A DNA stretch of 64,000 bases from Bowmanella sp. JS7-9 (GTDB lineage Bacteria > Pseudomonadota > Gammaproteobacteria > Enterobacterales > Alteromonadaceae): NCBI RefSeq assembly GCF_004329715.1, contig NZ_JXSY01000022.1, forward strand, positions 1 through 64,000, given 5' to 3'. The notes beneath the pieces were generated by a model. The model made no database searches. It was not told the DNA's origin and worked only from the letters and a program-made list of their open reading frames with translations. How positions within the stretch are numbered: position 1 is the stretch's first letter; each line of letters starts with the position of its first letter. This document shows positions 1 to 64,000 of this stretch, in pieces. A program made the position numbers and the translations under genes.

Positions 1-99
1 GCGCATCGCTCGTTTTTCTCCTTTAGCATTTTTAACAGTTCTCGTAAGTGATTGCTATACAAAGTATTTGTATCGGTGTCGCACAATCGCAACGGGATA

Positions 100-122
100 A
101 AAACGACCCAATGGGTCGTTTT
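100..122. terminator. Bidirectional intrinsic terminator
   Basis: A perfect 10-bp inverted repeat (AAAACGACCC, loop AAT, GGGTCGTTTT) forms a GC-centred hairpin with A/T flanks that would act as a U-tract on either strand. It probably ends the minus-strand genes that stop at 222 and any plus-strand gene upstream of the window. Confidence 0.7.
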
Positions 123-221
123 GCTGAATATGGGAGCAATATGTATTTGTATGTATGGATAAACAGGTAAATACAGGTTCACTATAACCGCATTTTTAAA
201 AGGCTTGTCCTTTGAAAAGCG

Positions 222-653
222 CTACGGGCATCCATCGGGGGCATGTACAATTTTCTTGCGATTCTTCGATGCAGCGGCATCAGCGGCAAACCATTTCACC
301 CCTAAATACACCCACTGTGCACGCAACCAACTCATGCCATCCGCGCGGCACATGGCCGTTAATATTCTGTCGGCCGGGTCGCGGTAACGTTTACGATCCA
401 GCTCGTCCTCGCGCATTAATTGGTAGAGTGCGTCGTGTACCAGTGAACCGCGCATAAAGTTTTTGGTATCTATTGTCGGGCCAGAGGGGCCATCCCAGGC
501 GTAACCTTTTTTGATGGTAATAAAGCCAAGGGTGGACAGGGTGACATATTCGCCGGGGGAGGCGAGGTCACGCTCAGGGGTAATGCCAATCGTGTCGGTG
601 TATTCGGTTTGCAGCTGATATTTGTAGCCACCTTTATAAGCAATGCACTTCAT
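222..653 (-). CDS. DUF1353 family protein
   Basis: A 143-residue soluble protein. The motifs GYAWDGPSGPT, DT.NFMRGSLVHDALYQLMR and a C-terminal stretch with RAQWVYLGVKWFA match the DUF1353 family, which is common in phage genomes and also found as a chromosomal gene; its biochemical role is unknown to me. The ATG at 653 is preceded by an AAGGA ribosome binding site. It is the last gene of a minus-strand group (cupin, membrane protein, DUF1353) that runs into the hairpin at 100-122. No phage genes are seen next to it, so a prophage relic is possible but unsupported here. Family assignment is from recalled motifs. Confidence 0.7.
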   Translation of the reverse strand: MKCIAYKGGYKYQLQTEYTDTIGITPERDLASPGEYVTLSTLGFITIKKGYAWDGPSGPTIDTKNFMRGSLVHDALYQLMREDELDRKRYRDPADRILTAMCRADGMSWLRAQWVYLGVKWFAADAAASKNRKKIVHAPDGCP

Positions 654-704
654 AACAAATTCCTTGTATGTATTCCGCTCACTGCTTACGAGCGTGGTTA
701 TTTG

Positions 705-1250
705 TTAGATAGTAGCGTCATTTGTTGCTTTATGCTGTTGCCACAACACTAAGGAGAATATCAGCTCAATAACGCTTCCAAGCAGGGCTACCGTCATCAT
801 GCCAGGGCGCATCACCATACACAGGGCACCGGCAATCATCAGTGACCCGCCAAACAGCCAATATGTTTTTACGCCGTATATCGTTTGAAAGGTGAGATAA
901 CGTGCACCGATCGCGAGCAGCATAATTGGGTAAAACAACATGTGGTCTTGCTGAGCAACGACAAAGGCAATCATCAGGCCAGCAAATAAAAATCCAAGAT
1001 TTTCAACGGCAAGGTGCTTAAGCATATTGCTGGGATCATGTTTGCCGCTGGCATTTCCCAACTTTGAAATCACAACAGACAGCGGGAAAATTAACATCCC
1101 GCCAAAAAACAAAGTGAGCATACTCGCAATTGGGGAAAACAAATTGGCTGCTAGTGCCGCCACGCCCCAAATTAAGCCTGATGCCAACGCGCCACTGGCG
1201 CCATTTAAGTAGGCCTGTCGCATATTCTGTTGTAGTGCTGCGAGTGTCAT
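705..1250 (-). CDS. Small integral membrane protein of unknown function
   Basis: A 181-residue protein with about five hydrophobic segments: roughly residues 20-36, 42-60, 84-100, 104-118 and 130-165. A polar loop (ISKLGNASGKHDPSN) follows the second one. I recognise no catalytic motif; it resembles uncharacterised membrane proteins of the DUF7010 type, but I am not sure. The ATG at 1250 has an AAGGGA ribosome binding site. It lies 31 bp after the cupin gene and 51 bp before the DUF1353 gene on the same strand, so the three could be co-transcribed. The product is predicted to sit in the inner membrane. Confidence 0.6.
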   Translation of the reverse strand: MTLAALQQNMRQAYLNGASGALASGLIWGVAALAANLFSPIASMLTLFFGGMLIFPLSVVISKLGNASGKHDPSNMLKHLAVENLGFLFAGLMIAFVVAQQDHMLFYPIMLLAIGARYLTFQTIYGVKTYWLFGGSLMIAGALCMVMRPGMMTVALLGSVIELIFSLVLWQQHKATNDATI

Positions 1251-1281
1251 GAATTCCCTTTATTGTTTGATGTTGGCGGGC

Positions 1282-1671
1282 TCAACCTTTACATGCTTTG
1301 TGTTCGGTGCCCTCACCAGGCGTAATAAACAGCATACTGGCCGTGTCTGTTACCCTGGCAGTGTGCCAGGTGTTACGTGGAATCACTACGTAATCCAGAT
1401 GGCTGGACAGTTCCACGCATTGTTCACCCTTTGTGGTTGCCAGCATAAAGGTAATGCTGCCCGACAACAATACAGCGATTTCGTCGCCATGAGGGTGCCG
1501 TTCCCACTGCTGCCAGTCGGCGCTAAATGTGTGATATGAAATAAGTTGATGGTCGCGAAAGCCTGCATACAACCGTTCAATTCGTTCGTATAAGCCGCTG
1601 TCGGCAGATTCAGTGTGCGCGGCTTGAGTCGGCGTAAGCACGATGCTGTCGGTAGTAAGATTACATCTCAT
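1282..1671 (-). CDS. Cupin-domain protein
   Basis: Read from the ATG at 1671 this is a 129-residue single-domain cupin. The metal-site pattern is visible as HPHGDEIAVLLSG (HxH and a Glu after the HPHG turn) and, in the second motif, IPRNTWHTARV with its His. Small cupins of this kind bind a divalent metal and serve as sensors, isomerases or dioxygenases; the substrate cannot be told. The reading frame stays open 50 codons further upstream, but that extension crosses the terminator of the TonB receptor gene and has no cupin similarity, so I prefer the internal start, though its ribosome binding site is weak. The membrane protein gene follows 31 bp downstream. Confidence 0.65.
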   Translation of the reverse strand: MRCNLTTDSIVLTPTQAAHTESADSGLYERIERLYAGFRDHQLISYHTFSADWQQWERHPHGDEIAVLLSGSITFMLATTKGEQCVELSSHLDYVVIPRNTWHTARVTDTASMLFITPGEGTEHKACKG

Positions 1672-1752
1672 GTGGCGCTCGCAATGTATATTTGTCAGCC
1701 CACTGTACCCGTGAAGATGAAGAGAATCTAATGTCAGCCAAACGACAAGCAT

Positions 1753-1781
1753 AAAAAAGCCCCGCACTTGGCGGGGCTTTT
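1753..1781 (-). terminator. Rho-independent terminator of the TonB receptor gene
   Basis: An 11-bp perfect stem (GCGGGGCTTTT / AAAAGCCCCGC) with the loop ACTTG lies 18 bp after the receptor stop codon. On the minus strand it ends in a run of six T. The symmetry may let it work in both directions. Confidence 0.85.
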
Positions 1782-1798
1782 GTTCGTAAAGCGGGTGC

Positions 1799-4081
1799 TT
1801 AGAAGCGAATTTCGCCTTCAATACCCCAGATACGCGGTTCGTTTACGATACCTGTGTTGTTGTTGAAGTCGATACCACCTTTGAGGTTGTGCTCATTGGT
1901 GATGTTGCGACCAAACAGGGCAACAGAGTAATCGCGCTCGAAGTTTTCGTAACCGATGCGCAGGCCGCCTTCGAAGTTACCGCTTGAGCGGTACTCAGCT
2001 GACTCATACAGGAATACGTTAGTTTTGCCCTGTACTGCCCAGTCAGTGTAAACGTAGAACTCGCCATCGTTACCAACTGGAATCGCGTAGCGTGCTGTTA
2101 CGCTTAATGTCGTCTCAGGTGCATTCGGGAACGGGTTGCCGTCAACCAGTGCCTGACCTTTGTCGTTCAGTTGATCCAGTGGGGTACACTGGCCAGAACC
2201 ACATGGTGCCACTGCCAGGTTGCTGTCTTGCAGTTCAGTCTTGTTCAGGCTGAAACCGGCAGTCAGGGTCAGGTTATCCGTTGCTGCCCACTCGGCATCC
2301 ACTTCAAAACCGTAACCAACGCCTTTGTCAGCGTTGATCAGTGACGTGTTGTTGCCGTCACCACCGATGGCTGACAATTGAATGTCATCGATCTGGTAGT
2401 AGAACACCGCGGTGTTCAGACGCAGGGTTTTGTCCAGCAGGTCAGATTTCATGCCCACTTCGAAGCTGTTGATGGTTTCAGCATCAGCAACAGATGGTGC
2501 ACCTTCGAATGCTACGTCACGGCCCTGAATAGTCTGGGCACGGAAACCGTTGGCATAACGAGCGAACAGGCTGCTGTTACGATCCAGCTTGTAGTTAGCC
2601 GATACTTCGTAACTCCAGCGACCGTCGCTAACATTGATGTCTTCGTAGTCCTGAACAGACGCAGCACCAATAACCAGTGCAAAACCATTTACGTTCTGAT
2701 CACCTACGTGCAGGCTCTTTTCGTCATGGGTATAACGAACACCTGTGGTGATGTTCAGGTTCTCATCGATTTGATAAGAAGACTGACCGAACACAGCCCA
2801 AGTGGTGTTTTCATGGAACACTTCAGACGCACCGAAGAAGCCGTCGACGCTCACTACGCTGAACGAAGAGTCGTAGTAGAACGCACCCACTTGCCAGGTA
2901 ACGTCTTGATTATTGGCGCTGGCTAAACGGATTTCCTGCGTGAACTGTTTCAGGTCATGCAACTGGTCTTCCGTTACCGCGTCAAACGGGATGAAACCAG
3001 GGTAGGTGGTTTCCACGTCGCCATCGTGATCGATATCTTCCGGGGCAAATAACGCTACACCACCATCGATATCACCTAATGAACGGCCGTCGGCCTTTTC
3101 ATTGGCTGTGATCGAGGTCAGGGTCATGCCGTCCATCTCGTATTCCAGCTTCAGGCTGATACCGTTAGACTTGTATGCCTGCGGGTTGTTGTCTGCGCCG
3201 TTACCGTCGATGTCGCCGTTGTACCAAACTTTGTCAACAACATAGTTGTCGTTCAGTTTGTTGCTGCCTGTTGTCAGGATGTTGGCACGGAACATAGACG
3301 CAGTACCGTCCAGATCGCGGCCATGTACATTTAACAGGGCTTTGAATTCGTCAGAAGGTTCCCACAGAACCTGTACACGGTAAGCCTGCTCTTCAAAACC
3401 ACCCATGATGTCGTTTTGATCGGTGTAGGCGTTATCGATGTAGTCATCACGGTTTTGCGACAACACAGAGATACGTGCAGACAGGCCGTCAGTCAGGCCT
3501 GCACCAACCGCACCTTCGATATTACGGGTGCCGTAATTGCCTAAGCCTACTTTGGCATAACCTTCTAAATCTTCAGAAGGCTTAACCGTATCGAATTTTA
3601 CGATACCAGCAGTGGTGTTACGACCAAACAGGGTGCCTTGTGGACCACGGATTACTTCAACACGCTCAACGTCAAACAGTGGGAAGCTTTTCAGCACCAC
3701 GTTTTCCATCACAACATCATCCATCACGATAGACACTGGTTGTGAAGCGGCTAAGTCAAAATCGGTGTTACCTAAACCACGCATATAGAAACGCGGTGCA
3801 ACACGACCGTTGGAAGATTCGGCATACAGGCCCGGAACGCGGGTTGCCAGAGCCAGAATATCGTCACCACCGGAGAAAATCGCGTCAAAGCGATCGCCGT
3901 GCAGGGTTGCGATACTGATTGGTACTTCCTGGATAGATTGCGTACGTTTTTGCGCAGTTACGGTAATTTGCTCCAGCGCATTTTTAGGTTCTGCGCTGGC
4001 AGAATCCTGTGCGTTGGTATAGTTGCTGAAAAGCGCGGCTTGCACACACAGTGCCAGTGCTGCTTTATTCAGTGTCTTCAT
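1799..4081 (-). CDS. TonB-dependent outer membrane receptor
   Basis: A 760-residue outer membrane active transporter energised by TonB-ExbB-ExbD. A signal peptide (MKTLNKAALALCVQAALFSN..) ends near residue 24 (NA/QDS). A TonB-box-like stretch (EQITVTAQKR) follows near residue 37, then the plug (VPISIATL, RVPGLYAES, PRFYMRGLGN, VERVEVIRGPQGTLFGRNTTAG) and a long beta-barrel ending in the typical C-terminal aromatic (EGEIRF). The VRGPQGTLFGRNTTAG signature is typical of receptors related to those for organic substrates rather than classical siderophore receptors, but the substrate cannot be deduced. The nearest upstream gene on the same strand is an NhaC antiporter 230 bp away. A strong terminator follows. 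Length is normal for the family. Confidence 0.93.
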   Translation of the reverse strand: MKTLNKAALALCVQAALFSNYTNAQDSASAEPKNALEQITVTAQKRTQSIQEVPISIATLHGDRFDAIFSGGDDILALATRVPGLYAESSNGRVAPRFYMRGLGNTDFDLAASQPVSIVMDDVVMENVVLKSFPLFDVERVEVIRGPQGTLFGRNTTAGIVKFDTVKPSEDLEGYAKVGLGNYGTRNIEGAVGAGLTDGLSARISVLSQNRDDYIDNAYTDQNDIMGGFEEQAYRVQVLWEPSDEFKALLNVHGRDLDGTASMFRANILTTGSNKLNDNYVVDKVWYNGDIDGNGADNNPQAYKSNGISLKLEYEMDGMTLTSITANEKADGRSLGDIDGGVALFAPEDIDHDGDVETTYPGFIPFDAVTEDQLHDLKQFTQEIRLASANNQDVTWQVGAFYYDSSFSVVSVDGFFGASEVFHENTTWAVFGQSSYQIDENLNITTGVRYTHDEKSLHVGDQNVNGFALVIGAASVQDYEDINVSDGRWSYEVSANYKLDRNSSLFARYANGFRAQTIQGRDVAFEGAPSVADAETINSFEVGMKSDLLDKTLRLNTAVFYYQIDDIQLSAIGGDGNNTSLINADKGVGYGFEVDAEWAATDNLTLTAGFSLNKTELQDSNLAVAPCGSGQCTPLDQLNDKGQALVDGNPFPNAPETTLSVTARYAIPVGNDGEFYVYTDWAVQGKTNVFLYESAEYRSSGNFEGGLRIGYENFERDYSVALFGRNITNEHNLKGGIDFNNNTGIVNEPRIWGIEGEIRF

Positions 4082-4257
4082 ATAGTGTCACCAGAATTAT
4101 TGAGATTAAATTGTTGAGTGTACTGAAAAAATCAGTGATCTAAACAGCTGGTCAGCTAAAGGTAGACGGGGAAATGCAAAGAGGGAAATGGTGCCCTCTG
4201 TGCGTGTTATCCGGCATCTGGCCTGACCACATTCAGAGGGCTGCAGAGTCTAACAGA

Positions 4258-4278
4258 ATGTGCCTAAAAAAGGCACAT
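4258..4278 (-). terminator. Hairpin downstream of the antiporter gene
   Basis: An 8-bp perfect stem (ATGTGCCT / AGGCACAT) with a 5-base A (minus strand T) loop lies 33 bp beyond the antiporter stop codon. The U-tract after it is poor, so termination is plausible but may be incomplete. Confidence 0.45.
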
Positions 4279-4311
4279 AAAGTTGTCGCATTTTGTACGA
4301 TATTGGCTGTA

Positions 4312-5712
4312 TTAACCGATAGTTAACAAGCCGGCCAGCAAATACGCCAGTAACGTCAGGCTGCCGGCAAATAGCGCATAAGGAATTTGCGTTTGTACGT
4401 GCTCCAGTAAATCACAGCCGGAGGCAAGCGAACTTACTGCGGTGGTATCGGAAATAGGTGAGCAGTGATCGCCAAATACACCGCCGCCGAGAATCGCCGC
4501 CAGCACTAATTCTGGTGGTAAGCCCAGATTAATCACCAAAGGCATACCGATGGGGATCAAAATGGCAAATGTGCCCCAGCTGGTACCGGTGGTAAAACTA
4601 ATCAAGCCACCGGCCAAAAACAGAATAGCGGGGATACTGAACAGCGGCAGGTTGTCCGCCACCAGACCGGAAATAAATACACCGGTGCCCAGTAACTTCA
4701 GGCTGCTACCCAATGCCAGCGATAACAACACGATGCATACCAGTGGCAATAATTCACTCATGCCATCGAAACCGATCTTCACCAGATCTTTGTGTTGGTA
4801 ACGCCCGGAAAACAGCATCATAAAGTAAGCCAGTAAGCAGGCCAGCGCCGTCGCGTACAGCACTGATTTTGAGCCGCTGCCCTGGGTCAGTTCACCGTTG
4901 CCGGTCCACAGCATAAAACCAATCATACCAATGACCATGGTGGCCAGCGGCAGCAACATAAAGCGTGCTTTGCCGTGTTCATGAGTCTGCAACTCTTCAC
5001 TATGGTGCATGGTTAATGCCTCGGCATCGGCTTTAGCCATGGGGCCGAAGGTCTTGTTGCTGAATATGGTAAACAGCACGATGGCCAGGGTGAACAGGGC
5101 GTAGAAGTTAAGGGGAATCGTACCGATTAGCACCGACACGGACGTATCCGGCAATTCGTAATTATCCAGCAAACCAAGCACATAAGCGCCCCAGCCATTG
5201 AGCAGGATCAGAATACAAATTGGCGCACTGGTGGAGTCGATAATGTAGGCCAGGCGCGCACGGGACAGCTTGAACTTATCAAACAGGCCACGGGAGACGA
5301 TGCCCGCAGTCAGCACGCTGAGGTTCGACTCGATAAACACCACTACGCCGGTAATAAACGCCATCAGGCTGGCGCGCTTGCCGTTGCTGGCCACATTAGC
5401 GTTGACCAGTTTGTTGACCAGTGCCGTGACACCGCCGCTGTGACGCATATAAGCCAACAGGGCACCAACCAACAGTGAGAAAATAAGAATCCGGGTGTTA
5501 CCGGCTGAGGAGAACACTTCGACGATACGTTCCAATGTACCAATAAAACCACCAAACAGTGCATTACCCTCTGTTTGTGGGGTGAACATCAACAGTAACT
5601 CTGAGCTAAACAACGCGATCAACAACGCGCCGATAACTTCTTTTCGCCAGAACACCACGATAATGGCCAACAAGGGAGGGATAATCGATAACCAGTCAGA
5701 CACAGCGCACAT
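4312..5712 (-). CDS. NhaC-family Na+/H+ antiporter
   Basis: A 466-residue polytopic membrane protein with about 11-12 hydrophobic segments. The conserved stretches SLLVGALLAYMRHSGG, FIESNLSVLTAG, IDSTSAPICILILLNGWGAY and, near the C-terminus, FTTGTSWGTFAILIPIGMPL and GGGVFGDHCSPISDTTAVSSLASGCDL are those of the NhaC superfamily. Members exchange cytoplasmic Na+ for H+, or exchange organic substrates, so the exact substrate is open. The start MCAVSDWLSIIPPLLAI puts the first membrane helix where it belongs. The gene is transcribed towards the TonB receptor but separated by 230 bp and a hairpin, so it is probably its own unit. Na+ export would fit a saline habitat. Confidence 0.88.
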   Translation of the reverse strand: MCAVSDWLSIIPPLLAIIVVFWRKEVIGALLIALFSSELLLMFTPQTEGNALFGGFIGTLERIVEVFSSAGNTRILIFSLLVGALLAYMRHSGGVTALVNKLVNANVASNGKRASLMAFITGVVVFIESNLSVLTAGIVSRGLFDKFKLSRARLAYIIDSTSAPICILILLNGWGAYVLGLLDNYELPDTSVSVLIGTIPLNFYALFTLAIVLFTIFSNKTFGPMAKADAEALTMHHSEELQTHEHGKARFMLLPLATMVIGMIGFMLWTGNGELTQGSGSKSVLYATALACLLAYFMMLFSGRYQHKDLVKIGFDGMSELLPLVCIVLLSLALGSSLKLLGTGVFISGLVADNLPLFSIPAILFLAGGLISFTTGTSWGTFAILIPIGMPLVINLGLPPELVLAAILGGGVFGDHCSPISDTTAVSSLASGCDLLEHVQTQIPYALFAGSLTLLAYLLAGLLTIG

Positions 5713-5931
5713 CCATTTTCGTTTTTATTTGTGCGCAAGCTTACCGCATTTTGTTGTGACGGGGATAGCGATGCGATAGTTAGCCTGCATAGCACCGCGA
5801 AGTGACAGGTGCTTTGGGTAAAATCCATGCACGGCGACGATAAGTTGCTATGGTTGAACTCATCACGCGCAGGGTTATTTGCTGGCATATGCGGGGCACA
5901 AGTTGCATATCGACGCATAAGTCGGTAAAAG

Positions 5932-5956
5932 AGCCCCTCGCAAAAACTAGGGGGCT
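5932..5956 (+). promoter_or_regulatory. Hairpin that pairs with the dbpA ribosome binding site
   Basis: AGCCCC at 5932-5937 is complementary to GGGGCT at 5951-5956, part of the dbpA Shine-Dalgarno region (AGGGGG at 5949-5954), three bases before the ATG at 5960; a further T-G pair can extend the stem. If formed, the helix hides the ribosome binding site. Whether it regulates is inference. Confidence 0.4.
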
Positions 5957-5959
5957 GTT

Positions 5960-7321
5960 ATGTCGGCATTTTCGCAATTTTCCTTACCTGATTCACTGTT
6001 AGCTAATCTGGACTCGATGGGTATTCAAAACCCGACCGAAATCCAGCAGGCGGCATTACCTGCATTGTTAGCCGGTGATGATTTGATTGCGCAAGCAGCC
6101 ACGGGCAGCGGCAAAACCCTGACCTTTGCATTACCGATTGCGTTAAAAGTGACGTCCGATATCGCCACCCAGGCATTGGTGCTATGCCCCACCCGTGAAC
6201 TTGCCGAGCAAGTGGCTGACACCATTCGTACCGTGTTGCGCGTTGTGCCGAATATTAAAGTACAAACCTTGTGTGGCGGTCAGCCCATGGGGCCACAAAT
6301 TCAATCGTTACGCCATGCGCCACAGGTTATTGTGGCCACGCCGGGACGTTTAGTAGAGCATGTGGAAAAGCGTCGGGTGGATTTACGCACGGTCAGTCAA
6401 CTGGTGCTGGATGAAGCCGACCGTATGTTAGACGTGGGCTTTGCTGACGATCTGGATGTGATCTTCCATGCCATGGCGCCTGGGCATCAGACCATGTTGT
6501 TCTCCGCCACCTATACCGATGAAATCAACCGCATGTGTGAGACCTGGCTGCCCACGGCGCAAAAGGTCGAAGTCGCGACTAAAGTCGCCAGTATTACCCA
6601 ACAGTTTTATCGTCTTGGCAGCGTGAAACGCTACGACGCGGTAGCGCGTATTCTCAGCCATCATCAACCGGCGTCGGCGATGATCTTCACCAACACTAAG
6701 CGTGAAGCCGCCGAATTAGCCGAGGTACTGAAACAGCAGGGCTTTGCGGCGCTGGCCATTCATGGTGACTTAGAGCAGCGTGAGCGTAATCAGGTGCTGG
6801 CGCAGTTTGCCAACGGTAGCTGTTTGTACCTGATTGCGACCGATGTGGCGGCGCGTGGTCTGGATATTCCGGATGTGGCCATGGTGGTGAACCTGCAACC
6901 GGCTCACGATGTGGAAACCCATGTACACCGAATTGGCCGCACTGGCCGCGCTGGGCGGGAAGGGCTGGCCGTTACCCTGATCAGCGATGACGATACGCGC
7001 CCTTACGAGTTACTGATTGAGCGTTTTGGCGCGATTAAATCTGTTGGGGTGCAGAACCTGGTGTTTCATGCCAACCGTATCTTGCAACCTGTGGTGCAAA
7101 CGGTGCTGATCCAGGCTGGTAAAAAGCAGAAAATCCGCAAAGGCGACATTGTTGGCTTACTGACCCGCGACGATAAAGTGCCGTCGGATGATATCGTTGA
7201 TATTCAGCTTACGCAGTTAGATACCTATCTGGCGATTAAACAGCGCAGCGTAAAACGTACCCTGCAACAACTGCGTGAAAATCGCCTGAAAGGTATTAAA
7301 GTGATTGCCAGAAAGTTATAG
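5960..7321 (+). CDS. dbpA: ATP-dependent RNA helicase DbpA
   Basis: A 453-residue DEAD-box helicase. Motifs in order: Q motif (NPTEIQQAALP, ~25-35), Walker A (AATGSGKT, ~46-53), PTRELA, GG, TPGR, DEAD (LVLDEADRM), SAT, then the second RecA domain with IFTNTK, ATDVAARGLDIP and HRIGRTGRAG. The last ~75 residues (from QTVLIQAGKKQKIRKGDIVGLL to KGIKVIARKL) form the DbpA C-terminal RNA-binding domain that, in E. coli, recognises hairpin 92 of 23S rRNA during large-subunit assembly. That domain separates it from SrmB, RhlE and DeaD. Length is close to E. coli DbpA (457). It begins a plus-strand pair with the downstream lipoprotein gene. Its ribosome binding site is caught in a possible hairpin. Confidence 0.93.
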   Translation: MSAFSQFSLPDSLLANLDSMGIQNPTEIQQAALPALLAGDDLIAQAATGSGKTLTFALPIALKVTSDIATQALVLCPTRELAEQVADTIRTVLRVVPNIKVQTLCGGQPMGPQIQSLRHAPQVIVATPGRLVEHVEKRRVDLRTVSQLVLDEADRMLDVGFADDLDVIFHAMAPGHQTMLFSATYTDEINRMCETWLPTAQKVEVATKVASITQQFYRLGSVKRYDAVARILSHHQPASAMIFTNTKREAAELAEVLKQQGFAALAIHGDLEQRERNQVLAQFANGSCLYLIATDVAARGLDIPDVAMVVNLQPAHDVETHVHRIGRTGRAGREGLAVTLISDDDTRPYELLIERFGAIKSVGVQNLVFHANRILQPVVQTVLIQAGKKQKIRKGDIVGLLTRDDKVPSDDIVDIQLTQLDTYLAIKQRSVKRTLQQLRENRLKGIKVIARKL

Positions 7322-7351
7322 TGACGCATTGCCATGTAAAAGGAGTTGCCC

Positions 7352-8509
7352 ATGAGGCTGGTAATGAGTGGCGTGGTTGCTGCCATGATGTTGACGGGAT
7401 GTCAGACATCCTCTGTTGCGCCGCAGCCCGTCGTCGAAGCACAAGCGATTATTTCTTTGCAGCCTGTCACCCACCCACAGGTGCTAAGCACTGAGCAGAT
7501 TTTCAGCCTCACCGACGCGCAAAGAGAAGACTTTCTGACGTTTTTTAATGCTCCAGCTTATGCCCATATAGAAGAACATAAACGGCTGGTTGAATATCTC
7601 GAGAGACGTTTGTTTGGTTTCGATTACAGAGGGGATACTTATACCGCCGCTGAGTCGCTGACCAACAATGGTGGCAATTGCATGTCGCTGGCAATCTTGA
7701 CCACCGCATTAGCTAAACTGGCCGGCATCGACATTGAATACAATGTCATATTCACCACACCTGTGTATTGGCAAAAGGGCAATACCCTGTTGCTTTCCAG
7801 TCACGTCAATGTAATGGCGCATCGTCCCAAGAAGTATGAATTGTTTGAAGGATTTGGCTTTAGTGGGGTCGTGATTGACTATTATCCCGACGGTGGAGAT
7901 GTTAAAGGAAAACGCGTTAACTTTGAGCAAATGCTGGCGTTTTTCTATCAGAATCATGCGGTGGAAGCATTACTCGCTAATGATTACACCCTGGCGATTG
8001 CCAACGCGCAGCGCGCCTATCAACTCGATCCGACTAATCCCGAAACACTAAACTTGCTCGCAGTTACCTATCGACGCATGGGCGCTAATCAGCAGGCTGG
8101 GGAGATATTTCGCTTTGCCACAGAGCATAATCTGGCATCGATTAATTTGATCAACAATTATGCGTTATACGCGCGGTTAAATGGTGATGCGGAAACCGCA
8201 GTGAAGTTAGACAGTATCCTCGAGGAAGCGGACGATCCCAATCCCTATGCGTGGGTAAAATTGGGCTTTGACGCGTTGTCTCAAAAAGATGCATCTAAGG
8301 CGCGGCATTATTTTAAAGTGGCTTTGCGTCATGCGCCTTATTTAGCCGAAGCGCATTTCGGCATCGCGCAAAGTTATTACCTTGAGGACAGTCCTGAACA
8401 AGCCGTTAAGGCAATGGAGCGGGCAGTCAGCGAGGCATTTGATACTGAGTCTCGTCAGCGATATCGCGAAAAGTTATCCGTATTACGCAGCGTGGCGGGA
8501 GAGTCTTAA
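7352..8509 (+). CDS. Lipoprotein with transglutaminase-like and TPR domains
   Basis: A 385-residue predicted lipoprotein from the ATG at 7352, preceded by AGGAG at 7341-7345; a TTG two codons earlier is less likely because it overlaps the binding-site spacing. The signal peptide ends in a lipobox (MMLTGC, Cys17). Residues ~85-190 look like a transglutaminase-like cysteine protease fold: GGNCMSLA (Cys110), SSHVNVM (His151) and a following Asp (VVIDYYPDG), a plausible Cys-His-Asp triad. The C-terminal half holds TPR repeats (ANAQRAYQLDPTNPETLNLLAVTYRRMG, and ARHYFKVALRHAPYLAEAHFGIAQSYY). The function is unknown; proteolysis or crosslinking in the periplasm, or a scaffold, are options. It ends four bases into the stop region of the convergent efflux gene. 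Confidence 0.75.
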   Translation: MRLVMSGVVAAMMLTGCQTSSVAPQPVVEAQAIISLQPVTHPQVLSTEQIFSLTDAQREDFLTFFNAPAYAHIEEHKRLVEYLERRLFGFDYRGDTYTAAESLTNNGGNCMSLAILTTALAKLAGIDIEYNVIFTTPVYWQKGNTLLLSSHVNVMAHRPKKYELFEGFGFSGVVIDYYPDGGDVKGKRVNFEQMLAFFYQNHAVEALLANDYTLAIANAQRAYQLDPTNPETLNLLAVTYRRMGANQQAGEIFRFATEHNLASINLINNYALYARLNGDAETAVKLDSILEEADDPNPYAWVKLGFDALSQKDASKARHYFKVALRHAPYLAEAHFGIAQSYYLEDSPEQAVKAMERAVSEAFDTESRQRYREKLSVLRSVAGES

Positions 8510-11500
8510 CTCTCCCGCTTTACCTTGAAGAATACGCTGTACAGTACCGGCACGACGCCCAGGGTGAGGATAGTACCAACCCCCAAGCCAAAGGCGATGA
8601 CGCAGGCCATACCATAGAACAAGGCATCGTGGCCGAGGATCAGCGGCAATAAGCCCATTACTGTGGTAATGGTTGTCATGGTAATTGGTCGCAAACGGCT
8701 GCGACAGGCACTGACAATGGCATCGTAGTCGCTTTTGCCATCGCGGCGCTCCAAATCAATCCGGTCAATCAGCACGATCGCGTTGTTGATAATTATCCCA
8801 GCCAGACTGTAGAGCCCCAGCGACACCATAAAGCCAAACGGCGCGCCCATTACCAGTAAACCCAGCACCGCACCGATAAAACTCAGCGGTATGGTCAGCA
8901 TAATAATCAGCGCACGGCGGAATGAGTTGAACTGAGCAACCAGTAACAACACGATAAAGCCCATCACCAGCGGCATACTGGCACTCAGCGCTTTTTGCGC
9001 TGCGGCAGACTCCACCACTACGCCATCGTATTCAATCCAGTGATTGAGTGGCAGATCATCCGCCAGCTGCTGAATCTGTGCATCGACGCGGGTTTTCAAA
9101 TCTTCCGCGGCCATCAGATTATTGCGCCCTTCGATAGTAACCGTGCGGAACAGGTTTTCCCGCTGGATCACGCCGTATTGATTCACGGGCGCAAAGTCGG
9201 CTACCTGCAACAAGGGCACCGATACCCCCGTGGTTTGTGAATACACGCTAAGCGTCCGCAGGCGGTCGATATTGTGTCGCTCGGCATCACCGGCGCGCAA
9301 CACTACCGGAATAATGTCATCGCCTTCCCGGTAATCAGTGATTTGGGCACCACTGAAAAAGGTCTGCAACGAGGTGGCCACGTCTTTGGAGGTAATGCCT
9401 GAGCGACGCGCCCGGTGCTGATCAACCTGCACCTCGACCTTCACAATACGGTTTTCCCAGTTATTGCGAATATCATAAGTGCCGGGTACATCGCGCAGTA
9501 CCTGCATTACCTGCTGGGACTTACGGTAGATGACATCTTTATCCGGGCCTTTGACCTGAATCTGCAATACCGACGAGTCCGATGGGCCTAAGAACATCTT
9601 GCGCACCCGCGCTGCTACATCCGGGTAACGCTGCTCCAAATCCCGATCCAGATTGGTGAGCAGCGCCTTCAGATCGGTACCCGGCTTGACGTTCATTACG
9701 ATAAAGCCTTTGTTGTCCTGCGGATCTTCCGGGTTAAGCGACAGCACGAAGCGTGGCCCGTTAAAGCCCACATAGCCGGTGAAGTTATCAATCACGCCGG
9801 CATACTCCGACTGTTGCAGCCACGCGAAGATATCGCGCATCTGGCGGTCTGTGGTGCTGGCGGAGCTGCCCTGAGGCAAGTCGATATACATCAGGATCTG
9901 TTGGCGATCCGAGTCCGGGAAAAACTGCTTGGGTACCAGCTTCATCGCCAGCACTGAGCCAATCAACAGAATAAAAATGCCTGCCAGCAGCAACGTACGG
10001 GTGGTCAGTACGCCATGTAAAAGGCCGGTGTATTTATCGTAGAGACGTTCCAACAGCGAGGTTTTATCGGTTTTAGGGTGGCCGATAAAGTAGTAACAAA
10101 GCACAGGCGTGATACACAGCGCCATCACCCAGCTGGTCATCAGGGTGATCAGGATCACCAGTGAAATCGAGCGGGTATATTCGCCGGCCACATGTTGCGC
10201 CAGCATCAGGGGTAAGAAAAACAGTACGGTGGTAATCGACGAACTCAGCAGTGGCATCGCCAGTTCAGCACCGCCTTCCGTCAGCGCCGTCATACGATCT
10301 TTGCCCTGTTCCAGACGGGATTTGAAATCCTCGGCGATCACAATGCCGTTATCGACTAATAACCCCAGCGCGATAATCAGGGTCGCCAAGCTCATGCGCT
10401 GCAAATCCATGCCACTGAGCTGCATAATCGCCAGTGTTGCCAACATCACAAATGGCACAATACTGCCGACAATCAGCCCGGTGCGTACGCCCAAAAAGAT
10501 CACCACGACCACCAACACTATAGCCAGCGTCTGGATCACATTGATGGATACGCCATTGACAGTTTTCTCGACCTGCTCAGCCTGATAGGTGGAAATATCC
10601 AGATTAAAACCCAGTGGCAGTGAACCCTGAATTTGCTCGATTTTGCTCAGCATGGCCGGGCCAAAGTCCAGCACGTTAAAGCCCTCTAACATGGAAATCG
10701 CCAGCATTAAGGCGGGCTTGCCATTGAAGTACGCGGGCTGATGGGGCGGGTCGATAAAGCCGCGGCGGATATTGGCTATATCTTTCAGGGCAATAAAATC
10801 TTCGCTGCCGGGAATGCTGATATAAGCAGTTTCGATATCATTGAGCTGATTAAAGTTTCCGGTCGGCTCGATGATAAACGAGCGCTCACCAGTATCTATT
10901 TCGCCACCCGAGGCGATGATATTCTGGGTCTGTAAATCCCGAATCAGCGACGCTGGCGAGATCCCCAATTGCGCCAGTCTGGCGTTACTGACTTCCAGAT
11001 ACACCCGTTCCGACTGTACCCCTAAAATCTCGACCTTTTTGGTGCCTTCCACCGCATACAGGCTGTCGCGGATGTGCTTGGCCTTGTCATACATCTGGGC
11101 TAAGTCAAAGCCATCGGCAGTTAGCGCCAGCGTCACCACAGATACATCGCCAAAGTCATCATTGATGTTGGGTGGGAGGGTGCCACTGGGTAGCTGTGAC
11201 TGCGCCTGTTCCACTTTATTGCGCAGATCCTGCCAGATGTTATCCAGATTAAAGTAACGGTCGTAAATTTTAACGTGGATGATGGATAGCCCGGTGGAAG
11301 AGGTGCTGCGTAAGCGGGTCACTTCAGGGATTTTACGAATTTCCTGCTCCAGCTTACGGGTAATCAGTTGTTCTACCCGCTCCGGTGCCATGCCTGGAAA
11401 GCGAGTACTGACTATCGCTTCACGAATAGTAATTGATGGGTCTTCCCGCGCTGGCAGGGTAAAGTAGGCGATGATGCCGTTGACCAGCAGTAACAACAGG

Positions 11501-11553
11501 ATCAGAAAGACCGGTTTACGATAGGTAAATGCGATTTGGGTAATATGTTGCAT
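8506..11553 (-). CDS. RND efflux permease
   Basis: A 1015-residue inner membrane transporter of the AcrB type: TM1, first periplasmic loop, TM2-6, a second large periplasmic loop, then TM8-12. Recognisable pieces are FPGMAPERVEQLITRKLEQEI near the N-terminus, LIIALGLLVDNGIVIAED in TM4 and LYSLAGIIINNAIVLIDRIDLE in TM10. Compared with AcrB the proton-relay positions differ: D407 is kept (Asp401), D408 is Asn402 and K940 is Asn923. The gene follows its adaptor by 9 bp on the minus strand; no outer membrane channel or regulator gene is present, so it probably borrows a TolC encoded elsewhere. The substrate is unknown. Its end overlaps the stop of the convergent lipoprotein gene. Confidence 0.92.
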   Translation of the reverse strand: MQHITQIAFTYRKPVFLILLLLLVNGIIAYFTLPAREDPSITIREAIVSTRFPGMAPERVEQLITRKLEQEIRKIPEVTRLRSTSSTGLSIIHVKIYDRYFNLDNIWQDLRNKVEQAQSQLPSGTLPPNINDDFGDVSVVTLALTADGFDLAQMYDKAKHIRDSLYAVEGTKKVEILGVQSERVYLEVSNARLAQLGISPASLIRDLQTQNIIASGGEIDTGERSFIIEPTGNFNQLNDIETAYISIPGSEDFIALKDIANIRRGFIDPPHQPAYFNGKPALMLAISMLEGFNVLDFGPAMLSKIEQIQGSLPLGFNLDISTYQAEQVEKTVNGVSINVIQTLAIVLVVVVIFLGVRTGLIVGSIVPFVMLATLAIMQLSGMDLQRMSLATLIIALGLLVDNGIVIAEDFKSRLEQGKDRMTALTEGGAELAMPLLSSSITTVLFFLPLMLAQHVAGEYTRSISLVILITLMTSWVMALCITPVLCYYFIGHPKTDKTSLLERLYDKYTGLLHGVLTTRTLLLAGIFILLIGSVLAMKLVPKQFFPDSDRQQILMYIDLPQGSSASTTDRQMRDIFAWLQQSEYAGVIDNFTGYVGFNGPRFVLSLNPEDPQDNKGFIVMNVKPGTDLKALLTNLDRDLEQRYPDVAARVRKMFLGPSDSSVLQIQVKGPDKDVIYRKSQQVMQVLRDVPGTYDIRNNWENRIVKVEVQVDQHRARRSGITSKDVATSLQTFFSGAQITDYREGDDIIPVVLRAGDAERHNIDRLRTLSVYSQTTGVSVPLLQVADFAPVNQYGVIQRENLFRTVTIEGRNNLMAAEDLKTRVDAQIQQLADDLPLNHWIEYDGVVVESAAAQKALSASMPLVMGFIVLLLVAQFNSFRRALIIMLTIPLSFIGAVLGLLVMGAPFGFMVSLGLYSLAGIIINNAIVLIDRIDLERRDGKSDYDAIVSACRSRLRPITMTTITTVMGLLPLILGHDALFYGMACVIAFGLGVGTILTLGVVPVLYSVFFKVKRES

Positions 11554-11562
11554 GGGGCCGCC

Positions 11563-12666
11563 TTAGTTAAACACCTGCACCATATTGTCCTGCAGCGTGA
11601 CCTGCTGCCCGTCGTGCATATGTGCCACCCCGGCTACGGCAATAATTTCGCCGTTGTTCAGGCCGGAGGACAAATACACCGTATTGTTAAATATTGCTTC
11701 GGTTTGTACGGTACGCTTACGCACGGTACCGCTGGCCTCGTCGTACACAAACACAAATGCACCCTGACCCATATCCGGAGAGATAGCACTGACCGGTATG
11801 CGGATTCCCGGGCCACTGAAGCCCGTGCGGCCAACCGCATCCACTAGAAAATCCACCTCAGCGGTCATGCCGGCGCGCAAGTTGGGATGCGTGTCGTTAA
11901 GCAGTACTGTGACCGGGAAGGTATTAGCGTTTTGCGCGCGGGTGCCCAGTTCTGTTATCTGACCTTGCAATACCATGTCCGGTGCCACCGGGAAGTGCAC
12001 ATCCAAAGCCTGGTCACGGCGTAACAATTGAATCAGATTTTCCGGCACCAACACGTGGACTTCCAGACCGTCCTCACCTTCGATTTCAAAGCCAGGCTGG
12101 CCGGCCGCGATCTGTTGGGATGGTTCGATTAAGCGCTGGGTGATCACGCCGTCATAAGGCGCACTTAATATGGAATCCTGCAGATTTTTGCGCGCGATAT
12201 CTAATTGGGTCTGCGCCACTTTGCTGGCGCTTTGCGCCGACTCAAACGCGGCACGTGCATTGTCATAACCAGACTGAGAAATTCCGCCGCTGGCGAGCAG
12301 TTCGGTGTAGCGTTGATAGGTATTGCGCGCTTCAACCAGTGCGGCATTGGCTTTATCCAACTGCCCTTCGGCCGATTGCACACTCAAATGGAAGGTACGC
12401 TGATCGAGACGCGCCAGTTCCTGTCCTTTACTGACTTTTTCGCCCAACGTGGCGGAAACGCTGGCTATTTTACCCGGCACTTCGAAGCTTAGCCGCGCGG
12501 TTTCAACGGGCGCTAATATTCCGCTTAAGCGGCGCATTTGCTGCATTTCTTCAGCCTGCACCTGCATCCAGGCGATAGGGCGGATGACTTTCTGCTGTGG
12601 AGCAGGGGGCTCCTGACAAGCGCTAACTAATACTAAACCGGTGAAGAGTGTAAGTACCCGAAGCAT
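11563..12666 (-). CDS. RND efflux periplasmic adaptor lipoprotein
   Basis: A 367-residue membrane fusion protein. The signal peptide ends in a lipobox (LVLVSAC, Cys17), so it should be anchored as a lipoprotein. Next come the barrel-sandwich half motif (LSFEVPGKIASVSATLGEKVSKGQELARLD), a coiled-coil hairpin (~100-165, ANAALVEARNTYQRYTELLASGG), the second half motif (LSAPYDGVITQRLIEPSQQIAAGQ), a beta-barrel and a membrane-proximal domain (IPVSAISPDMGQGAFVFVYDE). It bridges the RND permease, encoded 9 bp downstream, to an outer membrane channel. The gene is divergent from polB across about 130 bp. Confidence 0.92.
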   Translation of the reverse strand: MLRVLTLFTGLVLVSACQEPPAPQQKVIRPIAWMQVQAEEMQQMRRLSGILAPVETARLSFEVPGKIASVSATLGEKVSKGQELARLDQRTFHLSVQSAEGQLDKANAALVEARNTYQRYTELLASGGISQSGYDNARAAFESAQSASKVAQTQLDIARKNLQDSILSAPYDGVITQRLIEPSQQIAAGQPGFEIEGEDGLEVHVLVPENLIQLLRRDQALDVHFPVAPDMVLQGQITELGTRAQNANTFPVTVLLNDTHPNLRAGMTAEVDFLVDAVGRTGFSGPGIRIPVSAISPDMGQGAFVFVYDEASGTVRKRTVQTEAIFNNTVYLSSGLNNGEIIAVAGVAHMHDGQQVTLQDNMVQVFN

Positions 12667-12768
12667 GATTTTCCCTGTAGCAAATGCGCGTAATAGGCTG
12701 ATTCTGACACAGTTTTTCTGTAGGTGTAGCGTTTCGCGTTAGGAAATTGTTAATACTCATGATAAATT

Positions 12769-12788
12769 AACTGTGTGTTTATACAGTT
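12769..12788 (+). promoter_or_regulatory. LexA (SOS) operator of polB
   Basis: The 20-bp stretch AACTGTGTGTTTATACAGTT has the CTGT-N8-ACAG core of the gammaproteobacterial LexA box, extended by symmetric AA/TT arms. It ends 8 bp before the polB ATG at 12797, so LexA bound there would block transcription or its start. E. coli polB (dinA) is also an SOS gene. Confidence 0.85.
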
Positions 12789-12796
12789 GTTGTGCC

Positions 12797-15157
12797 ATGC
12801 ATTCAGTTCATCCCCAAGGTTTTATCCTCACCCGCCGTCCGCTCGACGTGCAGGGCAAAACCTGCTGTGAATTCTGGCTGGCCACCAAACGGGGGCCGGT
12901 GAGGCTGGTTACGCCGCCGCAATCTCAGGTATTTTTTATCGCCAGCGAGGATGCCAGGCGTGCCCAACATCACCTGAATCAGCAGCGTGTGGATGCCGAA
13001 GTACGCCCGCTGCAAATGAAACTGACCGATCAACGCCCGGCCTGCGGGGTCTATGCATCCACCACCCGTCAACACTTTGCTGCACGCGAAGCGCTCAATC
13101 GCGCCGGAATAGTGACCTTTGAGGATGATATCCGCCTGGTCGATCGCTATCTGATGGAACGCTTTATCAACGGCAGTGCGGCGTATGCCGGGCAAAGTAA
13201 TCTGCAGGATGGTTATGCCGATGTGAATGAGGCGGCACTGAAACCGGCGGATTACCAGCCAGAACTTAAGGTGTTGTCACTGGATATTGAATGCAGTGAA
13301 AAGGGCGAGCTGTATTCCATTGGCATGGCAGCTGACGGCTACCAGTGCGTGCTGATGATTGGCACTGCGCAGGCGGACGCTCCGGACTTTATCCGCTGGG
13401 TGACGGACGAGGTGGCATTGCTGCGCGCCTTTGTCAGCGAATTCAATCTGTTCGATGCAGACGTGGTGATAGGCTGGGCGGTGATCAGCTTTGACTTTAA
13501 ATTATTGCTGCGCCGAGCGTCCGTACAGAATGTGCCATTAAACATCGGGCGCGATGGTAGCGCGGCGCAATGGCGGGATAGCCGTAGTGACAGCAATCTG
13601 GGCTTTGTGGATATTGCCGGGCGGGTGGTGATCGATGGCATCGATGCGCTGAAAACGGCGACTTATCAGTTTGATAGTTTTAGTCTGGAATTTGTTGCGC
13701 AGGCGCTGCTCGGTAAAGGTAAGGATACCGAAGATGTGGCCAATCGCATGGCGATTATTAACCATGATTTTCGCCATAATAAGGTCAAGTTGGCGCGCTA
13801 TAACCTGATGGACTGCGTCCTGGTATTGGAGATTTTTGCCCATACGCGCATGCTGGATTTTTTGGTGTTGCGCAGTCAGTTAACCGGGCTGGAATTGGAT
13901 CGCATCGGCGGTTCGGTCGCGGCCTTTACCCATCAATATTTACCCAAATTTCATCGCGCTGGTTACGTGGCGCCTAACCGCCCACTGGACGGCGGACTGG
14001 CCAGTCCGGGCGGCTATGTCATGGAGTCGCGCCCCGGCCTGTATACCCATGTGCTGGTGCTGGATTACAAGAGCCTGTATCCGTCGATTATCCGTACATT
14101 CAAAATCGATCCGTTAGGATTGGTGCAAGGGCTGGCCCAGCCTGATGACGCGATTGATGGGTTTAAGGGTGCCAAATTTCATCGCCAGCAGCATTTCTTG
14201 CCTGAAATTATTACCTCCCTCTGGCAACAGCGCGACGAGGCGAAAAAACAACAGGATGCGGCGCGCTCGCAGGCAATTAAAATCCTGATGAATTCGTTTT
14301 ACGGTGTGTTGGGCTCCGGCGGCTGCCGGTTTTACGATACCCGGTTGGCCAGCTCGATTACCCTGCGTGGCCATGAGATTATGCAAACCACCGCGGCGTG
14401 GATCCGCGAGCAAGGGTATGAAGTCATTTATGGCGATACCGACTCAACTTTTGTGTGGCTAAACGGTGAATACAGCGCTGAGGCGGCGCGGCAAATTGGT
14501 AAGACGTTACAGGATCTGATTAACCAGCGTTGGCAGCAAAAATTAGCCGATGAAATGCAGCTAACGTCGCATCTGGAAATCGAATTTGAAACTCACTTTA
14601 GTCAGTTTCTGATGCCAACCATTCGCGGTTCTGAGTTAGGCAGTAAGAAGCGCTATGCCGGGCTTAAACACAGCGCAGACGGCGACAAATTGGTGTTTAA
14701 AGGGCTGGAAACGGTGCGCTCAGACTGGACCGCGCTGGCGCGCGAGTTTCAACAGACCCTGTATAAGAAAGTGTTTGCCGGAAATGCGGTAGAAGAGTAT
14801 ATCCGCACTATGGTGGCCGATACCCGTGAAGGACGTCTGGACGACAAGTTGGTATATAAAAAGCGCCTGCGCCAGAGTCTTGATGCCTATGTAAAAAATG
14901 TGCCGCCCCATGTCAAAGCCGCGCGTCTGGCCGACGAGCATAACCGCAAGTCAGGTAAACCACTGCAATATCAGCGCCGCGGTTGGGTGAAATATGTGAT
15001 TACGCAAAATGGCCCGGAGCCGCTGGAATATGTGCATAGCCCGCTGGATTACGAGCATTATGTCGAAAAACAACTGCGCCCCATCGCAGAAGGGATCCTG
15101 CCGTTTATCGGACGGGATTTTGAACAGATTGTGTCGGATCAGTTGGGCTTGTTCTGA
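12797..15157 (+). CDS. polB: DNA polymerase II
   Basis: A 786-residue family B polymerase, near the 783 of E. coli PolII and collinear with it. It works in replication restart and translesion or repair synthesis after DNA damage. The 3'-5' exonuclease site is seen as LSLDIECSEKGELYSIG and YNLMDC; polymerase motifs are DYKSLYPSIIRTF (A), AIKILMNSFYGVLG (B) and YGDTDSTFVW (C, catalytic Asp pair). The protein ends in DQLGLF like its E. coli homologue, a beta-clamp-binding-type tail. I chose the ATG at 12797: an in-frame GTG eight codons upstream lies inside the LexA operator. No clear Shine-Dalgarno is visible. It is divergent from the RND adaptor gene. Confidence 0.96.
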   Translation: MHSVHPQGFILTRRPLDVQGKTCCEFWLATKRGPVRLVTPPQSQVFFIASEDARRAQHHLNQQRVDAEVRPLQMKLTDQRPACGVYASTTRQHFAAREALNRAGIVTFEDDIRLVDRYLMERFINGSAAYAGQSNLQDGYADVNEAALKPADYQPELKVLSLDIECSEKGELYSIGMAADGYQCVLMIGTAQADAPDFIRWVTDEVALLRAFVSEFNLFDADVVIGWAVISFDFKLLLRRASVQNVPLNIGRDGSAAQWRDSRSDSNLGFVDIAGRVVIDGIDALKTATYQFDSFSLEFVAQALLGKGKDTEDVANRMAIINHDFRHNKVKLARYNLMDCVLVLEIFAHTRMLDFLVLRSQLTGLELDRIGGSVAAFTHQYLPKFHRAGYVAPNRPLDGGLASPGGYVMESRPGLYTHVLVLDYKSLYPSIIRTFKIDPLGLVQGLAQPDDAIDGFKGAKFHRQQHFLPEIITSLWQQRDEAKKQQDAARSQAIKILMNSFYGVLGSGGCRFYDTRLASSITLRGHEIMQTTAAWIREQGYEVIYGDTDSTFVWLNGEYSAEAARQIGKTLQDLINQRWQQKLADEMQLTSHLEIEFETHFSQFLMPTIRGSELGSKKRYAGLKHSADGDKLVFKGLETVRSDWTALAREFQQTLYKKVFAGNAVEEYIRTMVADTREGRLDDKLVYKKRLRQSLDAYVKNVPPHVKAARLADEHNRKSGKPLQYQRRGWVKYVITQNGPEPLEYVHSPLDYEHYVEKQLRPIAEGILPFIGRDFEQIVSDQLGLF

Positions 15158-15225
15158 GTGGCCGATATTGAATGAACCGCGGGTCTGAGGTTTACTACAG
15201 ACATTCCCCTAAGCAAGGATGCAGT

Positions 15226-15684
15226 ATGAAATTCCGTAATAACTGGCACACTAATAATTATATCCTCCCGTTGATTGCCACTGTGGCATTGATTGGATTT
15301 GTGGTCGCATCAAAAAATGCCGGCGATACCTGGCATAGTCACCTGTCGGATAACGGTTTTTTGCTCCTGCTGTTAGTGATTAACGTCTGGCTATGGCCGT
15401 TTAATGCTCGCCGGATGGAAGAGCAATATCGTCCCTTTCCTTTGGTGGACGATGTGTTCAGCAAACTTAAAATGGAACAGCCATTGTTGTTGATTGCCGA
15501 CCATCCGCTTGATCCACAAAGTATTAAACATGTCGCGTTGGATAAGATTAACGACCAACATGCATTGCTTAGCCTGCCTGCGAACCTGGGTGGCAAGGTG
15601 GGCTTGATGTTTCCGGCAACACAACTGGATGCGGTGCGTGATTTTGTTCGCCAGCATCTGCGTCATGCCCGGGTGACCCGCTAG
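15226..15684 (+). CDS. Small membrane protein of unknown function
   Basis: A 152-residue protein starting at the ATG at 15226, which has an AAGGA site six bases before it; a further upstream ATG at 15172 lacks one. Two hydrophobic segments near residues 11-30 and 42-58 are followed by a soluble ~90-residue tail (FPLVDDVFSKLKMEQ to the C-terminus). I recognise no family. Its stop codon is immediately followed by the GTG of the sugar kinase gene, so the two are very likely co-transcribed and may be translationally coupled. The tail may fold in the cytoplasm. Confidence 0.65.
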   Translation: MKFRNNWHTNNYILPLIATVALIGFVVASKNAGDTWHSHLSDNGFLLLLLVINVWLWPFNARRMEEQYRPFPLVDDVFSKLKMEQPLLLIADHPLDPQSIKHVALDKINDQHALLSLPANLGGKVGLMFPATQLDAVRDFVRQHLRHARVTR

Positions 15685-17247
15685 GTGAGTAACACTGGCG
15701 CAGATCTTCTACTCAGTATCGATGTAGGCACCCAGAGCCTGCGTGCCATGCTGTTCGATCGTGAAGGTAACTTACAGGGTAAAGCGCAACAGCATTATCC
15801 GCCTTACACCCAGCCTCAGCCGGGCTATTGTGTGCATGATGCCGACCTGTACTGGCGAAGTGTGCAACAAGCCTGCGCGGCGTTATGGCAACAGGGCTTT
15901 TTACCCGCGCAGGTGGCGGCAATATCGGTCACCGCGCAGCGTGGTTCGTTGGTACCGCTGGATGGCGACGGGAAACCTCTGATGCCCGCCTGGTTGTGGA
16001 TGGATCAGCGTCTGGCCGAGCGTTTACCCAGAATGAACATGCTATGGCGCCTGGCTTTTGCCCTGCGTGGCGTTACCCAGGCTGTACAGGGTTTTCGCCG
16101 CAAAGCCATCAGTAACTGGCTGCACTCCCATGATCCGGTGCTGCACGATAAAGTGCATAAATGGCTGTTTTTATCCGGCTATCTTAATTTCAAACTGACC
16201 GGTACCTATGCCGATAGCCGCGCCGCGCAGGTAGGATATGTACCGTTTGACTATGCCACCCAGCGCTGGGCAAATCGCCTTAGCTGGAAATGGTCTGCGC
16301 TTTCCATGCGTCGTGAGCAAATGCCGCGCTTAGTTAACAGTGGCGAAGTGCTGGGGGAATTGTCAGAGTCTTCTGCGACATTACTGGGCTTACCCGTCGG
16401 GTTACCGGTGGTTGCCAGTGGCGCAGATAAGGCCTGTGAAGTGTTGGGCAGTGGCGGTATTACGCCGGATGTCGCTTGCTTAAGTTTTGGTACCAGCGCC
16501 AGTGTCAATGTATGCCATCCCCAGTATCGTGAGGCCATCCGGCATATGCCGGCTTATCCGGCGATTCTGAGTCCGCAATTTTGTTATGAAGTGATGCTTA
16601 ATCGCGGCTTCTGGATGGTTAGCTGGTTTAAAGAGCAGTTTGGTCTGGCAGAGACATTACGGGCTGATGATGCGGATATGCCTGTCGAGGCCTTGTTTGA
16701 CGAGTTGGTGGATAAAGTGCCGCCCGGCGCCATGGGGCTGATGTTACAACCCTACTGGGGGGCGGGAATTCGCGAGCCGGGGCCGGAAGCCAAAGGTGCA
16801 ATTATTGGCTTTGGCGATATTCACAAGCGCGAACACCTGTACCGCGCGATTTTGGAAGGCATTAATTTCGGCCTGAAAGAGGGGCTGGATAAGATTCAAC
16901 ATCGTTGCAAGGTAAAGCCAACCTTATTGCGTATATCCGGTGGCGGCAGCCAGTCGGATGCGGCCATGCAAATCGCCGCAGATATCTTTGGATTACCAGC
17001 CGAGCGGCCACATACCAATGAAACGTCCGGTCTGGGCTCTGCCATAGCCAGTGCGGCGGCGTTGGGCTGGTACGCCGATATGCAGCAGGCGGCCATCGCC
17101 ATGACGAGGGTGGGTAAGCGCTTCGAACCCAATATGCTTAATCACCGCCAATACCAGCGGCTATACCGAGAGGTGTATGTGCAGATGTACCCCAAATTGC
17201 AGCCGCTGTATCAGAAAATTCGTGAAATTACCGGTTATCCGGAGTAA
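15685..17247 (+). CDS. FGGY-family carbohydrate kinase
   Basis: A 520-residue ATP-dependent kinase of the FGGY (hexokinase/actin fold) family. The N-terminal phosphate-binding motif is LLLSIDVGTQSLRAMLFD, with TAQRGSLVPLD and WMDQR for the sugar-binding half; the C-terminal half has ASGADKACEVLGSGG, LSFGTSASVN, ISGGGSQSDAAMQIAADIFGLP and GLGSAIASAAALG. Members phosphorylate sugars or polyols such as xylulose, glycerol or gluconate; the substrate cannot be assigned because no transporter, isomerase or regulator lies next to it. The GTG start abuts the stop codon of the membrane protein gene. A stem-loop lies about 90 bp downstream. Confidence 0.88.
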   Translation: MSNTGADLLLSIDVGTQSLRAMLFDREGNLQGKAQQHYPPYTQPQPGYCVHDADLYWRSVQQACAALWQQGFLPAQVAAISVTAQRGSLVPLDGDGKPLMPAWLWMDQRLAERLPRMNMLWRLAFALRGVTQAVQGFRRKAISNWLHSHDPVLHDKVHKWLFLSGYLNFKLTGTYADSRAAQVGYVPFDYATQRWANRLSWKWSALSMRREQMPRLVNSGEVLGELSESSATLLGLPVGLPVVASGADKACEVLGSGGITPDVACLSFGTSASVNVCHPQYREAIRHMPAYPAILSPQFCYEVMLNRGFWMVSWFKEQFGLAETLRADDADMPVEALFDELVDKVPPGAMGLMLQPYWGAGIREPGPEAKGAIIGFGDIHKREHLYRAILEGINFGLKEGLDKIQHRCKVKPTLLRISGGGSQSDAAMQIAADIFGLPAERPHTNETSGLGSAIASAAALGWYADMQQAAIAMTRVGKRFEPNMLNHRQYQRLYREVYVQMYPKLQPLYQKIREITGYPE

Positions 17248-17560
17248 ACAGAGCGCGAATGTAAGCACTTCTTTACCCTGTGACTATGTTAAAAAGCCTT
17301 AGAAATCTGATATCTGCGAAAAAGGAATCTGTTATACCAGTAGCACAGTGATTTGCTGTGCTACTGTTTGCCGCAAGAAGCGTGAATTGGAACTGGCAGG
17401 TTAGCTGTCTTGCCGATATCACGATGCCTTCGTCTCCTCTGCTGTCCAGTTGTTTGTCCGTAAATGTTTGTGTTGAGACCAACGCATCCATGCCGTTGAT
17501 TGTCCCGCTGTTACTTCTTAACACTCTTACGCAATTAACCTTAATAACTGGAGGCATGTT
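17248..17560 (+). other. Intergenic region upstream of the PQQ-type dehydrogenase gene
   Basis: A 313-bp stretch without a convincing gene. The only structure I see is the hairpin at 17338-17366. The dehydrogenase gene has a good GGAGG site at 17550-17554. A frame open across the gap on the plus strand has no ribosome binding site and runs out of frame into the dehydrogenase gene, so I leave it out. A promoter for the dehydrogenase should lie here, but I cannot place it. Confidence 0.5.
17338..17366 (+). terminator. Stem-loop after the sugar kinase gene
   Basis: An 11-bp perfect stem (CAGTAGCACAG / CTGTGCTACTG) with a 7-base loop. It is followed by only GTTTG, so it is a poor classical terminator; it could stabilise the 3' end of the upstream mRNA or be a control element for the downstream gene. 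Confidence 0.45.
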
Positions 17561-19156
17561 ATGTGCCATATATCTACTAAATCCCGCACGGTGTTTGCTG
17601 CGGGGGCGTTATTGTTTTCCTGGCTTTTTATCAGTGATGTCCAGGCTGAATCGGACTGGCCCATGTCTGGCGCCGATATCAACAATACCCGCCATCAAAA
17701 AAATGAAACTACCCTGGACCCAGCCAATGTCGCTAATTTGCAGGTCTTGTGGTCAACCACGTTAAACAGTGATGTCTCAGCAACCCCCGCAGTAGAAGGA
17801 AAGTTTGTTTATGTACCGGATTGGGCTGGCTATTTAACCAAGATGGATGCACAAACAGGCGCCATCATCTGGCAGCGCTCCTTTACTGAATACACTGGAT
17901 TGCCGGGCAATCTGGCTCGCGCCACGCCAGCTGTTTACAAAGAGTTGGTGATTATCGGCGATCAGGGCGGGCGAAGCTCCTTTATACCCGGTGTGTTCGG
18001 TAACGCCAATATCGTCGCGGTGAACAAACACACCGGAGATTTAGTTTGGTCAACTCAGGTCGACGCGCATCCAGCAGCGATAATTACCCAATCTGCAACC
18101 GTATATCAGGACACCGTCTATGTGGGTGTGGCGTCATTGGAAGAAGCGTTTGCAGCGTTTGTTCCCGGCTATCCTTGTTGCTCATTCCGCGGCAGTATGT
18201 TGGCCCTGGATGTTAACACCGGCGCCATTAAATGGCGCACCTATACGGCGCCAGCCGGCTTCTCCGGCAACGCAATATGGGGAAGTGCACCGAGTATCGA
18301 TAAAAACCGTAAACAGATTTACATCGCGACAGGTAACAATTACTCCGCGCCGCAGGCATTTTTGGATTGCGTTGCCGCTGCTGGCAATGATGAAACGGCG
18401 CAACGCGCCTGTGTGCCAGCAGACAATTATTTCGATACGATCCTGGCACTGAATATGGATACCGGTGCGATCAACTGGGCTAATGTCGTGATTCCTTTTG
18501 ACGTGTGGACGGTGTCCTGTTTGTTTGGCTTGCCCGATTGCCCGGACCCAGCGGGGCCCGACTTTGATTTTGGTCAGGCGCCGATGTTGATGAAAGTTAA
18601 AATTCCCGAACAGAATAAGCATATCGACCTGGTTGGGGCCGGACAGAAAAGCGGTATATTTTGGGCGCTAAACGCGGATGATGGCTCCATTCGCTGGACC
18701 ACAAGAGTCAGCCCTGGTGGTGTTGCGGGTGGTTTGCAATGGGGCTCGGCATTTGATGGTGAGCGAATTTATACCTCCAGTGCCAACGTCGAATCTCGTG
18801 CTTGGACGTTACCCGATGGTAGCCAAACTAACGCCGGAATTTGGTCAGCGCTGAATCCCGCGACGGGCGAGATTTTGTGGCAAACCGCCAATCCGGCTAA
18901 TTTCAAGGCTGGAGGGGCTGCGTCAGTGGCCAATGGCATCGTCTTCGCTTGTTCAATGGATGGGGAAGGGCATATGTATGCGATGAATGCAGCCACCGGT
19001 GCGGTGCAATGGAGCTTTGCCTCTGGAGGGACGTGCAACTCCGGGGCGGCGATTGTAGATGGCAAAGTATTTTGGGGGTCGGGTTACAAAGCGGTTGGCT
19101 TTGACCCGGCGGATACCTCTAACTGGGAGTTTAGGGCATTCGCCTTACCAGAATAA
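17561..19156 (+). CDS. Secreted PQQ-type beta-propeller dehydrogenase (PVA dehydrogenase-like)
   Basis: A 531-residue exported protein. A signal peptide with cleavage near VQA/ESD (~residue 30) is followed by W-motif repeats of the quinoprotein propeller (MDAQTGAIIWQRSF, VNKHTGDLVWSTQV, LDVNTGAIKWRTYT, LNMDTGAINWANV, LNADDGSIRWTTRV, LNPATGEILWQTAN, MNAATGAVQWSFAS). The segment YPCCSFRGSMLALD near residue 205 holds adjacent cysteines, as in the vicinal disulfide of PQQ alcohol dehydrogenases, and resembles polyvinyl-alcohol dehydrogenases. No CxxCH haem motif is present, so electrons would need a separate cytochrome. The substrate, probably an alcohol, is unproven. A BamB-like structural role is less likely given the CC motif. 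Confidence 0.8.
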   Translation: MCHISTKSRTVFAAGALLFSWLFISDVQAESDWPMSGADINNTRHQKNETTLDPANVANLQVLWSTTLNSDVSATPAVEGKFVYVPDWAGYLTKMDAQTGAIIWQRSFTEYTGLPGNLARATPAVYKELVIIGDQGGRSSFIPGVFGNANIVAVNKHTGDLVWSTQVDAHPAAIITQSATVYQDTVYVGVASLEEAFAAFVPGYPCCSFRGSMLALDVNTGAIKWRTYTAPAGFSGNAIWGSAPSIDKNRKQIYIATGNNYSAPQAFLDCVAAAGNDETAQRACVPADNYFDTILALNMDTGAINWANVVIPFDVWTVSCLFGLPDCPDPAGPDFDFGQAPMLMKVKIPEQNKHIDLVGAGQKSGIFWALNADDGSIRWTTRVSPGGVAGGLQWGSAFDGERIYTSSANVESRAWTLPDGSQTNAGIWSALNPATGEILWQTANPANFKAGGAASVANGIVFACSMDGEGHMYAMNAATGAVQWSFASGGTCNSGAAIVDGKVFWGSGYKAVGFDPADTSNWEFRAFALPE

Positions 19157-19172
19157 CGACAGGATATAAAAC

Positions 19173-19193
19173 GGCTGGACCTATGGTCCAGCC
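19173..19193. terminator. Terminator between convergent genes
   Basis: A 9-bp perfect stem (GGCTGGACC / GGTCCAGCC) with the loop TAT lies between the dehydrogenase gene and the MAPEG gene. On the minus strand it is followed by GTTTTAT, so it fits best as the MAPEG terminator, but it may serve both genes. Confidence 0.65.
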
Positions 19194-19218
19194 TGACCTT
19201 GCGGCCGTTTCTGAGGTT

Positions 19219-19599
19219 TCAGAACACTGCGTTGATGATCAACAACAGCGCACTGCTGAACAGAGTCAACAGGGTCAGTAACATGCCGGTGACGCGTAAC
19301 TTGAGTGGTTCTGGTTGCTGACTAATCCCAACGGCATGAATCGCCCGCCCCAGAAACAATGCGCTACCAAGCAGATGAATCAGCCAGGACGCGGCACCTT
19401 GTTGCTGCAACATAAACAGCAGAATCAGTGCCAGCGGCACATATTCCATAAAGTTGCCATGGGCACGCATCGCGCGCTGCAACAGACGATCGCCTCCATC
19501 ACCCAACGCTTGTTGCGCTCGACGACGGGCACCAATGGTGCGAAAGGTCAGCGCGATATAAAGCAACGTCAGTAAACCAGCGTAAAGACCTAACGGCAT
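19219..19599 (-). CDS. MAPEG family membrane protein
   Basis: A 126-residue protein with four hydrophobic segments. The family pattern of bacterial MAPEG proteins is present: RRAQQALGDGGD, then LQRAMRAHGNFMEYVPLALIL, and LFLGRAIHAVGIS. Eukaryotic members are glutathione-dependent enzymes; the bacterial ones are mostly uncharacterised, with glutathione transferase or peroxidase activity shown for a few. The gene stands alone, divergent from the ABC operon and convergent with the dehydrogenase gene. Function is by family only. Confidence 0.85.
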   Translation of the reverse strand: MPLGLYAGLLTLLYIALTFRTIGARRRAQQALGDGGDRLLQRAMRAHGNFMEYVPLALILLFMLQQQGAASWLIHLLGSALFLGRAIHAVGISQQPEPLKLRVTGMLLTLLTLFSSALLLIINAVF

Positions 19600-19821
19600 G
19601 TTGCATCCTTAATTTTTTGCGCCCATTAGGGCGGGGTAAAGTGAGCCTAGTCTGCGGAACTTGGCTGATTTGCGCAAGTGCCTGAAAAATTTCCCGAATT
19701 TTGCAACGCTCTGTGAAACAAATTGTTGCGATTAGTCAGACACAATTTACGCCTAACTGAATTGTTGTTACGTATGAAGCCCAGTATCGTACCCATCAAG
19801 ATTGCGAGAAGAAGCAAACGA

Positions 19822-20526
19822 ATGCTGGAACTAAAAAATATATGTAAAAGTTTTGCCAACGGTGAAGAGACCGTGCATGCCCTGCGAGACGTGTCCATGC
19901 GCGTGAAAGACAATGAATTCGTGGCGTTTATGGGAAGCTCAGGTTCGGGTAAATCGACCCTGATGAATATATTGGGTTGTCTGGACTCTCCCAACGCCGG
20001 GCAGTACCTGTTAAATGGTCAGGATGTAGCGGCACTGGATGATGACACCTTGTCTGCCATCCGTAACAAACACATCGGCTTTATTTTCCAGACCTTCCAC
20101 CTGTTGCCCAAGCTTGATGCCATTGCCAACGTGAAACTGCCACTGCGCTACGCCGATGTGACGGATGAAGAGGCAACCGAGCGTGCGATTGAATTACTGC
20201 AAAAAGTGGGACTCGGGCATCGCATGCATCACCGCCCGTTTGAAATGTCCGGTGGTCAGCGCCAGCGGGTCGCGATTGCCCGCGCGTTGATAAATCGCCC
20301 TAGTGTGATTCTGGCCGATGAACCAACCGGTAACCTGGATACCAAAACATCGGTGGAAATTATGGCGTTACTCAATGAGTTGCATCGTCAGGGACAGACC
20401 ATAGTGATGGTGACCCATGAAGATGATATCGCGGAACATGCCGGGCGTATTGTGCTCATGCGTGATGGTCAGATCCTCGATAACGATTACAAATTACCTG
20501 CGGGGGTGCGACATGGCGCTGCGTAA
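19822..20526 (+). CDS. ABC transporter ATPase, MacB/LolD type
   Basis: A 234-residue ATP-binding subunit. Walker A is [15 protein letters not shown], the Q-loop lies in [10 protein letters not shown], the signature is [15 protein letters not shown], Walker [12 protein letters not shown] and the H-loop VTHEDD. These forms match the MacB/LolD/FtsE class, which drives mechanotransmission exporters. I chose the ATG at 19822 ([11 protein letters not shown]), where the family starts; the frame is open 33 codons upstream but that part has no similarity to the domain. It is the first gene of a five-gene operon in which each following gene overlaps the previous one, so subunits are probably made in step. 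Confidence 0.9.
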
Positions 20527-21484
20527 ATGGTTATGTCTGCTAAGTATGCTGTCCGCCCCTGTGATTGCTGCACAGCCGTTGCTGTTAACCGGCGAAGTGA
20601 GCTCGCCTGAGAGTCAGGTGGTGGTGGCACCTAAAACCGATCGCTGGCAGGTCATGATTCAGTGGATGCCTGACGAAGGTCAGGTGGTTGAAAAAGGCGA
20701 ACTGGTGACGGTGTTCGACTCCGGCGGTATTCAAACCAAGCTGGAACAAAACCAGCAGGAACTGGAAATGCAGTTGCTTGAGCTGAAAAAGATCGAAATG
20801 GATCTGAATCAGGCCGTGGTCGAGGCACAGGGCAAGCTTGAACTGGCAAAAATCTCGGTTAACAAAGCCAGAATTGAAGCCAGCGTAGAAGATGGTGATG
20901 TCAGTGCGTTTGATAAGGGTAAATACCAAATCGCTTACGAAAAAGCGCTGATGGAGCAGTTAAAGGCAGAAGAAGCGCTCAAGCTGGCCGAGCAGGCCCG
21001 CTTAGTGGGCATACAGAAGCAAAAAATCAATATTCTGCAAACCGAAGAAGACATTGCTTACCAAAGTTCGCAGCTGGAAAAAATGAGCGTAAAAGCACTG
21101 GTGACAGGGCCTGTGTCCTATATGCCGCATCCCTGGGACGGCAATAATAAGATCACCGCAGGCACCAATGTGCAGGCTGCATGGAGCGTGTTAACCGTAC
21201 AGGCGCAATCTGGCTATCAGGTTACCGCTTGGATCCACGAAATTGATGCCGCACGAATCGATCTGGCCGGGATGGATATTCAGTTGTCGCTGGATGCGTA
21301 TCCGGGCAAAACCTATCCGGGCACACTGATGAACGCCAGCAAGCAGGCGGAAGCGCGAGCACAGTGGAGCGATAGTGCCTATTACAAGTTACTGATTGGT
21401 TTTGAACAATTGCCTGAGGTGATGCTATCGCCGGGGATGAGCGTGCGGGTGATGTTGACCCCTAAAAGAAGAGCATCATCATGA
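20513..21484 (+). CDS. Periplasmic adaptor 1 (HlyD-like), non-lipidated
   Basis: A 323-residue exported protein from the ATG at 20513, overlapping the ATPase gene by 14 bp. The signal peptide ([22 protein letters not shown]) has no lipobox. It carries half of a barrel-sandwich motif (WMPDEGQVVEKGELVTVFDSGG), a long charged coiled-coil (~residues 70-200, KLEQNQQELEMQLLELKKIE and onward), the return strand and a beta-barrel (VTAWIHEIDAARIDLAGMDI), and stops at GMSVRVMLTPKRR. It thus ends before any membrane-proximal domain. Probably part of a periplasmic conduit with the next two adaptors; partner and substrate are unknown. Confidence 0.8.
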   Translation: MALRKWLCLLSMLSAPVIAAQPLLLTGEVSSPESQVVVAPKTDRWQVMIQWMPDEGQVVEKGELVTVFDSGGIQTKLEQNQQELEMQLLELKKIEMDLNQAVVEAQGKLELAKISVNKARIEASVEDGDVSAFDKGKYQIAYEKALMEQLKAEEALKLAEQARLVGIQKQKINILQTEEDIAYQSSQLEKMSVKALVTGPVSYMPHPWDGNNKITAGTNVQAAWSVLTVQAQSGYQVTAWIHEIDAARIDLAGMDIQLSLDAYPGKTYPGTLMNASKQAEARAQWSDSAYYKLLIGFEQLPEVMLSPGMSVRVMLTPKRRASS

Positions 21485-22470
21485 AAAAACACATGATTAA
21501 TCTGGCGGCGTTGGCCGTCATCGGCGTGTTAACCGGTTGTGGTGAGTCAGCGCAAACAGTGACGCAGAATCAGGCACCGGCGGTGAGCGCCCCGGCCGAA
21601 CTGGTGTCACTCAAATCCGCCACGCTAGGCCCGCCGAACGTGCGTCGCATGTGGCAGTTTAAAATCGCCAAACTGGCACCGGAAAATACGCAGGTAAAAG
21701 CCGGTGACGTGGTGCTGGTGTTTGATGGACAGAATCTGAAAACCGATTTGATTGGCCGCATCAGTGATCTGGACGCGCAGAAAAAGCGTGCGGAAAGTGA
21801 ACAACTGGATGATGAAGCCAAGGAACAAGATTTGGTTCTGGCGTTGGCGGAAGCGGAAATGAACTTCGAAAAAGCCAAGCGCAAAGCGGAGATTGTTGAT
21901 GCTTCGCGTTCACGCATCGAGCGCGATAAACAACAGGCCGACTTTGAGTATGCCAACGCGGCACTGGCGCAGGCCAAGCAGCGCCTGGCCCATCATCGCG
22001 AAGCAATGGTGATCAATCGCCAGGTGGCACAGGGCAAAGTGGCAACGCTGCAGGGCAAAGTCGATGAGATTAAAGGCGATATAGCCAAGTTAACCGTCAG
22101 AGCACCGAAAGACGGCCTGGTCATTTACAAAACCGGTGGTGAAGGTGAAAAGCCAGCTGAGGGCGAAACCGTATTTCTGGGACGTAGCCTGATTGAACTG
22201 CCGTCATTAGATGAAGTGGCCCTGAAAGCCGAGTTTTCAGAGCCGGATACTTCGCGTCTGCAACCCGGCCAAACGGTGCGGGTAGTGTTCGAAGCCTATC
22301 CGGAAATGGCGTATTTAGGGCGTATTACCCACCTTGGTCAGGCCTATTACCCTAAATCCAGTAGCAGTAGCAAAATCATCTTTGATGCACTGATTGAGCT
22401 GGGCGAGCAACGCCCGGAGGTCATGCGTCCTGGCATGAAAGCCAAAGTGGAACTGAGTAACGAATCATGA
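21481..22470 (+). CDS. Periplasmic adaptor 2 (HlyD-like) lipoprotein
   Basis: A 329-residue predicted lipoprotein; the signal peptide ends in the lipobox GVLTGC (Cys20). It has a half barrel-sandwich (LAPENTQVKAGDVVLVFDGQNL), a coiled-coil hairpin (~85-200, rich in Glu/Lys/Ala), the return half (LTVRAPKDGLVIYKTGGEGEKPAEGETVF), and a beta-barrel ending with MRPGMKAKVELSNES. Like adaptor 1 it stops before a membrane-proximal domain. It is coupled to adaptor 1 by the ATGA overlap at 21481-21484 and to adaptor 3 by another. The protein differs clearly in sequence from both neighbours, so a recent tandem duplication is unlikely. Confidence 0.83.
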   Translation: MKKHMINLAALAVIGVLTGCGESAQTVTQNQAPAVSAPAELVSLKSATLGPPNVRRMWQFKIAKLAPENTQVKAGDVVLVFDGQNLKTDLIGRISDLDAQKKRAESEQLDDEAKEQDLVLALAEAEMNFEKAKRKAEIVDASRSRIERDKQQADFEYANAALAQAKQRLAHHREAMVINRQVAQGKVATLQGKVDEIKGDIAKLTVRAPKDGLVIYKTGGEGEKPAEGETVFLGRSLIELPSLDEVALKAEFSEPDTSRLQPGQTVRVVFEAYPEMAYLGRITHLGQAYYPKSSSSSKIIFDALIELGEQRPEVMRPGMKAKVELSNES

Positions 22471-23648
22471 AGTATCTGACCCTTGGACTAGCCATTTTGG
22501 CATTGACCGCATGCTCCGATGTACCGGAGCAGACGGTGCCTGTATATCAGGTAACGGCGCGTGAATTCGCCATTAGCGTGCCGGCGTTTGGTGAGTTGGA
22601 AGCGGCCGAGGCACAGAAAATTCTGGTGCCCGGGCGAACCCCGATGATGATTGAATGGCTGGCAGAAGAGAACACATCGGTGAAAAAAGGCGACGTGGTC
22701 GCCCGTTTTGATGCGGAACAATTGCTGCTCGATAGTCGCCGTGAAGAATTAGCCATGTTGCTGCTGGACAAGGATATGCGCAACAAACAGGCTGAGCGGG
22801 AAAAGCAGGAGAGTGAACTGGACTCCGAAGAGGCCTATGTGGCCAAGGAGTTTGCCTTCGTTGATCGCTTTGCCATCGACGATTTACGCCTGTATTCCAA
22901 GCTGGAAATCATCGATACCTTGTCGAATCGTGATTATCTGGGTGCCAAAGATGAATACATCGACTGGAAACAGGAGAGTATCGAACAACAAAGCCAGAGT
23001 TCACTGGATGTGCTGAATATCCAGAAACAGGGCCATGCGGCCAAGTTTCAGCAACACCAGCAGGCGCTGTCTCAGCTGGAAGTCTATGCCCCTTACGACG
23101 GTATTCTGCAATATGAAAAAAACTGGCGTGGCGAGCGTCCTGCGGTAGGCCAGACGGTTTTCCCGGGTTCGGCGGTGGCAAAAATCCCGAATCTGGACAA
23201 GATGCAGGCGCGGGTCTTTGTGCTGGACAAAGATGCGATTGGGTTGGAAAAAGGCCAGCCTGTGGACATCCGCGTTCAGGCCTATCCAGACAAACATTTC
23301 GCCGGGACGGTGAGTTCGGTGTCCGGATTTAGCCGCACCATCAAACGGGGTAACCCGATCAAATATTTCGAGGTTGTGGTAGCCATCGACAGTCAGGATC
23401 CCTTGTTGCAGGCGGGGCTCAAAGTCAATGCCACTATCAACGCCAAACCTGCCGGTGAGAGCCGGGTTATCCCGTTGCAGGCGCTGTTTAACCAGCGTGG
23501 TGAAAACTTCGTGTATGTGCGCGATGGCAGCGAATTTGTGCGCCAGACGGTCAGCACAGGCAATAAGAACTTATATTTTGTAGAGATTACCGCCGGACTT
23601 GATGCTGGTGATGAAATCGCCCTGAGTGTCCCGGAGAACAACCAATGA
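22467..23648 (+). CDS. Periplasmic adaptor 3 (HlyD/MacA-like) lipoprotein
   Basis: A 393-residue predicted lipoprotein with lipobox LALTAC (Cys16). It holds a half barrel-sandwich (WLAEENTSVKKGDVVARFDAEQL), a helical hairpin (~85-200), the return half (LEVYAPYDGILQYEKNWRGERPAVGQTVFPG), a beta-barrel, and, unlike adaptors 1 and 2, a C-terminal membrane-proximal domain (VIPLQALFNQRGENFVYVRDGSEFVRQTVSTG to the end). That makes it the likeliest one to touch the permease directly, in the MacA role. It overlaps the permease gene by ATGA at 23645-23648. Confidence 0.85.
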   Translation: MKYLTLGLAILALTACSDVPEQTVPVYQVTAREFAISVPAFGELEAAEAQKILVPGRTPMMIEWLAEENTSVKKGDVVARFDAEQLLLDSRREELAMLLLDKDMRNKQAEREKQESELDSEEAYVAKEFAFVDRFAIDDLRLYSKLEIIDTLSNRDYLGAKDEYIDWKQESIEQQSQSSLDVLNIQKQGHAAKFQQHQQALSQLEVYAPYDGILQYEKNWRGERPAVGQTVFPGSAVAKIPNLDKMQARVFVLDKDAIGLEKGQPVDIRVQAYPDKHFAGTVSSVSGFSRTIKRGNPIKYFEVVVAIDSQDPLLQAGLKVNATINAKPAGESRVIPLQALFNQRGENFVYVRDGSEFVRQTVSTGNKNLYFVEITAGLDAGDEIALSVPENNQ

Positions 23649-24883
23649 CGCAGTTTAGACCGTTAATTCTGGAAGCTTTGCAAGAGCTGGCTTCCCACAA
23701 GTTACGCACGCTGTTGACCTTGTTAGGGATGATTTTTGGCGTGGGCGCGGTGATTGCCATGCTGAATATCGGCGAAGGCGCCGAGCGTGAAGCCCTGAAA
23801 CTGATTGACTCCATGGGGCTGCGCAATCTGATTGTGGAAGGCAAGAAGTTTGATGATGCGGAACTCAAAGAGATCCGTCAGGAATCGTTGGGACTTACGC
23901 TGGCTGACGTCAATGCCGCGGCGCAAACGTTACCCTTTGTGGTGGACCATAGCGCCGAACGTCAGATTAAAACCCAATCGGTATACAGTGACTTCGCCAG
24001 CGCGGATGTGGATGTGGTGGGTGTGACCGCCAGCCACTTTGCCCTGTCGAATATGCGCCCTCAGGCAGGACGATTGCTCAGCGAGCAGGATAATGCGGAG
24101 CTGGCGCAGGTTGCCGTATTGGGTGCCAGCGCCGCGCGCCAGTTGTTTCCCGGGCAGGATGCGGTGGGTGAATTTGTCAAAATTAACCATTTGTGGGCAC
24201 AGGTGGTGGGGGTGCTGGACGAGCCTTATTTGGGCAAAGATGAATTTCAGGGGGTCAAAATCGGTGGTGATGCCACGCGCATATTTGTGCCTTTGGCCAC
24301 CAGTCTGAAAAAGCTTAACGGACCGGAACTGGCCAGTGAGCTGGACGTGATTAAACTGAAAATCGCCGACGATACTGATCCTATGGTGGCGGCCAAAGCC
24401 GTGGCACAGCTGTTTAAATTGCGCCATGGCGAAGCGGAAGATTATCAGATGGTGATCCCCGCCGCATTGCTGGCTCAGCAGAAGCAAACCCAGCAGATAT
24501 TTAACATCGTAATGGCCTGCGTGGCAGGGATTTCGTTGTTGGTTGGCGGCATTGGTATTATGAATATCATGTTGGCTAACGTGCTGGAACGCACCAAAGA
24601 AATCGGTTTATTGCGTGCAGTCGGCGCGACCCGACAAAATATCAAGATGCAGTTTATCGCCGAGAGTTTCACCATTTCGGTACTGGGTGGTTTGCTGGGG
24701 GTGTTTTTTGGATTGGTGCTATCTGAGATTATTGGTTTCTATTCAGGCTGGGCGGTAAGCTGGTCAATGCTGGCGATTTTCCTGTCACTGGGAATTTGTT
24801 TGGCGGTGGGCGTTGGATTCGGTGTATTCCCGGCCATTAAAGCTTCGCAGCTAAGTCCGATTGAGGCACTGCACAGCGATTGA
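23645..24883 (+). CDS. MacB-like ABC transporter permease
   Basis: A 412-residue permease lacking its own ATPase domain. Order: N-terminal helix (LRTLLTLLGMIFGVGAVIAMLNIGEGA), a MacB-type periplasmic core domain (~50-280), then the FtsX domain with three helices (IVMACVAGISLLVGGIGIMNIML, with the ERTKEIGLLRAVGATRQNIKMQFIAES coupling region, and two more). It ends KASQLSPIEALHSD, typical of the family. With the ATPase and the adaptors it should form a mechanotransmission exporter acting on periplasmic substrates such as lipids, peptides or drugs. No outer membrane channel gene is in the operon. The flavoprotein gene begins 47 bp later. Confidence 0.9.
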   Translation: MTQFRPLILEALQELASHKLRTLLTLLGMIFGVGAVIAMLNIGEGAEREALKLIDSMGLRNLIVEGKKFDDAELKEIRQESLGLTLADVNAAAQTLPFVVDHSAERQIKTQSVYSDFASADVDVVGVTASHFALSNMRPQAGRLLSEQDNAELAQVAVLGASAARQLFPGQDAVGEFVKINHLWAQVVGVLDEPYLGKDEFQGVKIGGDATRIFVPLATSLKKLNGPELASELDVIKLKIADDTDPMVAAKAVAQLFKLRHGEAEDYQMVIPAALLAQQKQTQQIFNIVMACVAGISLLVGGIGIMNIMLANVLERTKEIGLLRAVGATRQNIKMQFIAESFTISVLGGLLGVFFGLVLSEIIGFYSGWAVSWSMLAIFLSLGICLAVGVGFGVFPAIKASQLSPIEALHSD

Positions 24884-24930
24884 TCCTGGCAGGTGCCCCT
24901 GCACGTAATCCTGCCAAACAGGAGAATGTG

Positions 24931-25890
24931 ATGAAGGTAGCAATTGTCGGCGCCGGTCTGGCCGGTGCCTATCTGGCCAACCAATTGGTTGTGCAAGGTC
25001 ACGACGTGGTGGTGTTTGAAAAGTCCCGCGGTATTGGCGGGCGGATGAATACCAAAATGCTGGACTTTGCCGCCGCCGATCTGGGTGCGCAATATTTCAC
25101 TTTGCGTGACCAACGCTTTGAGGCGCTCAAACAGCAATGGCTGCAGCAGGACGTGATTGCGCCCTGGATATTTACTCCCTACACCTATAAAAACCAGCAA
25201 CTTGCTCCTTCACCCGATAACGAAACCCGCTATGTGGGCATGCCTGGCATGCGCGCGCCCGCGCAAACCCTGTTAGACGGCATTGTGGTGCACTACACCA
25301 CCTGTGTTGTCGGGTTGCAACGGCAGGGCCGCGGCTGGCAATTAGAGGATCATCTGAGCCAATGGCACGCTGGCTTCGACCGTGTGGTTTGTGCCATCCC
25401 CGCAGATCAGGCCAAAGCGTTATTAGCCAACACGTCAATTGGCACGCGTATTCCCACCGATTTGCATCTGCCCTGTTGGGCGGTGGCTTTACACAGCAGC
25501 GATGAGGTCGACCCAGCGCTATGTGGTATTTTTTCTGATGATGAATTTAGCTGGGTCAGCCGCAATGGTACTAAGCCGGGCCGGGACACTGACTGTTGGA
25601 TTTTGCATGCCAGTGCCGATTATTCCGCCAGTAAAGGACGTGATGCTGCAGCACAGGTTGCCGGGGATGCTAAAGCCTGGCTGCGGCGGGTTGTCGGTGT
25701 GAAGCAGATTGACGACCAATACACGCATTTCTGGCGCTTCGCCAGACAAAATCCAGCGGTGGCGGCGCTGGGGTTAATCCAGCACACAGCGGAGGGAATA
25801 GCTGCTATCGGTGACTGGTGCGAAGGTGGCCGGGTTGAAGGTGCGTTGTTATCGGCGCACAATCTGTTACACAGTGAGTTTTTTAGTTAG
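24931..25890 (+). CDS. Renalase-like FAD-dependent oxidoreductase
   Basis: A 319-residue flavoprotein. The start ATG at 24931 has AGGAG at 24920-24924 and opens directly with the Rossmann FAD motif (MKVAIVGAGLAGAYLANQL, VVFEKSRGIGGRMNTK). The DLGAQYFTLRD stretch and the C-terminal AIGDWCEGGRVEGALLSAHNLL match the bacterial renalase/amine-oxidase-like family. Bacterial renalases oxidise isomers of beta-NAD(P)H, but identity in substrate cannot be shown here. It lies close behind the ABC operon on the same strand and may share its transcript. A DUF3081-like gene follows after 23 bp. Confidence 0.83.
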   Translation: MKVAIVGAGLAGAYLANQLVVQGHDVVVFEKSRGIGGRMNTKMLDFAAADLGAQYFTLRDQRFEALKQQWLQQDVIAPWIFTPYTYKNQQLAPSPDNETRYVGMPGMRAPAQTLLDGIVVHYTTCVVGLQRQGRGWQLEDHLSQWHAGFDRVVCAIPADQAKALLANTSIGTRIPTDLHLPCWAVALHSSDEVDPALCGIFSDDEFSWVSRNGTKPGRDTDCWILHASADYSASKGRDAAAQVAGDAKAWLRRVVGVKQIDDQYTHFWRFARQNPAVAALGLIQHTAEGIAAIGDWCEGGRVEGALLSAHNLLHSEFFS

Positions 25891-25913
25891 TGCGTGGATA
25901 ACAGGGGACGGGG

Positions 25914-26171
25914 ATGAAAAACGAAATCGATATTTTGCAGGTGATGCGGGTATTCGAAAAAATTCGCAGTCAGGGCGAGGCGAAGGATGACGGGCATTAT
26001 CTGGATGGCGTTACCGCACGCAGTGATTTTGATGGTTATACCCTGTACTTATCCGACGCGCAGAGCACCCTCACGGTGTTTTTCCATAACAAATATCACT
26101 TTGATTATCCCTCTGAACAGGCGCTCGAAGACTTTACCAAACGTCTGCACGCGATTGATAAAAATCACTGA
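25914..26171 (+). CDS. Small protein, DUF3081-like
   Basis: An 85-residue acidic, soluble protein. The stretches VMRVFEKIRSQGEAKDDGHY, ARSDFDGYTLYLSD and VFFHNKYHFDY resemble small gammaproteobacterial proteins grouped as DUF3081, as I recall the family; function is unknown. The ATG has a GGGGA-type site just upstream (GGGGACGGGG). It follows the flavoprotein gene by 23 bp on the same strand and is probably co-transcribed with it. Confidence 0.65.
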   Translation: MKNEIDILQVMRVFEKIRSQGEAKDDGHYLDGVTARSDFDGYTLYLSDAQSTLTVFFHNKYHFDYPSEQALEDFTKRLHAIDKNH

Positions 26172-26250
26172 CGCAATAATCCTCGGTTAACCGCAGTTTT
26201 CGCTGGCAGTACAGATACTTAGTGCATAGAATCTAAGCAGAGGGGCGCAT

Positions 26251-26268
26251 TCGTCACAAAACTGCAAC
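26251..26268 (+). promoter_or_regulatory. Possible degenerate Pho box upstream of ppk
   Basis: TCGTCAC-AAAA-CTGCAAC has the 7-4-7 layout of a PhoB site (consensus CTGTCAT repeats), with 4 and 5 of 7 matches by eye, 49 bp before the ppk ATG. The match is weak; it is listed because ppk is under PhoB in some related bacteria. Confidence 0.25.
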
Positions 26269-26317
26269 AGTTGTCTGCGACGATCACGGCGCCTGCCGTA
26301 ACACAAAAATAACGACG

Positions 26318-28444
26318 ATGAACCCCATGAGTCACCCCGAAAAATTCTATCCGAAAGAGCTAAGCTGGCTGGCGTTTAATCAACGCGTCCTGCAAGAAGC
26401 GGCTGATCGCAATAACCCTATTATTGAGCGTATCCGTTTTTTGGGTATTTACTCCAACAACCTCGACGAATTTTTCCGGGTGCGGGTGGCGGATGTGAAA
26501 CGCCAAATCATGATCCATATGAACGCGGGTGATGATGAACGTGCCGATTATTCCAAAGAGTTGCTCGAACAGATCCAGCAAAAAGTGCAGGATCTGTCCG
26601 TAGAGTTCGAAGCCATTTATCAGGACGTTGTCGCTAAATTGGCGCGTTATAACGTGGTGATGGTTAATCCGCTCAACCTCAGTGATTATCAGCGGAACTG
26701 GCTGCAGGGCTTCTTTAAAAATAAGGTGTTGCGTCACGTTGCCCCGTTATTGCTGCACTCAAAAATTGAATTAGAAAAACGCCTGCATGACACCACGTCT
26801 TATCTGCTGATTGCGATACATAAAGACGATCAGGAAACCCGTTATGCGGTGATTGAAGTACCAGTACAGGCGCTGGGGCGTTTTATCGAGATCCCACCGG
26901 AAAAAAGCCGTAAAAAACGCCATATCATGCTGCTCGACGACATTATTAAGCAGTGCCTGCCAAGCATTTTCCGCGGCTTTGTGGAATTTGATTCGCTGGA
27001 AGCCTACTCATTTAAGATGACCCGTGACTCTGAATATTCCATCAATGATGAAATTGATGAGAGTTATGTGGAAAAAATGACGGAAAGCATGAAACAGCGC
27101 CTGCGCGCTGAGCCGGTGCGGGTTAACTATGATGGCGCGATGCCCAAGGACATGCTGAAGGTCCTGAAAAAGCGCCTGAAGATGTCGTCCTATGACAGTA
27201 TGATCGCCGGCGGTCCTTATCGGAATTTCCGTGATTTTATCGGGTTTCCCAATGTTGGCCGTGACTATCTGGAAAATCATCCGTTACCGGCGTTAACCGC
27301 CAATGCGTTTGAACGTTGCGATACCATTTTTGAAGCGATTCGTCGGCAGGATATCCTGTTGTATTACCCCTTCCATCGCTTTTTGCACTTTAGCGAGTTT
27401 TTGCGTCAGGCCGCGTTTGACCCGGCGGTGAAACATATTCGCATCAATATTTATCGGGTAGCGAAAAGCTCACGGATTATGAGCAGCCTGATCGACGCGG
27501 TAGACAACGGCAAACTGGTTACCGTGGTGGTTGAGTTACGTGCGCGCTTTGATGAAGAAGCGAATATCGACTGGTCGAAGAAACTCACCGACGCCGGGGT
27601 CAGGGTTATCCTTGGTCCGCAGTCGCTGAAAATTCACAGCAAACTGTGTGTGGTGAGTCGCGAAGAGCAGGGTGAAATTCGTCACTACGCTCACTTCGGT
27701 ACAGGCAACTTCAACGAGAAAACCGCGAAGATTTACACCGACTTTAGTTTATTCACCTGCAATCAGGCGTTGGCACAGGAAGGCATCAACGTCTTCGATA
27801 TGATTCAAAACCCGTACAAACGTCAGTGGTTTGATTTATTGCATGTGTCACCGCTGAATAACCGCATTCGTCTGGTGGGATTGATTCGTAATGAAGTGGT
27901 GAACGCCAAGGCCGGACGCAAAGCGGCGATTACCCTCAAACTGAATAACCTCGAAGACGCGACCATGATTGAGGAGTTGTATGCGGCCAGTCAGGCTGGG
28001 GTGAAGATCCGTATGATCATTCGTGGCATTTGCTGTTTACGTCCCGGCATCAAAGGCTTGAGTGAAAATATTTCGGTGATCAGCATCGTCGACCGCTATC
28101 TGGAACACCCGCGGGTGCTGGTGTTTGAGAACGGCGGTGACCCTAAAGTGTATATTTCCTCCGCGGACTGGATGACCCGGAATCTGGACGGCCGTATTGA
28201 AGTAGGCTGCCCGATTCTGGAGCCAGTGCTGCAAAAACGCATCATTGATATTCTCGAACTGCAGTTTAAGGACACCATGAAAGCGCGGGTTATTGATGCG
28301 GAGCAATCTAACCGCTATGTGCCGCGTGGTAATCGTCGCAAGATTCAATCTCAGGTGGCTATTTATAATTATCTGACCGAATTAGAGCGCCACATTGCTA
28401 CCGAACAAGCGGCAGAACAGGAGCCCCATGACCCAGCCGGATAA
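26318..28444 (+). CDS. ppk: Polyphosphate kinase 1
   Basis: A 708-residue enzyme that polymerises the gamma-phosphate of ATP into polyphosphate (E. coli PPK1: 688). The N domain begins with FYPKELSWLAFNQRVLQEA and has LDEFFRVRVADVK. The first catalytic histidine lies in LKIHSKLCVVS, followed by YAHFGTGNFNEKTAKIYTDFSLFT; the second lies in DRYLEHPRVLVFENGGD, followed by SSADWMTRNLDGRIEVGCPI. All hallmark residues are present. A second ATG four codons in is an alternative start. ppx overlaps its last 17 bp, giving the ppk-ppx operon known in E. coli. Confidence 0.97.
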   Translation: MNPMSHPEKFYPKELSWLAFNQRVLQEAADRNNPIIERIRFLGIYSNNLDEFFRVRVADVKRQIMIHMNAGDDERADYSKELLEQIQQKVQDLSVEFEAIYQDVVAKLARYNVVMVNPLNLSDYQRNWLQGFFKNKVLRHVAPLLLHSKIELEKRLHDTTSYLLIAIHKDDQETRYAVIEVPVQALGRFIEIPPEKSRKKRHIMLLDDIIKQCLPSIFRGFVEFDSLEAYSFKMTRDSEYSINDEIDESYVEKMTESMKQRLRAEPVRVNYDGAMPKDMLKVLKKRLKMSSYDSMIAGGPYRNFRDFIGFPNVGRDYLENHPLPALTANAFERCDTIFEAIRRQDILLYYPFHRFLHFSEFLRQAAFDPAVKHIRINIYRVAKSSRIMSSLIDAVDNGKLVTVVVELRARFDEEANIDWSKKLTDAGVRVILGPQSLKIHSKLCVVSREEQGEIRHYAHFGTGNFNEKTAKIYTDFSLFTCNQALAQEGINVFDMIQNPYKRQWFDLLHVSPLNNRIRLVGLIRNEVVNAKAGRKAAITLKLNNLEDATMIEELYAASQAGVKIRMIIRGICCLRPGIKGLSENISVISIVDRYLEHPRVLVFENGGDPKVYISSADWMTRNLDGRIEVGCPILEPVLQKRIIDILELQFKDTMKARVIDAEQSNRYVPRGNRRKIQSQVAIYNYLTELERHIATEQAAEQEPHDPAG

Positions 28445-29987
28445 CGCCTTCGTCGACCTCAATACCCGTGAAGCCAGCCAAGTTGCTGCGCTGGACTTAG
28501 GCTCTAACAGTTTTCACCTGGTGGTGGCGCGTATTGTCGCCGGTTCGGTGCAGATCCTGCACCGGGTCAAACAAAAAGTGCGTCTGGCCGATGGGTTAGA
28601 CGAGGCGGATGTATTGTCCCCGGAGGCGATGCAGCGTGGCCTGAATATGCTGGCGCTGGTGGCGCAGAGCCTGAAAGGTTTTGAACCGGATAAGGTGCGT
28701 ATTGTTGCCACCTATACACTGCGTAAAGCGGTCAATGCCCATGATTTTCTGGTGGCGGCTCGTGAAGTACTGCCATACCCCATCGAGGTGATTGCCGGTA
28801 CGGAAGAGGCGCGTCTGATTTTTATGGGCGTGGCACATACCAATCACGCCCAGGGGCAGTCGCTGGTGGTGGATATCGGTGGGGGGTCGACGGAATTTGC
28901 CATTGGCGAAGGGTTTGACCCACTACTCCTGCGCAGTCTCGACATGGGCTGTGTGTCTTTTACCCAACGCTTTTTCGCCAATGGTGATATCAGTAAAAAA
29001 GCGTTTCGACGCGCAGTTACAGCGGCAGAGCAGGAACTGGAACATATTGAAAAACGCTATCGCAAGCTGGGCTGGCGTCAGTGTTTTGGAACCTCAGGTA
29101 CGATTAAAGCCATCGCCGAAGCGTGTAAAGCGCTGCAACTGAGTCCACGTGCCGGGGTGATCACGGCGCAGGCACTGCAACAGCTGGCAGCGATGGTGTT
29201 GGTGTGGGAGCGGGTAGAGCATATTCAGCTCGAGGGTATTAGTCAGGATCGCCGCGAAGTGTTACTGGCGGGACTGGCCATTTTGACCGCGGTATTCAAC
29301 CGCCTCGATATTGACCAGATGGAATACAGTTCGGCAGCCTTGCGAGAGGGTGTGCTGTACGAGATGGAAGAAGAGCTGACCCAGCACACCAGTGTGCGGG
29401 CGCGCAGCGCCGAGTCGTTGGCGACGCGCTATGACGTGGACACCGAGCAGGCCAGACGTGTACTGGCGACCTGCCGCATGTTGTTTGATCAGGTTGCGGC
29501 CAACTGGCAATTATCAAAGGGCGATCTGGGCGATTTACTCGGCTGGGCCGCCTTGCTGCACGAGGTGGGCTTGCAGATTAACAGTCGCGGGGTGCAGCGC
29601 CACTCCGGATACATACTGCAACATGTGGAATTGCCCGGCTTTAATCAGGAGCAACAACACCTGTTAGCCACCTTGGTGAGCTTGCATCGCAATAAAATCA
29701 GGCAGCTAGAGACCATAGAGTGGGATATCTATCGCTGGCAGGATATTCGTTATTTGGTAGCACTGCTGCGACTTGGCGTGTTGCTCAATATTAAGCGTCA
29801 GGATGACTTTGTTCCCCACATCGAGGCCAGCGCCAGCGAACAAAGAATAAATCTTAGTTTTCCGTCCGGGTGGCTGGTGGACAAACCTATTATCACCGCA
29901 GACCTTCGTCGAGAGCAGCACCAAATCAAAGCACTTGGTCTGGTGTTACTTATCAATGGTGAGGAAGACCTGACACTGGCCGACTAA
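28428..29987 (+). CDS. ppx: Exopolyphosphatase
   Basis: A 519-residue Ppx/GppA family enzyme that releases phosphate from polyphosphate ends (E. coli Ppx: 513). The actin-like fold motifs are AALDLGSNSFHLVVARI (phosphate 1), VVDIGGGSTEFAIG (phosphate 2) and FGTSGTIKAIAEAC; the second half includes SAALREGVLYEM and the C-terminal HD-like region with HEVGLQINSRGVQRHSGYIL. I chose the ATG at 28428, with AGGAG at 28419-28423; an upstream in-frame start would extend further into ppk. Co-expression with ppk sets polyphosphate turnover. A 7-bp stem (29975-29981/29988-29994) straddles the stop codon. Confidence 0.96.
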   Translation: MTQPDNAFVDLNTREASQVAALDLGSNSFHLVVARIVAGSVQILHRVKQKVRLADGLDEADVLSPEAMQRGLNMLALVAQSLKGFEPDKVRIVATYTLRKAVNAHDFLVAAREVLPYPIEVIAGTEEARLIFMGVAHTNHAQGQSLVVDIGGGSTEFAIGEGFDPLLLRSLDMGCVSFTQRFFANGDISKKAFRRAVTAAEQELEHIEKRYRKLGWRQCFGTSGTIKAIAEACKALQLSPRAGVITAQALQQLAAMVLVWERVEHIQLEGISQDRREVLLAGLAILTAVFNRLDIDQMEYSSAALREGVLYEMEEELTQHTSVRARSAESLATRYDVDTEQARRVLATCRMLFDQVAANWQLSKGDLGDLLGWAALLHEVGLQINSRGVQRHSGYILQHVELPGFNQEQQHLLATLVSLHRNKIRQLETIEWDIYRWQDIRYLVALLRLGVLLNIKRQDDFVPHIEASASEQRINLSFPSGWLVDKPIITADLRREQHQIKALGLVLLINGEEDLTLAD

Positions 29988-30066
29988 GGCCAGTTGGCAC
30001 GCAGATTGAATTGCTCGTTGTATCTGCACTGCGCGAAAGGGCGCCGACGCATGCAACGGGAGGACT

Positions 30067-30939
30067 ATGCTGCTGCAATTTGCATCGCAACACCGCCTCG
30101 GTAAAGGCTTTATTCATGATGCGACCACCTGGTACGTGCCATTAGCCGAACGTATTCTGCTGCACTTTAAACGTGCAAAACGCCCCGTGATGGTGGGTAT
30201 CAATGGTTGTCAGGGGTCGGGTAAAACGACCTTTTGTGCGTTTGTCGCCGACTACTTACGTCAAAACCATGCAGTCAATGTGCTGTGCCTGTCTTTAGAT
30301 GACTTTTACTTCAGCCACGCCAGGCGCCAGCATCTGGCTGCCAGTATTCATCCACTACTGCAAACACGCGGTGTGCCCGGAACGCACGATACCGTTGAAC
30401 TGGCTGCGGTGCTGGAACAGGTTCGTCAGCAAGCGTCATCGTTCAGTGTGCCGCGCTTTAATAAGGCCACGGATAATCCCGCCGTATCACAACCCATCGA
30501 TGGCCCGGTTGACATTCTGTTATTTGAAGGCTGGTGCTGGGGAGTTCCTGCTCAGGATGAAGCGTCGCTGCTCAAGCCAATCAATGCGCTGGAAGCGCAG
30601 GAAGATAGCGATGGACGCTGGCGCCATTATGTCAATCAGCAACTGGCCAGCCATTATCTGCCTTTGTATGCCTTTATGGATATGTGGCTGATGTTGCGCG
30701 CCCCGTCTTTTGCGCAGGTGTTTGCCTGGCGTCTGGAGCAAGAACACAAACTGCGCGATGCGACCTCTGGCGCAGGCGATGGCCTGATGAATGATGTGCA
30801 ACTGGCAAGGTTCATTCAACACTATCAGCGCTTAACGGAACGAAGTCTGGCAGCACTACCAGCCCGCTGTGACTGGGTGTTAATGCTCGACGAACAGCGC
30901 CGGGTGACTCGCTGTTTACCGGGAGGTGGTAATGGCTAA
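30067..30939 (+). CDS. P-loop kinase, probable glycerate kinase
   Basis: A 290-residue kinase. The Walker A is INGCQGSGKTTFC (~residues 44-56), followed by LSLDDFY and a TRGVPGTHD substrate loop and LLFEGWCWGVP, as in the plant-type/yeast glycerate kinase (GLYK) group related to phosphoribulokinase and uridine kinase. In this operon it would phosphorylate D-glycerate released from glucosylglycerate. That role rests on the family plus context. GGGAGG precedes the ATG. The next gene starts eight bases before this one ends, indicating coupling. Confidence 0.8.
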   Translation: MLLQFASQHRLGKGFIHDATTWYVPLAERILLHFKRAKRPVMVGINGCQGSGKTTFCAFVADYLRQNHAVNVLCLSLDDFYFSHARRQHLAASIHPLLQTRGVPGTHDTVELAAVLEQVRQQASSFSVPRFNKATDNPAVSQPIDGPVDILLFEGWCWGVPAQDEASLLKPINALEAQEDSDGRWRHYVNQQLASHYLPLYAFMDMWLMLRAPSFAQVFAWRLEQEHKLRDATSGAGDGLMNDVQLARFIQHYQRLTERSLAALPARCDWVLMLDEQRRVTRCLPGGGNG

Positions 30940-31756
30940 GTCGCGTTTGGTGATCTTTACTGACCTGGATGGCACTTTGCTGGATCACGACAGCTATGAT
31001 TTCAGGCCCGCCTCGGCGGTGTTGCATCGTCTCAGGCAACTGGATGCCATCGTTATTCCCACTAGCAGCAAAACCCGCTTTGAGATCGAACCATTAATGG
31101 CGGATCTCGGCATACACGCTGGTTTTATCTGTGAAAATGGTGCCGCCATCTACCTGTTTGATGACGCGCAAATAGCAAATACAGCGGAGTTTGAACCGGA
31201 CGGTCATTTGTTGCGCCGCAGTTTTTGTCAGCCGCGCAAATATTGGTTACAGCAACTAAAGGTTGTCGCTGCGGAATTTGATGGCCTTTACCGGCAATTT
31301 TCTCAGATGTCTCTGACTGAAATCGCCAAACTGACCGGCTTATCGCCGGTACAGGCGCTACGTGCTGCCCAGCGTGAGTATACCGAACCGTTATTGTGGT
31401 TGGGCAGCGCTGCACAGGCACAAGAGTTTATTGCCTGCCTTGCAGTGCAGGGCATTCAAGGCGTGTTTGGCGGACGATTTTTGACAATCGGTGGGCAACA
31501 CAGCAAAGGACAGGCGATGGCGTGGCTGCAGCAGCAAATACAGGCGGCCTTTCCCCACCAGCAATTTACCAGCGTCGCGCTGGGCGATGGACAGAATGAT
31601 ATTTCCATGCTGCGACAGGCTGATATCGCAGTGCGGATTAAAAACCCCCACAACCCGTTGTTCGACATTGAACATCCCAATCTTTTGACCAGTACCTTTA
31701 CCGGCCCACAGGGCTGGGCGGAGTGTATGCAACAGATCCTGGCAACAGAGGAGTAA
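30932..31756 (+). CDS. mpgP: Mannosyl/glucosyl-3-phosphoglycerate phosphatase
   Basis: A 274-residue HAD-superfamily (IIB, Cof-like) phosphatase. Motif I is FTDLDGTLLDHDSY, motif II IPTSSKTR, motif III a conserved Lys in the GGQHSKGQAM region and motif IV VALGDGQNDISML. The overall pattern is that of the YedP/MpgP group, which dephosphorylates mannosyl- or glucosyl-3-phosphoglycerate. Placed just before a glucosyl-3-phosphoglycerate synthase it should yield free glucosylglycerate. The ATG at 30932 has GGGAGG five bases before it; a GTG two codons upstream lies within that site. It overlaps the kinase gene by 8 bp. Confidence 0.85.
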   Translation: MAKSRLVIFTDLDGTLLDHDSYDFRPASAVLHRLRQLDAIVIPTSSKTRFEIEPLMADLGIHAGFICENGAAIYLFDDAQIANTAEFEPDGHLLRRSFCQPRKYWLQQLKVVAAEFDGLYRQFSQMSLTEIAKLTGLSPVQALRAAQREYTEPLLWLGSAAQAQEFIACLAVQGIQGVFGGRFLTIGGQHSKGQAMAWLQQQIQAAFPHQQFTSVALGDGQNDISMLRQADIAVRIKNPHNPLFDIEHPNLLTSTFTGPQGWAECMQQILATEE

Positions 31757-31760
31757 AGTT

Positions 31761-33014
31761 ATGGCCGATTTTTATCAAAATGGCATCGTCACTACGTTAC
31801 ATAATCTGGACAACCGTCCGCTTGAGCAAATGGAAGCGGAGTTGTGTCAGTTTGCCGCACAACGGCCGCTGGGGCTTATTTTACCGAGCCTGTATTCCGA
31901 ACTGCAGGGACCGGCGCTGGATAATATCGTCCGTCATTTGTGCGAAGTACCCTATCTCAATCAGATCGTGATCGGGCTGGATCGCGCCGATCGTGAGCAG
32001 TTTCGTCATGCCAGTGAGTTTTTCTCGCGCTTACCGCAGCATCACCGGATTTTGTGGAACGATGGGCCACGCTTGCGAGCATTAGATGCTGAACTGGCCG
32101 AGCTCGGCCTGGCGCCTAAAGAAATGGGTAAGGGGCGCAATGTCTGGTATTGCATGGGGTATGTGCTTGCGTCCGGCAAAGCCGAGTCGGTGGCATTACA
32201 TGATTGCGATATCGTCACCTATCAAAGGAATTTATTGGCCAGATTAATCTATCCGGTCGCTAACCCGCAGTTTAACTATGAGTTTTGTAAGGGGTTTTAC
32301 GCGCGGGTCGCGGACGGCAAATTAAATGGCCGGGTGTCGCGCCTGTTAGTTACGCCACTGTTAAAAGCATTGCAGCGGGTGGTGGGACATTGTGACTATC
32401 TGGAATTTATGGATAGCTTCCGCTACCCACTGGCGGGTGAATTCTCGTTTCGTCGTGATGTATTAAACGATATTCGCATCCCCAGTGACTGGGGCCTGGA
32501 AATTGGCGTGCTGTCTGAAATGTACCGCAACTATGCCAGTAATCGCGTGGCGCAGGTGGATATTGCCAATATTTACGATCATAAACATCAGGATTTATCG
32601 GTGGGCAATGATCAGGGCGGCTTATCCAGAATGTCGATTGATATTACCAAGGCGCTGTTCCGCAAACTGGCCACCGAGGGGCATACCTTTAGCTCCGAAG
32701 TGTTCCGTTCTATCAAGGCAACCTACTTCCGCATCGCATTGGATTTTGTGGAGACTTATCACAACGATGCACGCATGAATGGCTTGCGACTGGATGTACA
32801 TAACGAAGAAAAAGCCGTCGAACTGTTTGCCGAAAACATTATGAAGGCGGGGCAGAGCTTTTTGAATTACCCGATGGAGCGTCCGTTTATTCCCAGCTGG
32901 AACCGGGTGCAAAGTGCTATGCCGGATGTGTTTGAACGCCTGGTGCAAGCGGTGGAAGATGATGCCGCAGACATTGCCATGGAGGAGAGTGGATGTCTGT
33001 CGTTACCAGCCTGA
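31761..33014 (+). CDS. gpgS: Glucosyl-3-phosphoglycerate synthase (GT81)
   Basis: A 417-residue cytoplasmic glycosyltransferase. Family landmarks are [10 protein letters not shown] near residue 40, [15 protein letters not shown] (the loop that handles phosphoglycerate), the metal/nucleotide-binding HDCDIVTY, and [13 protein letters not shown] with [13 protein letters not shown]. These match bacterial GpgS/MpgS-like enzymes of family GT81, which transfer glucose from a nucleotide sugar to 3-phosphoglycerate. The product is the direct precursor of the osmolyte glucosylglycerate. AGGAG precedes the ATG closely. It overlaps the phosphorylase gene by 22 bp. Mannosyl transfer is a possible alternative. 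Confidence 0.85.
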
Positions 33015-34741
33015 AAGAGAGCCTTATTCATCATTTACGTTTTATTTATGCAGATACACCCTTGCCGATGGCGATTGAGAGTGTTGCCGATGAGTTGATT
33101 CAGGAAATGCGGCTGCAACAGGTGTGCTGCAATGTAGCGCCCCATCAAAACCGCTGGTCACAGCGGGATGTCACCTTGATCACATATGGAGACTCCATCG
33201 AGTCGGCAGACGAATTTCCTTTAGTGACGCTCAAACGCTTTCTCGATGAGTACTGCGCTGGACTGGTAAATACGGTGCATATTTTACCGTTCTTTCCGTA
33301 CAGTTCCGATGATGGCTTTGCGGTGATGGATTACACCCAGGTCAACGAAGCATTGGGTGACTGGCCAGCGATTAATGCCATCGCCACAGATTACCGCCTG
33401 ATGGCCGATGTGGTGCTGAATCACTGTTCCGCGCGCAGCCTGTGGTTTGAAAATTTCATCCGCAGTGAGGGCACCGGCAGCGATTATTTCTTTGTGGCGC
33501 CAGCGGATGCTGATATCTCACAAGTAGTGCGGCCGCGTACATCGCCGCTGCTCAAAGCGGTGGATACCGCGCGTGGCGAACAGTGGGTGTGGTGCACCTT
33601 TAGCCATGATCAGGTGGATTTTGACTTCCGTAACCCTGCGGTGCTCAGTGCGTTTATGCGGATTTTCCGGCGTTATCTGGATGAAGGTGTGCGTATCTTC
33701 CGGCTCGATGCGGTGGCCTTTGTCTGGAAACAGGCCGGTAGCACCAGTATCAATTTACCGCAGACTCACGAGATTGTGCGTCTCATCCGCACGCTGGTGG
33801 AGCATGCCTGCCCGGATGCGGTGATAATCACCGAAACCAACGTGCCCAATCAGGAAAATCTGGCCTACTTCGGTAACGCCAATGAGGCGCACGGCATATA
33901 CAACTTTTCCCTGCCGCCACTACTGGTTAATACCCTGGTTAGCGGCAATTGCCGGGTGTTACGTAATTGGTTGATGTCGATGCCACCGGCGCAAAACGGG
34001 ACCTTCTATTTCAATTTTATTGCGTCCCATGATGGCATCGGATTACGCCCGGCCGAAGGGTTGCTCAGTGATGAAGATGTCTCGCAACTGGTGCAAACCA
34101 TGCAAAGTTTTGGCGGGTTGATTTCATGGCGTGCCGGCCCCCATGGGCAACCATTACCCTATGAAATGAATATTGCCTTGATCGATGCCTTGCAGGGTAC
34201 TCACGCTGGGCCGGACAAATGGGGGATTGCCCGCTTTATCTGCGCCCATGCCATCATGTTCGCACTGGAGGGGATACCCGGGGTGTATATCCATAGTTTG
34301 CTAGGCACGCAAAACGACAACGAACGGGTTAAAAATAGTGGGCATAACCGTGCGATTAATCGTCTTCGTTGGCGTTGGCAGCATCTGCAGCAACAACTAC
34401 ATGATCCGTTGTCCGGCCACAAAAGGGTGCTGCAGGGGCTAACCGAATTACTGGCGATCCGCATTCGTCAGCGTGCGTTTCATCCCAATGCCACACAATT
34501 TGTGCTGCAGTTAGGCGAGCAGTTGTTTGGCTTTTGGCGACAAAGCAGCGACCGCCAGCAAAGTATCTTTTGTGTCAGCAACATCAGTGCTGAGCCCCAG
34601 CAATTGTTTCTGGCGGATATCAATATGATTGGTACCCATTCTTGGGTTGACCTGGTCAGTGGTAACCTGATTTATGCTGAGCAGCAGAGTATCGAAATGG
34701 CGCCGTATCAGAGTGTCTGGATCACCAATCGCGCGGAATAG
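32993..34741 (+). CDS. GH13 sugar phosphorylase, probable glucosylglycerate phosphorylase
   Basis: A 582-residue GH13 subfamily 18 (sucrose-phosphorylase-like) enzyme. The barrel motifs are [41 protein letters not shown] (nucleophile Asp), [17 protein letters not shown] (acid/base Glu) and [12 protein letters not shown] (transition-state Asp). [23 protein letters not shown] is more like the glucosylglycerate phosphorylase group (E. coli YcjM type) than true sucrose phosphorylases. In context it would split glucosylglycerate with phosphate into glucose-1-phosphate and glycerate. GGAGGAG precedes the ATG, which lies inside gpgS. It is the last gene of the operon and ends before a strong terminator. 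Confidence 0.82.
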
Positions 34742-34748
34742 AAACAAC

Positions 34749-34770
34749 AAGGGCGCCAATCGGCGCCCTT
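34749..34770 (+). terminator. Terminator of the glucosylglycerate operon
   Basis: A 9-bp perfect GC-rich stem (AAGGGCGCC / GGCGCCCTT) with a 4-base loop, followed by TAGTTT. It sits 7 bp after the phosphorylase stop codon. Confidence 0.8.
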
Positions 34771-34771
34771 T

Positions 34772-34800
34772 AGTTTAAGCAGAGTGTCAGCGCTTAAACT
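34772..34800 (-). terminator. rpoS: Stem-loop directly after rpoS
   Basis: AGTTTAAGC and GCTTAAACT form a 9-bp stem with an 11-base loop immediately after the rpoS stop codon. Together with the neighbouring GC-rich hairpin on the other side it probably ends rpoS transcription and blocks read-through between the two convergent units. Confidence 0.5.
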
Positions 34801-35786
34801 TAAACGGTTACGTCACCAAAAATGGATTCCATGCTTAGCCCGTTGTGGGACAGGATATCACGCAGGCGACGCAAGGCTTCTACCTGTATTTGTCTTACGC
34901 GCTCACGCGTTAAACCGATCTCTGCACCAACATCTTCCAACGTCGACGGTTCATAACCCATCAGGCCAAAACGGCGGGCCAGCACTTCGCGCTGTTTGGG
35001 GTTCAGTTCATTCAACCAGGTCACGATATTGTTACGCATATCGTCATCCTGCAGGTTGTCTTCCGGCCCCATATCCCGCTCGTCGGCGATGATATCCAGC
35101 AAGGCTTTGTCATTGTCACTGCCAATGGGCGTATCGACCGAACTGATACGTTCATTGAGACGCAGCATTTTGGTGACATCCTCAACCGGTTTATCCAGTT
35201 CTTCGGCAATTTCTTCGGCGGTCGGTTCGTGATCCAGTTTCTGCGCTAACTCGCGGGCGGTACGCAGGTACACGTTCAATTCTTTTACCACATGGATGGG
35301 TAAGCGGATTGTACGGGTTTGGTTCATGATTGCCCGTTCAATGGTTTGGCGGATCCACCAGGTTGCATAGGTGGAGAAACGGAAACCACGTTCGGGATCG
35401 AATTTCTCGACAGCGCGGATCAAGCCCAAATTACCCTCTTCGATAAGATCCAATAAGGCTAAACCACGGTTGTTGTAGCGGCGGGCGATTTTAACCACCA
35501 GACGCAGGTTGCTTACTATCATGCGTTTGCGCGAGGCTTCACAGCCGCGCAGGGCTTTGCGGGCGAAGAATACTTCCTCTTCTGCTGTCAGCAGAGGGGC
35601 ATAACCGATTTCACCCAGGTAGAGCTGTGTGGCATCGAGATTCTTCGGATAATCATCTTGTGCAGCCAGGATTTCTTCGATGGGATCGCTGCTGTCATCC
35701 TCATCGGTTAGCATATCTTCGGTGGTAATATCATCGATATCATCTGCGATATCAGTTTCAGTAACGACGGATTTGTTCTGACCCAT
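34800..35786 (-). CDS. rpoS: RNA polymerase sigma factor RpoS
   Basis: A 328-residue group 2 sigma factor (E. coli: 330) directing stationary-phase and general stress transcription. An acidic N-terminus leads into region 1.2 ([21 protein letters not shown]), region 2 ([44 protein letters not shown]), region 3 ([15 protein letters not shown]) and region 4 with the -35-binding helix ([25 protein letters not shown]). GGAGA precedes the ATG. It follows nlpD across a 117-bp AT-rich gap, as in other gammaproteobacteria, where rpoS promoters lie in or after nlpD. It faces the glucosylglycerate operon tail to tail. Confidence 0.98.
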
Positions 35787-35903
35787 TGCTGAATCTCCAA
35801 TTATCGATTGTACAAACCTATACAGGCCTCCGTAGTTATAATTATTTATTGTTATAGTCAGTGGATGAGTTCAGCCGTTACCCATAGACGTCTGAAGGTC
35901 GTC

Positions 35904-36734
35904 TCATCGCTTGGGAAGAAAGCGTTGTGGGTCGACCGACCTGCCCCTGTAGCGGATCTCGAAATGGAGCTTGACCCGATCAGTGCCACTTTTTCCCATT
36001 AGCGCAATTTTTTGACCGGCTTTCACAACATCCTGTTCTTTGACCAGAATTTGTTGAGTGTGAGCATATGCGGTTAGGTAATCGTCAGAATGTTTAATAA
36101 TGATCAGATTGCCGAATCCACGTAATGCATCGCCGGTGTACACCACTTTACCCTCTGCAGCGGCTACAATCGTTGTGCCGGCCTGGTTAGCGATGTCTAA
36201 TCCTTTATTCCCCTGTTCCCTGAGAGAAAACTGCTCGACAATTTCACCGTCTGCAGGCCACACCCATGAAGAGACTATATAGGTTTCGGATGGGGTGCCA
36301 TTGGAGGCATTTGCCGCTCTCTTGGAATCAACATACGCCTGTGATTTTTGGCGGTCAACAGGTTGATTTACCTTTATTTTTGAGGTCTGACCAGTAAATT
36401 CGGTATCGTTATTTGACTGACCGGCGGTCAGTTGTTTTTGCTTATTTTTGCCCTTGCTGGGCGTGCCCTGCAGGCGTAGTGATTGCCCCGGTTGTAGAAT
36501 ATAAGGCGCGGCGAGATCATTGAGTGCCGCTACGGTTTGAAAATTTAAATCGTATAAAAACGCAATGGAAAACAGCGTGTCGCCTTTGCGAACCAGATAA
36601 GTATCAGGCGGCGCGAGTAAATTGTTGTTTTGTGCAGGCAAACTGAGATCGCGTACTGGCGCGGGTACATGGGGAGCGGCACAACCGGCCGCTAAGCCGC
36701 CAATGATGATAAGTGTTGCTATCCTGCAGCACAT
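35904..36734 (-). CDS. nlpD: Murein hydrolase activator NlpD
   Basis: A 276-residue outer membrane lipoprotein (lipobox GLAAGC, Cys18). A LysM domain (~47-91, YLVRKGDTLFSIAFLYDLN) binds peptidoglycan; a linker rich in Lys/Gln/Ser follows; the C-terminal LytM/M23 domain spans ~165-273. The zinc ligands are degenerate (NKGLDIA where active enzymes have HxGxDxA), as in E. coli NlpD, which activates the amidase AmiC during cell separation instead of cutting murein. It lies between yqaA (9 bp upstream) and rpoS. Confidence 0.93.
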   Translation of the reverse strand: MCCRIATLIIIGGLAAGCAAPHVPAPVRDLSLPAQNNNLLAPPDTYLVRKGDTLFSIAFLYDLNFQTVAALNDLAAPYILQPGQSLRLQGTPSKGKNKQKQLTAGQSNNDTEFTGQTSKIKVNQPVDRQKSQAYVDSKRAANASNGTPSETYIVSSWVWPADGEIVEQFSLREQGNKGLDIANQAGTTIVAAAEGKVVYTGDALRGFGNLIIIKHSDDYLTAYAHTQQILVKEQDVVKAGQKIALMGKSGTDRVKLHFEIRYRGRSVDPQRFLPKR

Positions 36735-36743
36735 GGCCGGTGT

Positions 36744-37322
36744 TTACCTGAGCAGCAGGTACGCCAGTACCGCCAGTGCCACCGTCGCCCAACCGATGGT
36801 TTCTATGTGCTGACGTAAGGCGTTCTCCATTTTTGGTCCTCCCCAGCGCATCAGCCCCGCGACCAGATAAAAACGCATGCCGCGTCCGACAACCGATGCG
36901 ATCACAAACGGCAGGAAGGCTAACTGCAAAAAGCCGGCACTGATAGTAAAGACTTTGTAGGGGATGGGTGAAAAGCCTGCCAGAAATACTACCCACACAC
37001 CGTATTCTTTAAACCAATCAATGGCATGTTGCATCTTGGCTTCATAGCCTGCTTCAACGACCAGAGGGTGAATAAAACCACTGTAGGCATATTCACCGAG
37101 GAAATAGCCTGCAATGCCACCTAGTACCGACGCGATGGTAGCAATCATTGCAAAGCGCCACGCTTTGGAAGGGGTACCCAGCGCCATGGGCGCCAGCATC
37201 ACATCGACCGGAATCGGGAAAAACACCGACTCGGCGAAACTCATCGCGGCCAGATAGCGTGGTGCATGGCGATGTTTAGTCCAGCGCAGGGTGCTGTCGT
37301 ACATTCGTTGAAATAACTTCAC
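36744..37322 (-). CDS. yqaA: YqaA family membrane protein (VTT/DedA-like)
   Basis: A 192-residue inner membrane protein of the SNARE-associated/VTT fold. The signature parts are [32 protein letters not shown], and [20 protein letters not shown], followed by [17 protein letters not shown]. DedA relatives help lipid-carrier transport and membrane homeostasis; YqaA itself has no established role that I know. Its place between pcm and nlpD, with a 4-bp overlap with pcm, is found in several gammaproteobacteria but not in E. coli. Confidence 0.88.
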
Positions 37323-37969
37323 AGCAGGGCTCCCGGCACCAGAGGCACAAAACGTACGGCTTCGATAATCTGACTCTCAAATTCGTCGCCGTTACGGGTG
37401 ATACAGTACAGTTGCTGGGTGTCTGAACCCACCGGGATAATCAGACGCCCACCGTCATTGAGCTGATCCAACAGCGCCTGCGGCATGCTGGCGGCGGCAG
37501 CGGTAACGATGATCGCATCGAACGGTGCCTTGCTTTGCCAACCTTGCCAACCGTCACCATGTTTCATCGACACATTGTGCAGATCAAGCTGGTTCATGCG
37601 GCGCTTGGCCTGAAATTGCAGTGATTTGATCCGTTCAACTGAATAAACATGGCCAAATAACTGTGCCAGTACCGCCGTCTGATAGCCGGAGCCCGTACCG
37701 ATTTCCAGCACGTTCTTCGGCTGGCAGGGCGCGGCCAGCAATAGTTCGGTCATCCGCGCCACAATATACGGCTGCGAAATGGTTTGCCCTTGCCCAATCG
37801 GCAGAGCAGTATTTTGATAAGCTTTGTGCTTTAGGGCATCAGGCAAAAAGATATCGCGCGGAATGGCCGCGATAGCACGCAGCACATCAGCATGCTTTAT
37901 TCCTTCCTGCTGTAACAGCAGTGCAAGTGAATCCCCGAGACGAGCAGTGGTACGGCGTGTGTATTGCAT
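37319..37969 (-). CDS. pcm: Protein-L-isoaspartate O-methyltransferase
   Basis: A 216-residue SAM-dependent enzyme that starts the repair of isoaspartyl residues in aged proteins. The PCMT signature is [28 protein letters not shown], then SAM motif [17 protein letters not shown] and [10 protein letters not shown], with GDGWQGW and [10 protein letters not shown]. Length matches the family (E. coli: 208). Located between surE and yqaA in the stress/survival cluster; the surE stop is 13 bp upstream. Confidence 0.97.
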
Positions 37970-37982
37970 AATGTTGTAATTT

Positions 37983-38729
37983 TTATAGTTTGGTAATCCA
38001 TTGGGTTAAGTCATCCATACTGCTGTAGGCCGTCATATCTACCGAAAGTGGTGTGACTGACACATAACCTGTGGCGATGGCGTGAAAATCAGTGCCCGGA
38101 CCGGCATCCTGTTCCTGTCCTACCGGGCCGTACCAGTATATCTCCCGACCCCATGGATCGGTAGCCCTGGCCATGGATTCTGCCCGATGGCGACGACCCT
38201 GACGAGTGACTTTAATACCCTTTATCTGCTCAAGGGGCAAATCCGGTACATTAATGTTTAAAATTTGATCCGCAGGCAGAGGATGTTTCTGCAGATGACG
38301 GATAATCTGTGCTGCTACGCTGGCCGCGGTGGTGAAGTATTTTCCCTGATAATTGCATAAGGATACGGCAACGGCCGGCAACCCCATGTAACGCCCTTCG
38401 GTGGCCGCCGCCACGGTGCCGGAATAAATCACATCATCACCCAGATTGGCGCCGTGATTGATACCGGACACTACCATGGCAGGTTCTTCATCTAAAAAGC
38501 CGTTGATGCCCAGATGAACACAGTCTGAGGGTGTACCATTGACCGCGTAAAAGCCGTTTTTCATTGGCGCAATCCGTAGAGGATTGGTCAGGGACAAGGC
38601 GTTACTGGCGCCGCTGCAATTGCGATCAGGTGCGATAACCGTGACGTCGTGCTCTAGCTGCAGGGCTGCAAACAACGCTTGCAGACCATCGGCGTGTACC
38701 CCATCGTCATTACTCAGCAGAATTTTCAT
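37983..38729 (-). CDS. surE: 5'/3'-nucleotidase SurE
   Basis: A 248-residue metal-dependent nucleotide phosphatase linked with stationary-phase survival. The N-terminus [19 protein letters not shown] carries the metal-binding Asp pair; [14 protein letters not shown] and [27 protein letters not shown] are the other family blocks. The ATG at 38729 has an AAGGAG site and matches the family start; a longer in-frame form would run back into truD by 80 bp. It overlaps the end of truD by 20 bp. Confidence 0.96.
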
Positions 38730-39768
38730 CAGCAGCTCCTTCGTTGACATTGACCAGTTCGCGCAGCACTGCGGTGGCGAAACAGCCACTTGGCAGACTA
38801 AAGCTTAATTGCAGGGTGTCGTCCTGCCAGTGCCACTGCATATTTTGCGGCAGTAATTTAATTGCCCGTCGCTCTTGTTGCAGACTCAACCCGTTTAACG
38901 CCTGGCAAACCGACTGTTGCTGAACAAATACGCTGTTTTCAAGCTCTGCCGACTCTTTTTGTGCAGGTGAGTTGTCTTCACCCCACAGTGGGCCCGTGAT
39001 AAAAATATCGCGCTCGTTTAAGCGCCGGATAATTTCGCTGTCGATTGTTTCTGCTACAAAGAAACTCTGGCTGCCAGCCAATTGCATCACGTCACCGGAT
39101 ATTGCCTGCTCGAAGCGACCCTGTTGCAGCCGTTCGCTGATATAGTCGTTAAACAGTTTTGCCCTCAGCGCTGAAATGGCCATTGAACGGCGGTTACGAT
39201 TGCGGATAGGTTCGCCATCGGCCATGCGCAGCCCCAATAATAAATTGCTGCCGCCGTTACCAAAACGCTGCTGACCAAAATAATTGGGGACGCCCTGTTC
39301 ACGGATACGCGCGAGGCGGTTATCCAATTCATCACTTTGGCTGAGCTCGCGCAGGCAAATATCAAAACGATTGCCACGTAATGCACCGATGCGCAGTTTG
39401 CGGTTATGACGGGTACAACTAAGAATCTGTGCGCCTGCCAATTTCCACTGGCTGAAGTCCGGCGCAGTGCGCTTGGGCATTTGCACGCTGAAATACTGGC
39501 GGGTCAGGGCATACTTATCTTTGCGTCCTGCATAACTCACGTTACGTAAAGGCACCTGCAGATATTTGGCTAGTTGTTCGGCCACGAACGCGGTATTTAA
39601 ATTGACTTTTTCCAGCCAAATTAAATGGTGTTCACCGTCGCCGCTGGGCTCGGTCAGCGGAATCTCGGTAACCTGAAAATCCTCCGGAATACTTTTAAAC
39701 AGCGCGCTTACGCTGGGTTCACCGTGCCAATAGTGCCAGTTGGGTAGCGGGTTATTTTCCATCGGCAA
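38710..39768 (-). CDS. truD: tRNA pseudouridine(13) synthase TruD
   Basis: A 352-residue enzyme (E. coli: 349) making pseudouridine 13 in tRNA-Glu. The catalytic Asp is in [20 protein letters not shown]; the family also shows [35 protein letters not shown] and [18 protein letters not shown]. The inserted TRUD domain covers roughly residues 155-305. It overlaps ispF by 17 bp and surE by 20 bp, consistent with one transcript. Confidence 0.96.
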
Positions 39769-40237
39769 TCAGCAAAACCACTGCCTCACATGCAATTCCT
39801 TCTTTGCGACCGGTGAAACCGAGTTTTTCGGTGGTGGTCGCTTTGACGTTGACTTGGCCTATGCCCGTAGCCAAATCCTCGGCGATGCGCTCACGCATCT
39901 TATCGATGTGGGGTGCCATTTTCGGCGCTTGCGCGATGATGGTGATATCCGCATTGCCCAGTTGGTAACCGTTTTCCCGCACCAACGCATACACATGCCG
40001 CAGCAGTCCGCGCGAGTCAGCGCCGGCATAGGCGCTATCGGTATCTGGAAAATGTTTGCCGATATCGCCAAGCGCCAGTGCGCCAAGCAGTGCATCGCAT
40101 AGTGCGTGCAGGGCGACATCACCATCTGAGTGGGCGATAAGGCCCTGCTCATAATCTATTTTTACCCCACCGAGGGTAATTGGTCCCGCACCACCAAATT
40201 TATGCACGTCATAGCCGTGACCAATTCGAATCATCAT
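39752..40237 (-). CDS. ispF: 2-C-methyl-D-erythritol 2,4-cyclodiphosphate synthase
   Basis: A 161-residue homotrimeric enzyme of the MEP isoprenoid pathway. Zinc ligands and active-site blocks are [14 protein letters not shown] (Asp, His), [33 protein letters not shown] (His) and [18 protein letters not shown]. It directly follows ispD with a 4-bp overlap, so the fourth enzyme (ispD upstream) and this step are coupled genetically. Confidence 0.97.
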
Positions 40238-40923
40238 AAAAAGTCCTTGCTGCGCTCGGTCAGATAAAGCTCCGCCAGCGCTAAATCTTGTGGATGGGTA
40301 ATTTTAATATTATCGGGACTACCCTCAACCAGCGCGACCGGATGGCCGGCCAACTCCATCGCCGAGGCCTCATCAGTAATGGTGTGGCCCTCTGTTAATG
40401 CGTGCTGCAGTGCTTCACGCAGGGCTGGCAACGGGAAAAACTGCGGCGTTAATGCATGCCATAAATCGTCGCGGCACACAGACGTCGCAACCAATCCTGC
40501 ACCATTTCCTCGTTTCATGCTGTCACGCACCGGGCAGGCCAGAATGCCACCATGTTGTCCGTCTGCCAGGGACAGCAGGGCATCAATGTCCTGATGGCGC
40601 AAACAGGGACGGGCAGCGTCGTGCACCAATACCCAGTCGGCATCCATAATCTGATTGAGTCCGGCGAGGACTGAGTCTGCGCGCTCCAAACCTCCGTCTA
40701 CGCGGGTGAGCCAATCTGCATCAGCAATGGGCAGATGGCCGAAGTAGGGATCTTGTGGATGCAGCGCCAGGTATATCTGTCCGATGCGCGGATGGGCGTG
40801 CAGCGCATGCAGCGTATGCTCTAACAGGGTTTTGCCATGCAGGTGTAAATACTGCTTCGGACGATCTGCCTGCATACGCTTACCCACTCCGGCAGCAGGC
40901 ACAACGACGGGAAACTTATGCAC
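40234..40923 (-). CDS. ispD: 2-C-methyl-D-erythritol 4-phosphate cytidylyltransferase
   Basis: A 229-residue MEP pathway enzyme. It joins CTP and methylerythritol phosphate. The nucleotide-binding loop is [24 protein letters not shown]; further blocks are [11 protein letters not shown] and [27 protein letters not shown]. Length fits the family (E. coli: 236). The gene follows ftsB by 15 bp. Confidence 0.97.
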
Positions 40924-40938
40924 AAAAAAACCTTATGG

Positions 40939-41211
40939 CTACTGAGGTAAAATTCGATAAAAGGTTTCGCCGCGTTTAATCAGGCCTAACTCGTTACGCG
41001 CCCGCTCTTCGATGGCGTCGAGTCCGATTTTTAGATCCTGAATATCGGCCTTCAGTAATGCATTACGCTGAATGAGATTGGCATTTTGCATCCGTTGTTG
41101 TTCCACCTCTTGTTTCATCTGGCGATATTCCACGATGCTATGCTTGCCAAACCACAGGCGATACTGCAGGGCAGATAACAACAAAACCAGAATCAGGGTG
41201 AACCATCTCAT
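40939..41211 (-). CDS. ftsB: Cell division protein FtsB
   Basis: A 90-residue single-pass membrane protein of the divisome, working with FtsL and FtsQ. One N-terminal helix (WFTLILVLLLSALQYRLWFG) is followed by a coiled coil (QMKQEVEQQRMQNANLIQRNALLKADIQDL) and the conserved ARNELGLIKRGETFYRI. The ATG at 41211 gives the usual short cytoplasmic tip; an upstream in-frame start would add 20 residues without similarity. It is first in the ftsB-ispD-ispF-truD-surE-pcm-yqaA-nlpD-rpoS run. Confidence 0.95.
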   Translation of the reverse strand: MRWFTLILVLLLSALQYRLWFGKHSIVEYRQMKQEVEQQRMQNANLIQRNALLKADIQDLKIGLDAIEERARNELGLIKRGETFYRILPQ

Positions 41212-41303
41212 CAATAAGGCGTCACTGGTGTAATTAAACAATCTGAGAGTATTATGCCGGATGTGAGCCAACTGGCAATGGCAAAAGGGTGGCTATTGCA
41301 GAT

Positions 41304-42155
41304 ATGCAGATAATCAATATGGGGAGTCGTTTGCGCAAAGGTATCATTTTATTACTGTTCGGGTGGATCTGCGGTTGGCCAAACAACGTGCTGGCAAGCG
41401 AGCCGCCGCTGCGGATTGTAACCTCGCTGGATGGGCCGTTTGTGTTTGTGGATGACAGTGGCAAGCTCAGTGGTTATGCGGTCGAGTTAATCGAACAAGT
41501 GCAGCAGCAGTTGGGTGAAACAGTCAGCATTGAGGTCTATCCGTGGGCAAGAACGAAGCACATCCTGGATACCGAACCTAATGTGTTAGCGTTTTCGGTG
41601 GTGAAAACCGATAACCGCGGTGAGGAATACCACTGGCTCACACCTATCAGTCGCAACGTGTACGCCCTTTTTAGCCATAAAGATAACCAATTTGAAATTA
41701 ATACGCTGGCCGACTTAGCCCGGTTACAGCAAATCGGTGTATTGCGGGGTGATTTTCGCGAGCAAGTATTAGTGGATGCTGGCTTAACCAACCTGCATGC
41801 GTTCAACAGTTGGGATCAGGCGCTGGAGTCGTTACTGCTGAAGCGGCTCGATGGCGTGTTTTTTTCCGCCGCCGGGGTGGATTTACTGTGCCGTGAAGAT
41901 CTTATCCCCAAAGGCTACGCCACCTGTCTGCAAGATATTACACCGTTATATATTTACCGGGTGATCCCGTCTTTTGTGGTGATGTCGAAACAATCAGATA
42001 AGGCATTGGTGGCACGCTGGCAGGCGGCTTTTGAACGGTACAAAGGTGAGCGTGCATACGTCTTGATGGCAAAACGCTGGCAGGACACTTACCATCGTAA
42101 GGGTATGCGCTTGTCCTTTGCCAATGGAGCCTTTGATTTGTGGCAGGCTCAGTAA
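41304..42155 (+). CDS. Periplasmic solute-binding protein, family 3
   Basis: A 283-residue exported protein with a signal peptide ending near NNVLA/SEPP. LRIVTSLDGPFVFVDDSGKLSGYAVELIEQV is the usual beginning of amino-acid-type (SBP family 3) binding proteins; ISRNVYALFSHKDN and a second lobe follow. No ABC permease genes are adjacent, so it may be an orphan receptor or sensor component. Which start is used is unsure: GTG at 41289, ATG at 41304 and ATG at 41319 are all in frame; I chose 41304 because AAAAGGGTGG lies before it. It is divergent from ftsB and its end overlaps the PPK2 gene by 7 bp. Confidence 0.75.
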   Translation: MQIINMGSRLRKGIILLLFGWICGWPNNVLASEPPLRIVTSLDGPFVFVDDSGKLSGYAVELIEQVQQQLGETVSIEVYPWARTKHILDTEPNVLAFSVVKTDNRGEEYHWLTPISRNVYALFSHKDNQFEINTLADLARLQQIGVLRGDFREQVLVDAGLTNLHAFNSWDQALESLLLKRLDGVFFSAAGVDLLCREDLIPKGYATCLQDITPLYIYRVIPSFVVMSKQSDKALVARWQAAFERYKGERAYVLMAKRWQDTYHRKGMRLSFANGAFDLWQAQ

Positions 42156-42916
42156 CGTTGTTTGACGTGATTTTGGCTGCTTTTCGCGGGACGCTGATAA
42201 TCCTCGTGATTGATCGGCGGTAGCGTCAGCGGCGGTGGGTCGATGCGCTGGTATGGAATTTTGTCGAGCAAATCTGCGATACAATTGAGCCGCGCGCTGA
42301 GTTTGTTGTCTCCATCGACCACATACCAGGGATTATCACGTGTATCCGTGTGGGCGAACATGGCATCTTTGGCGCGCGAGTAATCTGCCCATTTCGTGCG
42401 TGAGGCTAAATCCATCTCGGAGAATTTCCAGCGCTTGAGCGGATTGGTCAGACGGGCGTTGAAACGCTTTTCCTGCTCTTCATCAGACACAGAAAACCAG
42501 TATTTAATCAGAATGACGCCATCGCGGCTGAGCATTTGTTCGAATTGCGGGCAGGTGAGCAGAAATTCCTGATATTCCCGTTCCGTACAGAATCCCATGA
42601 CTTTTTCGACCCCGGCGCGGTTGTACCAACTGCGGTCAAATAACACGATTTGGCCGGCGGACGGCAAATGCGGCACATATCGCTGAAAATACCACTGGGA
42701 TTTTTCTACGTCGGAGGGTTTGGGTAACGCCACGACCGACACGATACGCGGATTGAGTCGGGCGGTGATGGCTTTGATGGCGCCCCCTTTACCGGATGCG
42801 TCGCGACCTTCAAACAACACCACTACTTTCAGACCTTGTTGCACCACCCAGCTCTGCAGATAGCACAATTCAGTTTGCAGCTTCTTGAGTTCGCGATGAT
42901 AGCGACGTTTATCCAT
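42149..42916 (-). CDS. ppk2: Polyphosphate kinase 2 family protein
   Basis: A 255-residue P-loop kinase. Walker A is LFEGRDASGKGGAIKAI; the lid module and Walker B read QWYFQRYVPHLPSAGQIVLFDRSWYNRAGVE; further family blocks are LIKYWFSVSDEEQEKRF, RLTNPLKRWKFSEMD and PWYVVDGDNK. Such one-domain (class I type) enzymes use polyphosphate to phosphorylate nucleoside diphosphates, or the reverse. With ppk-ppx in the same window the organism has two unrelated polyphosphate kinases. Nucleotide preference (ADP or GDP) cannot be deduced. Confidence 0.92.
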   Translation of the reverse strand: MDKRRYHRELKKLQTELCYLQSWVVQQGLKVVVLFEGRDASGKGGAIKAITARLNPRIVSVVALPKPSDVEKSQWYFQRYVPHLPSAGQIVLFDRSWYNRAGVEKVMGFCTEREYQEFLLTCPQFEQMLSRDGVILIKYWFSVSDEEQEKRFNARLTNPLKRWKFSEMDLASRTKWADYSRAKDAMFAHTDTRDNPWYVVDGDNKLSARLNCIADLLDKIPYQRIDPPPLTLPPINHEDYQRPAKSSQNHVKQRY

Positions 42917-43032
42917 CCAGTGACTCCCATCCAGATTCGCGGGGGTTTCAGCGTAATCAGATAGCAGAAAAATCTGTAATTTTGTTACACTGTGGCTGAG
43001 TTTGCCTACCTCACGGAGCCATCATTCAACTT

Positions 43033-43857
43033 ATGCTGCTGGAATACAAGTTAATCCTGTCACTGGGCATTATTGTGCTGTTTATGTTGTTGCGCCTGGG
43101 CATAATTAAACTCATTCGTCATCGGCATAAGTCGAGTAAGGAAGATCGTCGCCACCGGGTCAATCTGGTAAAAAATATCGTTAATTTCACTGTAGTGATT
43201 TTAATGATGATCCTGTGGGCCCATGAAATGCAGGATTTTGCCCTGTCGCTGGCGGCGTTTGCGGTGGCAATTGTGCTGGCCACCCGTGAATTTATTCAGT
43301 GCATTACTGGCTTTATTTATCTGGGCTCTAACCGTATTTTCCGTGTAGGTGACTGGGTGCAAATTGGCGAGGATGTGGGTGAGGTTACAGAAACCGACTG
43401 GCTCAAAGTGATATTACAGGAAGTGGATATCCGCCGTTATGAGTTCACCGGCCGCACTCTGGTTGTGCCGAACAATATGTTATTGCTGCATCCTGTGCGC
43501 AATCTGAACTTTCTCAAGCGTTATGCCAATCACAATTTTGATTTGGTCAGAGATGGCAGCGTGGATGTGTTTGCCTTTCGTCAGGCGCTACTGGATAAGG
43601 CCAACGAATATTGTGAGCACTTCAGTGATGTGGCCAGCCGCTATAACAACCTGATTGAAAAGCGCCTGGAAGTGTCGTTGCCGGGCACCCAGCCCACTGT
43701 GCGGATTACCACTAACTACCTGGGACAGACGGTAACCACCGTCACTATTTTTTGCCCTACTGAGCAGGCGCTGGATATCGAGCAGAAGCTTACGCAGGAT
43801 TTTATGCAGTTGTGGTTTGAGGCCAAATCGCAACAAGAGAATCAAACCAAGTCATAA
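43033..43857 (+). CDS. MscS-family mechanosensitive channel-like protein
   Basis: A 274-residue membrane protein with about three helices (~5-22, 50-64, 70-92) leading to an MscS-type pore/beta domain: LSLAAFAVAIVLATREFIQCITGFIYLGSNRIFRVGDWVQIGEDVGEV, then the soluble part with TLVVPNNMLLLHPVRN. The third helix is less Gly/Ala-patterned than E. coli MscS, so gating could differ. The role may be osmotic protection or modulated ion flux. The upstream gap contains TGTTACACT, an extended -10-like element. The ABC exporter gene follows after 9 bp. Confidence 0.85.
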   Translation: MLLEYKLILSLGIIVLFMLLRLGIIKLIRHRHKSSKEDRRHRVNLVKNIVNFTVVILMMILWAHEMQDFALSLAAFAVAIVLATREFIQCITGFIYLGSNRIFRVGDWVQIGEDVGEVTETDWLKVILQEVDIRRYEFTGRTLVVPNNMLLLHPVRNLNFLKRYANHNFDLVRDGSVDVFAFRQALLDKANEYCEHFSDVASRYNNLIEKRLEVSLPGTQPTVRITTNYLGQTVTTVTIFCPTEQALDIEQKLTQDFMQLWFEAKSQQENQTKS

Positions 43858-43866
43858 GAGTTTTCC

Positions 43867-45696
43867 ATGTTTGGATTTTTTGAAAAACTGGTCGAGCCTT
43901 TTCCGACCAGCGCGCCGGAGCAACCCCCGAAAAGCTTGTTGAAATTCTGCTGGCATTATTCCGCTGGTATGAAGCGCGCGTTGATTTTATTGTCGGTATT
44001 TGCCGCACTGATTGCCCTGCTGGAGGTGAGTTTGTTCGCCTATATGGGGCAATTGGTGGACTGGTTTGCCAGCCGTGATCCGGCCACCTTTCTGGCGCAA
44101 GAACAGCGCAATCTGATGTGGATGGGCGCGGTGGTACTGGTATTTCTGCCGCTGGCAGTATTGATACATTCACTGCTCAATCACCAGACCATTCTGGGTA
44201 ATTACCCTATGCGTATTCGCTGGCAGGCCCACCGCTATCTGTTGGGGCAAAGCGTGGGCTTTTTCCAGAATGAATTTGCCGGACGGGTAGCGACCAAAGT
44301 GATGCAGACCGCGCTGGCGGTGCGTGAAACCGTGCGCAAAGTGCTGGATTTGATGGTCTACGTGGGGGTGTATTTTTTCTCCATCGTGGCCCTGATTTTC
44401 AGTATTGATTGGGTTTTGGGGATTCCGCTGCTGATTTGGCTGGCGCTCTATGTGACGATTCTGCGCATTATGTTGCCGCGCCTGAAAAGCGTGTCAGAGC
44501 GCCAGGCTGATGCCCGCTCAGAGATGACGGGTCGGATCGTCGACAGTTATACCAATATCACCACAGTAAAATTATTTGCCCACAGCAGCCGCGAATCAGA
44601 TTACGCGCTCAATTCCATGCAGCGTTTTCTCGGCACGGTCTATCCGCAGATGCGGCTGGTGACAGTGCTGAACATTCTGGTGTGGGGCAGCAATGCGTTG
44701 CTGATATTTTCAACCTCGGCGCTGGCCATTTATTTATGGTTACAGGGGCAAGCCAGTGCCGGTGATATTGCCGTGGCGGTAAGTTTAACCCTGCGCCTCA
44801 ATGGCATGAGTCAGTGGATCATGTGGGAGGTGTCGGGCCTGTTTGAGAACATTGGTACAGTGCAGGACGGTATGAACACGCTGGCCTTACCGGTCGCGGT
44901 AAAAGATGCGCCAGATGCTAAACCATTGGCAATCCGCCAGGGTGAAATCCGCTTTAACCAGATTCAGTTTAATTACGATGAGCGTAACCGGGTGTTTGAT
45001 GCGTTGGATATTCATATCAAGCCAGGTGAAAAAGTCGGTCTGGTAGGGCGTTCCGGCGCGGGTAAATCTACCCTGGTGAATCTGCTGTTGCGCTTTTTTG
45101 ATGTGCAGGGCGGCAGTATCGAAATCGATGGCCAGGATATTCGTAATGTTCAGCAGGAGTCCTTGCGCGAACACATCAGCATGGTTACTCAGGATACATC
45201 GTTACTGCACCGCTCGGTGCGCGACAATATTCTGTATGGGCGACTGGACGCCAGCGATGAGGACGTGGATAAGGCCGCGCGTCAGGCCGAAGCCTACCAG
45301 TTCATTCAGCAATTATCCGACAGCCATGGGCGTACGGGGCTGGAAGCGCATGTAGGGGAGCGCGGCGTGAAGCTTTCCGGTGGTCAGCGTCAGCGCATTG
45401 CTATTGCCCGGGTGATGCTCAAGGATGCACCGATTCTTATTCTGGATGAAGCCACCTCGGCACTGGACTCTGAGGTAGAAGTGGCGATTCAGGACTGTTT
45501 AAATCAGGTCATGCAAAACAAAACGGTGTTGGCGATTGCCCACCGTCTGTCAACCATTGCCGCGATGGATCGATTGCTGGTATTGGACGAAGGACGCATT
45601 GTCGAGCAAGGGTCGCATCAGGAATTGCTTGCCCAGGGGGGGATTTATGCCAAGTTGTGGGCCCATCAGACCGGTGGATTTCTGGGACTGGAATAG
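43867..45696 (+). CDS. ABC exporter, fused membrane and ATPase domains
   Basis: A 609-residue half-transporter expected to act as a homodimer. The exporter membrane domain (about six helices) covers ~40-340, and includes FFQNEFAGRVATKVMQTA. The ATPase domain has Walker A VGRSGAGKSTLVNLLLRFF, signature LSGGQRQRIAIARVML, Walker B ILILDEATSALDSEVE and H-loop AIAHRLSTI. The family includes multidrug and lipid exporters (MsbA-like); nothing here fixes the substrate. It follows the MscS-like gene by 9 bp, so the pair is probably one transcript. murJ begins 48 bp later. Confidence 0.9.
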   Translation: MFGFFEKLVEPFPTSAPEQPPKSLLKFCWHYSAGMKRALILLSVFAALIALLEVSLFAYMGQLVDWFASRDPATFLAQEQRNLMWMGAVVLVFLPLAVLIHSLLNHQTILGNYPMRIRWQAHRYLLGQSVGFFQNEFAGRVATKVMQTALAVRETVRKVLDLMVYVGVYFFSIVALIFSIDWVLGIPLLIWLALYVTILRIMLPRLKSVSERQADARSEMTGRIVDSYTNITTVKLFAHSSRESDYALNSMQRFLGTVYPQMRLVTVLNILVWGSNALLIFSTSALAIYLWLQGQASAGDIAVAVSLTLRLNGMSQWIMWEVSGLFENIGTVQDGMNTLALPVAVKDAPDAKPLAIRQGEIRFNQIQFNYDERNRVFDALDIHIKPGEKVGLVGRSGAGKSTLVNLLLRFFDVQGGSIEIDGQDIRNVQQESLREHISMVTQDTSLLHRSVRDNILYGRLDASDEDVDKAARQAEAYQFIQQLSDSHGRTGLEAHVGERGVKLSGGQRQRIAIARVMLKDAPILILDEATSALDSEVEVAIQDCLNQVMQNKTVLAIAHRLSTIAAMDRLLVLDEGRIVEQGSHQELLAQGGIYAKLWAHQTGGFLGLE

Positions 45697-45744
45697 GCCA
45701 TCTGTGTCACGCATAATGGCAGCGCAAATTACAAGGAAAAAGCT

Positions 45745-47310
45745 GTGTCAGGTAGGTTGTTAAAGTCCGGGATTATTGTCAGCGTAATGACGCTGATTAG
45801 TCGCGTGTTGGGACTGGTGCGCGATGTGGTGGTGGCCGGATTGCTCGGTGCCGGTGGCATGGCCGATGTGTTCTTTTTTGCCAATAAAATTCCTAACTTT
45901 TTGCGCCGTCTGTTTGCAGAAGGGGCGTTTGCCCAGGCGTTTATCCCGGTTCTGACCGAAGTAGAACACGGCGGAGACAAAGCCGCGTTACGCCTGTTTC
46001 TGGCGCGGGTGTCCGGCACGTTAGGCACGCTGGTACTGGCGGTAACGGTACTGGGCGTGATTGGCTCGCCGATTCTGGCTATGTTGTTTGGTACGGGTTG
46101 GTTTGTGGATTATCTGGACGGTAATCCGGATGGCGAGAAGTATCTGCTTTCGGCACTGATGCTGAAAATCACCTTTCCATATCTGTTTTTTATCACCCTC
46201 ACTGCACTGTCTGGCGCGGTGTTGAACACGCTTAATCGGTTCGCCGTCGCAGCATTTACGCCGGTTTTACTGAATGTGGCGATTATCGTCGCGGCCCTTT
46301 ATCGCGCCCCTTATATGGATACGCCTGCCGTTGGGCTGGCGTGGGGCGTCTTTGCCGGTGGGATTATTCAACTGGTGTTTCAGATCCCTTATCTGGTCAA
46401 TGCCGGGGTATTGGTGCGCCCACAATGGGGCTGGTCTGATCCAAAGGTGACCAAAGTACGCCGCCTGATGATTCCGGCGTTATTTGGCGTATCGGTCAGT
46501 CAAATTAATCTGCTGTTTGATACCTTTATTGCCAGTTTTTTACAGGATGGCGCCATCAGTTGGTTGTATTACAGCGATCGTTTACTGGAATTCCCGCTGG
46601 GGTTGTTTGGTATCGCCATCGCCACGGTGATTTTACCTACTTTGTCACGCAATCATGTGGCCACCGATAACACGCAATTTTCGGCCAACATGGACTGGGG
46701 CGTGCGTATGGTCTGCCTGCTTGGCATTCCCGCCGCAGCCGCGTTAATTGTGTTGGCGGCGCCGATGCTGACGGTGCTGTTTGAGCGCGCCGAGTTCAGT
46801 GCCAATGATACCCAGATGGCCGCCATGAGTTTGATGGCTTACGCCAGTGGATTGCTGTTCTTTATGTTGATTAAAGTGCTGGCCAATGGCTTTTTTGCCC
46901 GCCAGGACACCAAAACCCCGGTACGTTTTGGTATCACAGCGATGCTGGCCAATATGCTGTTTAACGTGATTTTTGCCATCCCCTATGGCTACGTGGGGCT
47001 GGCTATGGCCACAGCCGCTTCAGCGCTGTTAAATGCGGGCTTGTTGTACCGCGAGTTGCATCGTCTGGGCGTCTACCGAATAAGTCGCAAGACGCTGGTG
47101 TTTATACTGCAGGTGATGATTGCCAGTGTGGTGATGGTGGCAGTGCTGTTATTGTTGATGCGCTGGTTGCCGGTACTGGGTGTGAGCAATGAACCAGAGC
47201 GGATCATGCAACTGGTCGCACTGATCGTGTGTGGTGCAGTGACCTTCGGGTTGATGTGGCTGTTGGCGGGTGGGCGAGTCAGCACCCTGATGCAGCGAAA
47301 TAGCCAATAA
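45745..47310 (+). CDS. murJ: Lipid II flippase MurJ
   Basis: A 521-residue MOP-superfamily inner membrane protein with about 14 helices that flips lipid II for peptidoglycan synthesis. The beginning SGIIVSVMTLISRVLGLVRDVVVAGLLGAGGMADVFFFANKIPNFLRRLFAEGAFAQAFIPV is highly typical, with the essential Arg residues of the central cavity. The GTG start has AAGGA (45733-45737) before it. A terminator follows the stop codon. Its place before ribF-ileS-lspA is normal for gammaproteobacteria, though no rpsT lies between here. Confidence 0.97.
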   Translation: MSGRLLKSGIIVSVMTLISRVLGLVRDVVVAGLLGAGGMADVFFFANKIPNFLRRLFAEGAFAQAFIPVLTEVEHGGDKAALRLFLARVSGTLGTLVLAVTVLGVIGSPILAMLFGTGWFVDYLDGNPDGEKYLLSALMLKITFPYLFFITLTALSGAVLNTLNRFAVAAFTPVLLNVAIIVAALYRAPYMDTPAVGLAWGVFAGGIIQLVFQIPYLVNAGVLVRPQWGWSDPKVTKVRRLMIPALFGVSVSQINLLFDTFIASFLQDGAISWLYYSDRLLEFPLGLFGIAIATVILPTLSRNHVATDNTQFSANMDWGVRMVCLLGIPAAAALIVLAAPMLTVLFERAEFSANDTQMAAMSLMAYASGLLFFMLIKVLANGFFARQDTKTPVRFGITAMLANMLFNVIFAIPYGYVGLAMATAASALLNAGLLYRELHRLGVYRISRKTLVFILQVMIASVVMVAVLLLLMRWLPVLGVSNEPERIMQLVALIVCGAVTFGLMWLLAGGRVSTLMQRNSQ

Positions 47311-47316
47311 TTCAGC

Positions 47317-47352
47317 ATTGGCGGACAATTTGCCGCCAATGTGCCTTTTTTT
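47317..47352 (+). terminator. murJ: murJ terminator
   Basis: An 8-bp stem (ATTGGCGG / CCGCCAAT) with an 8-base loop, followed four bases later by a run of seven T, starts 7 bp after the murJ stop codon. Confidence 0.75.
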
Positions 47353-47406
47353 ACACCTTTAGTCGGTTATAATCCCTCGCTTTACGTCGGCAAAATTGGG
47401 GAATTC

Positions 47407-48333
47407 GTGGAGCTGGTTCGCGGTCTGCACAACCTGCGCAGTAAACATCATGGCTGTGTGCTTACCATCGGGAAATTTGATGGTGTGCATTTAGGGCATC
47501 AGGCCGTATTGGCGAATGTTTGCCAAGAAGCGGAAGCACGTCAGTTGCCCGCCACAGTGATGGTTTTTGAACCTCAGCCAGAAGAGTTTTTTGCACCCCA
47601 GCGTGCACCTGCACGTCTGTCCCGCCTGCGTGACAAATACAATGAACTGCGCCGTATCGGAATCGACCGCCTGCTGTGTATGCGCTTTGATCAGCATTTC
47701 GCCAGTTGGCCAGCAGAGGCGTTTATCCGCGAGTTGCTGGTGGAGCGACTCGGCGTGAAGTTTTTGGTGGTCGGTGACGATTTTCGTTTTGGTCAGGGCC
47801 GACAGGGCGATTTTGCTATGTTGCTCGCCGCCGGCAAACAATATGGCTTTGAGGTGGTCAGTACCCAGAGTTTCCGTCTAGAGGACTGTCGTATCAGTTC
47901 TTCCGCGGTGCGCGACGCGCTCAAACAGGGAGATCTGGCCAGTGCACAAATGATGCTGGGTCGCCCCTATAGCATTGCCGGTAAAGTCGTGCACGGACAG
48001 AAAAAAGGCCGCACCATTGGCTTTCCTACCGCCAACGTTTTATTGAAACGTTGTGTTTCGCCGGTCAGCGGCGTATTCGCGGTTACCGTTAACAGTGCCT
48101 TTGGCCAGTTTTTCGGGGTGGCGAACATTGGTACGCGCCCCACAGTAGATGGCGTAAAACCACTGCTGGAAGTGCATATTTTTGATTTCGACCAACATTT
48201 ATATGGCCAGCAAATTGAGGTGGTGCTGGGCAAAAAGTTACGTGACGAGCTTAAATTTGACTCGTTTGAACACCTCAAAAAGCAAATAGAAATTGATGTG
48301 CAGCAGGCACGGGATTTTTATCGGCACAACTAA
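47407..48333 (+). CDS. ribF: Bifunctional riboflavin kinase / FAD synthetase
   Basis: A 308-residue enzyme (E. coli: 313) that makes FMN and FAD. The adenylyltransferase half carries VLTIGKFDGVHLGHQAVL and DFRFGQGRQGDF; the kinase half has GKVVHGQKKGRTIGFPTANV and GVANIGTRPTV. I chose the GTG at 47407 (VELVRGLHNLRS, with GGGGA just before it) because the family starts there; the reading frame is open upstream to 47341, but this would overlap the murJ terminator and its T-run. Confidence 0.95.
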   Translation: MELVRGLHNLRSKHHGCVLTIGKFDGVHLGHQAVLANVCQEAEARQLPATVMVFEPQPEEFFAPQRAPARLSRLRDKYNELRRIGIDRLLCMRFDQHFASWPAEAFIRELLVERLGVKFLVVGDDFRFGQGRQGDFAMLLAAGKQYGFEVVSTQSFRLEDCRISSSAVRDALKQGDLASAQMMLGRPYSIAGKVVHGQKKGRTIGFPTANVLLKRCVSPVSGVFAVTVNSAFGQFFGVANIGTRPTVDGVKPLLEVHIFDFDQHLYGQQIEVVLGKKLRDELKFDSFEHLKKQIEIDVQQARDFYRHN

Positions 48334-48408
48334 GTTTCATTTGCCAGAAAATGATACTATCTGGCGATTAGTATTTAAGCGTACATACAAGACTGGATTT
48401 AAGGATTC

Positions 48409-51237
48409 ATGAGCGATTACAAACCTACCCTGAATTTGCCGGAAACTGAGTTTCCCATGCGCGGTAACCTCGCCCAGCGCGAGCCACAAATGCTCAGCGA
48501 ATGGAGCGACAAGAAGCTCTATTACAAAATCCGTGATGCCAAAAAAGGTAAAAAGCCTTTTGTGCTGCATGACGGCCCTCCGTATGCCAACGGCAACATT
48601 CACATTGGCCATGCGGTTAATAAAATCCTTAAAGACATTATTGTTAAGTCCAAGACCCTGTCCGATTTCGATGCACCCTATGTGCCCGGTTGGGATTGTC
48701 ACGGCCTGCCTATCGAGTTGATGGTTGAAAAGAAAGTCGGCAAACCAGGCAAGAAAGTCTCAGCGGCCGAATTCCGTCAACATTGCCGTGATTACGCAGA
48801 AACGCAAATCGCTGGCCAGAAAGCGGACTTCGTGCGCTTAGGCGTGTTGGGTGAATGGGACAACCCGTATAAAACCATGGATTTTCGCTCTGAGGCGGAC
48901 ATCATCCGTGTGCTCGGCAAGATTATTGAAAATGGTCACCTGCAAAAAGGCTTTAAGCCCGTGCACTGGTGTACTGATTGCGGCTCTGCGCTAGCGGAAG
49001 CGGAAGTAGAGTATAAAGACAAGCATTCGCCGGCCATCGATGTGGCGTTTGACGCAGTAGACAGCGATGCGGTGGCGGCGTTATTTGACCATCCACAAGG
49101 CCATGCCGGTGAGGGTACGGTGCGAGCGGTGATCTGGACTACCACGCCGTGGACGTTGCCAGCGAACCGCGCAATCTGTTTGCATCCTGCGGTGGATTAC
49201 ACCCTGGTGCAGGTAGAAAAAGACGGCGTTAAGCAGCGTTTGATCATCGCCAGTGATCTGGTCAAAGATTGTATGGATCGCTTTGGGGTAGAGCATTATC
49301 ACGCACTGGGCTTTGCCAAAGGTGGCAAGCTGGAAAATGTGCAGATGCGTCACCCGTTTCTGGACTTCGTCGTGCCGATGATCCTGGGCGAGCACGTCAC
49401 CACTGACTCAGGTACCGGTGCCGTGCATACTGCCCCAGGCCATGGTGTGGACGACTTCAATGTGGGCCGCAATTACAATCTGGAAGTGGCAAACCCGGTT
49501 GGCGCCAATGGTGTTTATCTGGAAGACACGCCATTTTTTGCCGGTCAGCATGTATTCAAAGCCAATACTCCTATCGTCGAACTGCTGGCAGAAAAAGGTG
49601 CATTGATGCATCACCACGCATTTGAGCACAGTTATCCGCACTGCTGGCGCCACAAAACGCCGATTATTTTCCGTGCTACGCCACAATGGTTTGTCAGCAT
49701 GGACAAAGCCGGCTTGCGTCAGGATTCATTGAACGAAATTAAGAAGACCCAGTGGATCCCTGAATGGGGTGAAGGCCGTATCTCCGCCATGGTGGAAGGC
49801 CGTCCTGACTGGTGTATCTCGCGCCAGCGCACCTGGGGTGTACCGATTGCCCTGTTTGTCGACAAAGACACCGGTGATCTGCATCCGAATACCGCAAACT
49901 TGCTGGAATCGGTTGCTAATGAGGTGGAAAGCAAAGGTATTCAGGCCTGGTGGGATCTGGATAGTGAAGCCTTGTTGGGCGCGGATGCGCAGCAATATGT
50001 CAAAGTGGCAGATACGCTGGATGTTTGGTTTGACTCAGGCGTGACCCATTATTTTGTGGTGGATCGTCGTGATGATATTCCTGCTGCAGCTGATTTGTAT
50101 CTGGAAGGCTCAGACCAACACCGCGGCTGGTTTATGTCCTCATTGATGACCTCGGTTGCCATGCACGGTCATGCACCTTACAAGCAAGTACTGACCCATG
50201 GTTTTACCGTGGATGCGCACGGCAAGAAAATGTCTAAGTCATTGGGCAACGTGGTGTCGCCGCAGGACGTGGTAAATAAACTGGGCGCGGATATTCTGCG
50301 TTTGTGGGTTGCCTCGACTGATTATCGTGGCGAGATGACGGTATCTGACGAAATTCTCAAGCGTGCGGCCGACGCCTATCGTCGTATTCGCAATACCGCT
50401 CGTTTCCTGCTGGCGAACCTAAATGGCTTTAATCCGGCCTCTGATGCAGTAGCGCTGGATGACATGGTCGCGCTGGATCGTTGGGTTGTCGCCCGTGCGG
50501 CCAGTTTGCAACAGGATATTCTGCGCGATTATGAGAATTACGATTTCCTGCAAATCTGCCAGAAATTGATGCAGTTCTGTTCGGTAGAACTGGGTAGTTT
50601 CTATCTGGATATCATCAAAGATCGCCAGTACACCGCCAAGGCGGACAGCCATGCCCGTCGTAGCTGTCAAACCGCGCTGTATCATATTGCCGAAGGGCTG
50701 GTGCGCTGGATGGCACCGATTATGAGCTTTACCGCTCAGGAAGTGTGGCAGGCGCTGCCGGGTGAGCGCAGTGAGTTTGTGTTCACGGAAACTTGGTATG
50801 ATGGCTTGAACAATCTCAATATCACCGATGAATTAGGCGATAGCTTCTGGGCGGAGATTCTGACCGTCAAAGACGAAGTGAACGCGGCACTGGAAGCTGC
50901 TCGCCGTGACAACCTGATTGGTGGCTCACTGCAGGCTGAAGTGACCTTGTATGCAGGCACGGAACTGATGCAAGCACTGAACAAATTACAGGATGAATTA
51001 CGTTTCGTGCTGATTACCTCTAAAGCCTCGGTGGCTGCGGCCAGTGAGCGTCCGGCAGACGCCCGTTCTACTGAAGTTGACGGCCTGTGGATTAGCATTG
51101 CTAAATCAGCAGGGGAAAAGTGTGTACGTTGCTGGCATCACCGCGAAGATGTGGGTGCTGACACCGCGCATCCAGAATTGTGTTTACGTTGCGTAGACAA
51201 CGTCGACGGTGATGGGGAAGTGCGTCACTATGCTTAG
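48409..51237 (+). CDS. ileS: Isoleucyl-tRNA synthetase
   Basis: A 942-residue class I synthetase (E. coli: 938). The HIGH motif is in [14 protein letters not shown], the editing (CP1) domain has [18 protein letters not shown], and the KMSKS loop is [12 protein letters not shown]. The C-terminal zinc site has two cysteine pairs ([12 protein letters not shown] and CLRCVDN), typical of the bacterial, mupirocin-sensitive form. lspA overlaps its end by 8 bp. Confidence 0.98.
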
Positions 51238-51730
51238 TGCCCTGAAAGATTCGGGCTTGCGCTGGCTATGGCTGAGCCTGATCGTAGTGATTGTCGATCA
51301 GGCCAGTAAGCTGTGGGTGCTGGACAATATGGCGTTGTACGAAACGATTTCAGTACTGCCGTTTTTCAATTTGTATCACGCCCACAATTACGGCGCGGCG
51401 TTCAGTTTTTTGCATGATGCCGAAGGCTGGCAGCGTTGGTTTTTTGTGATTATCGCAGTGGCCATCAGCGCGCTATTACTGGTATGGATGCGTAAATCAC
51501 CTGCGTCTGAGCGCTTATTACCCGCCGCATATGCATTAGTTATCGGTGGGGCGCTGGGCAACCTGTACGACCGCCTGATGTATGGCTACGTGGTGGATAT
51601 GATTCAGGTGTTTTATCAGGATTGGTATTACCCGACCTTTAATATCGCAGACTCCGCCATCTGTATCGGCGGTGCGTTGCTGATTTTTGATGCGTTTCGC
51701 ACTAAACCACAAGAGGTAACACATGGCTGA
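51230..51730 (+). CDS. lspA: Lipoprotein signal peptidase (signal peptidase II)
   Basis: A 166-residue inner membrane aspartyl protease with four helices. The catalytic Asp residues lie in [19 protein letters not shown] and [15 protein letters not shown]. The N-terminus [10 protein letters not shown] form ([14 protein letters not shown]) is also typical. The ATG at 51230 (MLSALKDSG) is preceded by GGGGAAG; an earlier GTG in frame would overlap ileS further. It matures the lipoproteins seen in this window. Confidence 0.96.
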
Positions 51731-52160
51731 TATCGTTATCGGTCCTGGCAGCCAGGTTGTGCTGCATTTTGATTTAAAACTCACCGACGGCTCCGCGGCC
51801 GACAGTACCCGCGTCCATAACAAGCCAGCCAAGTTAACCATGGGTGACGGTAACCTGACTGAGGGCTTTGAACGCTGTCTATTGGGCCTCAAACAAGGTG
51901 ATAAAAAGGAATTTACCCTGACGCCGGAGCAGGCGTTTGGTCAACCGAATCCAGACAATATTCATCATATGGATCGCAGCCGTTTTGGCGGGGATGCACC
52001 GGCCGAAGTCGGCATGATTATCGCCTTTACCCAACCGGATGGCGCTGAAATTCCGGGTATTATCCGCGATGTGACCGGGCATTCTGTCACGGTGGATTTC
52101 AATCACCCGTTAGCCGGGCAAACCGTTATCTTTGCGGTCGAAATTTTAGAGGTGGCCTGA
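51723..52160 (+). CDS. fkpB: FKBP-type peptidyl-prolyl isomerase (SlpA/FkpB)
   Basis: A 145-residue FKBP-fold protein. FKBP strands with [51 protein letters not shown] and the inserted IF domain (~65-130) match SlyD/SlpA-type isomerases and chaperones. No histidine-rich tail is present, as in SlpA rather than SlyD. It overlaps lspA by 8 bp and is followed by ispH after 1 bp, giving the conserved lspA-fkpB-ispH order. Confidence 0.95.
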
Positions 52161-52161
52161 T

Positions 52162-53106
52162 ATGCAGATTCATTTAGCCAACCCCCGTGGATTTTGTGCC
52201 GGTGTTGACCGAGCGATCACCATCGTCGAGCGGGCGCTGGAAATGTTTAATCCACCCATTTATGTGCGCCATGAAGTGGTACACAACAAATTCGTGGTTG
52301 AAGGGCTCCGTGCCCGTGGCGCAGTGTTTGTTGATGAACTGCATGAAGTGCCGGATGACAATATCGTAATTTTCTCTGCCCACGGCGTATCACAGGCGGT
52401 CAGACAGGAAGCAGAGCGACGCGGCCTGAAAGTGTTTGATGCCACCTGTCCGCTGGTAACTAAAGTGCATATGGAAGTGACCCGCGCCAGCAAAAAAGGT
52501 GTGGAGTGCATTCTGATCGGCCATGCTGGTCACCCGGAAGTAGAAGGCACCATGGGCCAATACAGTAATCCGCAAGGCGGGATTTATCTGGTTGAGTCAG
52601 TGGACGATGTAGCAAATTTAACGGTTAAAAATCCGCAAAAGCTGTATTTCTGTAGTCAGACAACCTTGTCTGTAGATGACACGGCGGATGTGATTGATGC
52701 ACTACAGGCGCGTTTCACTGCGATTGAAGGGCCGCGTAAAGATGATATCTGTTATGCCACGCAGAACCGTCAGGATGCGGTGCGGGAACTGGCAGACAGG
52801 GTTGATTTACTCTTGGTGGTTGGTGCGCAAAATAGCTCTAATTCCAATCGCTTACGTGAACTGGCCGAAAAAATGGGCACCCGTGCGCATCTGATTAATG
52901 ATGCCGATTGTATCGAATCGGCCTGGTTTGATGGCGTGACCAATGTGGGCGTCACCGCCGGCGCGTCTGCACCGGAGGTCCTGGTGCAGGGCGTCATTGC
53001 GCGTTTACGTGAACTAGGCGCCACCATGGTTACCGAAGTTCAGGGCCGTGAGGAAAATATCGAATTTGCCGTACCGAAAGAGCTACAGGTTAGGCAAGTC
53101 AGTTAA
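52162..53106 (+). CDS. ispH: 4-hydroxy-3-methylbut-2-enyl diphosphate reductase
   Basis: A 314-residue 4Fe-4S enzyme, last step of the MEP isoprenoid pathway. The cluster cysteines are in [24 protein letters not shown] and NSSNSNR-preceding blocks such as [11 protein letters not shown] is the near one; [10 protein letters not shown] and [17 protein letters not shown] carry the catalytic histidines. Length and blocks match E. coli IspH (316). With ispD and ispF near 40 kb, three MEP genes lie in the window. It ends 5 bp from the convergent pilE-like gene. Confidence 0.97.
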
Positions 53107-53111
53107 TCTCA

Positions 53112-53483
53112 TTACCAACATGCTGCCGGGGATTTTGTCATAGATTGATCCAGTGACAATACCTGGCAGGCTGCTTCATCACTGGTCTGTGAACCTCTTG
53201 CCGTCGCGGTCAGGCTATAGGTGGTGGCAGATTGTGCAGCTACCGCATAGGTATAAAAATCACTGACAGGCACGCCCAGCTCAGCAGTGGTGGCATAGGC
53301 ATTATTTTCCAGTCTGAATTGTTCCTGAGCTAGCTGCAGACGTAGTAGTTGTTGTTTGGCATCATCGCGCCTGGCGACAATTACGCGCTCGTTAAAGGTT
53401 GGTACCGCAATCACCACAATAATGCCGAGGATGGCTAACGCCACCATTATTTCAATCAAAGTAAACCCGCTAATACGTTTCAT
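53112..53483 (-). CDS. pilE: Type IV pilin, PilE-like
   Basis: A 123-residue prepilin with a six-residue leader and the class III signal (MKRISG/FTLIEIMVALAILGIIVVIAVPTF; Glu at +5). The globular part has RRDDAKQQLLRLQLAQEQFRLENNAYAT, typical of PilE minor pilins, and a C-terminal disulfide candidate between the cysteines of EAACQVL and PAACW. It is on the minus strand, alone, convergent with ispH and divergent from fimT; in Pseudomonas and relatives pilE closes the plus-strand operon instead. The prepilin peptidase PilD is not in the window. Confidence 0.9.
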   Translation of the reverse strand: MKRISGFTLIEIMVALAILGIIVVIAVPTFNERVIVARRDDAKQQLLRLQLAQEQFRLENNAYATTAELGVPVSDFYTYAVAAQSATTYSLTATARGSQTSDEAACQVLSLDQSMTKSPAACW

Positions 53484-53569
53484 TCTGTGCCGATACCTAT
53501 ATGCTGAAGGAATTGTTTATATACTAGTGCTTAGGTAAAAATAAAAGCGAACGTTTTTAGGTATAGCTA
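53484..53569. promoter_or_regulatory. Divergent pilE / fimT promoter region
   Basis: An AT-rich 86-bp gap. On the plus strand TATACT (53520-53525) is a plausible -10 for the fimT operon, without a convincing -35. Three related elements occur: ATACCTA (53493-53499), TTAGGTA (53531-53537 by eye) and TTAGGTATAG (53557-53566); the last lies 3 bp before the fimT ATG and may double as its ribosome binding site. Its exact reverse complement is found upstream of pilV. Confidence 0.4.
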
Positions 53570-54094
53570 ATGGCAACCAGGTACATACAACAAGGTTTCA
53601 CCCTGATTGAGCTACTGGTGACTGTCGCGGTGATGGCGATCCTGGTCACTATGGGCGCACCTGCGATTCTGGATGCATTAAAGTCAAATACCGTGAAAGG
53701 CGCCGCAGATGGCAGTTATTACGCGTTGCAATACGCGCGCAGCGTGGCGATTTCGAAAGGGGTGGATGCCAACATTGATTTCCAGGATGGGGCAAATTGG
53801 TGTGTCGGGATAAGTGATGCCGGCGTATGTGATTGTTCCGTTGCTGCCAGCTGCACGGTAGATGGAGTTGAGCAACGGGTATTAGCTGCCGATTATCGTA
53901 ATGTCACTATGCAGAATGTCACCTTCGTGGATCAGCGTAGTGTCATTGATAGCCGCAGAGGACTGGCCATCGGCAACGCCGGTCAACTGGAATTTACCGA
54001 CGGCACCAATACATTGCGCCTGGTGTTGAGCAATCTGGGCCGACCGCGCATATGTGTGGCCGCTGGCACAGTGACCAGTTATGAGGATTGCTGA
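53570..54094 (+). CDS. fimT: Minor pseudopilin FimT/FimU (GspH-like)
   Basis: A 174-residue prepilin. The signal is YIQQG/FTLIELLVTVAVMAILVTMGAP with Glu5, then a GspH-type domain (SYYALQYARSVAISKG and the closing LSNLGRPRICVAAG). Four cysteines cluster mid-protein (NWCVGISDAGVCDCSVAASC) and two sit near the C-terminus, suggesting several disulfides. It would be part of the initiation complex at the pilus tip. It is followed with no gap by a PilW-like gene (TGA then ATG). Confidence 0.9.
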   Translation: MATRYIQQGFTLIELLVTVAVMAILVTMGAPAILDALKSNTVKGAADGSYYALQYARSVAISKGVDANIDFQDGANWCVGISDAGVCDCSVAASCTVDGVEQRVLAADYRNVTMQNVTFVDQRSVIDSRRGLAIGNAGQLEFTDGTNTLRLVLSNLGRPRICVAAGTVTSYEDC

Positions 54095-54709
54095 ATGAAT
54101 AAGCAACGCGGGGCCACATTGATTGAAATGATGATTGCGATGTTGCTGGGCATCACTGCATTGTCAGTGTTGTCCTCGGTTATCGGCATGGGTGTCGGAT
54201 CAAATGGCCGCATGCTGGCGCAAACCCGACTCAAAGAAGAACTCTCCTCGATAATGGCGCTGATTGTGCGTGATGTGCGCCGTGCAGGCTACTTCGCCAA
54301 CACGAATCTGATGGTGGCCGATCCCACCAATAATCCTAACCCGTTTGCCAACTCCATTGTAGTGAGTGAATTCGCCGGTGAAGCGGCCAATAGCTGCTTG
54401 CTGTATAGCTATGACGGAAATGGCAATGGCGTGATTGATGCTGCACCGAGCGAAGCCTACGGTTTTCGTCTTCGGGAAAACAGTCTGGAAATGCGTCAGG
54501 GCGGTTTGACCTGCACTGAGGCAGGGTGGCAGGACCTTACCGATGATGATGTGGTGAGTGTAACCGGCCTGACATTTAACGTGGTGCAGACGGTGGCCAA
54601 TAACGTCAATAGTTACGAAGTCACGGTAACATTGCAGGGTACATTGGCCGATCTACCTAATGTCTCCCGTACATACGCAGAGACTTTCCTGGTGCGCGCT
54701 TATGATTAA
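54095..54709 (+). CDS. PilW-like minor pilin (set A)
   Basis: A 204-residue prepilin-like protein. The class III signal is QRG/ATLIEMMIAMLLGITALSVLSSV, with Ala rather than Phe at +1 and Glu at +5. LKEELSSIMALIVRDVRRAGYFA is the hallmark of PilW/GspJ-type pilins, followed by a mostly beta domain with YSYDGNGNGVIDAAP, which looks like a Ca2+-binding loop. It starts directly after the fimT stop and overlaps the next gene by 8 bp. A second, longer PilW is encoded at 58617. Confidence 0.85.
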   Translation: MNKQRGATLIEMMIAMLLGITALSVLSSVIGMGVGSNGRMLAQTRLKEELSSIMALIVRDVRRAGYFANTNLMVADPTNNPNPFANSIVVSEFAGEAANSCLLYSYDGNGNGVIDAAPSEAYGFRLRENSLEMRQGGLTCTEAGWQDLTDDDVVSVTGLTFNVVQTVANNVNSYEVTVTLQGTLADLPNVSRTYAETFLVRAYD

Positions 54710-55820
54710 TGCTCAATTAGCCAAACAGCGCGGTGCTGCCATCTTGATTTCTGTGGTGCTGTTGCTGGTGCTGGTGTTACTGGTCAGCCTGTACACCGGC
54801 AAAATCAAATCCCTTGAACACAAAGTGTTACTCAACGAACAGAATTATCGTTTGGCGTTTGCAGCGTCCGAAGCGGGCCTGATGCACGGTTTTGGCATGT
54901 TGGATGCTGATCCGGATTGGCTCGGTGGCCCGGATGCACAGGTGCTGGGTAACAACGCCGGATTTACCGTACAGGGTGTGCGTCAGTTGGTGGTGCGTGA
55001 TTCCGGCGAACTGACGTTGCTAACCCTGACATCTACCGGCACATCTCCAGATGGTCTGGCGACGGTAAATATGAGCGAGCAGGCCATTCAGTATTCGTTA
55101 TTGGCTAACGCACCGGATGCACCTTTGATTGTCGCGGGCGGGTTAGCCGTCGGTGGTAATTTCGAAGTGACAGCGAACCCCAATGGTGGTGGGACGGGTG
55201 TGCCGCTGTCCATCTGGACTGATCAGGCCGTTGACCTAAACAATGGTTCAGGCACTACCTGTGGATTGTATGAATACAATCAGGGCAATTGCTCGAGCGA
55301 ACCCTATTCAGAAGCTGGGTTTAAAGGCCTGGACATTGTTGATAATGACCCGGGGTTTCCCGATGACCTGATGGAATATCTGTTTAATGTGCCGGATGAC
55401 AACTGGGCAGATTTACGTGCCGATGCCACAGAGATTCTGGCCGATTGTACGACCCTCAGCGCGGCATCGGTTGGCCTTATCTGGGTTGATGGCGATTGTA
55501 CGATCAATGCCGGTACAGTCATTGGGACACCAACGTCGCCAGTGATTTTGATTGTCACCGACGGTGACATCAAGATGAATGGTGGTGCGTTGTTACATGG
55601 GATCTTGTTCTCATTCCGCAAACCCGGTGTGGTGGCGGATTTTGAAATCGATATGGCGGGTGGTGCACATGTTTTGGGTGTGGTGGCGTCCAATCACCCT
55701 GTTGGTCATGCAAATGGTACGTATAACGCTGTCTATGATGCCAGCGTACTGACGGCTATTGAACAGCATGATGCCTTTTTACGCGTAGCCAGAGTTCCTG
55801 GCTCGTGGCGGGACTTTTAG
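54702..55820 (+). CDS. Long PilX-like pilus assembly protein (set A)
   Basis: A 372-residue protein from the ATG at 54702, overlapping the PilW-like gene by 8 bp. The N-terminus AKQRG/AAILISVVLLLVLVLLVSLYTGK is a PilX-type signal/helix lacking Glu at +5, as is usual for PilX/GspK; FAASEAGLMHGFGML follows. The large C-terminal part ends with repeats resembling a beta-helix (IWVDGDCTINAGTVIGTP, VTDGDIKMNGGALLHGILFS, DMAGGAHVLGVVASN). At 372 residues it is about twice the PilX of the second set. GspK-like proteins cap pseudopilus tips, so a tip position is likely. Confidence 0.75.
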   Translation: MINAQLAKQRGAAILISVVLLLVLVLLVSLYTGKIKSLEHKVLLNEQNYRLAFAASEAGLMHGFGMLDADPDWLGGPDAQVLGNNAGFTVQGVRQLVVRDSGELTLLTLTSTGTSPDGLATVNMSEQAIQYSLLANAPDAPLIVAGGLAVGGNFEVTANPNGGGTGVPLSIWTDQAVDLNNGSGTTCGLYEYNQGNCSSEPYSEAGFKGLDIVDNDPGFPDDLMEYLFNVPDDNWADLRADATEILADCTTLSAASVGLIWVDGDCTINAGTVIGTPTSPVILIVTDGDIKMNGGALLHGILFSFRKPGVVADFEIDMAGGAHVLGVVASNHPVGHANGTYNAVYDASVLTAIEQHDAFLRVARVPGSWRDF

Positions 55821-55828
55821 GAGGCCAC

Positions 55829-57889
55829 ATGAAGAAGCAAGCTGGTTTTACCTTAATCGAAATGCTAATTGCAGCACTGGTTATCCTGATTGGGGTGACG
55901 GGGTATGTAACACTGCAATCGAATTTTATGCGCTCGGATGCGCAGCTTAATCTACGCGCGGTGGCATTAAAGCTGGCGCAGGAAAAAATGGATGATTTGC
56001 GCACCTTTACGCAATTGCAGACCACGGCTGGGGTGTTTGATTACAACGATGTGCAGAATAATGCCGGTGGTGCGCTGGTCTCAGGCAATATTGATGTCGC
56101 GGTTAATGCCGATGCCGATATGAATCACACGTTCATCCGTAACTGGACCGTGACCAACCAGTACTATGTGGATACCAATGCAGATGGATTGGCGGATACC
56201 TGGTTAAATGAAGGAGATCCCGGATTACCAGCGAACCTGCCATCTTGGCCGAGCAAGAAAGTCGTTACAGTACAAATCAGCTGGCAGGACTACCAGGGCG
56301 ATGCCAAACAAGTGCAGATTGACGGCACTATTGCGCCGGTTGTGCTGACTGCCAGCCATCAGGCGCTGCAGGAGTCAGACAATAGCAGAAAAGGCCCAAC
56401 GGTTGATTATACACCTGGGGTCGCTCCGGATGTTATTTCTTATGATCTGGGCGATGGTAAAAAGGTTGAGACTTCTAAGCCAGTGCCTGAGGTGAATAAA
56501 ACCGGTGATAACATTCAGGTCCAGTTTGAAACAGTCAAATACATCGAGTTGCCTGATGACGTGACGAAGTTGGAGCAGGAAGACTTTCTTACTGTAAATT
56601 GTAAATGCGCATTGGCGGGACAGAATCAGGGCTATACGCCATCTCAAACGACATTGGTAGACGGACAGTTGGTGGTACAGCGAGGTCAATTAGTAACGAA
56701 AACGACTGGTGTACCCGATGGCAATGGCCAGCCTGAACTCTGCACTGCCTGTTGTCGGGACCATCACGATACGGCGGCGATGGTAAGTGATGAAAATTAT
56801 TACCGTAAGGAATGGGGTAATCCACATCGCCATTATAATTATGACGGCATAACCTACACCGCTGCGACATTAATTGGTGACAAATATATTGAAGCGTGCA
56901 GATTTAAACGAGTGGATGGATTGTTTGAACTGTATGCGGATTGGTATTTGGTCGATGTGATTACATTTAAACAGGATTATTTGTTTAATGAGGCCAACTT
57001 TACTGCCTATCGGGCATACACCGAAGGATTAGTTGAGAGCCGGATTGCGGGTTCCACTGCGCCGACTCGTCCTGCCAATCGAGATTTCCAGGTGCCGCCC
57101 GGCGCTTACCAAATGATTGCCCGGGGTATATATGTGGATCGCATCACAGATGAGCATCGCGCTGCGATAATCGAGAAAATCAATGCAGGTGATGCGACCT
57201 GGAAAGCGATCACACCATTTTATGATGTCAATTTAACCCTTTTGTCAGGCTGGGATACGGGGGATGCGGTTGTCGCAACCATTACTGAAGAACCGATTGA
57301 GACAATTGTTGACCCTGACAATGATTTATACGGCACTTATAGCAGGGGGCGCCTTGAAGCGCTGGCTGATGGCACGACCAATGTATCGGTAAAAGCCTAT
57401 CCCTTTAGCTCGGGCATTACGGGTACCAATCCTATTTCTCCTTTCGAAGTTTACCTTGGACGGTTGGATGACACGGTTAATGTAGAAGTTAATGGTAAAG
57501 CCACGACTGAAAAGTACTTTGGCCTGATTGGTGACATTAAATGTGTAACTGTCATTAGTGGCGTCAGTAGTGCCTGTGAGACCAATAATGACAAAAAAGC
57601 CGATTATGTGGATTTAACCGCATTGGCCCTAACTGCCGACCCTGCTCACTTTAGTTGTAGTGTGAGTGTGCCGAAAGGAAAAGCGACCCCATTCTATAGT
57701 TGCGACGATGTGTCTGAGAACTGGAATGGCACGATTAGTTTAGCATTTACCGCACCAGGCTATTCGGTGACGCTGAAAGTGGAATATCCGGATGGGTCTC
57801 AGGTCGAAGCCAATGCGTTCTCGTTGCTTAGTAAATTAGAAGCCACATCCAATCGCGACTACAACATCATCATAGAGCTGACGCCATAA
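55829..57889 (+). CDS. Very large PilV-like pilin with a unique C-terminal region (set A)
   Basis: A 686-residue prepilin-like protein. TTAGGAGG (55817-55824) fixes the ATG at 55829. The N-terminus MKKQAG/FTLIEMLIAALVILIGVTGYVTLQ and the following helix (RAVALKLAQEKMDDLRTF) are those of PilV/GspI pilins. After about residue 190 nothing is recognisable: a CxC pair (Cys258, Cys260), the dense cluster CTACCRDHH (Cys305, Cys308, Cys309, His312, His313), more single cysteines (from ~345 and 575 on), and a C-terminal beta-rich part (~580-686). Ordinary PilV pilins have about 150-220 residues. A tip adhesin or PilY1 substitute is my inference. No domain family is named from sequence. Confidence 0.75.
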   Translation: MKKQAGFTLIEMLIAALVILIGVTGYVTLQSNFMRSDAQLNLRAVALKLAQEKMDDLRTFTQLQTTAGVFDYNDVQNNAGGALVSGNIDVAVNADADMNHTFIRNWTVTNQYYVDTNADGLADTWLNEGDPGLPANLPSWPSKKVVTVQISWQDYQGDAKQVQIDGTIAPVVLTASHQALQESDNSRKGPTVDYTPGVAPDVISYDLGDGKKVETSKPVPEVNKTGDNIQVQFETVKYIELPDDVTKLEQEDFLTVNCKCALAGQNQGYTPSQTTLVDGQLVVQRGQLVTKTTGVPDGNGQPELCTACCRDHHDTAAMVSDENYYRKEWGNPHRHYNYDGITYTAATLIGDKYIEACRFKRVDGLFELYADWYLVDVITFKQDYLFNEANFTAYRAYTEGLVESRIAGSTAPTRPANRDFQVPPGAYQMIARGIYVDRITDEHRAAIIEKINAGDATWKAITPFYDVNLTLLSGWDTGDAVVATITEEPIETIVDPDNDLYGTYSRGRLEALADGTTNVSVKAYPFSSGITGTNPISPFEVYLGRLDDTVNVEVNGKATTEKYFGLIGDIKCVTVISGVSSACETNNDKKADYVDLTALALTADPAHFSCSVSVPKGKATPFYSCDDVSENWNGTISLAFTAPGYSVTLKVEYPDGSQVEANAFSLLSKLEATSNRDYNIIIELTP

Positions 57890-57981
57890 GGCGTCTGCTC
57901 TATAACCTATAACGCAATCCTATACCTAATTATCCATTACTTCTGATAGGCTAAGCACTCATCATCTTTGAGTGCAGCCGC
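57890..57981 (+). promoter_or_regulatory. Upstream region of the second minor-pilin operon
   Basis: A 92-bp AT-rich gap. CTATACCTAA at 57920-57929 is the exact reverse complement of the element before fimT. A 7-bp stem (GCACTCA / TGAGTGC, 57955-57961 and 57969-57975) ends 6 bp before the pilV ATG and may influence translation. I see no strong -35/-10 pair. Confidence 0.35.
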
Positions 57982-58620
57982 ATGGAATCAGGGACATTCA
58001 GGGCGCAGAGCTCACCCCATATTACACAGCAGGGTTTAGGACTTATTGAGGTCCTGATTACCTTGTTCATTTTGTCTATTGGACTGCTCGGCGTTGCCTC
58101 GCTGCAACTGGTGGGCTCCTTTACCAATTCCGCCGCTCTGAACCGTTCAGATGCAACCATGCAGGTGCAACAACTAAGTGAAAGGTTGCAGGCCAGTGCT
58201 CTGCAATCACTCAGTGCACCGGGGCGTATTGTTGATAATCAGTATTTCGCGGCCGACAACTGGAATTTTGCCGGACTGGCCTGTGATGAAAGTAACCCAT
58301 GGCAATGCCATTGCACTGCGCGACCTGTTGCCATCCCGGATTGTGATGCTAATCAGTGCAGCACTGCAGAAATGGCCCGATATGATGGTTGGCAGGTCAG
58401 TTGTGCCGCTGTGAAATCCAATCCATCGGCACAATTAGCCGTGACCTGTGCAGACATTAATGCACTGGATGGGCAAAGCTGCAGCGCAGGCTCCACGTTG
58501 CAAATAATTCTGCGTTGGCCGACGACCAGTTGGCAGGGGGCAAACCGGATTGATAACCCTGATTGTGCCATAGATGGCAGCGAACATGCTGACTGCGTTG
58601 TGGTGAGGTTGATCCTATGA
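57982..58620 (+). CDS. pilV: Minor pilin PilV (set B)
   Basis: A 212-residue prepilin with a long leader (about 18 residues) before QQG/LGLIEVLITLFILSIGLLGVASLQ, Leu at +1 and Glu at +5. LSERLQASALQSL and a cysteine-rich middle (ACDESNPWQCHCTARPVAIPDCDANQCS) follow, ending in the domain with STLQIILRWPT. It matches PilV of gammaproteobacteria. A leader of this length is uncommon and no ribosome binding site is visible before the ATG, but I see no better start. The pilW gene overlaps the stop by ATGA. Confidence 0.88.
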   Translation: MESGTFRAQSSPHITQQGLGLIEVLITLFILSIGLLGVASLQLVGSFTNSAALNRSDATMQVQQLSERLQASALQSLSAPGRIVDNQYFAADNWNFAGLACDESNPWQCHCTARPVAIPDCDANQCSTAEMARYDGWQVSCAAVKSNPSAQLAVTCADINALDGQSCSAGSTLQIILRWPTTSWQGANRIDNPDCAIDGSEHADCVVVRLIL

Positions 58621-59474
58621 GCTATCAACAACGCGGTTTTACCTTGGTTGAATTGATGGTCAGTTTGTTGCTGGGGGTAATTATCAGTGGCGCCATCATA
58701 CAGGTTCTGGTCAGTAATCAGGTCACATCCAGATTAAATCAGGCCATGGCATCGGCGCAGGAAGGCGGGCGCTTTATCGTGCAGCGCTTACGCGATGATG
58801 TGCTGCGTGCAGGGCTTTATGATCGTAACAGTCCGCTGTTAAACCGAGATGTGGATACGCTGGCAGAAGAGAGTTTTATTCATCAGCGCACTATTAATTT
58901 GCCCGGTGATTTTATTCAGCGTCCGCTACTGGGTGCCAGTCAGGGGGCGGATGGCGCAGCGGATACGCTGGTTATTAGCATGGCCGGTTCTTCTGATTGC
59001 CGCAGCCTGCAGCATGGGTATAACGGTACAGAACGCTTTCATGTGGTGAATGAGTATTTTTTGGAAGACGGGCAGCTTAAATGTCGCGGCTTTGACGGCA
59101 GGGCGCTGCGTGGCTTGAAAGCAGCACAAGGGCATGACGGCAATGCTGCCTACACGCTGCTCGATGATGTGGTGGATTTTCAGGTGCAATACGGTATTGC
59201 GTTTACTAATGCCGCCGAGCATGAGTTGGGTCGTCCAGCGCAATATGTCACTGCGGAACAATTGGCGGCTTTGCGAGGGCAAGGGGCGAGTGCTGTGACT
59301 ATCCGTTTTGCGGTGTTAGTTAAAGGTGACGGGCAAGTTAACTTGCCTCAGGCTGCGCAATTTAAGTTACTGAATGAAGCGTTGCAGAATGCGCCGGACA
59401 ATGGTTATTACCGTGATTTCGGCGCAACCGTGGTATTGCGTAACAGTAAAAACTGGTTTGGAGCGAGTCAATGA
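58617..59474 (+). CDS. pilW: Minor pilin PilW (set B)
   Basis: A 285-residue prepilin. The signal is YQQRG/FTLVELMVSLLLGVIISGAIIQVLV with Glu5, then ASAQEGGRFIVQRLRDDVLRAGLYDR, the PilW hallmark, and a long beta domain. Compared with the PilW-like protein at 54095 the signal is canonical (Phe at +1) and the protein 81 residues longer. It is coupled by ATGA overlaps to pilV before and pilX after. Confidence 0.9.
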   Translation: MSYQQRGFTLVELMVSLLLGVIISGAIIQVLVSNQVTSRLNQAMASAQEGGRFIVQRLRDDVLRAGLYDRNSPLLNRDVDTLAEESFIHQRTINLPGDFIQRPLLGASQGADGAADTLVISMAGSSDCRSLQHGYNGTERFHVVNEYFLEDGQLKCRGFDGRALRGLKAAQGHDGNAAYTLLDDVVDFQVQYGIAFTNAAEHELGRPAQYVTAEQLAALRGQGASAVTIRFAVLVKGDGQVNLPQAAQFKLLNEALQNAPDNGYYRDFGATVVLRNSKNWFGASQ

Positions 59475-60040
59475 AACAATCAGGTTTGGTTTTGGTATTC
59501 GCTTTGCTAATTCTGCTGACCATGACGTTGCTTGGTATCGCCGCCGTATCATCCAGTTTGTTGCAGTCCAAAATGGCCAGCGCAGGAGAGTCAAAAACGG
59601 TTGCTTTTGAAGCGGCTGAAGCGGCGATCAATGCGGTTGTCTTCGAGTCTGAGGATCCTTTTTTGTTGGCCGATGATGCGTTGACCGATCCCCTCACCGA
59701 AGCCAGGCAGGATGTGGCCATTGATTTAGCAAACCAGCAGTTAAGTTGTTTCAATGATAACAACTGGACAGCCAGACAAATCACCGCCGATGGATTAAAC
59801 CGGGGGCAGCGTCATGTAGCCGCCGCCAATTTTTCCGATCGTCCAGCGGTACGGGCCTGGTCGAAGAGTGCGTTTATTGGTGAGCGCGCCTGTAAAGGAT
59901 CCAGCAATGTCATAGGCGGCAGTAACATCAGTTGTCACCAGTTCATTATTCGCGGTTGTGGCCAAAGCGCAGCAGCGCCTTATGCAGTTGCCAATAGTCT
60001 GAATGTGTCGGTGTTTGCGCCTGCGTCAATGAGTAATTAG
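59471..60040 (+). CDS. pilX: Minor pilin PilX (set B)
   Basis: A 189-residue protein with the PilX pattern: a short leader, then SGLVLVFALLILLTMTLLGIAAVSSSLLQSKMASAGESKTVAFEAAEAAINAVVFES. Four cysteines are present (LSCFND, ERACKGS, ISCHQFIIRGCGQS), likely disulfide-bonded. The signal lacks Glu at +5, normal for PilX. It is coupled to pilW by ATGA and lies 7 bp before pilY1. Confidence 0.85.
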   Translation: MKQSGLVLVFALLILLTMTLLGIAAVSSSLLQSKMASAGESKTVAFEAAEAAINAVVFESEDPFLLADDALTDPLTEARQDVAIDLANQQLSCFNDNNWTARQITADGLNRGQRHVAAANFSDRPAVRAWSKSAFIGERACKGSSNVIGGSNISCHQFIIRGCGQSAAAPYAVANSLNVSVFAPASMSN

Positions 60041-60047
60041 GAGAGGC

Positions 60048-63000
60048 ATGATGAACAAGTTATTCCATGCTGTTATTTCGATGGGGCTGACGGCAGCCAT
60101 CAGTTTTTGCGCACAGGCCGATGATATCGAAATTTATCTGGGGACAGGAAGCGAGACGACGACGTTCAACCCGAATGTGCTGTTTATTATGGATACGTCG
60201 GGCAGTATGACTGGCAAGGATGGCACCGAAGAGTCTCGTTTATTACGTGTGCAAAATGCGCTAAAAGCCGCCTTGCGGTCTGCGACCAATATCAATGCGG
60301 GTTTAATGCGTTTCTCCGATTATGGCGGGCCAATCTTGTACCCGGTGCGTCCCATCGACTCACCCGTTGTACCGGAAATTATTACGTCGTTAAGTCACAG
60401 CAGTGACGATGCATTTGAAGTGTTGGGGTCCGTTAACACCACATCCACCCGAATTAAGCTGGTGGAAGGGCTGGCCAGTTTACGTACTGGTTTGCGCTTT
60501 GATGATCTGAACATTCCACGCGGCGCAACGATTACTTCTGCAAAAATCCGTTTTAGCTCAGATGGTTATAATGCAGTAGCGGCATCTATGAGCTTGCATG
60601 GTATTGCCAGCGGTGATGTGGCGCAGTTTAGCAATTCGTCGTCGCTAAGTTCGCTTGCCCTGACGACTGCGCAAGTGGACTGGAATACTGACAATGATTG
60701 GCCGGTTACCTCTGAACGCGTGGTGAGTGAAGATATTTCACCGATTATTCAGGAAGTGGTGAATCGGGCGGATTGGTGCGGCGGCAATGCACTTGGCATT
60801 GTGGTGGACGGTAGCAGTGCTTCAACAGGTGCCAATCGATATATCAAATCTTATGACGAGGGCACAGGGTTATCGCCTGAATTAGTAGTGACCTATGATC
60901 AGGCATCGGCCACAGGGTGTGTTGCGGGTGAAATGTTTTATCAGGTTGATAACAATAATAACAACGCTGAAGAGCAGCCCGATGGTTATCTCAACACCGG
61001 TAGTGAGTTAACCTTTAATGCCAGCAGTAATAACTATGTAGGCATGCGCTTCGCTAATCTTACGATTCCGCCAGGCGCTGTAGTTACCGAGGCGTATCTT
61101 ATTTTTACCGCCTATCAAAACCGCTACGGTAGTGCGGATATGCAAATCAGGATGATTAATGAAGCCAACCCTGATCGTTTCAGACGACGCGATCGCTACG
61201 TCTTGCGTGATGCGGCGAAAACCAGTGGCATCGCATGGACGGGTTTGCCTAACTGGTACAAAGACGAAACATACCAGACTCCCAATCTGGCAGCACAGGT
61301 TCAGCAAATTGTAAACCGTGCGGACTGGCAGTCTGGTAATGCCGTCATGTTCGTCTTATCTGACTTTACCGGCAATCGGGGAGCATACTCCTACAATGGC
61401 AAGCCATCTGGCGCGCCACAACTGGTAGTGCGCTTTCAAGGGGCGGCAATTCCTGAAACCGTGGCGACAGTGCGTGACCATCTGCTCAATAAAGTCGATG
61501 AGTTATCGGCCAATGGTTACACGCCAATCGTCGATACCCTGCTTGAGGCAGTCAGTTATTACGGTGGTCTGGATGTATTGTATGGATTGGAACGCGGCGC
61601 ATCTGGCGTCAGCAGCAGTGTGCGCCGAGCGACACGGGTTAGCCATCGAGCCAGTTATGTAGGGGGCGATCCTATTCGCGCCGTAGGCTGTACTGATGAC
61701 GATTTAAATAATTCCGCGTGTGAAACGGAATACATTCCGGACGGAGCGACCTACATATCACCTGTCACTGATTTACAATGTCAGACCAATAACCACATTG
61801 TGCTGCTGTCTGACGGCGAGGCCAACAATAATCACTCTGCGGATGAGATAGCGACATTACTGGGACGAAGCTGCACGTCCGCAAGCTCTGGAGAACTGTG
61901 CGGACTGGATTTAATCAAAAATGTCAGCAAAGCCAGTGAGTCGGTGATTGGCCCGCGTATTCTCACTCACACCATCGGCTTTGCCGCCAATGCCACCGCG
62001 AATAACTTTCTGAATCAGTTAGCATTGCAGGGCGGTGGTAGTTTTTATACTGCCAGCGATAGTGCGCAATTGCTCACGGCGTTTGAGTCGATCCTGCGCA
62101 GTGTTAAAGACGTGAATGCGACGTTCGTCTCGCCTGGGGTGGCGGTAAACCAGTTAAACCGTCTGACCCACAGGGATGAGCTGTATTTTGCATTGTTTAA
62201 GCCTTCTGAAGGCACCGCCTGGCCAGGAAACCTGAAAAAATACAAGATTGTCGGAAACTCAATTGTTGATAGTAATAGTTTAAGTGCGGTGGACGATGCT
62301 ACCGGCTATTTCAAGGAAACCGCACACAGCTACTGGTCGGCCTCTGCGGATGGTGCAGATGTCAGGGCGGGGGGCGCGGCCAGCAATCTGACCTTAAGCC
62401 GTAACATGTATATGTTTGACGCGCCTGGCGTTATTGTCACGGCGGCAAATCGAATCCATGAGAGTAACACCGCGATCACGACCACAGATTTAGCCATCGA
62501 CGGCCAACCCGCCCCGGCAGATTTGCGCAATGTGTTACTCAAGTGGTTACGAGGCGTGGATGTGCAGGATGCGGACGATGATGGGGATAACACGGACATT
62601 CGACTGCAAATGGGTGACCCCATACACTCGCAACCCGTCATCGTTAATTATTCGGATACCGACAGCGCGATTCTGGTGGCAACCAATCAGGGATTTTTGC
62701 ATTCCTTCGACCCGGAGACCGGCAGCGAAAACTTTGCCGTCGCACCGAAAAAGCTATTAAGTAATGTGCATGCATTTTATTTAAATAACTCGTCCTTTAA
62801 TCATATTTATGGCCTGGATGGCGATATGGTATTGCGTAAAACATCGGACCGTATTTACCTGTATGTGGGCATGCGAAGGGGAGGACGGGACTACTACGCG
62901 TTCGATATCACCAATAAAACCAGTCCTCAGCTCAAGTTTAAAATTGAAGGTGGTCAAGGCGCGTTCAGTAAACTGGGGCAGACCTGGTCGAAACCTGTAC

Positions 63001-64000
63001 CGGCACGTGTCAATCTGGCCGGCAGCGTGCGTGATGTGCTGATATTTGCGGGCGGGTATGATGAACAGCAGGACTATCGCTTAGTCAGAGGGGTAGATAG
63101 CATGGGTAACGCTGTGTTCATGGTCGATGCCAATACCGGCGAACTACTCTGGTCAGCCAGTAATAGTGATGCCGACCTGCTGCTACCCGACATGAATTAC
63201 AGTATTCCGGCTCGGGTGGCCGTTATCGACCGCGATGATGATGGCCTAGCGGATCATTTATACGTAGCAGACACCGGCGGGCAGCTTTTCCGTCTGGATA
63301 TTACTCAGGGTAATACTGCCGGTGATTTGGTGCGTGGTGGGCTGTTGGCGCAGATAGCAGGAGACGATAATGAGGTGGAAAACCGTCGTTTCTTCTATGC
63401 ACCTGATGTATCTGAAGTGAGTATGAACAGCGAGCATTATTATGCCGTTGCCATTGGGTCGGGCTACCGCGCCCATCCACTGAACACAGATATCAAAGAC
63501 TACATGCTGATGATTAAAGACACTGGGGTCTTTACACAGGATGAGTCAGGTAACTGGTCGTTACCCGCCGCCCCCGTAACATTGACTGACTTATACGACG
63601 CGACATTACACACGTTGACCTCGTCTGACAGCGATGCGCGTGAAATCGCCTCCTCGCTGTTAGCTAGCAAGCAAGGGTGGCTGATTAGTCTGGGGACGGG
63701 CGGTGAAAAAGTGTTGGCATCTCCGCTTATTCTCAATTATCGCGTGTTGTTTACTACCTATTTACCTGCCGCGATCAGTGAAAGTGAGTGTGCACCGCCA
63801 AGTGGCAACAGCCGTGCTTATCTGGTGGATCTGATTGATGCCAATGCGATTACAGATTTAAATCGGGATAACTCGCTCAATCATAGTGACAGATACACGG
63901 ATCTGGCTCAAAGTGGTATCGCGCCGGAAACCAAGATCCTGATAGAGGATGCTTTGCATCCCGTGGTGTGCTTAGGGACAGAATGTGGTTCCGCAGTCAT
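60048..64000 (+). CDS. pilY1: Type IV pilus tip protein PilY1, cut by the window end
   Basis: Open from the ATG at 60048 (AGGAG just upstream; a second ATG follows) to the last base, 1317 codons with no stop. After a signal peptide (ending near CAQA/DD) comes a vWA domain: MIDAS start FIMDTSGSM (~residue 46), later part NHIVLLSDGEANNN and HTIGFAANAT. Residues ~131-284 and ~308-464 between them hold two similar domains. The C-terminal propeller has QMGDPIHSQPVIVN, LVATNQGFLHSFDPETG and the Ca2+ loop DRDDDGLADHLYVADTGGQLFRLD; a further acidic loop is DADDDGDNTD. PilY1 caps the pilus and acts in adhesion, surface sensing and retraction control. The missing part is probably short, but this cannot be seen. 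Confidence 0.93.
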   Translation, partial: MMNKLFHAVISMGLTAAISFCAQADDIEIYLGTGSETTTFNPNVLFIMDTSGSMTGKDGTEESRLLRVQNALKAALRSATNINAGLMRFSDYGGPILYPVRPIDSPVVPEIITSLSHSSDDAFEVLGSVNTTSTRIKLVEGLASLRTGLRFDDLNIPRGATITSAKIRFSSDGYNAVAASMSLHGIASGDVAQFSNSSSLSSLALTTAQVDWNTDNDWPVTSERVVSEDISPIIQEVVNRADWCGGNALGIVVDGSSASTGANRYIKSYDEGTGLSPELVVTYDQASATGCVAGEMFYQVDNNNNNAEEQPDGYLNTGSELTFNASSNNYVGMRFANLTIPPGAVVTEAYLIFTAYQNRYGSADMQIRMINEANPDRFRRRDRYVLRDAAKTSGIAWTGLPNWYKDETYQTPNLAAQVQQIVNRADWQSGNAVMFVLSDFTGNRGAYSYNGKPSGAPQLVVRFQGAAIPETVATVRDHLLNKVDELSANGYTPIVDTLLEAVSYYGGLDVLYGLERGASGVSSSVRRATRVSHRASYVGGDPIRAVGCTDDDLNNSACETEYIPDGATYISPVTDLQCQTNNHIVLLSDGEANNNHSADEIATLLGRSCTSASSGELCGLDLIKNVSKASESVIGPRILTHTIGFAANATANNFLNQLALQGGGSFYTASDSAQLLTAFESILRSVKDVNATFVSPGVAVNQLNRLTHRDELYFALFKPSEGTAWPGNLKKYKIVGNSIVDSNSLSAVDDATGYFKETAHSYWSASADGADVRAGGAASNLTLSRNMYMFDAPGVIVTAANRIHESNTAITTTDLAIDGQPAPADLRNVLLKWLRGVDVQDADDDGDNTDIRLQMGDPIHSQPVIVNYSDTDSAILVATNQGFLHSFDPETGSENFAVAPKKLLSNVHAFYLNNSSFNHIYGLDGDMVLRKTSDRIYLYVGMRRGGRDYYAFDITNKTSPQLKFKIEGGQGAFSKLGQTWSKPVPARVNLAGSVRDVLIFAGGYDEQQDYRLVRGVDSMGNAVFMVDANTGELLWSASNSDADLLLPDMNYSIPARVAVIDRDDDGLADHLYVADTGGQLFRLDITQGNTAGDLVRGGLLAQIAGDDNEVENRRFFYAPDVSEVSMNSEHYYAVAIGSGYRAHPLNTDIKDYMLMIKDTGVFTQDESGNWSLPAAPVTLTDLYDATLHTLTSSDSDAREIASSLLASKQGWLISLGTGGEKVLASPLILNYRVLFTTYLPAAISESECAPPSGNSRAYLVDLIDANAITDLNRDNSLNHSDRYTDLAQSGIAPETKILIEDALHPVVCLGTECGSAV
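60438..60900 (+). repeat. pilY1: PilY1 inserted domain, copy 1
   Basis: A ~154-residue domain inside the vWA region: LRTGLRFDDLNIPRGATITSAKIRFSSDG, then VVNRADWCGGNALGIVVDG and LVVTYDQ at the end. It resembles DNRLRE-type jelly-roll domains known from secreted proteins. It is diverged from copy 2 but has the same order of motifs. Confidence 0.65.
60972..61440 (+). repeat. pilY1: PilY1 inserted domain, copy 2
   Basis: A ~157-residue domain with the same layout as copy 1: VGMRFANLTIPPGAVVTEAYLIFTA, IVNRADWQSGNAVMFVLSD, LVVRFQG. Shared keys are RF..L.IP.GA, VNRADW..GNA and LVV at the end. After it the vWA domain resumes (VRDHLLNKVDELSANGYTP). Confidence 0.65.

What the first reader, a model, noticed from the sequence alone, without database searches (positions are those of the whole stretch)
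53570..60040. Two consecutive minor-pilin operons, the first with no PilY1
The sequence shows two runs of prepilin genes on the same strand. Set A (53570-57889) is FimT, PilW-like, long PilX-like, giant PilV-like. Set B (57982 onward) is PilV, PilW, PilX, PilY1. Each has a PilV-, PilW- and PilX-class member, but they differ much in length and in signal residues (set A PilW and PilX have Ala at +1). Canonical gammaproteobacteria have one such set with PilY1. I infer that set A primes a different pilus tip, in which the 686-residue pilin takes the place of PilY1, so one fibre machine could carry two alternative heads.
Basis: partly seen in the sequence, partly recalled or inferred. Interest (0 to 1): 0.72.

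Follow-up and report, generated by a model that had tools for sequence, protein, structure and literature searches.

The report
Second pilus tip set lacking PilY1
Next to an ordinary set of genes for the tip of a bacterial pilus (a retractable surface fibre) lies a second, very different set that lacks the usual tip protein and instead carries two oversized tip subunits, so related bacteria may be able to fit different heads to one fibre machine.

Summary
The two prepilin sets are real and intact. Set B (57982 to past the window end) is an ordinary PilV-W-X-PilY1-PilE operon. Two members are enlarged. The 372-aa PilX is predicted to carry a beta-solenoid inserted before the last pilin strand; its best-ranked solved match is ComZ, the DNA-binding competence pilin of Thermus. 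The 686-aa PilV is predicted as pilin, disordered linker and ~490-residue ectodomain. Set A occurs in 15 relatives in which two searches found no PilY1, and elsewhere beside set B in either order, so it looks like a self-sufficient tip set that moves as a unit. The own genome has one canonical PilQ, so both sets probably serve one type IVa machine. Alternative heads are already proposed for Myxococcus, and operons without pilY1 are known in Haemophilus and E. coli. New here is the ComZ-like cap plus giant PilV in gammaproteobacteria, beside or in place of a PilY1 set. DNA capture is likely, not shown.

The parts
53112..53483 (-). PilE1: PilE/ComP-like prepilin, divergent from set A
   Evidence: ComP_DUS 63.9 bits over a cut-off of 27.3; divergent beside the set in 15 of 16 named loci
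53570..54094 (+). A1: FimT-class minor pilin, C-terminal GRPR motif
   Evidence: GspH 30.6 bits over a cut-off of 21; best NCBIfam match PRK10506 (PpdA, name recalled) 50.2 bits, below its cut-off of 158; GRPR
54095..54709 (+). A2: PilW-class minor pilin
   Evidence: N_methyl; best NCBIfam match PRK10557 (PpdB, name recalled) 87.2 bits, below its cut-off of 120; lineage apart from B2
54702..55820 (+). A3: PilX-class cap pilin without Glu at +5, with a predicted ComZ-like beta-solenoid (model residues about 142-344) inserted before the last pilin strand
   Evidence: PilX_N 25.5 bits, at its cut-off; model pLDDT 87.5; ComZ ranked first by Foldseek, E 1.4e-3, and first in the PDB profile search, not significant at E 0.093
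55829..57889 (+). A4: giant modular PilV: pilin module 1-170, disordered linker 172-191, ectodomain about 200-686 with six invariant Cys and a possible Ig-like part
   Evidence: PilV model 43.9 bits, below 52.2; model pLDDT 84.3; natural length variants
57982..58620 (+). B1: PilV of set B
   Evidence: PilV model 42.9 bits, below 52.2
58617..59474 (+). B2: PilW of set B
   Evidence: Pfam PilW 47.6 bits over a cut-off of 26
59471..60040 (+). B3: PilX of set B, cap without Glu at +5
   Evidence: PilX_N 41.4 bits over a cut-off of 25.5
60048..64000 (+). B4: PilY1, 1360 aa, continues to contig position 64130
   Evidence: vWA_2 27.0 bits at its cut-off, PilY1 propeller 21.8 bits below its cut-off of 28.1; full frame

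Best explanation
Set A is a complete, self-sufficient tip (priming) complex for the cell's single type IVa pilus machine, an alternative to the PilY1 tip made by set B. It is of the V. cholerae / E. coli / Haemophilus kind (FimT-PilW-PilX-PilV, no pilY1 in the operon), elaborated by two grafted modules. The E5-less PilX (A3) caps the fibre and presents a ComZ-like beta-solenoid; PilV (A4) next to it presents a large flexible ectodomain. Shown here: intact genes, gene order, co-travel as a module, occurrence where no PilY1 was found. Predicted: the architectures of A3 and A4. Inferred: that set A primes the PilQ machine, that A and B tips are alternatives and not mixed, and that the job is capture of DNA (through the A1 GRPR motif and the A3 solenoid), with the A4 ectodomain adding contact with a surface or a glycan.
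For: Gene order FimT-W-X-V as in VC0858-0861 (order read from the locus tags in PMC12040237 passages). A1 and A2 score best to PRK10506 and PRK10557. A2 and B2 lie in separate lineages: 34 of 36 rows labelled A2 form one side of a branch (90/100); the other two are long PilWs labelled by weak best hits. A3 model: Foldseek ranks ComZ 6qvi first, E 1.4e-3, prob 0.96; second-look alignment to ice-binding proteins Z up to 14.0 and to ComZ Z 10.5; the ComZ paper reports the same ice-binding likeness and the same insertion point (PMC6561018 passages). A4 model: pilin, linker, ectodomain, and natural variants end at the same borders. A3 lacks E5 in all 28 readable of 30 rows; A4 has it in 40 of 40. 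PilY1 not found in 15 set A genomes by two searches each. One PilQ over the cut-off in each of 10 set A genomes tested. GRx[RK] near the A1 C-terminus in 21 of 30 homologues and in the own copy.
Against: The own FimT of set B also has GRVK, as have 29 of 73 set B type FimT rows a G-R-x-[RK] (G051 counted twice), so the motif does not set A apart. The ComZ match has low TM-scores (0.26 and 0.21), no Foldseek match reached E 0.001, the sequence match is not significant (E 0.093), and the whole-chain ComZ alignment has rmsd 10.1. No competence gene, promoter or expression evidence was obtained. Whether the set-A-only genomes hold another PilVWX set elsewhere was not searched. PF05567 alone barely sees the own PilY1 (E 0.0085), and the own PilY1 barely sees that of G559 (E 2.4e-7), so a PilY1 divergent from both could be missed.
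Confidence: 0.6

Rival explanations
1. Set A is an adhesion head: the A4 ectodomain is the functional substitute for PilY1 and binds surfaces or glycans, and DNA uptake is left to set B with its own FimT.
For: A4 is pilin + flexible linker + large ectodomain, like adhesive modular pilins (PMC8179133 passages); weak Ig-like matches (Z 7.8; Big_2 in 3 of 40 members at E up to 0.05); all 15 genomes without detected PilY1 have an A4 frame of 660 aa or more, while the two pilin-only A4s (G004, G036) are in genomes with PilY1.
Against: A4 is an E5-bearing PilV, not the cap; G010 and G058 have short FimT-first sets at the same locus and no PilY1 match; A4 lacks the last domain in G504, G750 and G758 (525-540 aa), whose PilY1 was not searched but whose seven tested congeners have none; the ectodomain folds are only weakly assigned.
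Confidence: 0.25
2. Set A and set B subunits mix in one tip, or set A pilins are fed into the MSHA or type II machines, so there is no second head.
For: The genome also has MSHA and T2SS clusters, and all their prepilins carry the same class of signal.
Against: MSHA and T2SS each have their own prepilins, ATPase and secretin; each of sets A and B has its own E5-less cap; set A occurs without set B at the locus in G005, G050, G026, G082.
Confidence: 0.1
3. Set A is a decaying relic of a competence operon kept by chance.
For: Patchy presence: 13 of 98 genomes have the A4 ectodomain; A4 is short in G004 and G036; A3 is split in the Oceanisphaera draft.
Against: Frames are intact in the own genome; A3 keeps 66-71% identity in the five nearest relatives aligned; 20 A4 columns are invariant over 40 sequences.
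Confidence: 0.05

Closest known systems
V. cholerae competence minor pilins FimT-PilW-PilX-PilV (VC0858-0861), Haemophilus comNOPQ, E. coli ppdAB-ygdB-ppdC
   Same: Gene order (V. cholerae), minor-pilin classes, no pilY1 in the operon, E5-less PilX cap, A1/A2 nearest to the E. coli family models
   Different: PilX and PilV carry large grafted modules, the operon lies between ispH and a PilY1 set, and a PilE-like gene is divergent
ComZ of Thermus thermophilus (PDB 6qvi)
   Same: Minor pilin with an ice-binding-protein-like beta-solenoid inserted before the last strand of the pilin sheet (predicted here); ComZ is proposed to sit at the tip of a DNA-uptake pilus
   Different: Solenoid here is smaller (about 200 against about 380 residues); no significant sequence match; DNA binding untested; sits with a giant PilV
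Modular pilins (S. sanguinis PilB and PilC; CofB, TcpB)
   Same: Small pilin module, linker, bulky module, probable tip position
   Different: A4 ectodomain is of another, largely unassigned fold and sits on a PilV-class subunit within a four-subunit tip set
Multiple tip sets in one genome (M. xanthus clusters 1-3; Xylella fastidiosa paralogues)
   Same: Two or more minor-pilin sets for one pilus machine, different heads proposed
   Different: In M. xanthus each set has its own PilY1; here one of two sets has none and is of a different lineage

Membership tests
VC0858-0861 / ppdAB-ygdB-ppdC / comNOPQ type minor-pilin operon | order FimT-PilW-PilX-PilV | tested here: met
   against the classes and locus tags named in PMC12040237
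VC0858-0861 / ppdAB-ygdB-ppdC / comNOPQ type minor-pilin operon | no PilY1 in the operon | tested here: met
   A4 is followed by set B here, by nadE or other genes elsewhere
VC0858-0861 / ppdAB-ygdB-ppdC / comNOPQ type minor-pilin operon | subunits match the E. coli family models | tested here: inconclusive
   best matches of A1 and A2, but 50.2 of 158 and 87.2 of 120 bits needed; that PRK10506 and PRK10557 are PpdA and PpdB is recalled
VC0858-0861 / ppdAB-ygdB-ppdC / comNOPQ type minor-pilin operon | competence regulation and need for transformation | not testable with these tools
   upstream DNA was printed but no CRP-S scan or assay was made
ComZ-type tip pilin (A3) | beta-solenoid inserted between the last two strands of a pilin fold | tested here: met
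   on a predicted model only; definition
ComZ-type tip pilin (A3) | sequence homology to ComZ | tested here: inconclusive
   first of 177635 PDB sequences but E 0.093
ComZ-type tip pilin (A3) | binds DNA | not testable with these tools
   needs protein
Modular pilin (A4) | N-terminal pilin module joined by a linker to a separate module | tested here: met
   predicted model; length variants end at the same borders
P. aeruginosa-type set with PilY1 (set B) | pilV-W-X-Y1-E order with a PilY1 | tested here: met
   the PilY1 propeller model is below its cut-off (21.8 of 28.1), but near full-length homologues at E 0 occur in 18 other relatives
Another secretion or MSHA system (set A) | own ATPase and secretin beside the prepilins | tested here: not met
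   in the own genome the ATPases and secretins found lie elsewhere; the relatives' neighbours were compared only with the window's genes

The most novel reading that the evidence does not exclude
One type IVa pilus machine is served by two interchangeable heads of different evolutionary origin: a PilY1 head and a PilY1-free head built from a ComZ-like solenoid cap and a giant PilV. In several lineages the second head has wholly replaced PilY1, so the giant PilV ectodomain and the solenoid are an independent solution to what PilY1 does at the tip.
Probability: 0.3. Interest if true: 0.75.

Novelty: new variant of a known kind. Interest (0 to 1): 0.57.

Why it matters
Whether PilY1 is required to prime a type IVa pilus, and how a tip gains new binding functions, are open questions. 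Here are relatives with set B only, set A only, or both in either order, a natural experiment that makes PilY1 dispensability and head swapping testable by gene removal. It also suggests that ComZ-like solenoid caps, described from Thermus, occur in gammaproteobacteria.

Tried and rejected
Tandem duplication of one set: rejected, since same-class A and B members match only weakly (A1 to set B fimT 43.9 bits, A2 to B2 30.4, A4 to B1 30.8, no A3 to B3 match) and A2/B2 are separate lineages. Own secretion system for set A: rejected for the own genome. Ala at +1 as a special signal: rejected. GRxR as a mark that sets A apart from B: rejected, since B has GRVK. Rfam on the window: no match at the gathering score. 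The promoter and terminator scan of 53050-58100 gave 7 against 7.8 expected and 6 against 4.5 expected, no clear excess. The genome-contig scan used only the prepilin N-terminal pattern, so of its 27 loci just two, Ferrimonas balearica (L160) and Oceanisphaera psychrotolerans (L161), matched along most of A4. The A4 fold search gave no convincing whole-module match: no second-look Z reached 8, and the ectodomain before residue 373 was barely tested, so no fold is claimed for it. Paper searches: among the rows listed I saw no title or abstract start on ComZ-like pilins or a giant PilV in gammaproteobacteria; the lists were capped, only the passages named in this report were read, and subscription journals are mostly not held. 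PMC11124393 passages name pilABCD and tapMNOPQ in Aeromonas; no FimT-W-X-V set appears in the passages seen.

Rows dropped. A4 alignment: 39 of the 48 frames plus the window row; left out were L079 and L047 (G051, 20% identity), L010 and L187 (the own gene), L167, L171, L185, L210 and L213. A3 alignment: 24 rows; partial frames among the 33, L083 (G036) and the G051 row were left out. In the E5 and +1 counts best-hit thresholds of 45 to 100 bits were applied, and G051 is counted twice in the A2 rows. The PilW tree used 78 of 103 rows, with 20 of the divergent B rows drawn at random. ispH neighbourhoods were fetched for 80 of the 97 other genomes; four of the 80 ended at a contig end under 14 kb. 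In one search the profile match to A4 of G026 runs on past a TAG; the frame used for it ends there at 666 aa.

Full report
What is there. One search shows ileS, lspA, fkpB and ispH (names by eye), then a prepilin on the minus strand (53112-53483), then on the plus strand A1 53570-54094, A2 54095-54709, A3 54702-55820 and A4 55829-57889. Each starts directly at, inside or 8 bases after the end of the one before, as in an operon. After 92 bases set B starts (57982). Set B runs pilV, pilW, pilX, pilY1 and, beyond the window, pilE, then a convergent fimT, nadE and glnB. The assignments rest on Pfam and NCBIfam. A1, A2 and A4 stay below the curated cut-offs of their closest NCBIfam equivalogue models, and A3 has no NCBIfam match, so these are class names, not equivalogues.

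The machine. The own genome (47 contigs) has 19 prepilin N-termini over the Pfam cut-off: eight on the window's contig (PilE1, A1, A2, A4, B1, B2, pilE and the convergent fimT; A3 and B3 carry PilX_N instead), four in a type II cluster, five in an MSHA cluster, one pilA and one MshA-like orphan (cluster names by eye and). The type II and MSHA clusters have their own ATPases and secretins. PilQ over its cut-off occurs once, on contig C17, and pilC and pilD lie with pilA on C10. Set A therefore has no machine of its own, and the PilA/PilQ machine is the one left for it. That last step is inference.

Set A in relatives. The A4 ectodomain is found in 13 of 98 genomes (E 2.3e-50 or better, own genome included; the other matches are to the N-terminal part only, G004 among them), in 30 of 394 genomes drawn from the order and in 5 of 369 drawn from the class (own genome in both counts). 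Neighbourhoods of 80 ispH genes plus five other loci show the set moving as a unit: set A alone after ispH (G005, G050, G026, G082); A then B (own, G036, G004); B then A (G014, G053, and with a more divergent B set G096, G072); set A elsewhere in the genome (G011, G016, G057, G073); reversed short forms (G024, G019). A PilE1-like gene is divergent beside the set in 15 of these 16 loci (own not counted), not in G024. G010 and G058 have a short FimT-first set at the same place.

PilY1 was not found in many carriers. With the own PilY1 as query, 4 of the 13 carriers have no match at E 1e-5 (G005, G050, G026, G082). PF05567 on 20 handles hits 5: the own genome (below cut-off) and G559, G716, G468, G604. 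The C-terminal 816 residues of the own PilY1 on 21 handles hit 8 and miss 13: G534, G653, G741, G519, G679, G662, G571, G643, G671, G706, G792, G099, G357. Fifteen carriers are thus negative in two searches: four, eleven. Neither query sees every PilY1: the family model gives the own one only E 0.0085, and the own one gives that of G559 only E 2.4e-7. In G016 set B is present but its PilY1 frame is only 396 aa.

The two sets are old relatives, not duplicates. Within the own genome the best same-class A-to-B match is A1 to the set B fimT at 43.9 bits, apart from PilE1 to pilE at 53.1; A2 to B2 has 30.4 and A4 to B1 30.8. In a tree of 78 PilW rows, 34 of 36 rows labelled A2 form one side of a branch (90/100); the two exceptions (G041, G090) are long PilWs labelled by hits of 30 and 38 bits (the bootstrap had not fully settled).

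A3. The model (24 sequences, mean pLDDT 87.5) has a long helix, a sheet to residue 132, strands from 142 to 344, and a last strand at 360-364. Foldseek ranks ComZ first (E 1.4e-3, prob 0.96, TM-scores 0.26 and 0.21), then ice-binding proteins; no match is below E 0.001. The second look gives ice-binding proteins Z up to 14.0 over 171 residues, ComZ Z 10.5 over 261 residues at rmsd 10.1 (by my reading the two domains lie at a different angle), and pilin or pseudopilin cores at Z 7-9.5. The ComZ paper describes insertion between the penultimate and last strands, and likeness to GspK and to the ice-binding protein FfIBP (passages). By sequence ComZ is first but not significant (E 0.093).

A4. The model (40 sequences, mean pLDDT 84.3) has a pilin module to about residue 170, a stretch under pLDDT 50 at 172-191, and a mostly confident ectodomain. 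[quoted passage not shown] no remnant was seen behind it in three frames. So the module borders of the model are also borders used by evolution. Residues 373-558 resemble Ig-like domains (LigA, Z 7.8, rmsd 1.6 over 91), and Big_2 is seen in 3 of 40 members at E up to 0.05. Both lines are weak. Six Cys (258, 260, 305, 308, 309, 357), His312 and Asp314 are invariant in 40 sequences.

Tip logic. The V. cholerae paper takes absence of Glu5 as the mark of the capping pilin and gives the order PilX, PilV, PilW, FimT from the tip (passages). A3 lacks E5 in all 28 readable of 30 rows, B3 in 19 of 19. E5 is present in A1 28 of 30, A2 28 of 30 (G051 twice), A4 30 of 30, B1 18 of 19, B2 19 of 20. Each set thus has one cap, which favours two alternative tips over one mixed tip. 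The cap would be A3 with the solenoid, and A4 would sit next to it.

Function. DNA capture is favoured by the operon type (comNOPQ is required for uptake in Haemophilus, passages), by ComZ, and by the FimT motif G-[RK]-x-[RK] in A1 (own GRPR; 21 of 30 homologues; motif from passages). Against it: the set B fimT has GRVK, and nothing was measured. An adhesive role of A4 is the main rival.

What is known. M. xanthus has three minor-pilin clusters, each with PilY1, for one machine, and its authors speculate about tips with different properties (passages). Xylella has paralogous sets with mostly opposite mutant phenotypes (passages). Modular pilins are widespread (passages). So alternative heads and grafted modules are known ideas. 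What I did not find in print (searches, listings only) is a PilY1-free set with a ComZ-like cap and a giant PilV in gammaproteobacteria, next to or in place of a PilY1 set.

Limits. Competence genes were not searched. The set-A-only genomes were not searched for further prepilin sets. Both structures are predictions.

Noticed in passing
L061 (own contig C10:268000-287000) and L062 9211-11436 (-) (contig C3): pilA is followed directly by pilC and pilD with no pilB between them, and no ATPase of the genome passes the PilB cut-off. A 741-aa PilB-like ATPase with an N-terminal GAF domain (45.6 bits over 22.4) lies elsewhere. Of 59 same-family genomes, 28 lack a PilB over the cut-off and 23 of these have this ATPase, against 3 of the 31 with PilB (tallied by hand); the genomes are related, so the counts are not independent. 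It may have replaced PilB in this clade.
   Followed up: partly
L084, G016, 3623-4813 (+) counted in ispH orientation: Set B is present but its PilY1 is only 396 aa with an apparent signal peptide, while set A lies elsewhere in that genome with a full-length A4.
   Followed up: partly
L161 (Oceanisphaera psychrotolerans): The A3 homologue reads as two frames of 252 and 121 aa, so it may be broken there or the draft may hold an error.
   Followed up: no
L063 5950-6450 (-): An orphan prepilin (166 aa, MshA-like by eye) on another contig than the MSHA cluster.
   Followed up: no
56600-56900: A4 holds CxC and CxxCC motifs and His312/Asp314 that are invariant in 40 sequences; metal site or disulphides, unknown.
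   Followed up: partly
57880-57895: A perfect inverted repeat (6-base arms, 4-base loop) spans the A4 stop codon without a T run behind it (by eye).
   Followed up: no
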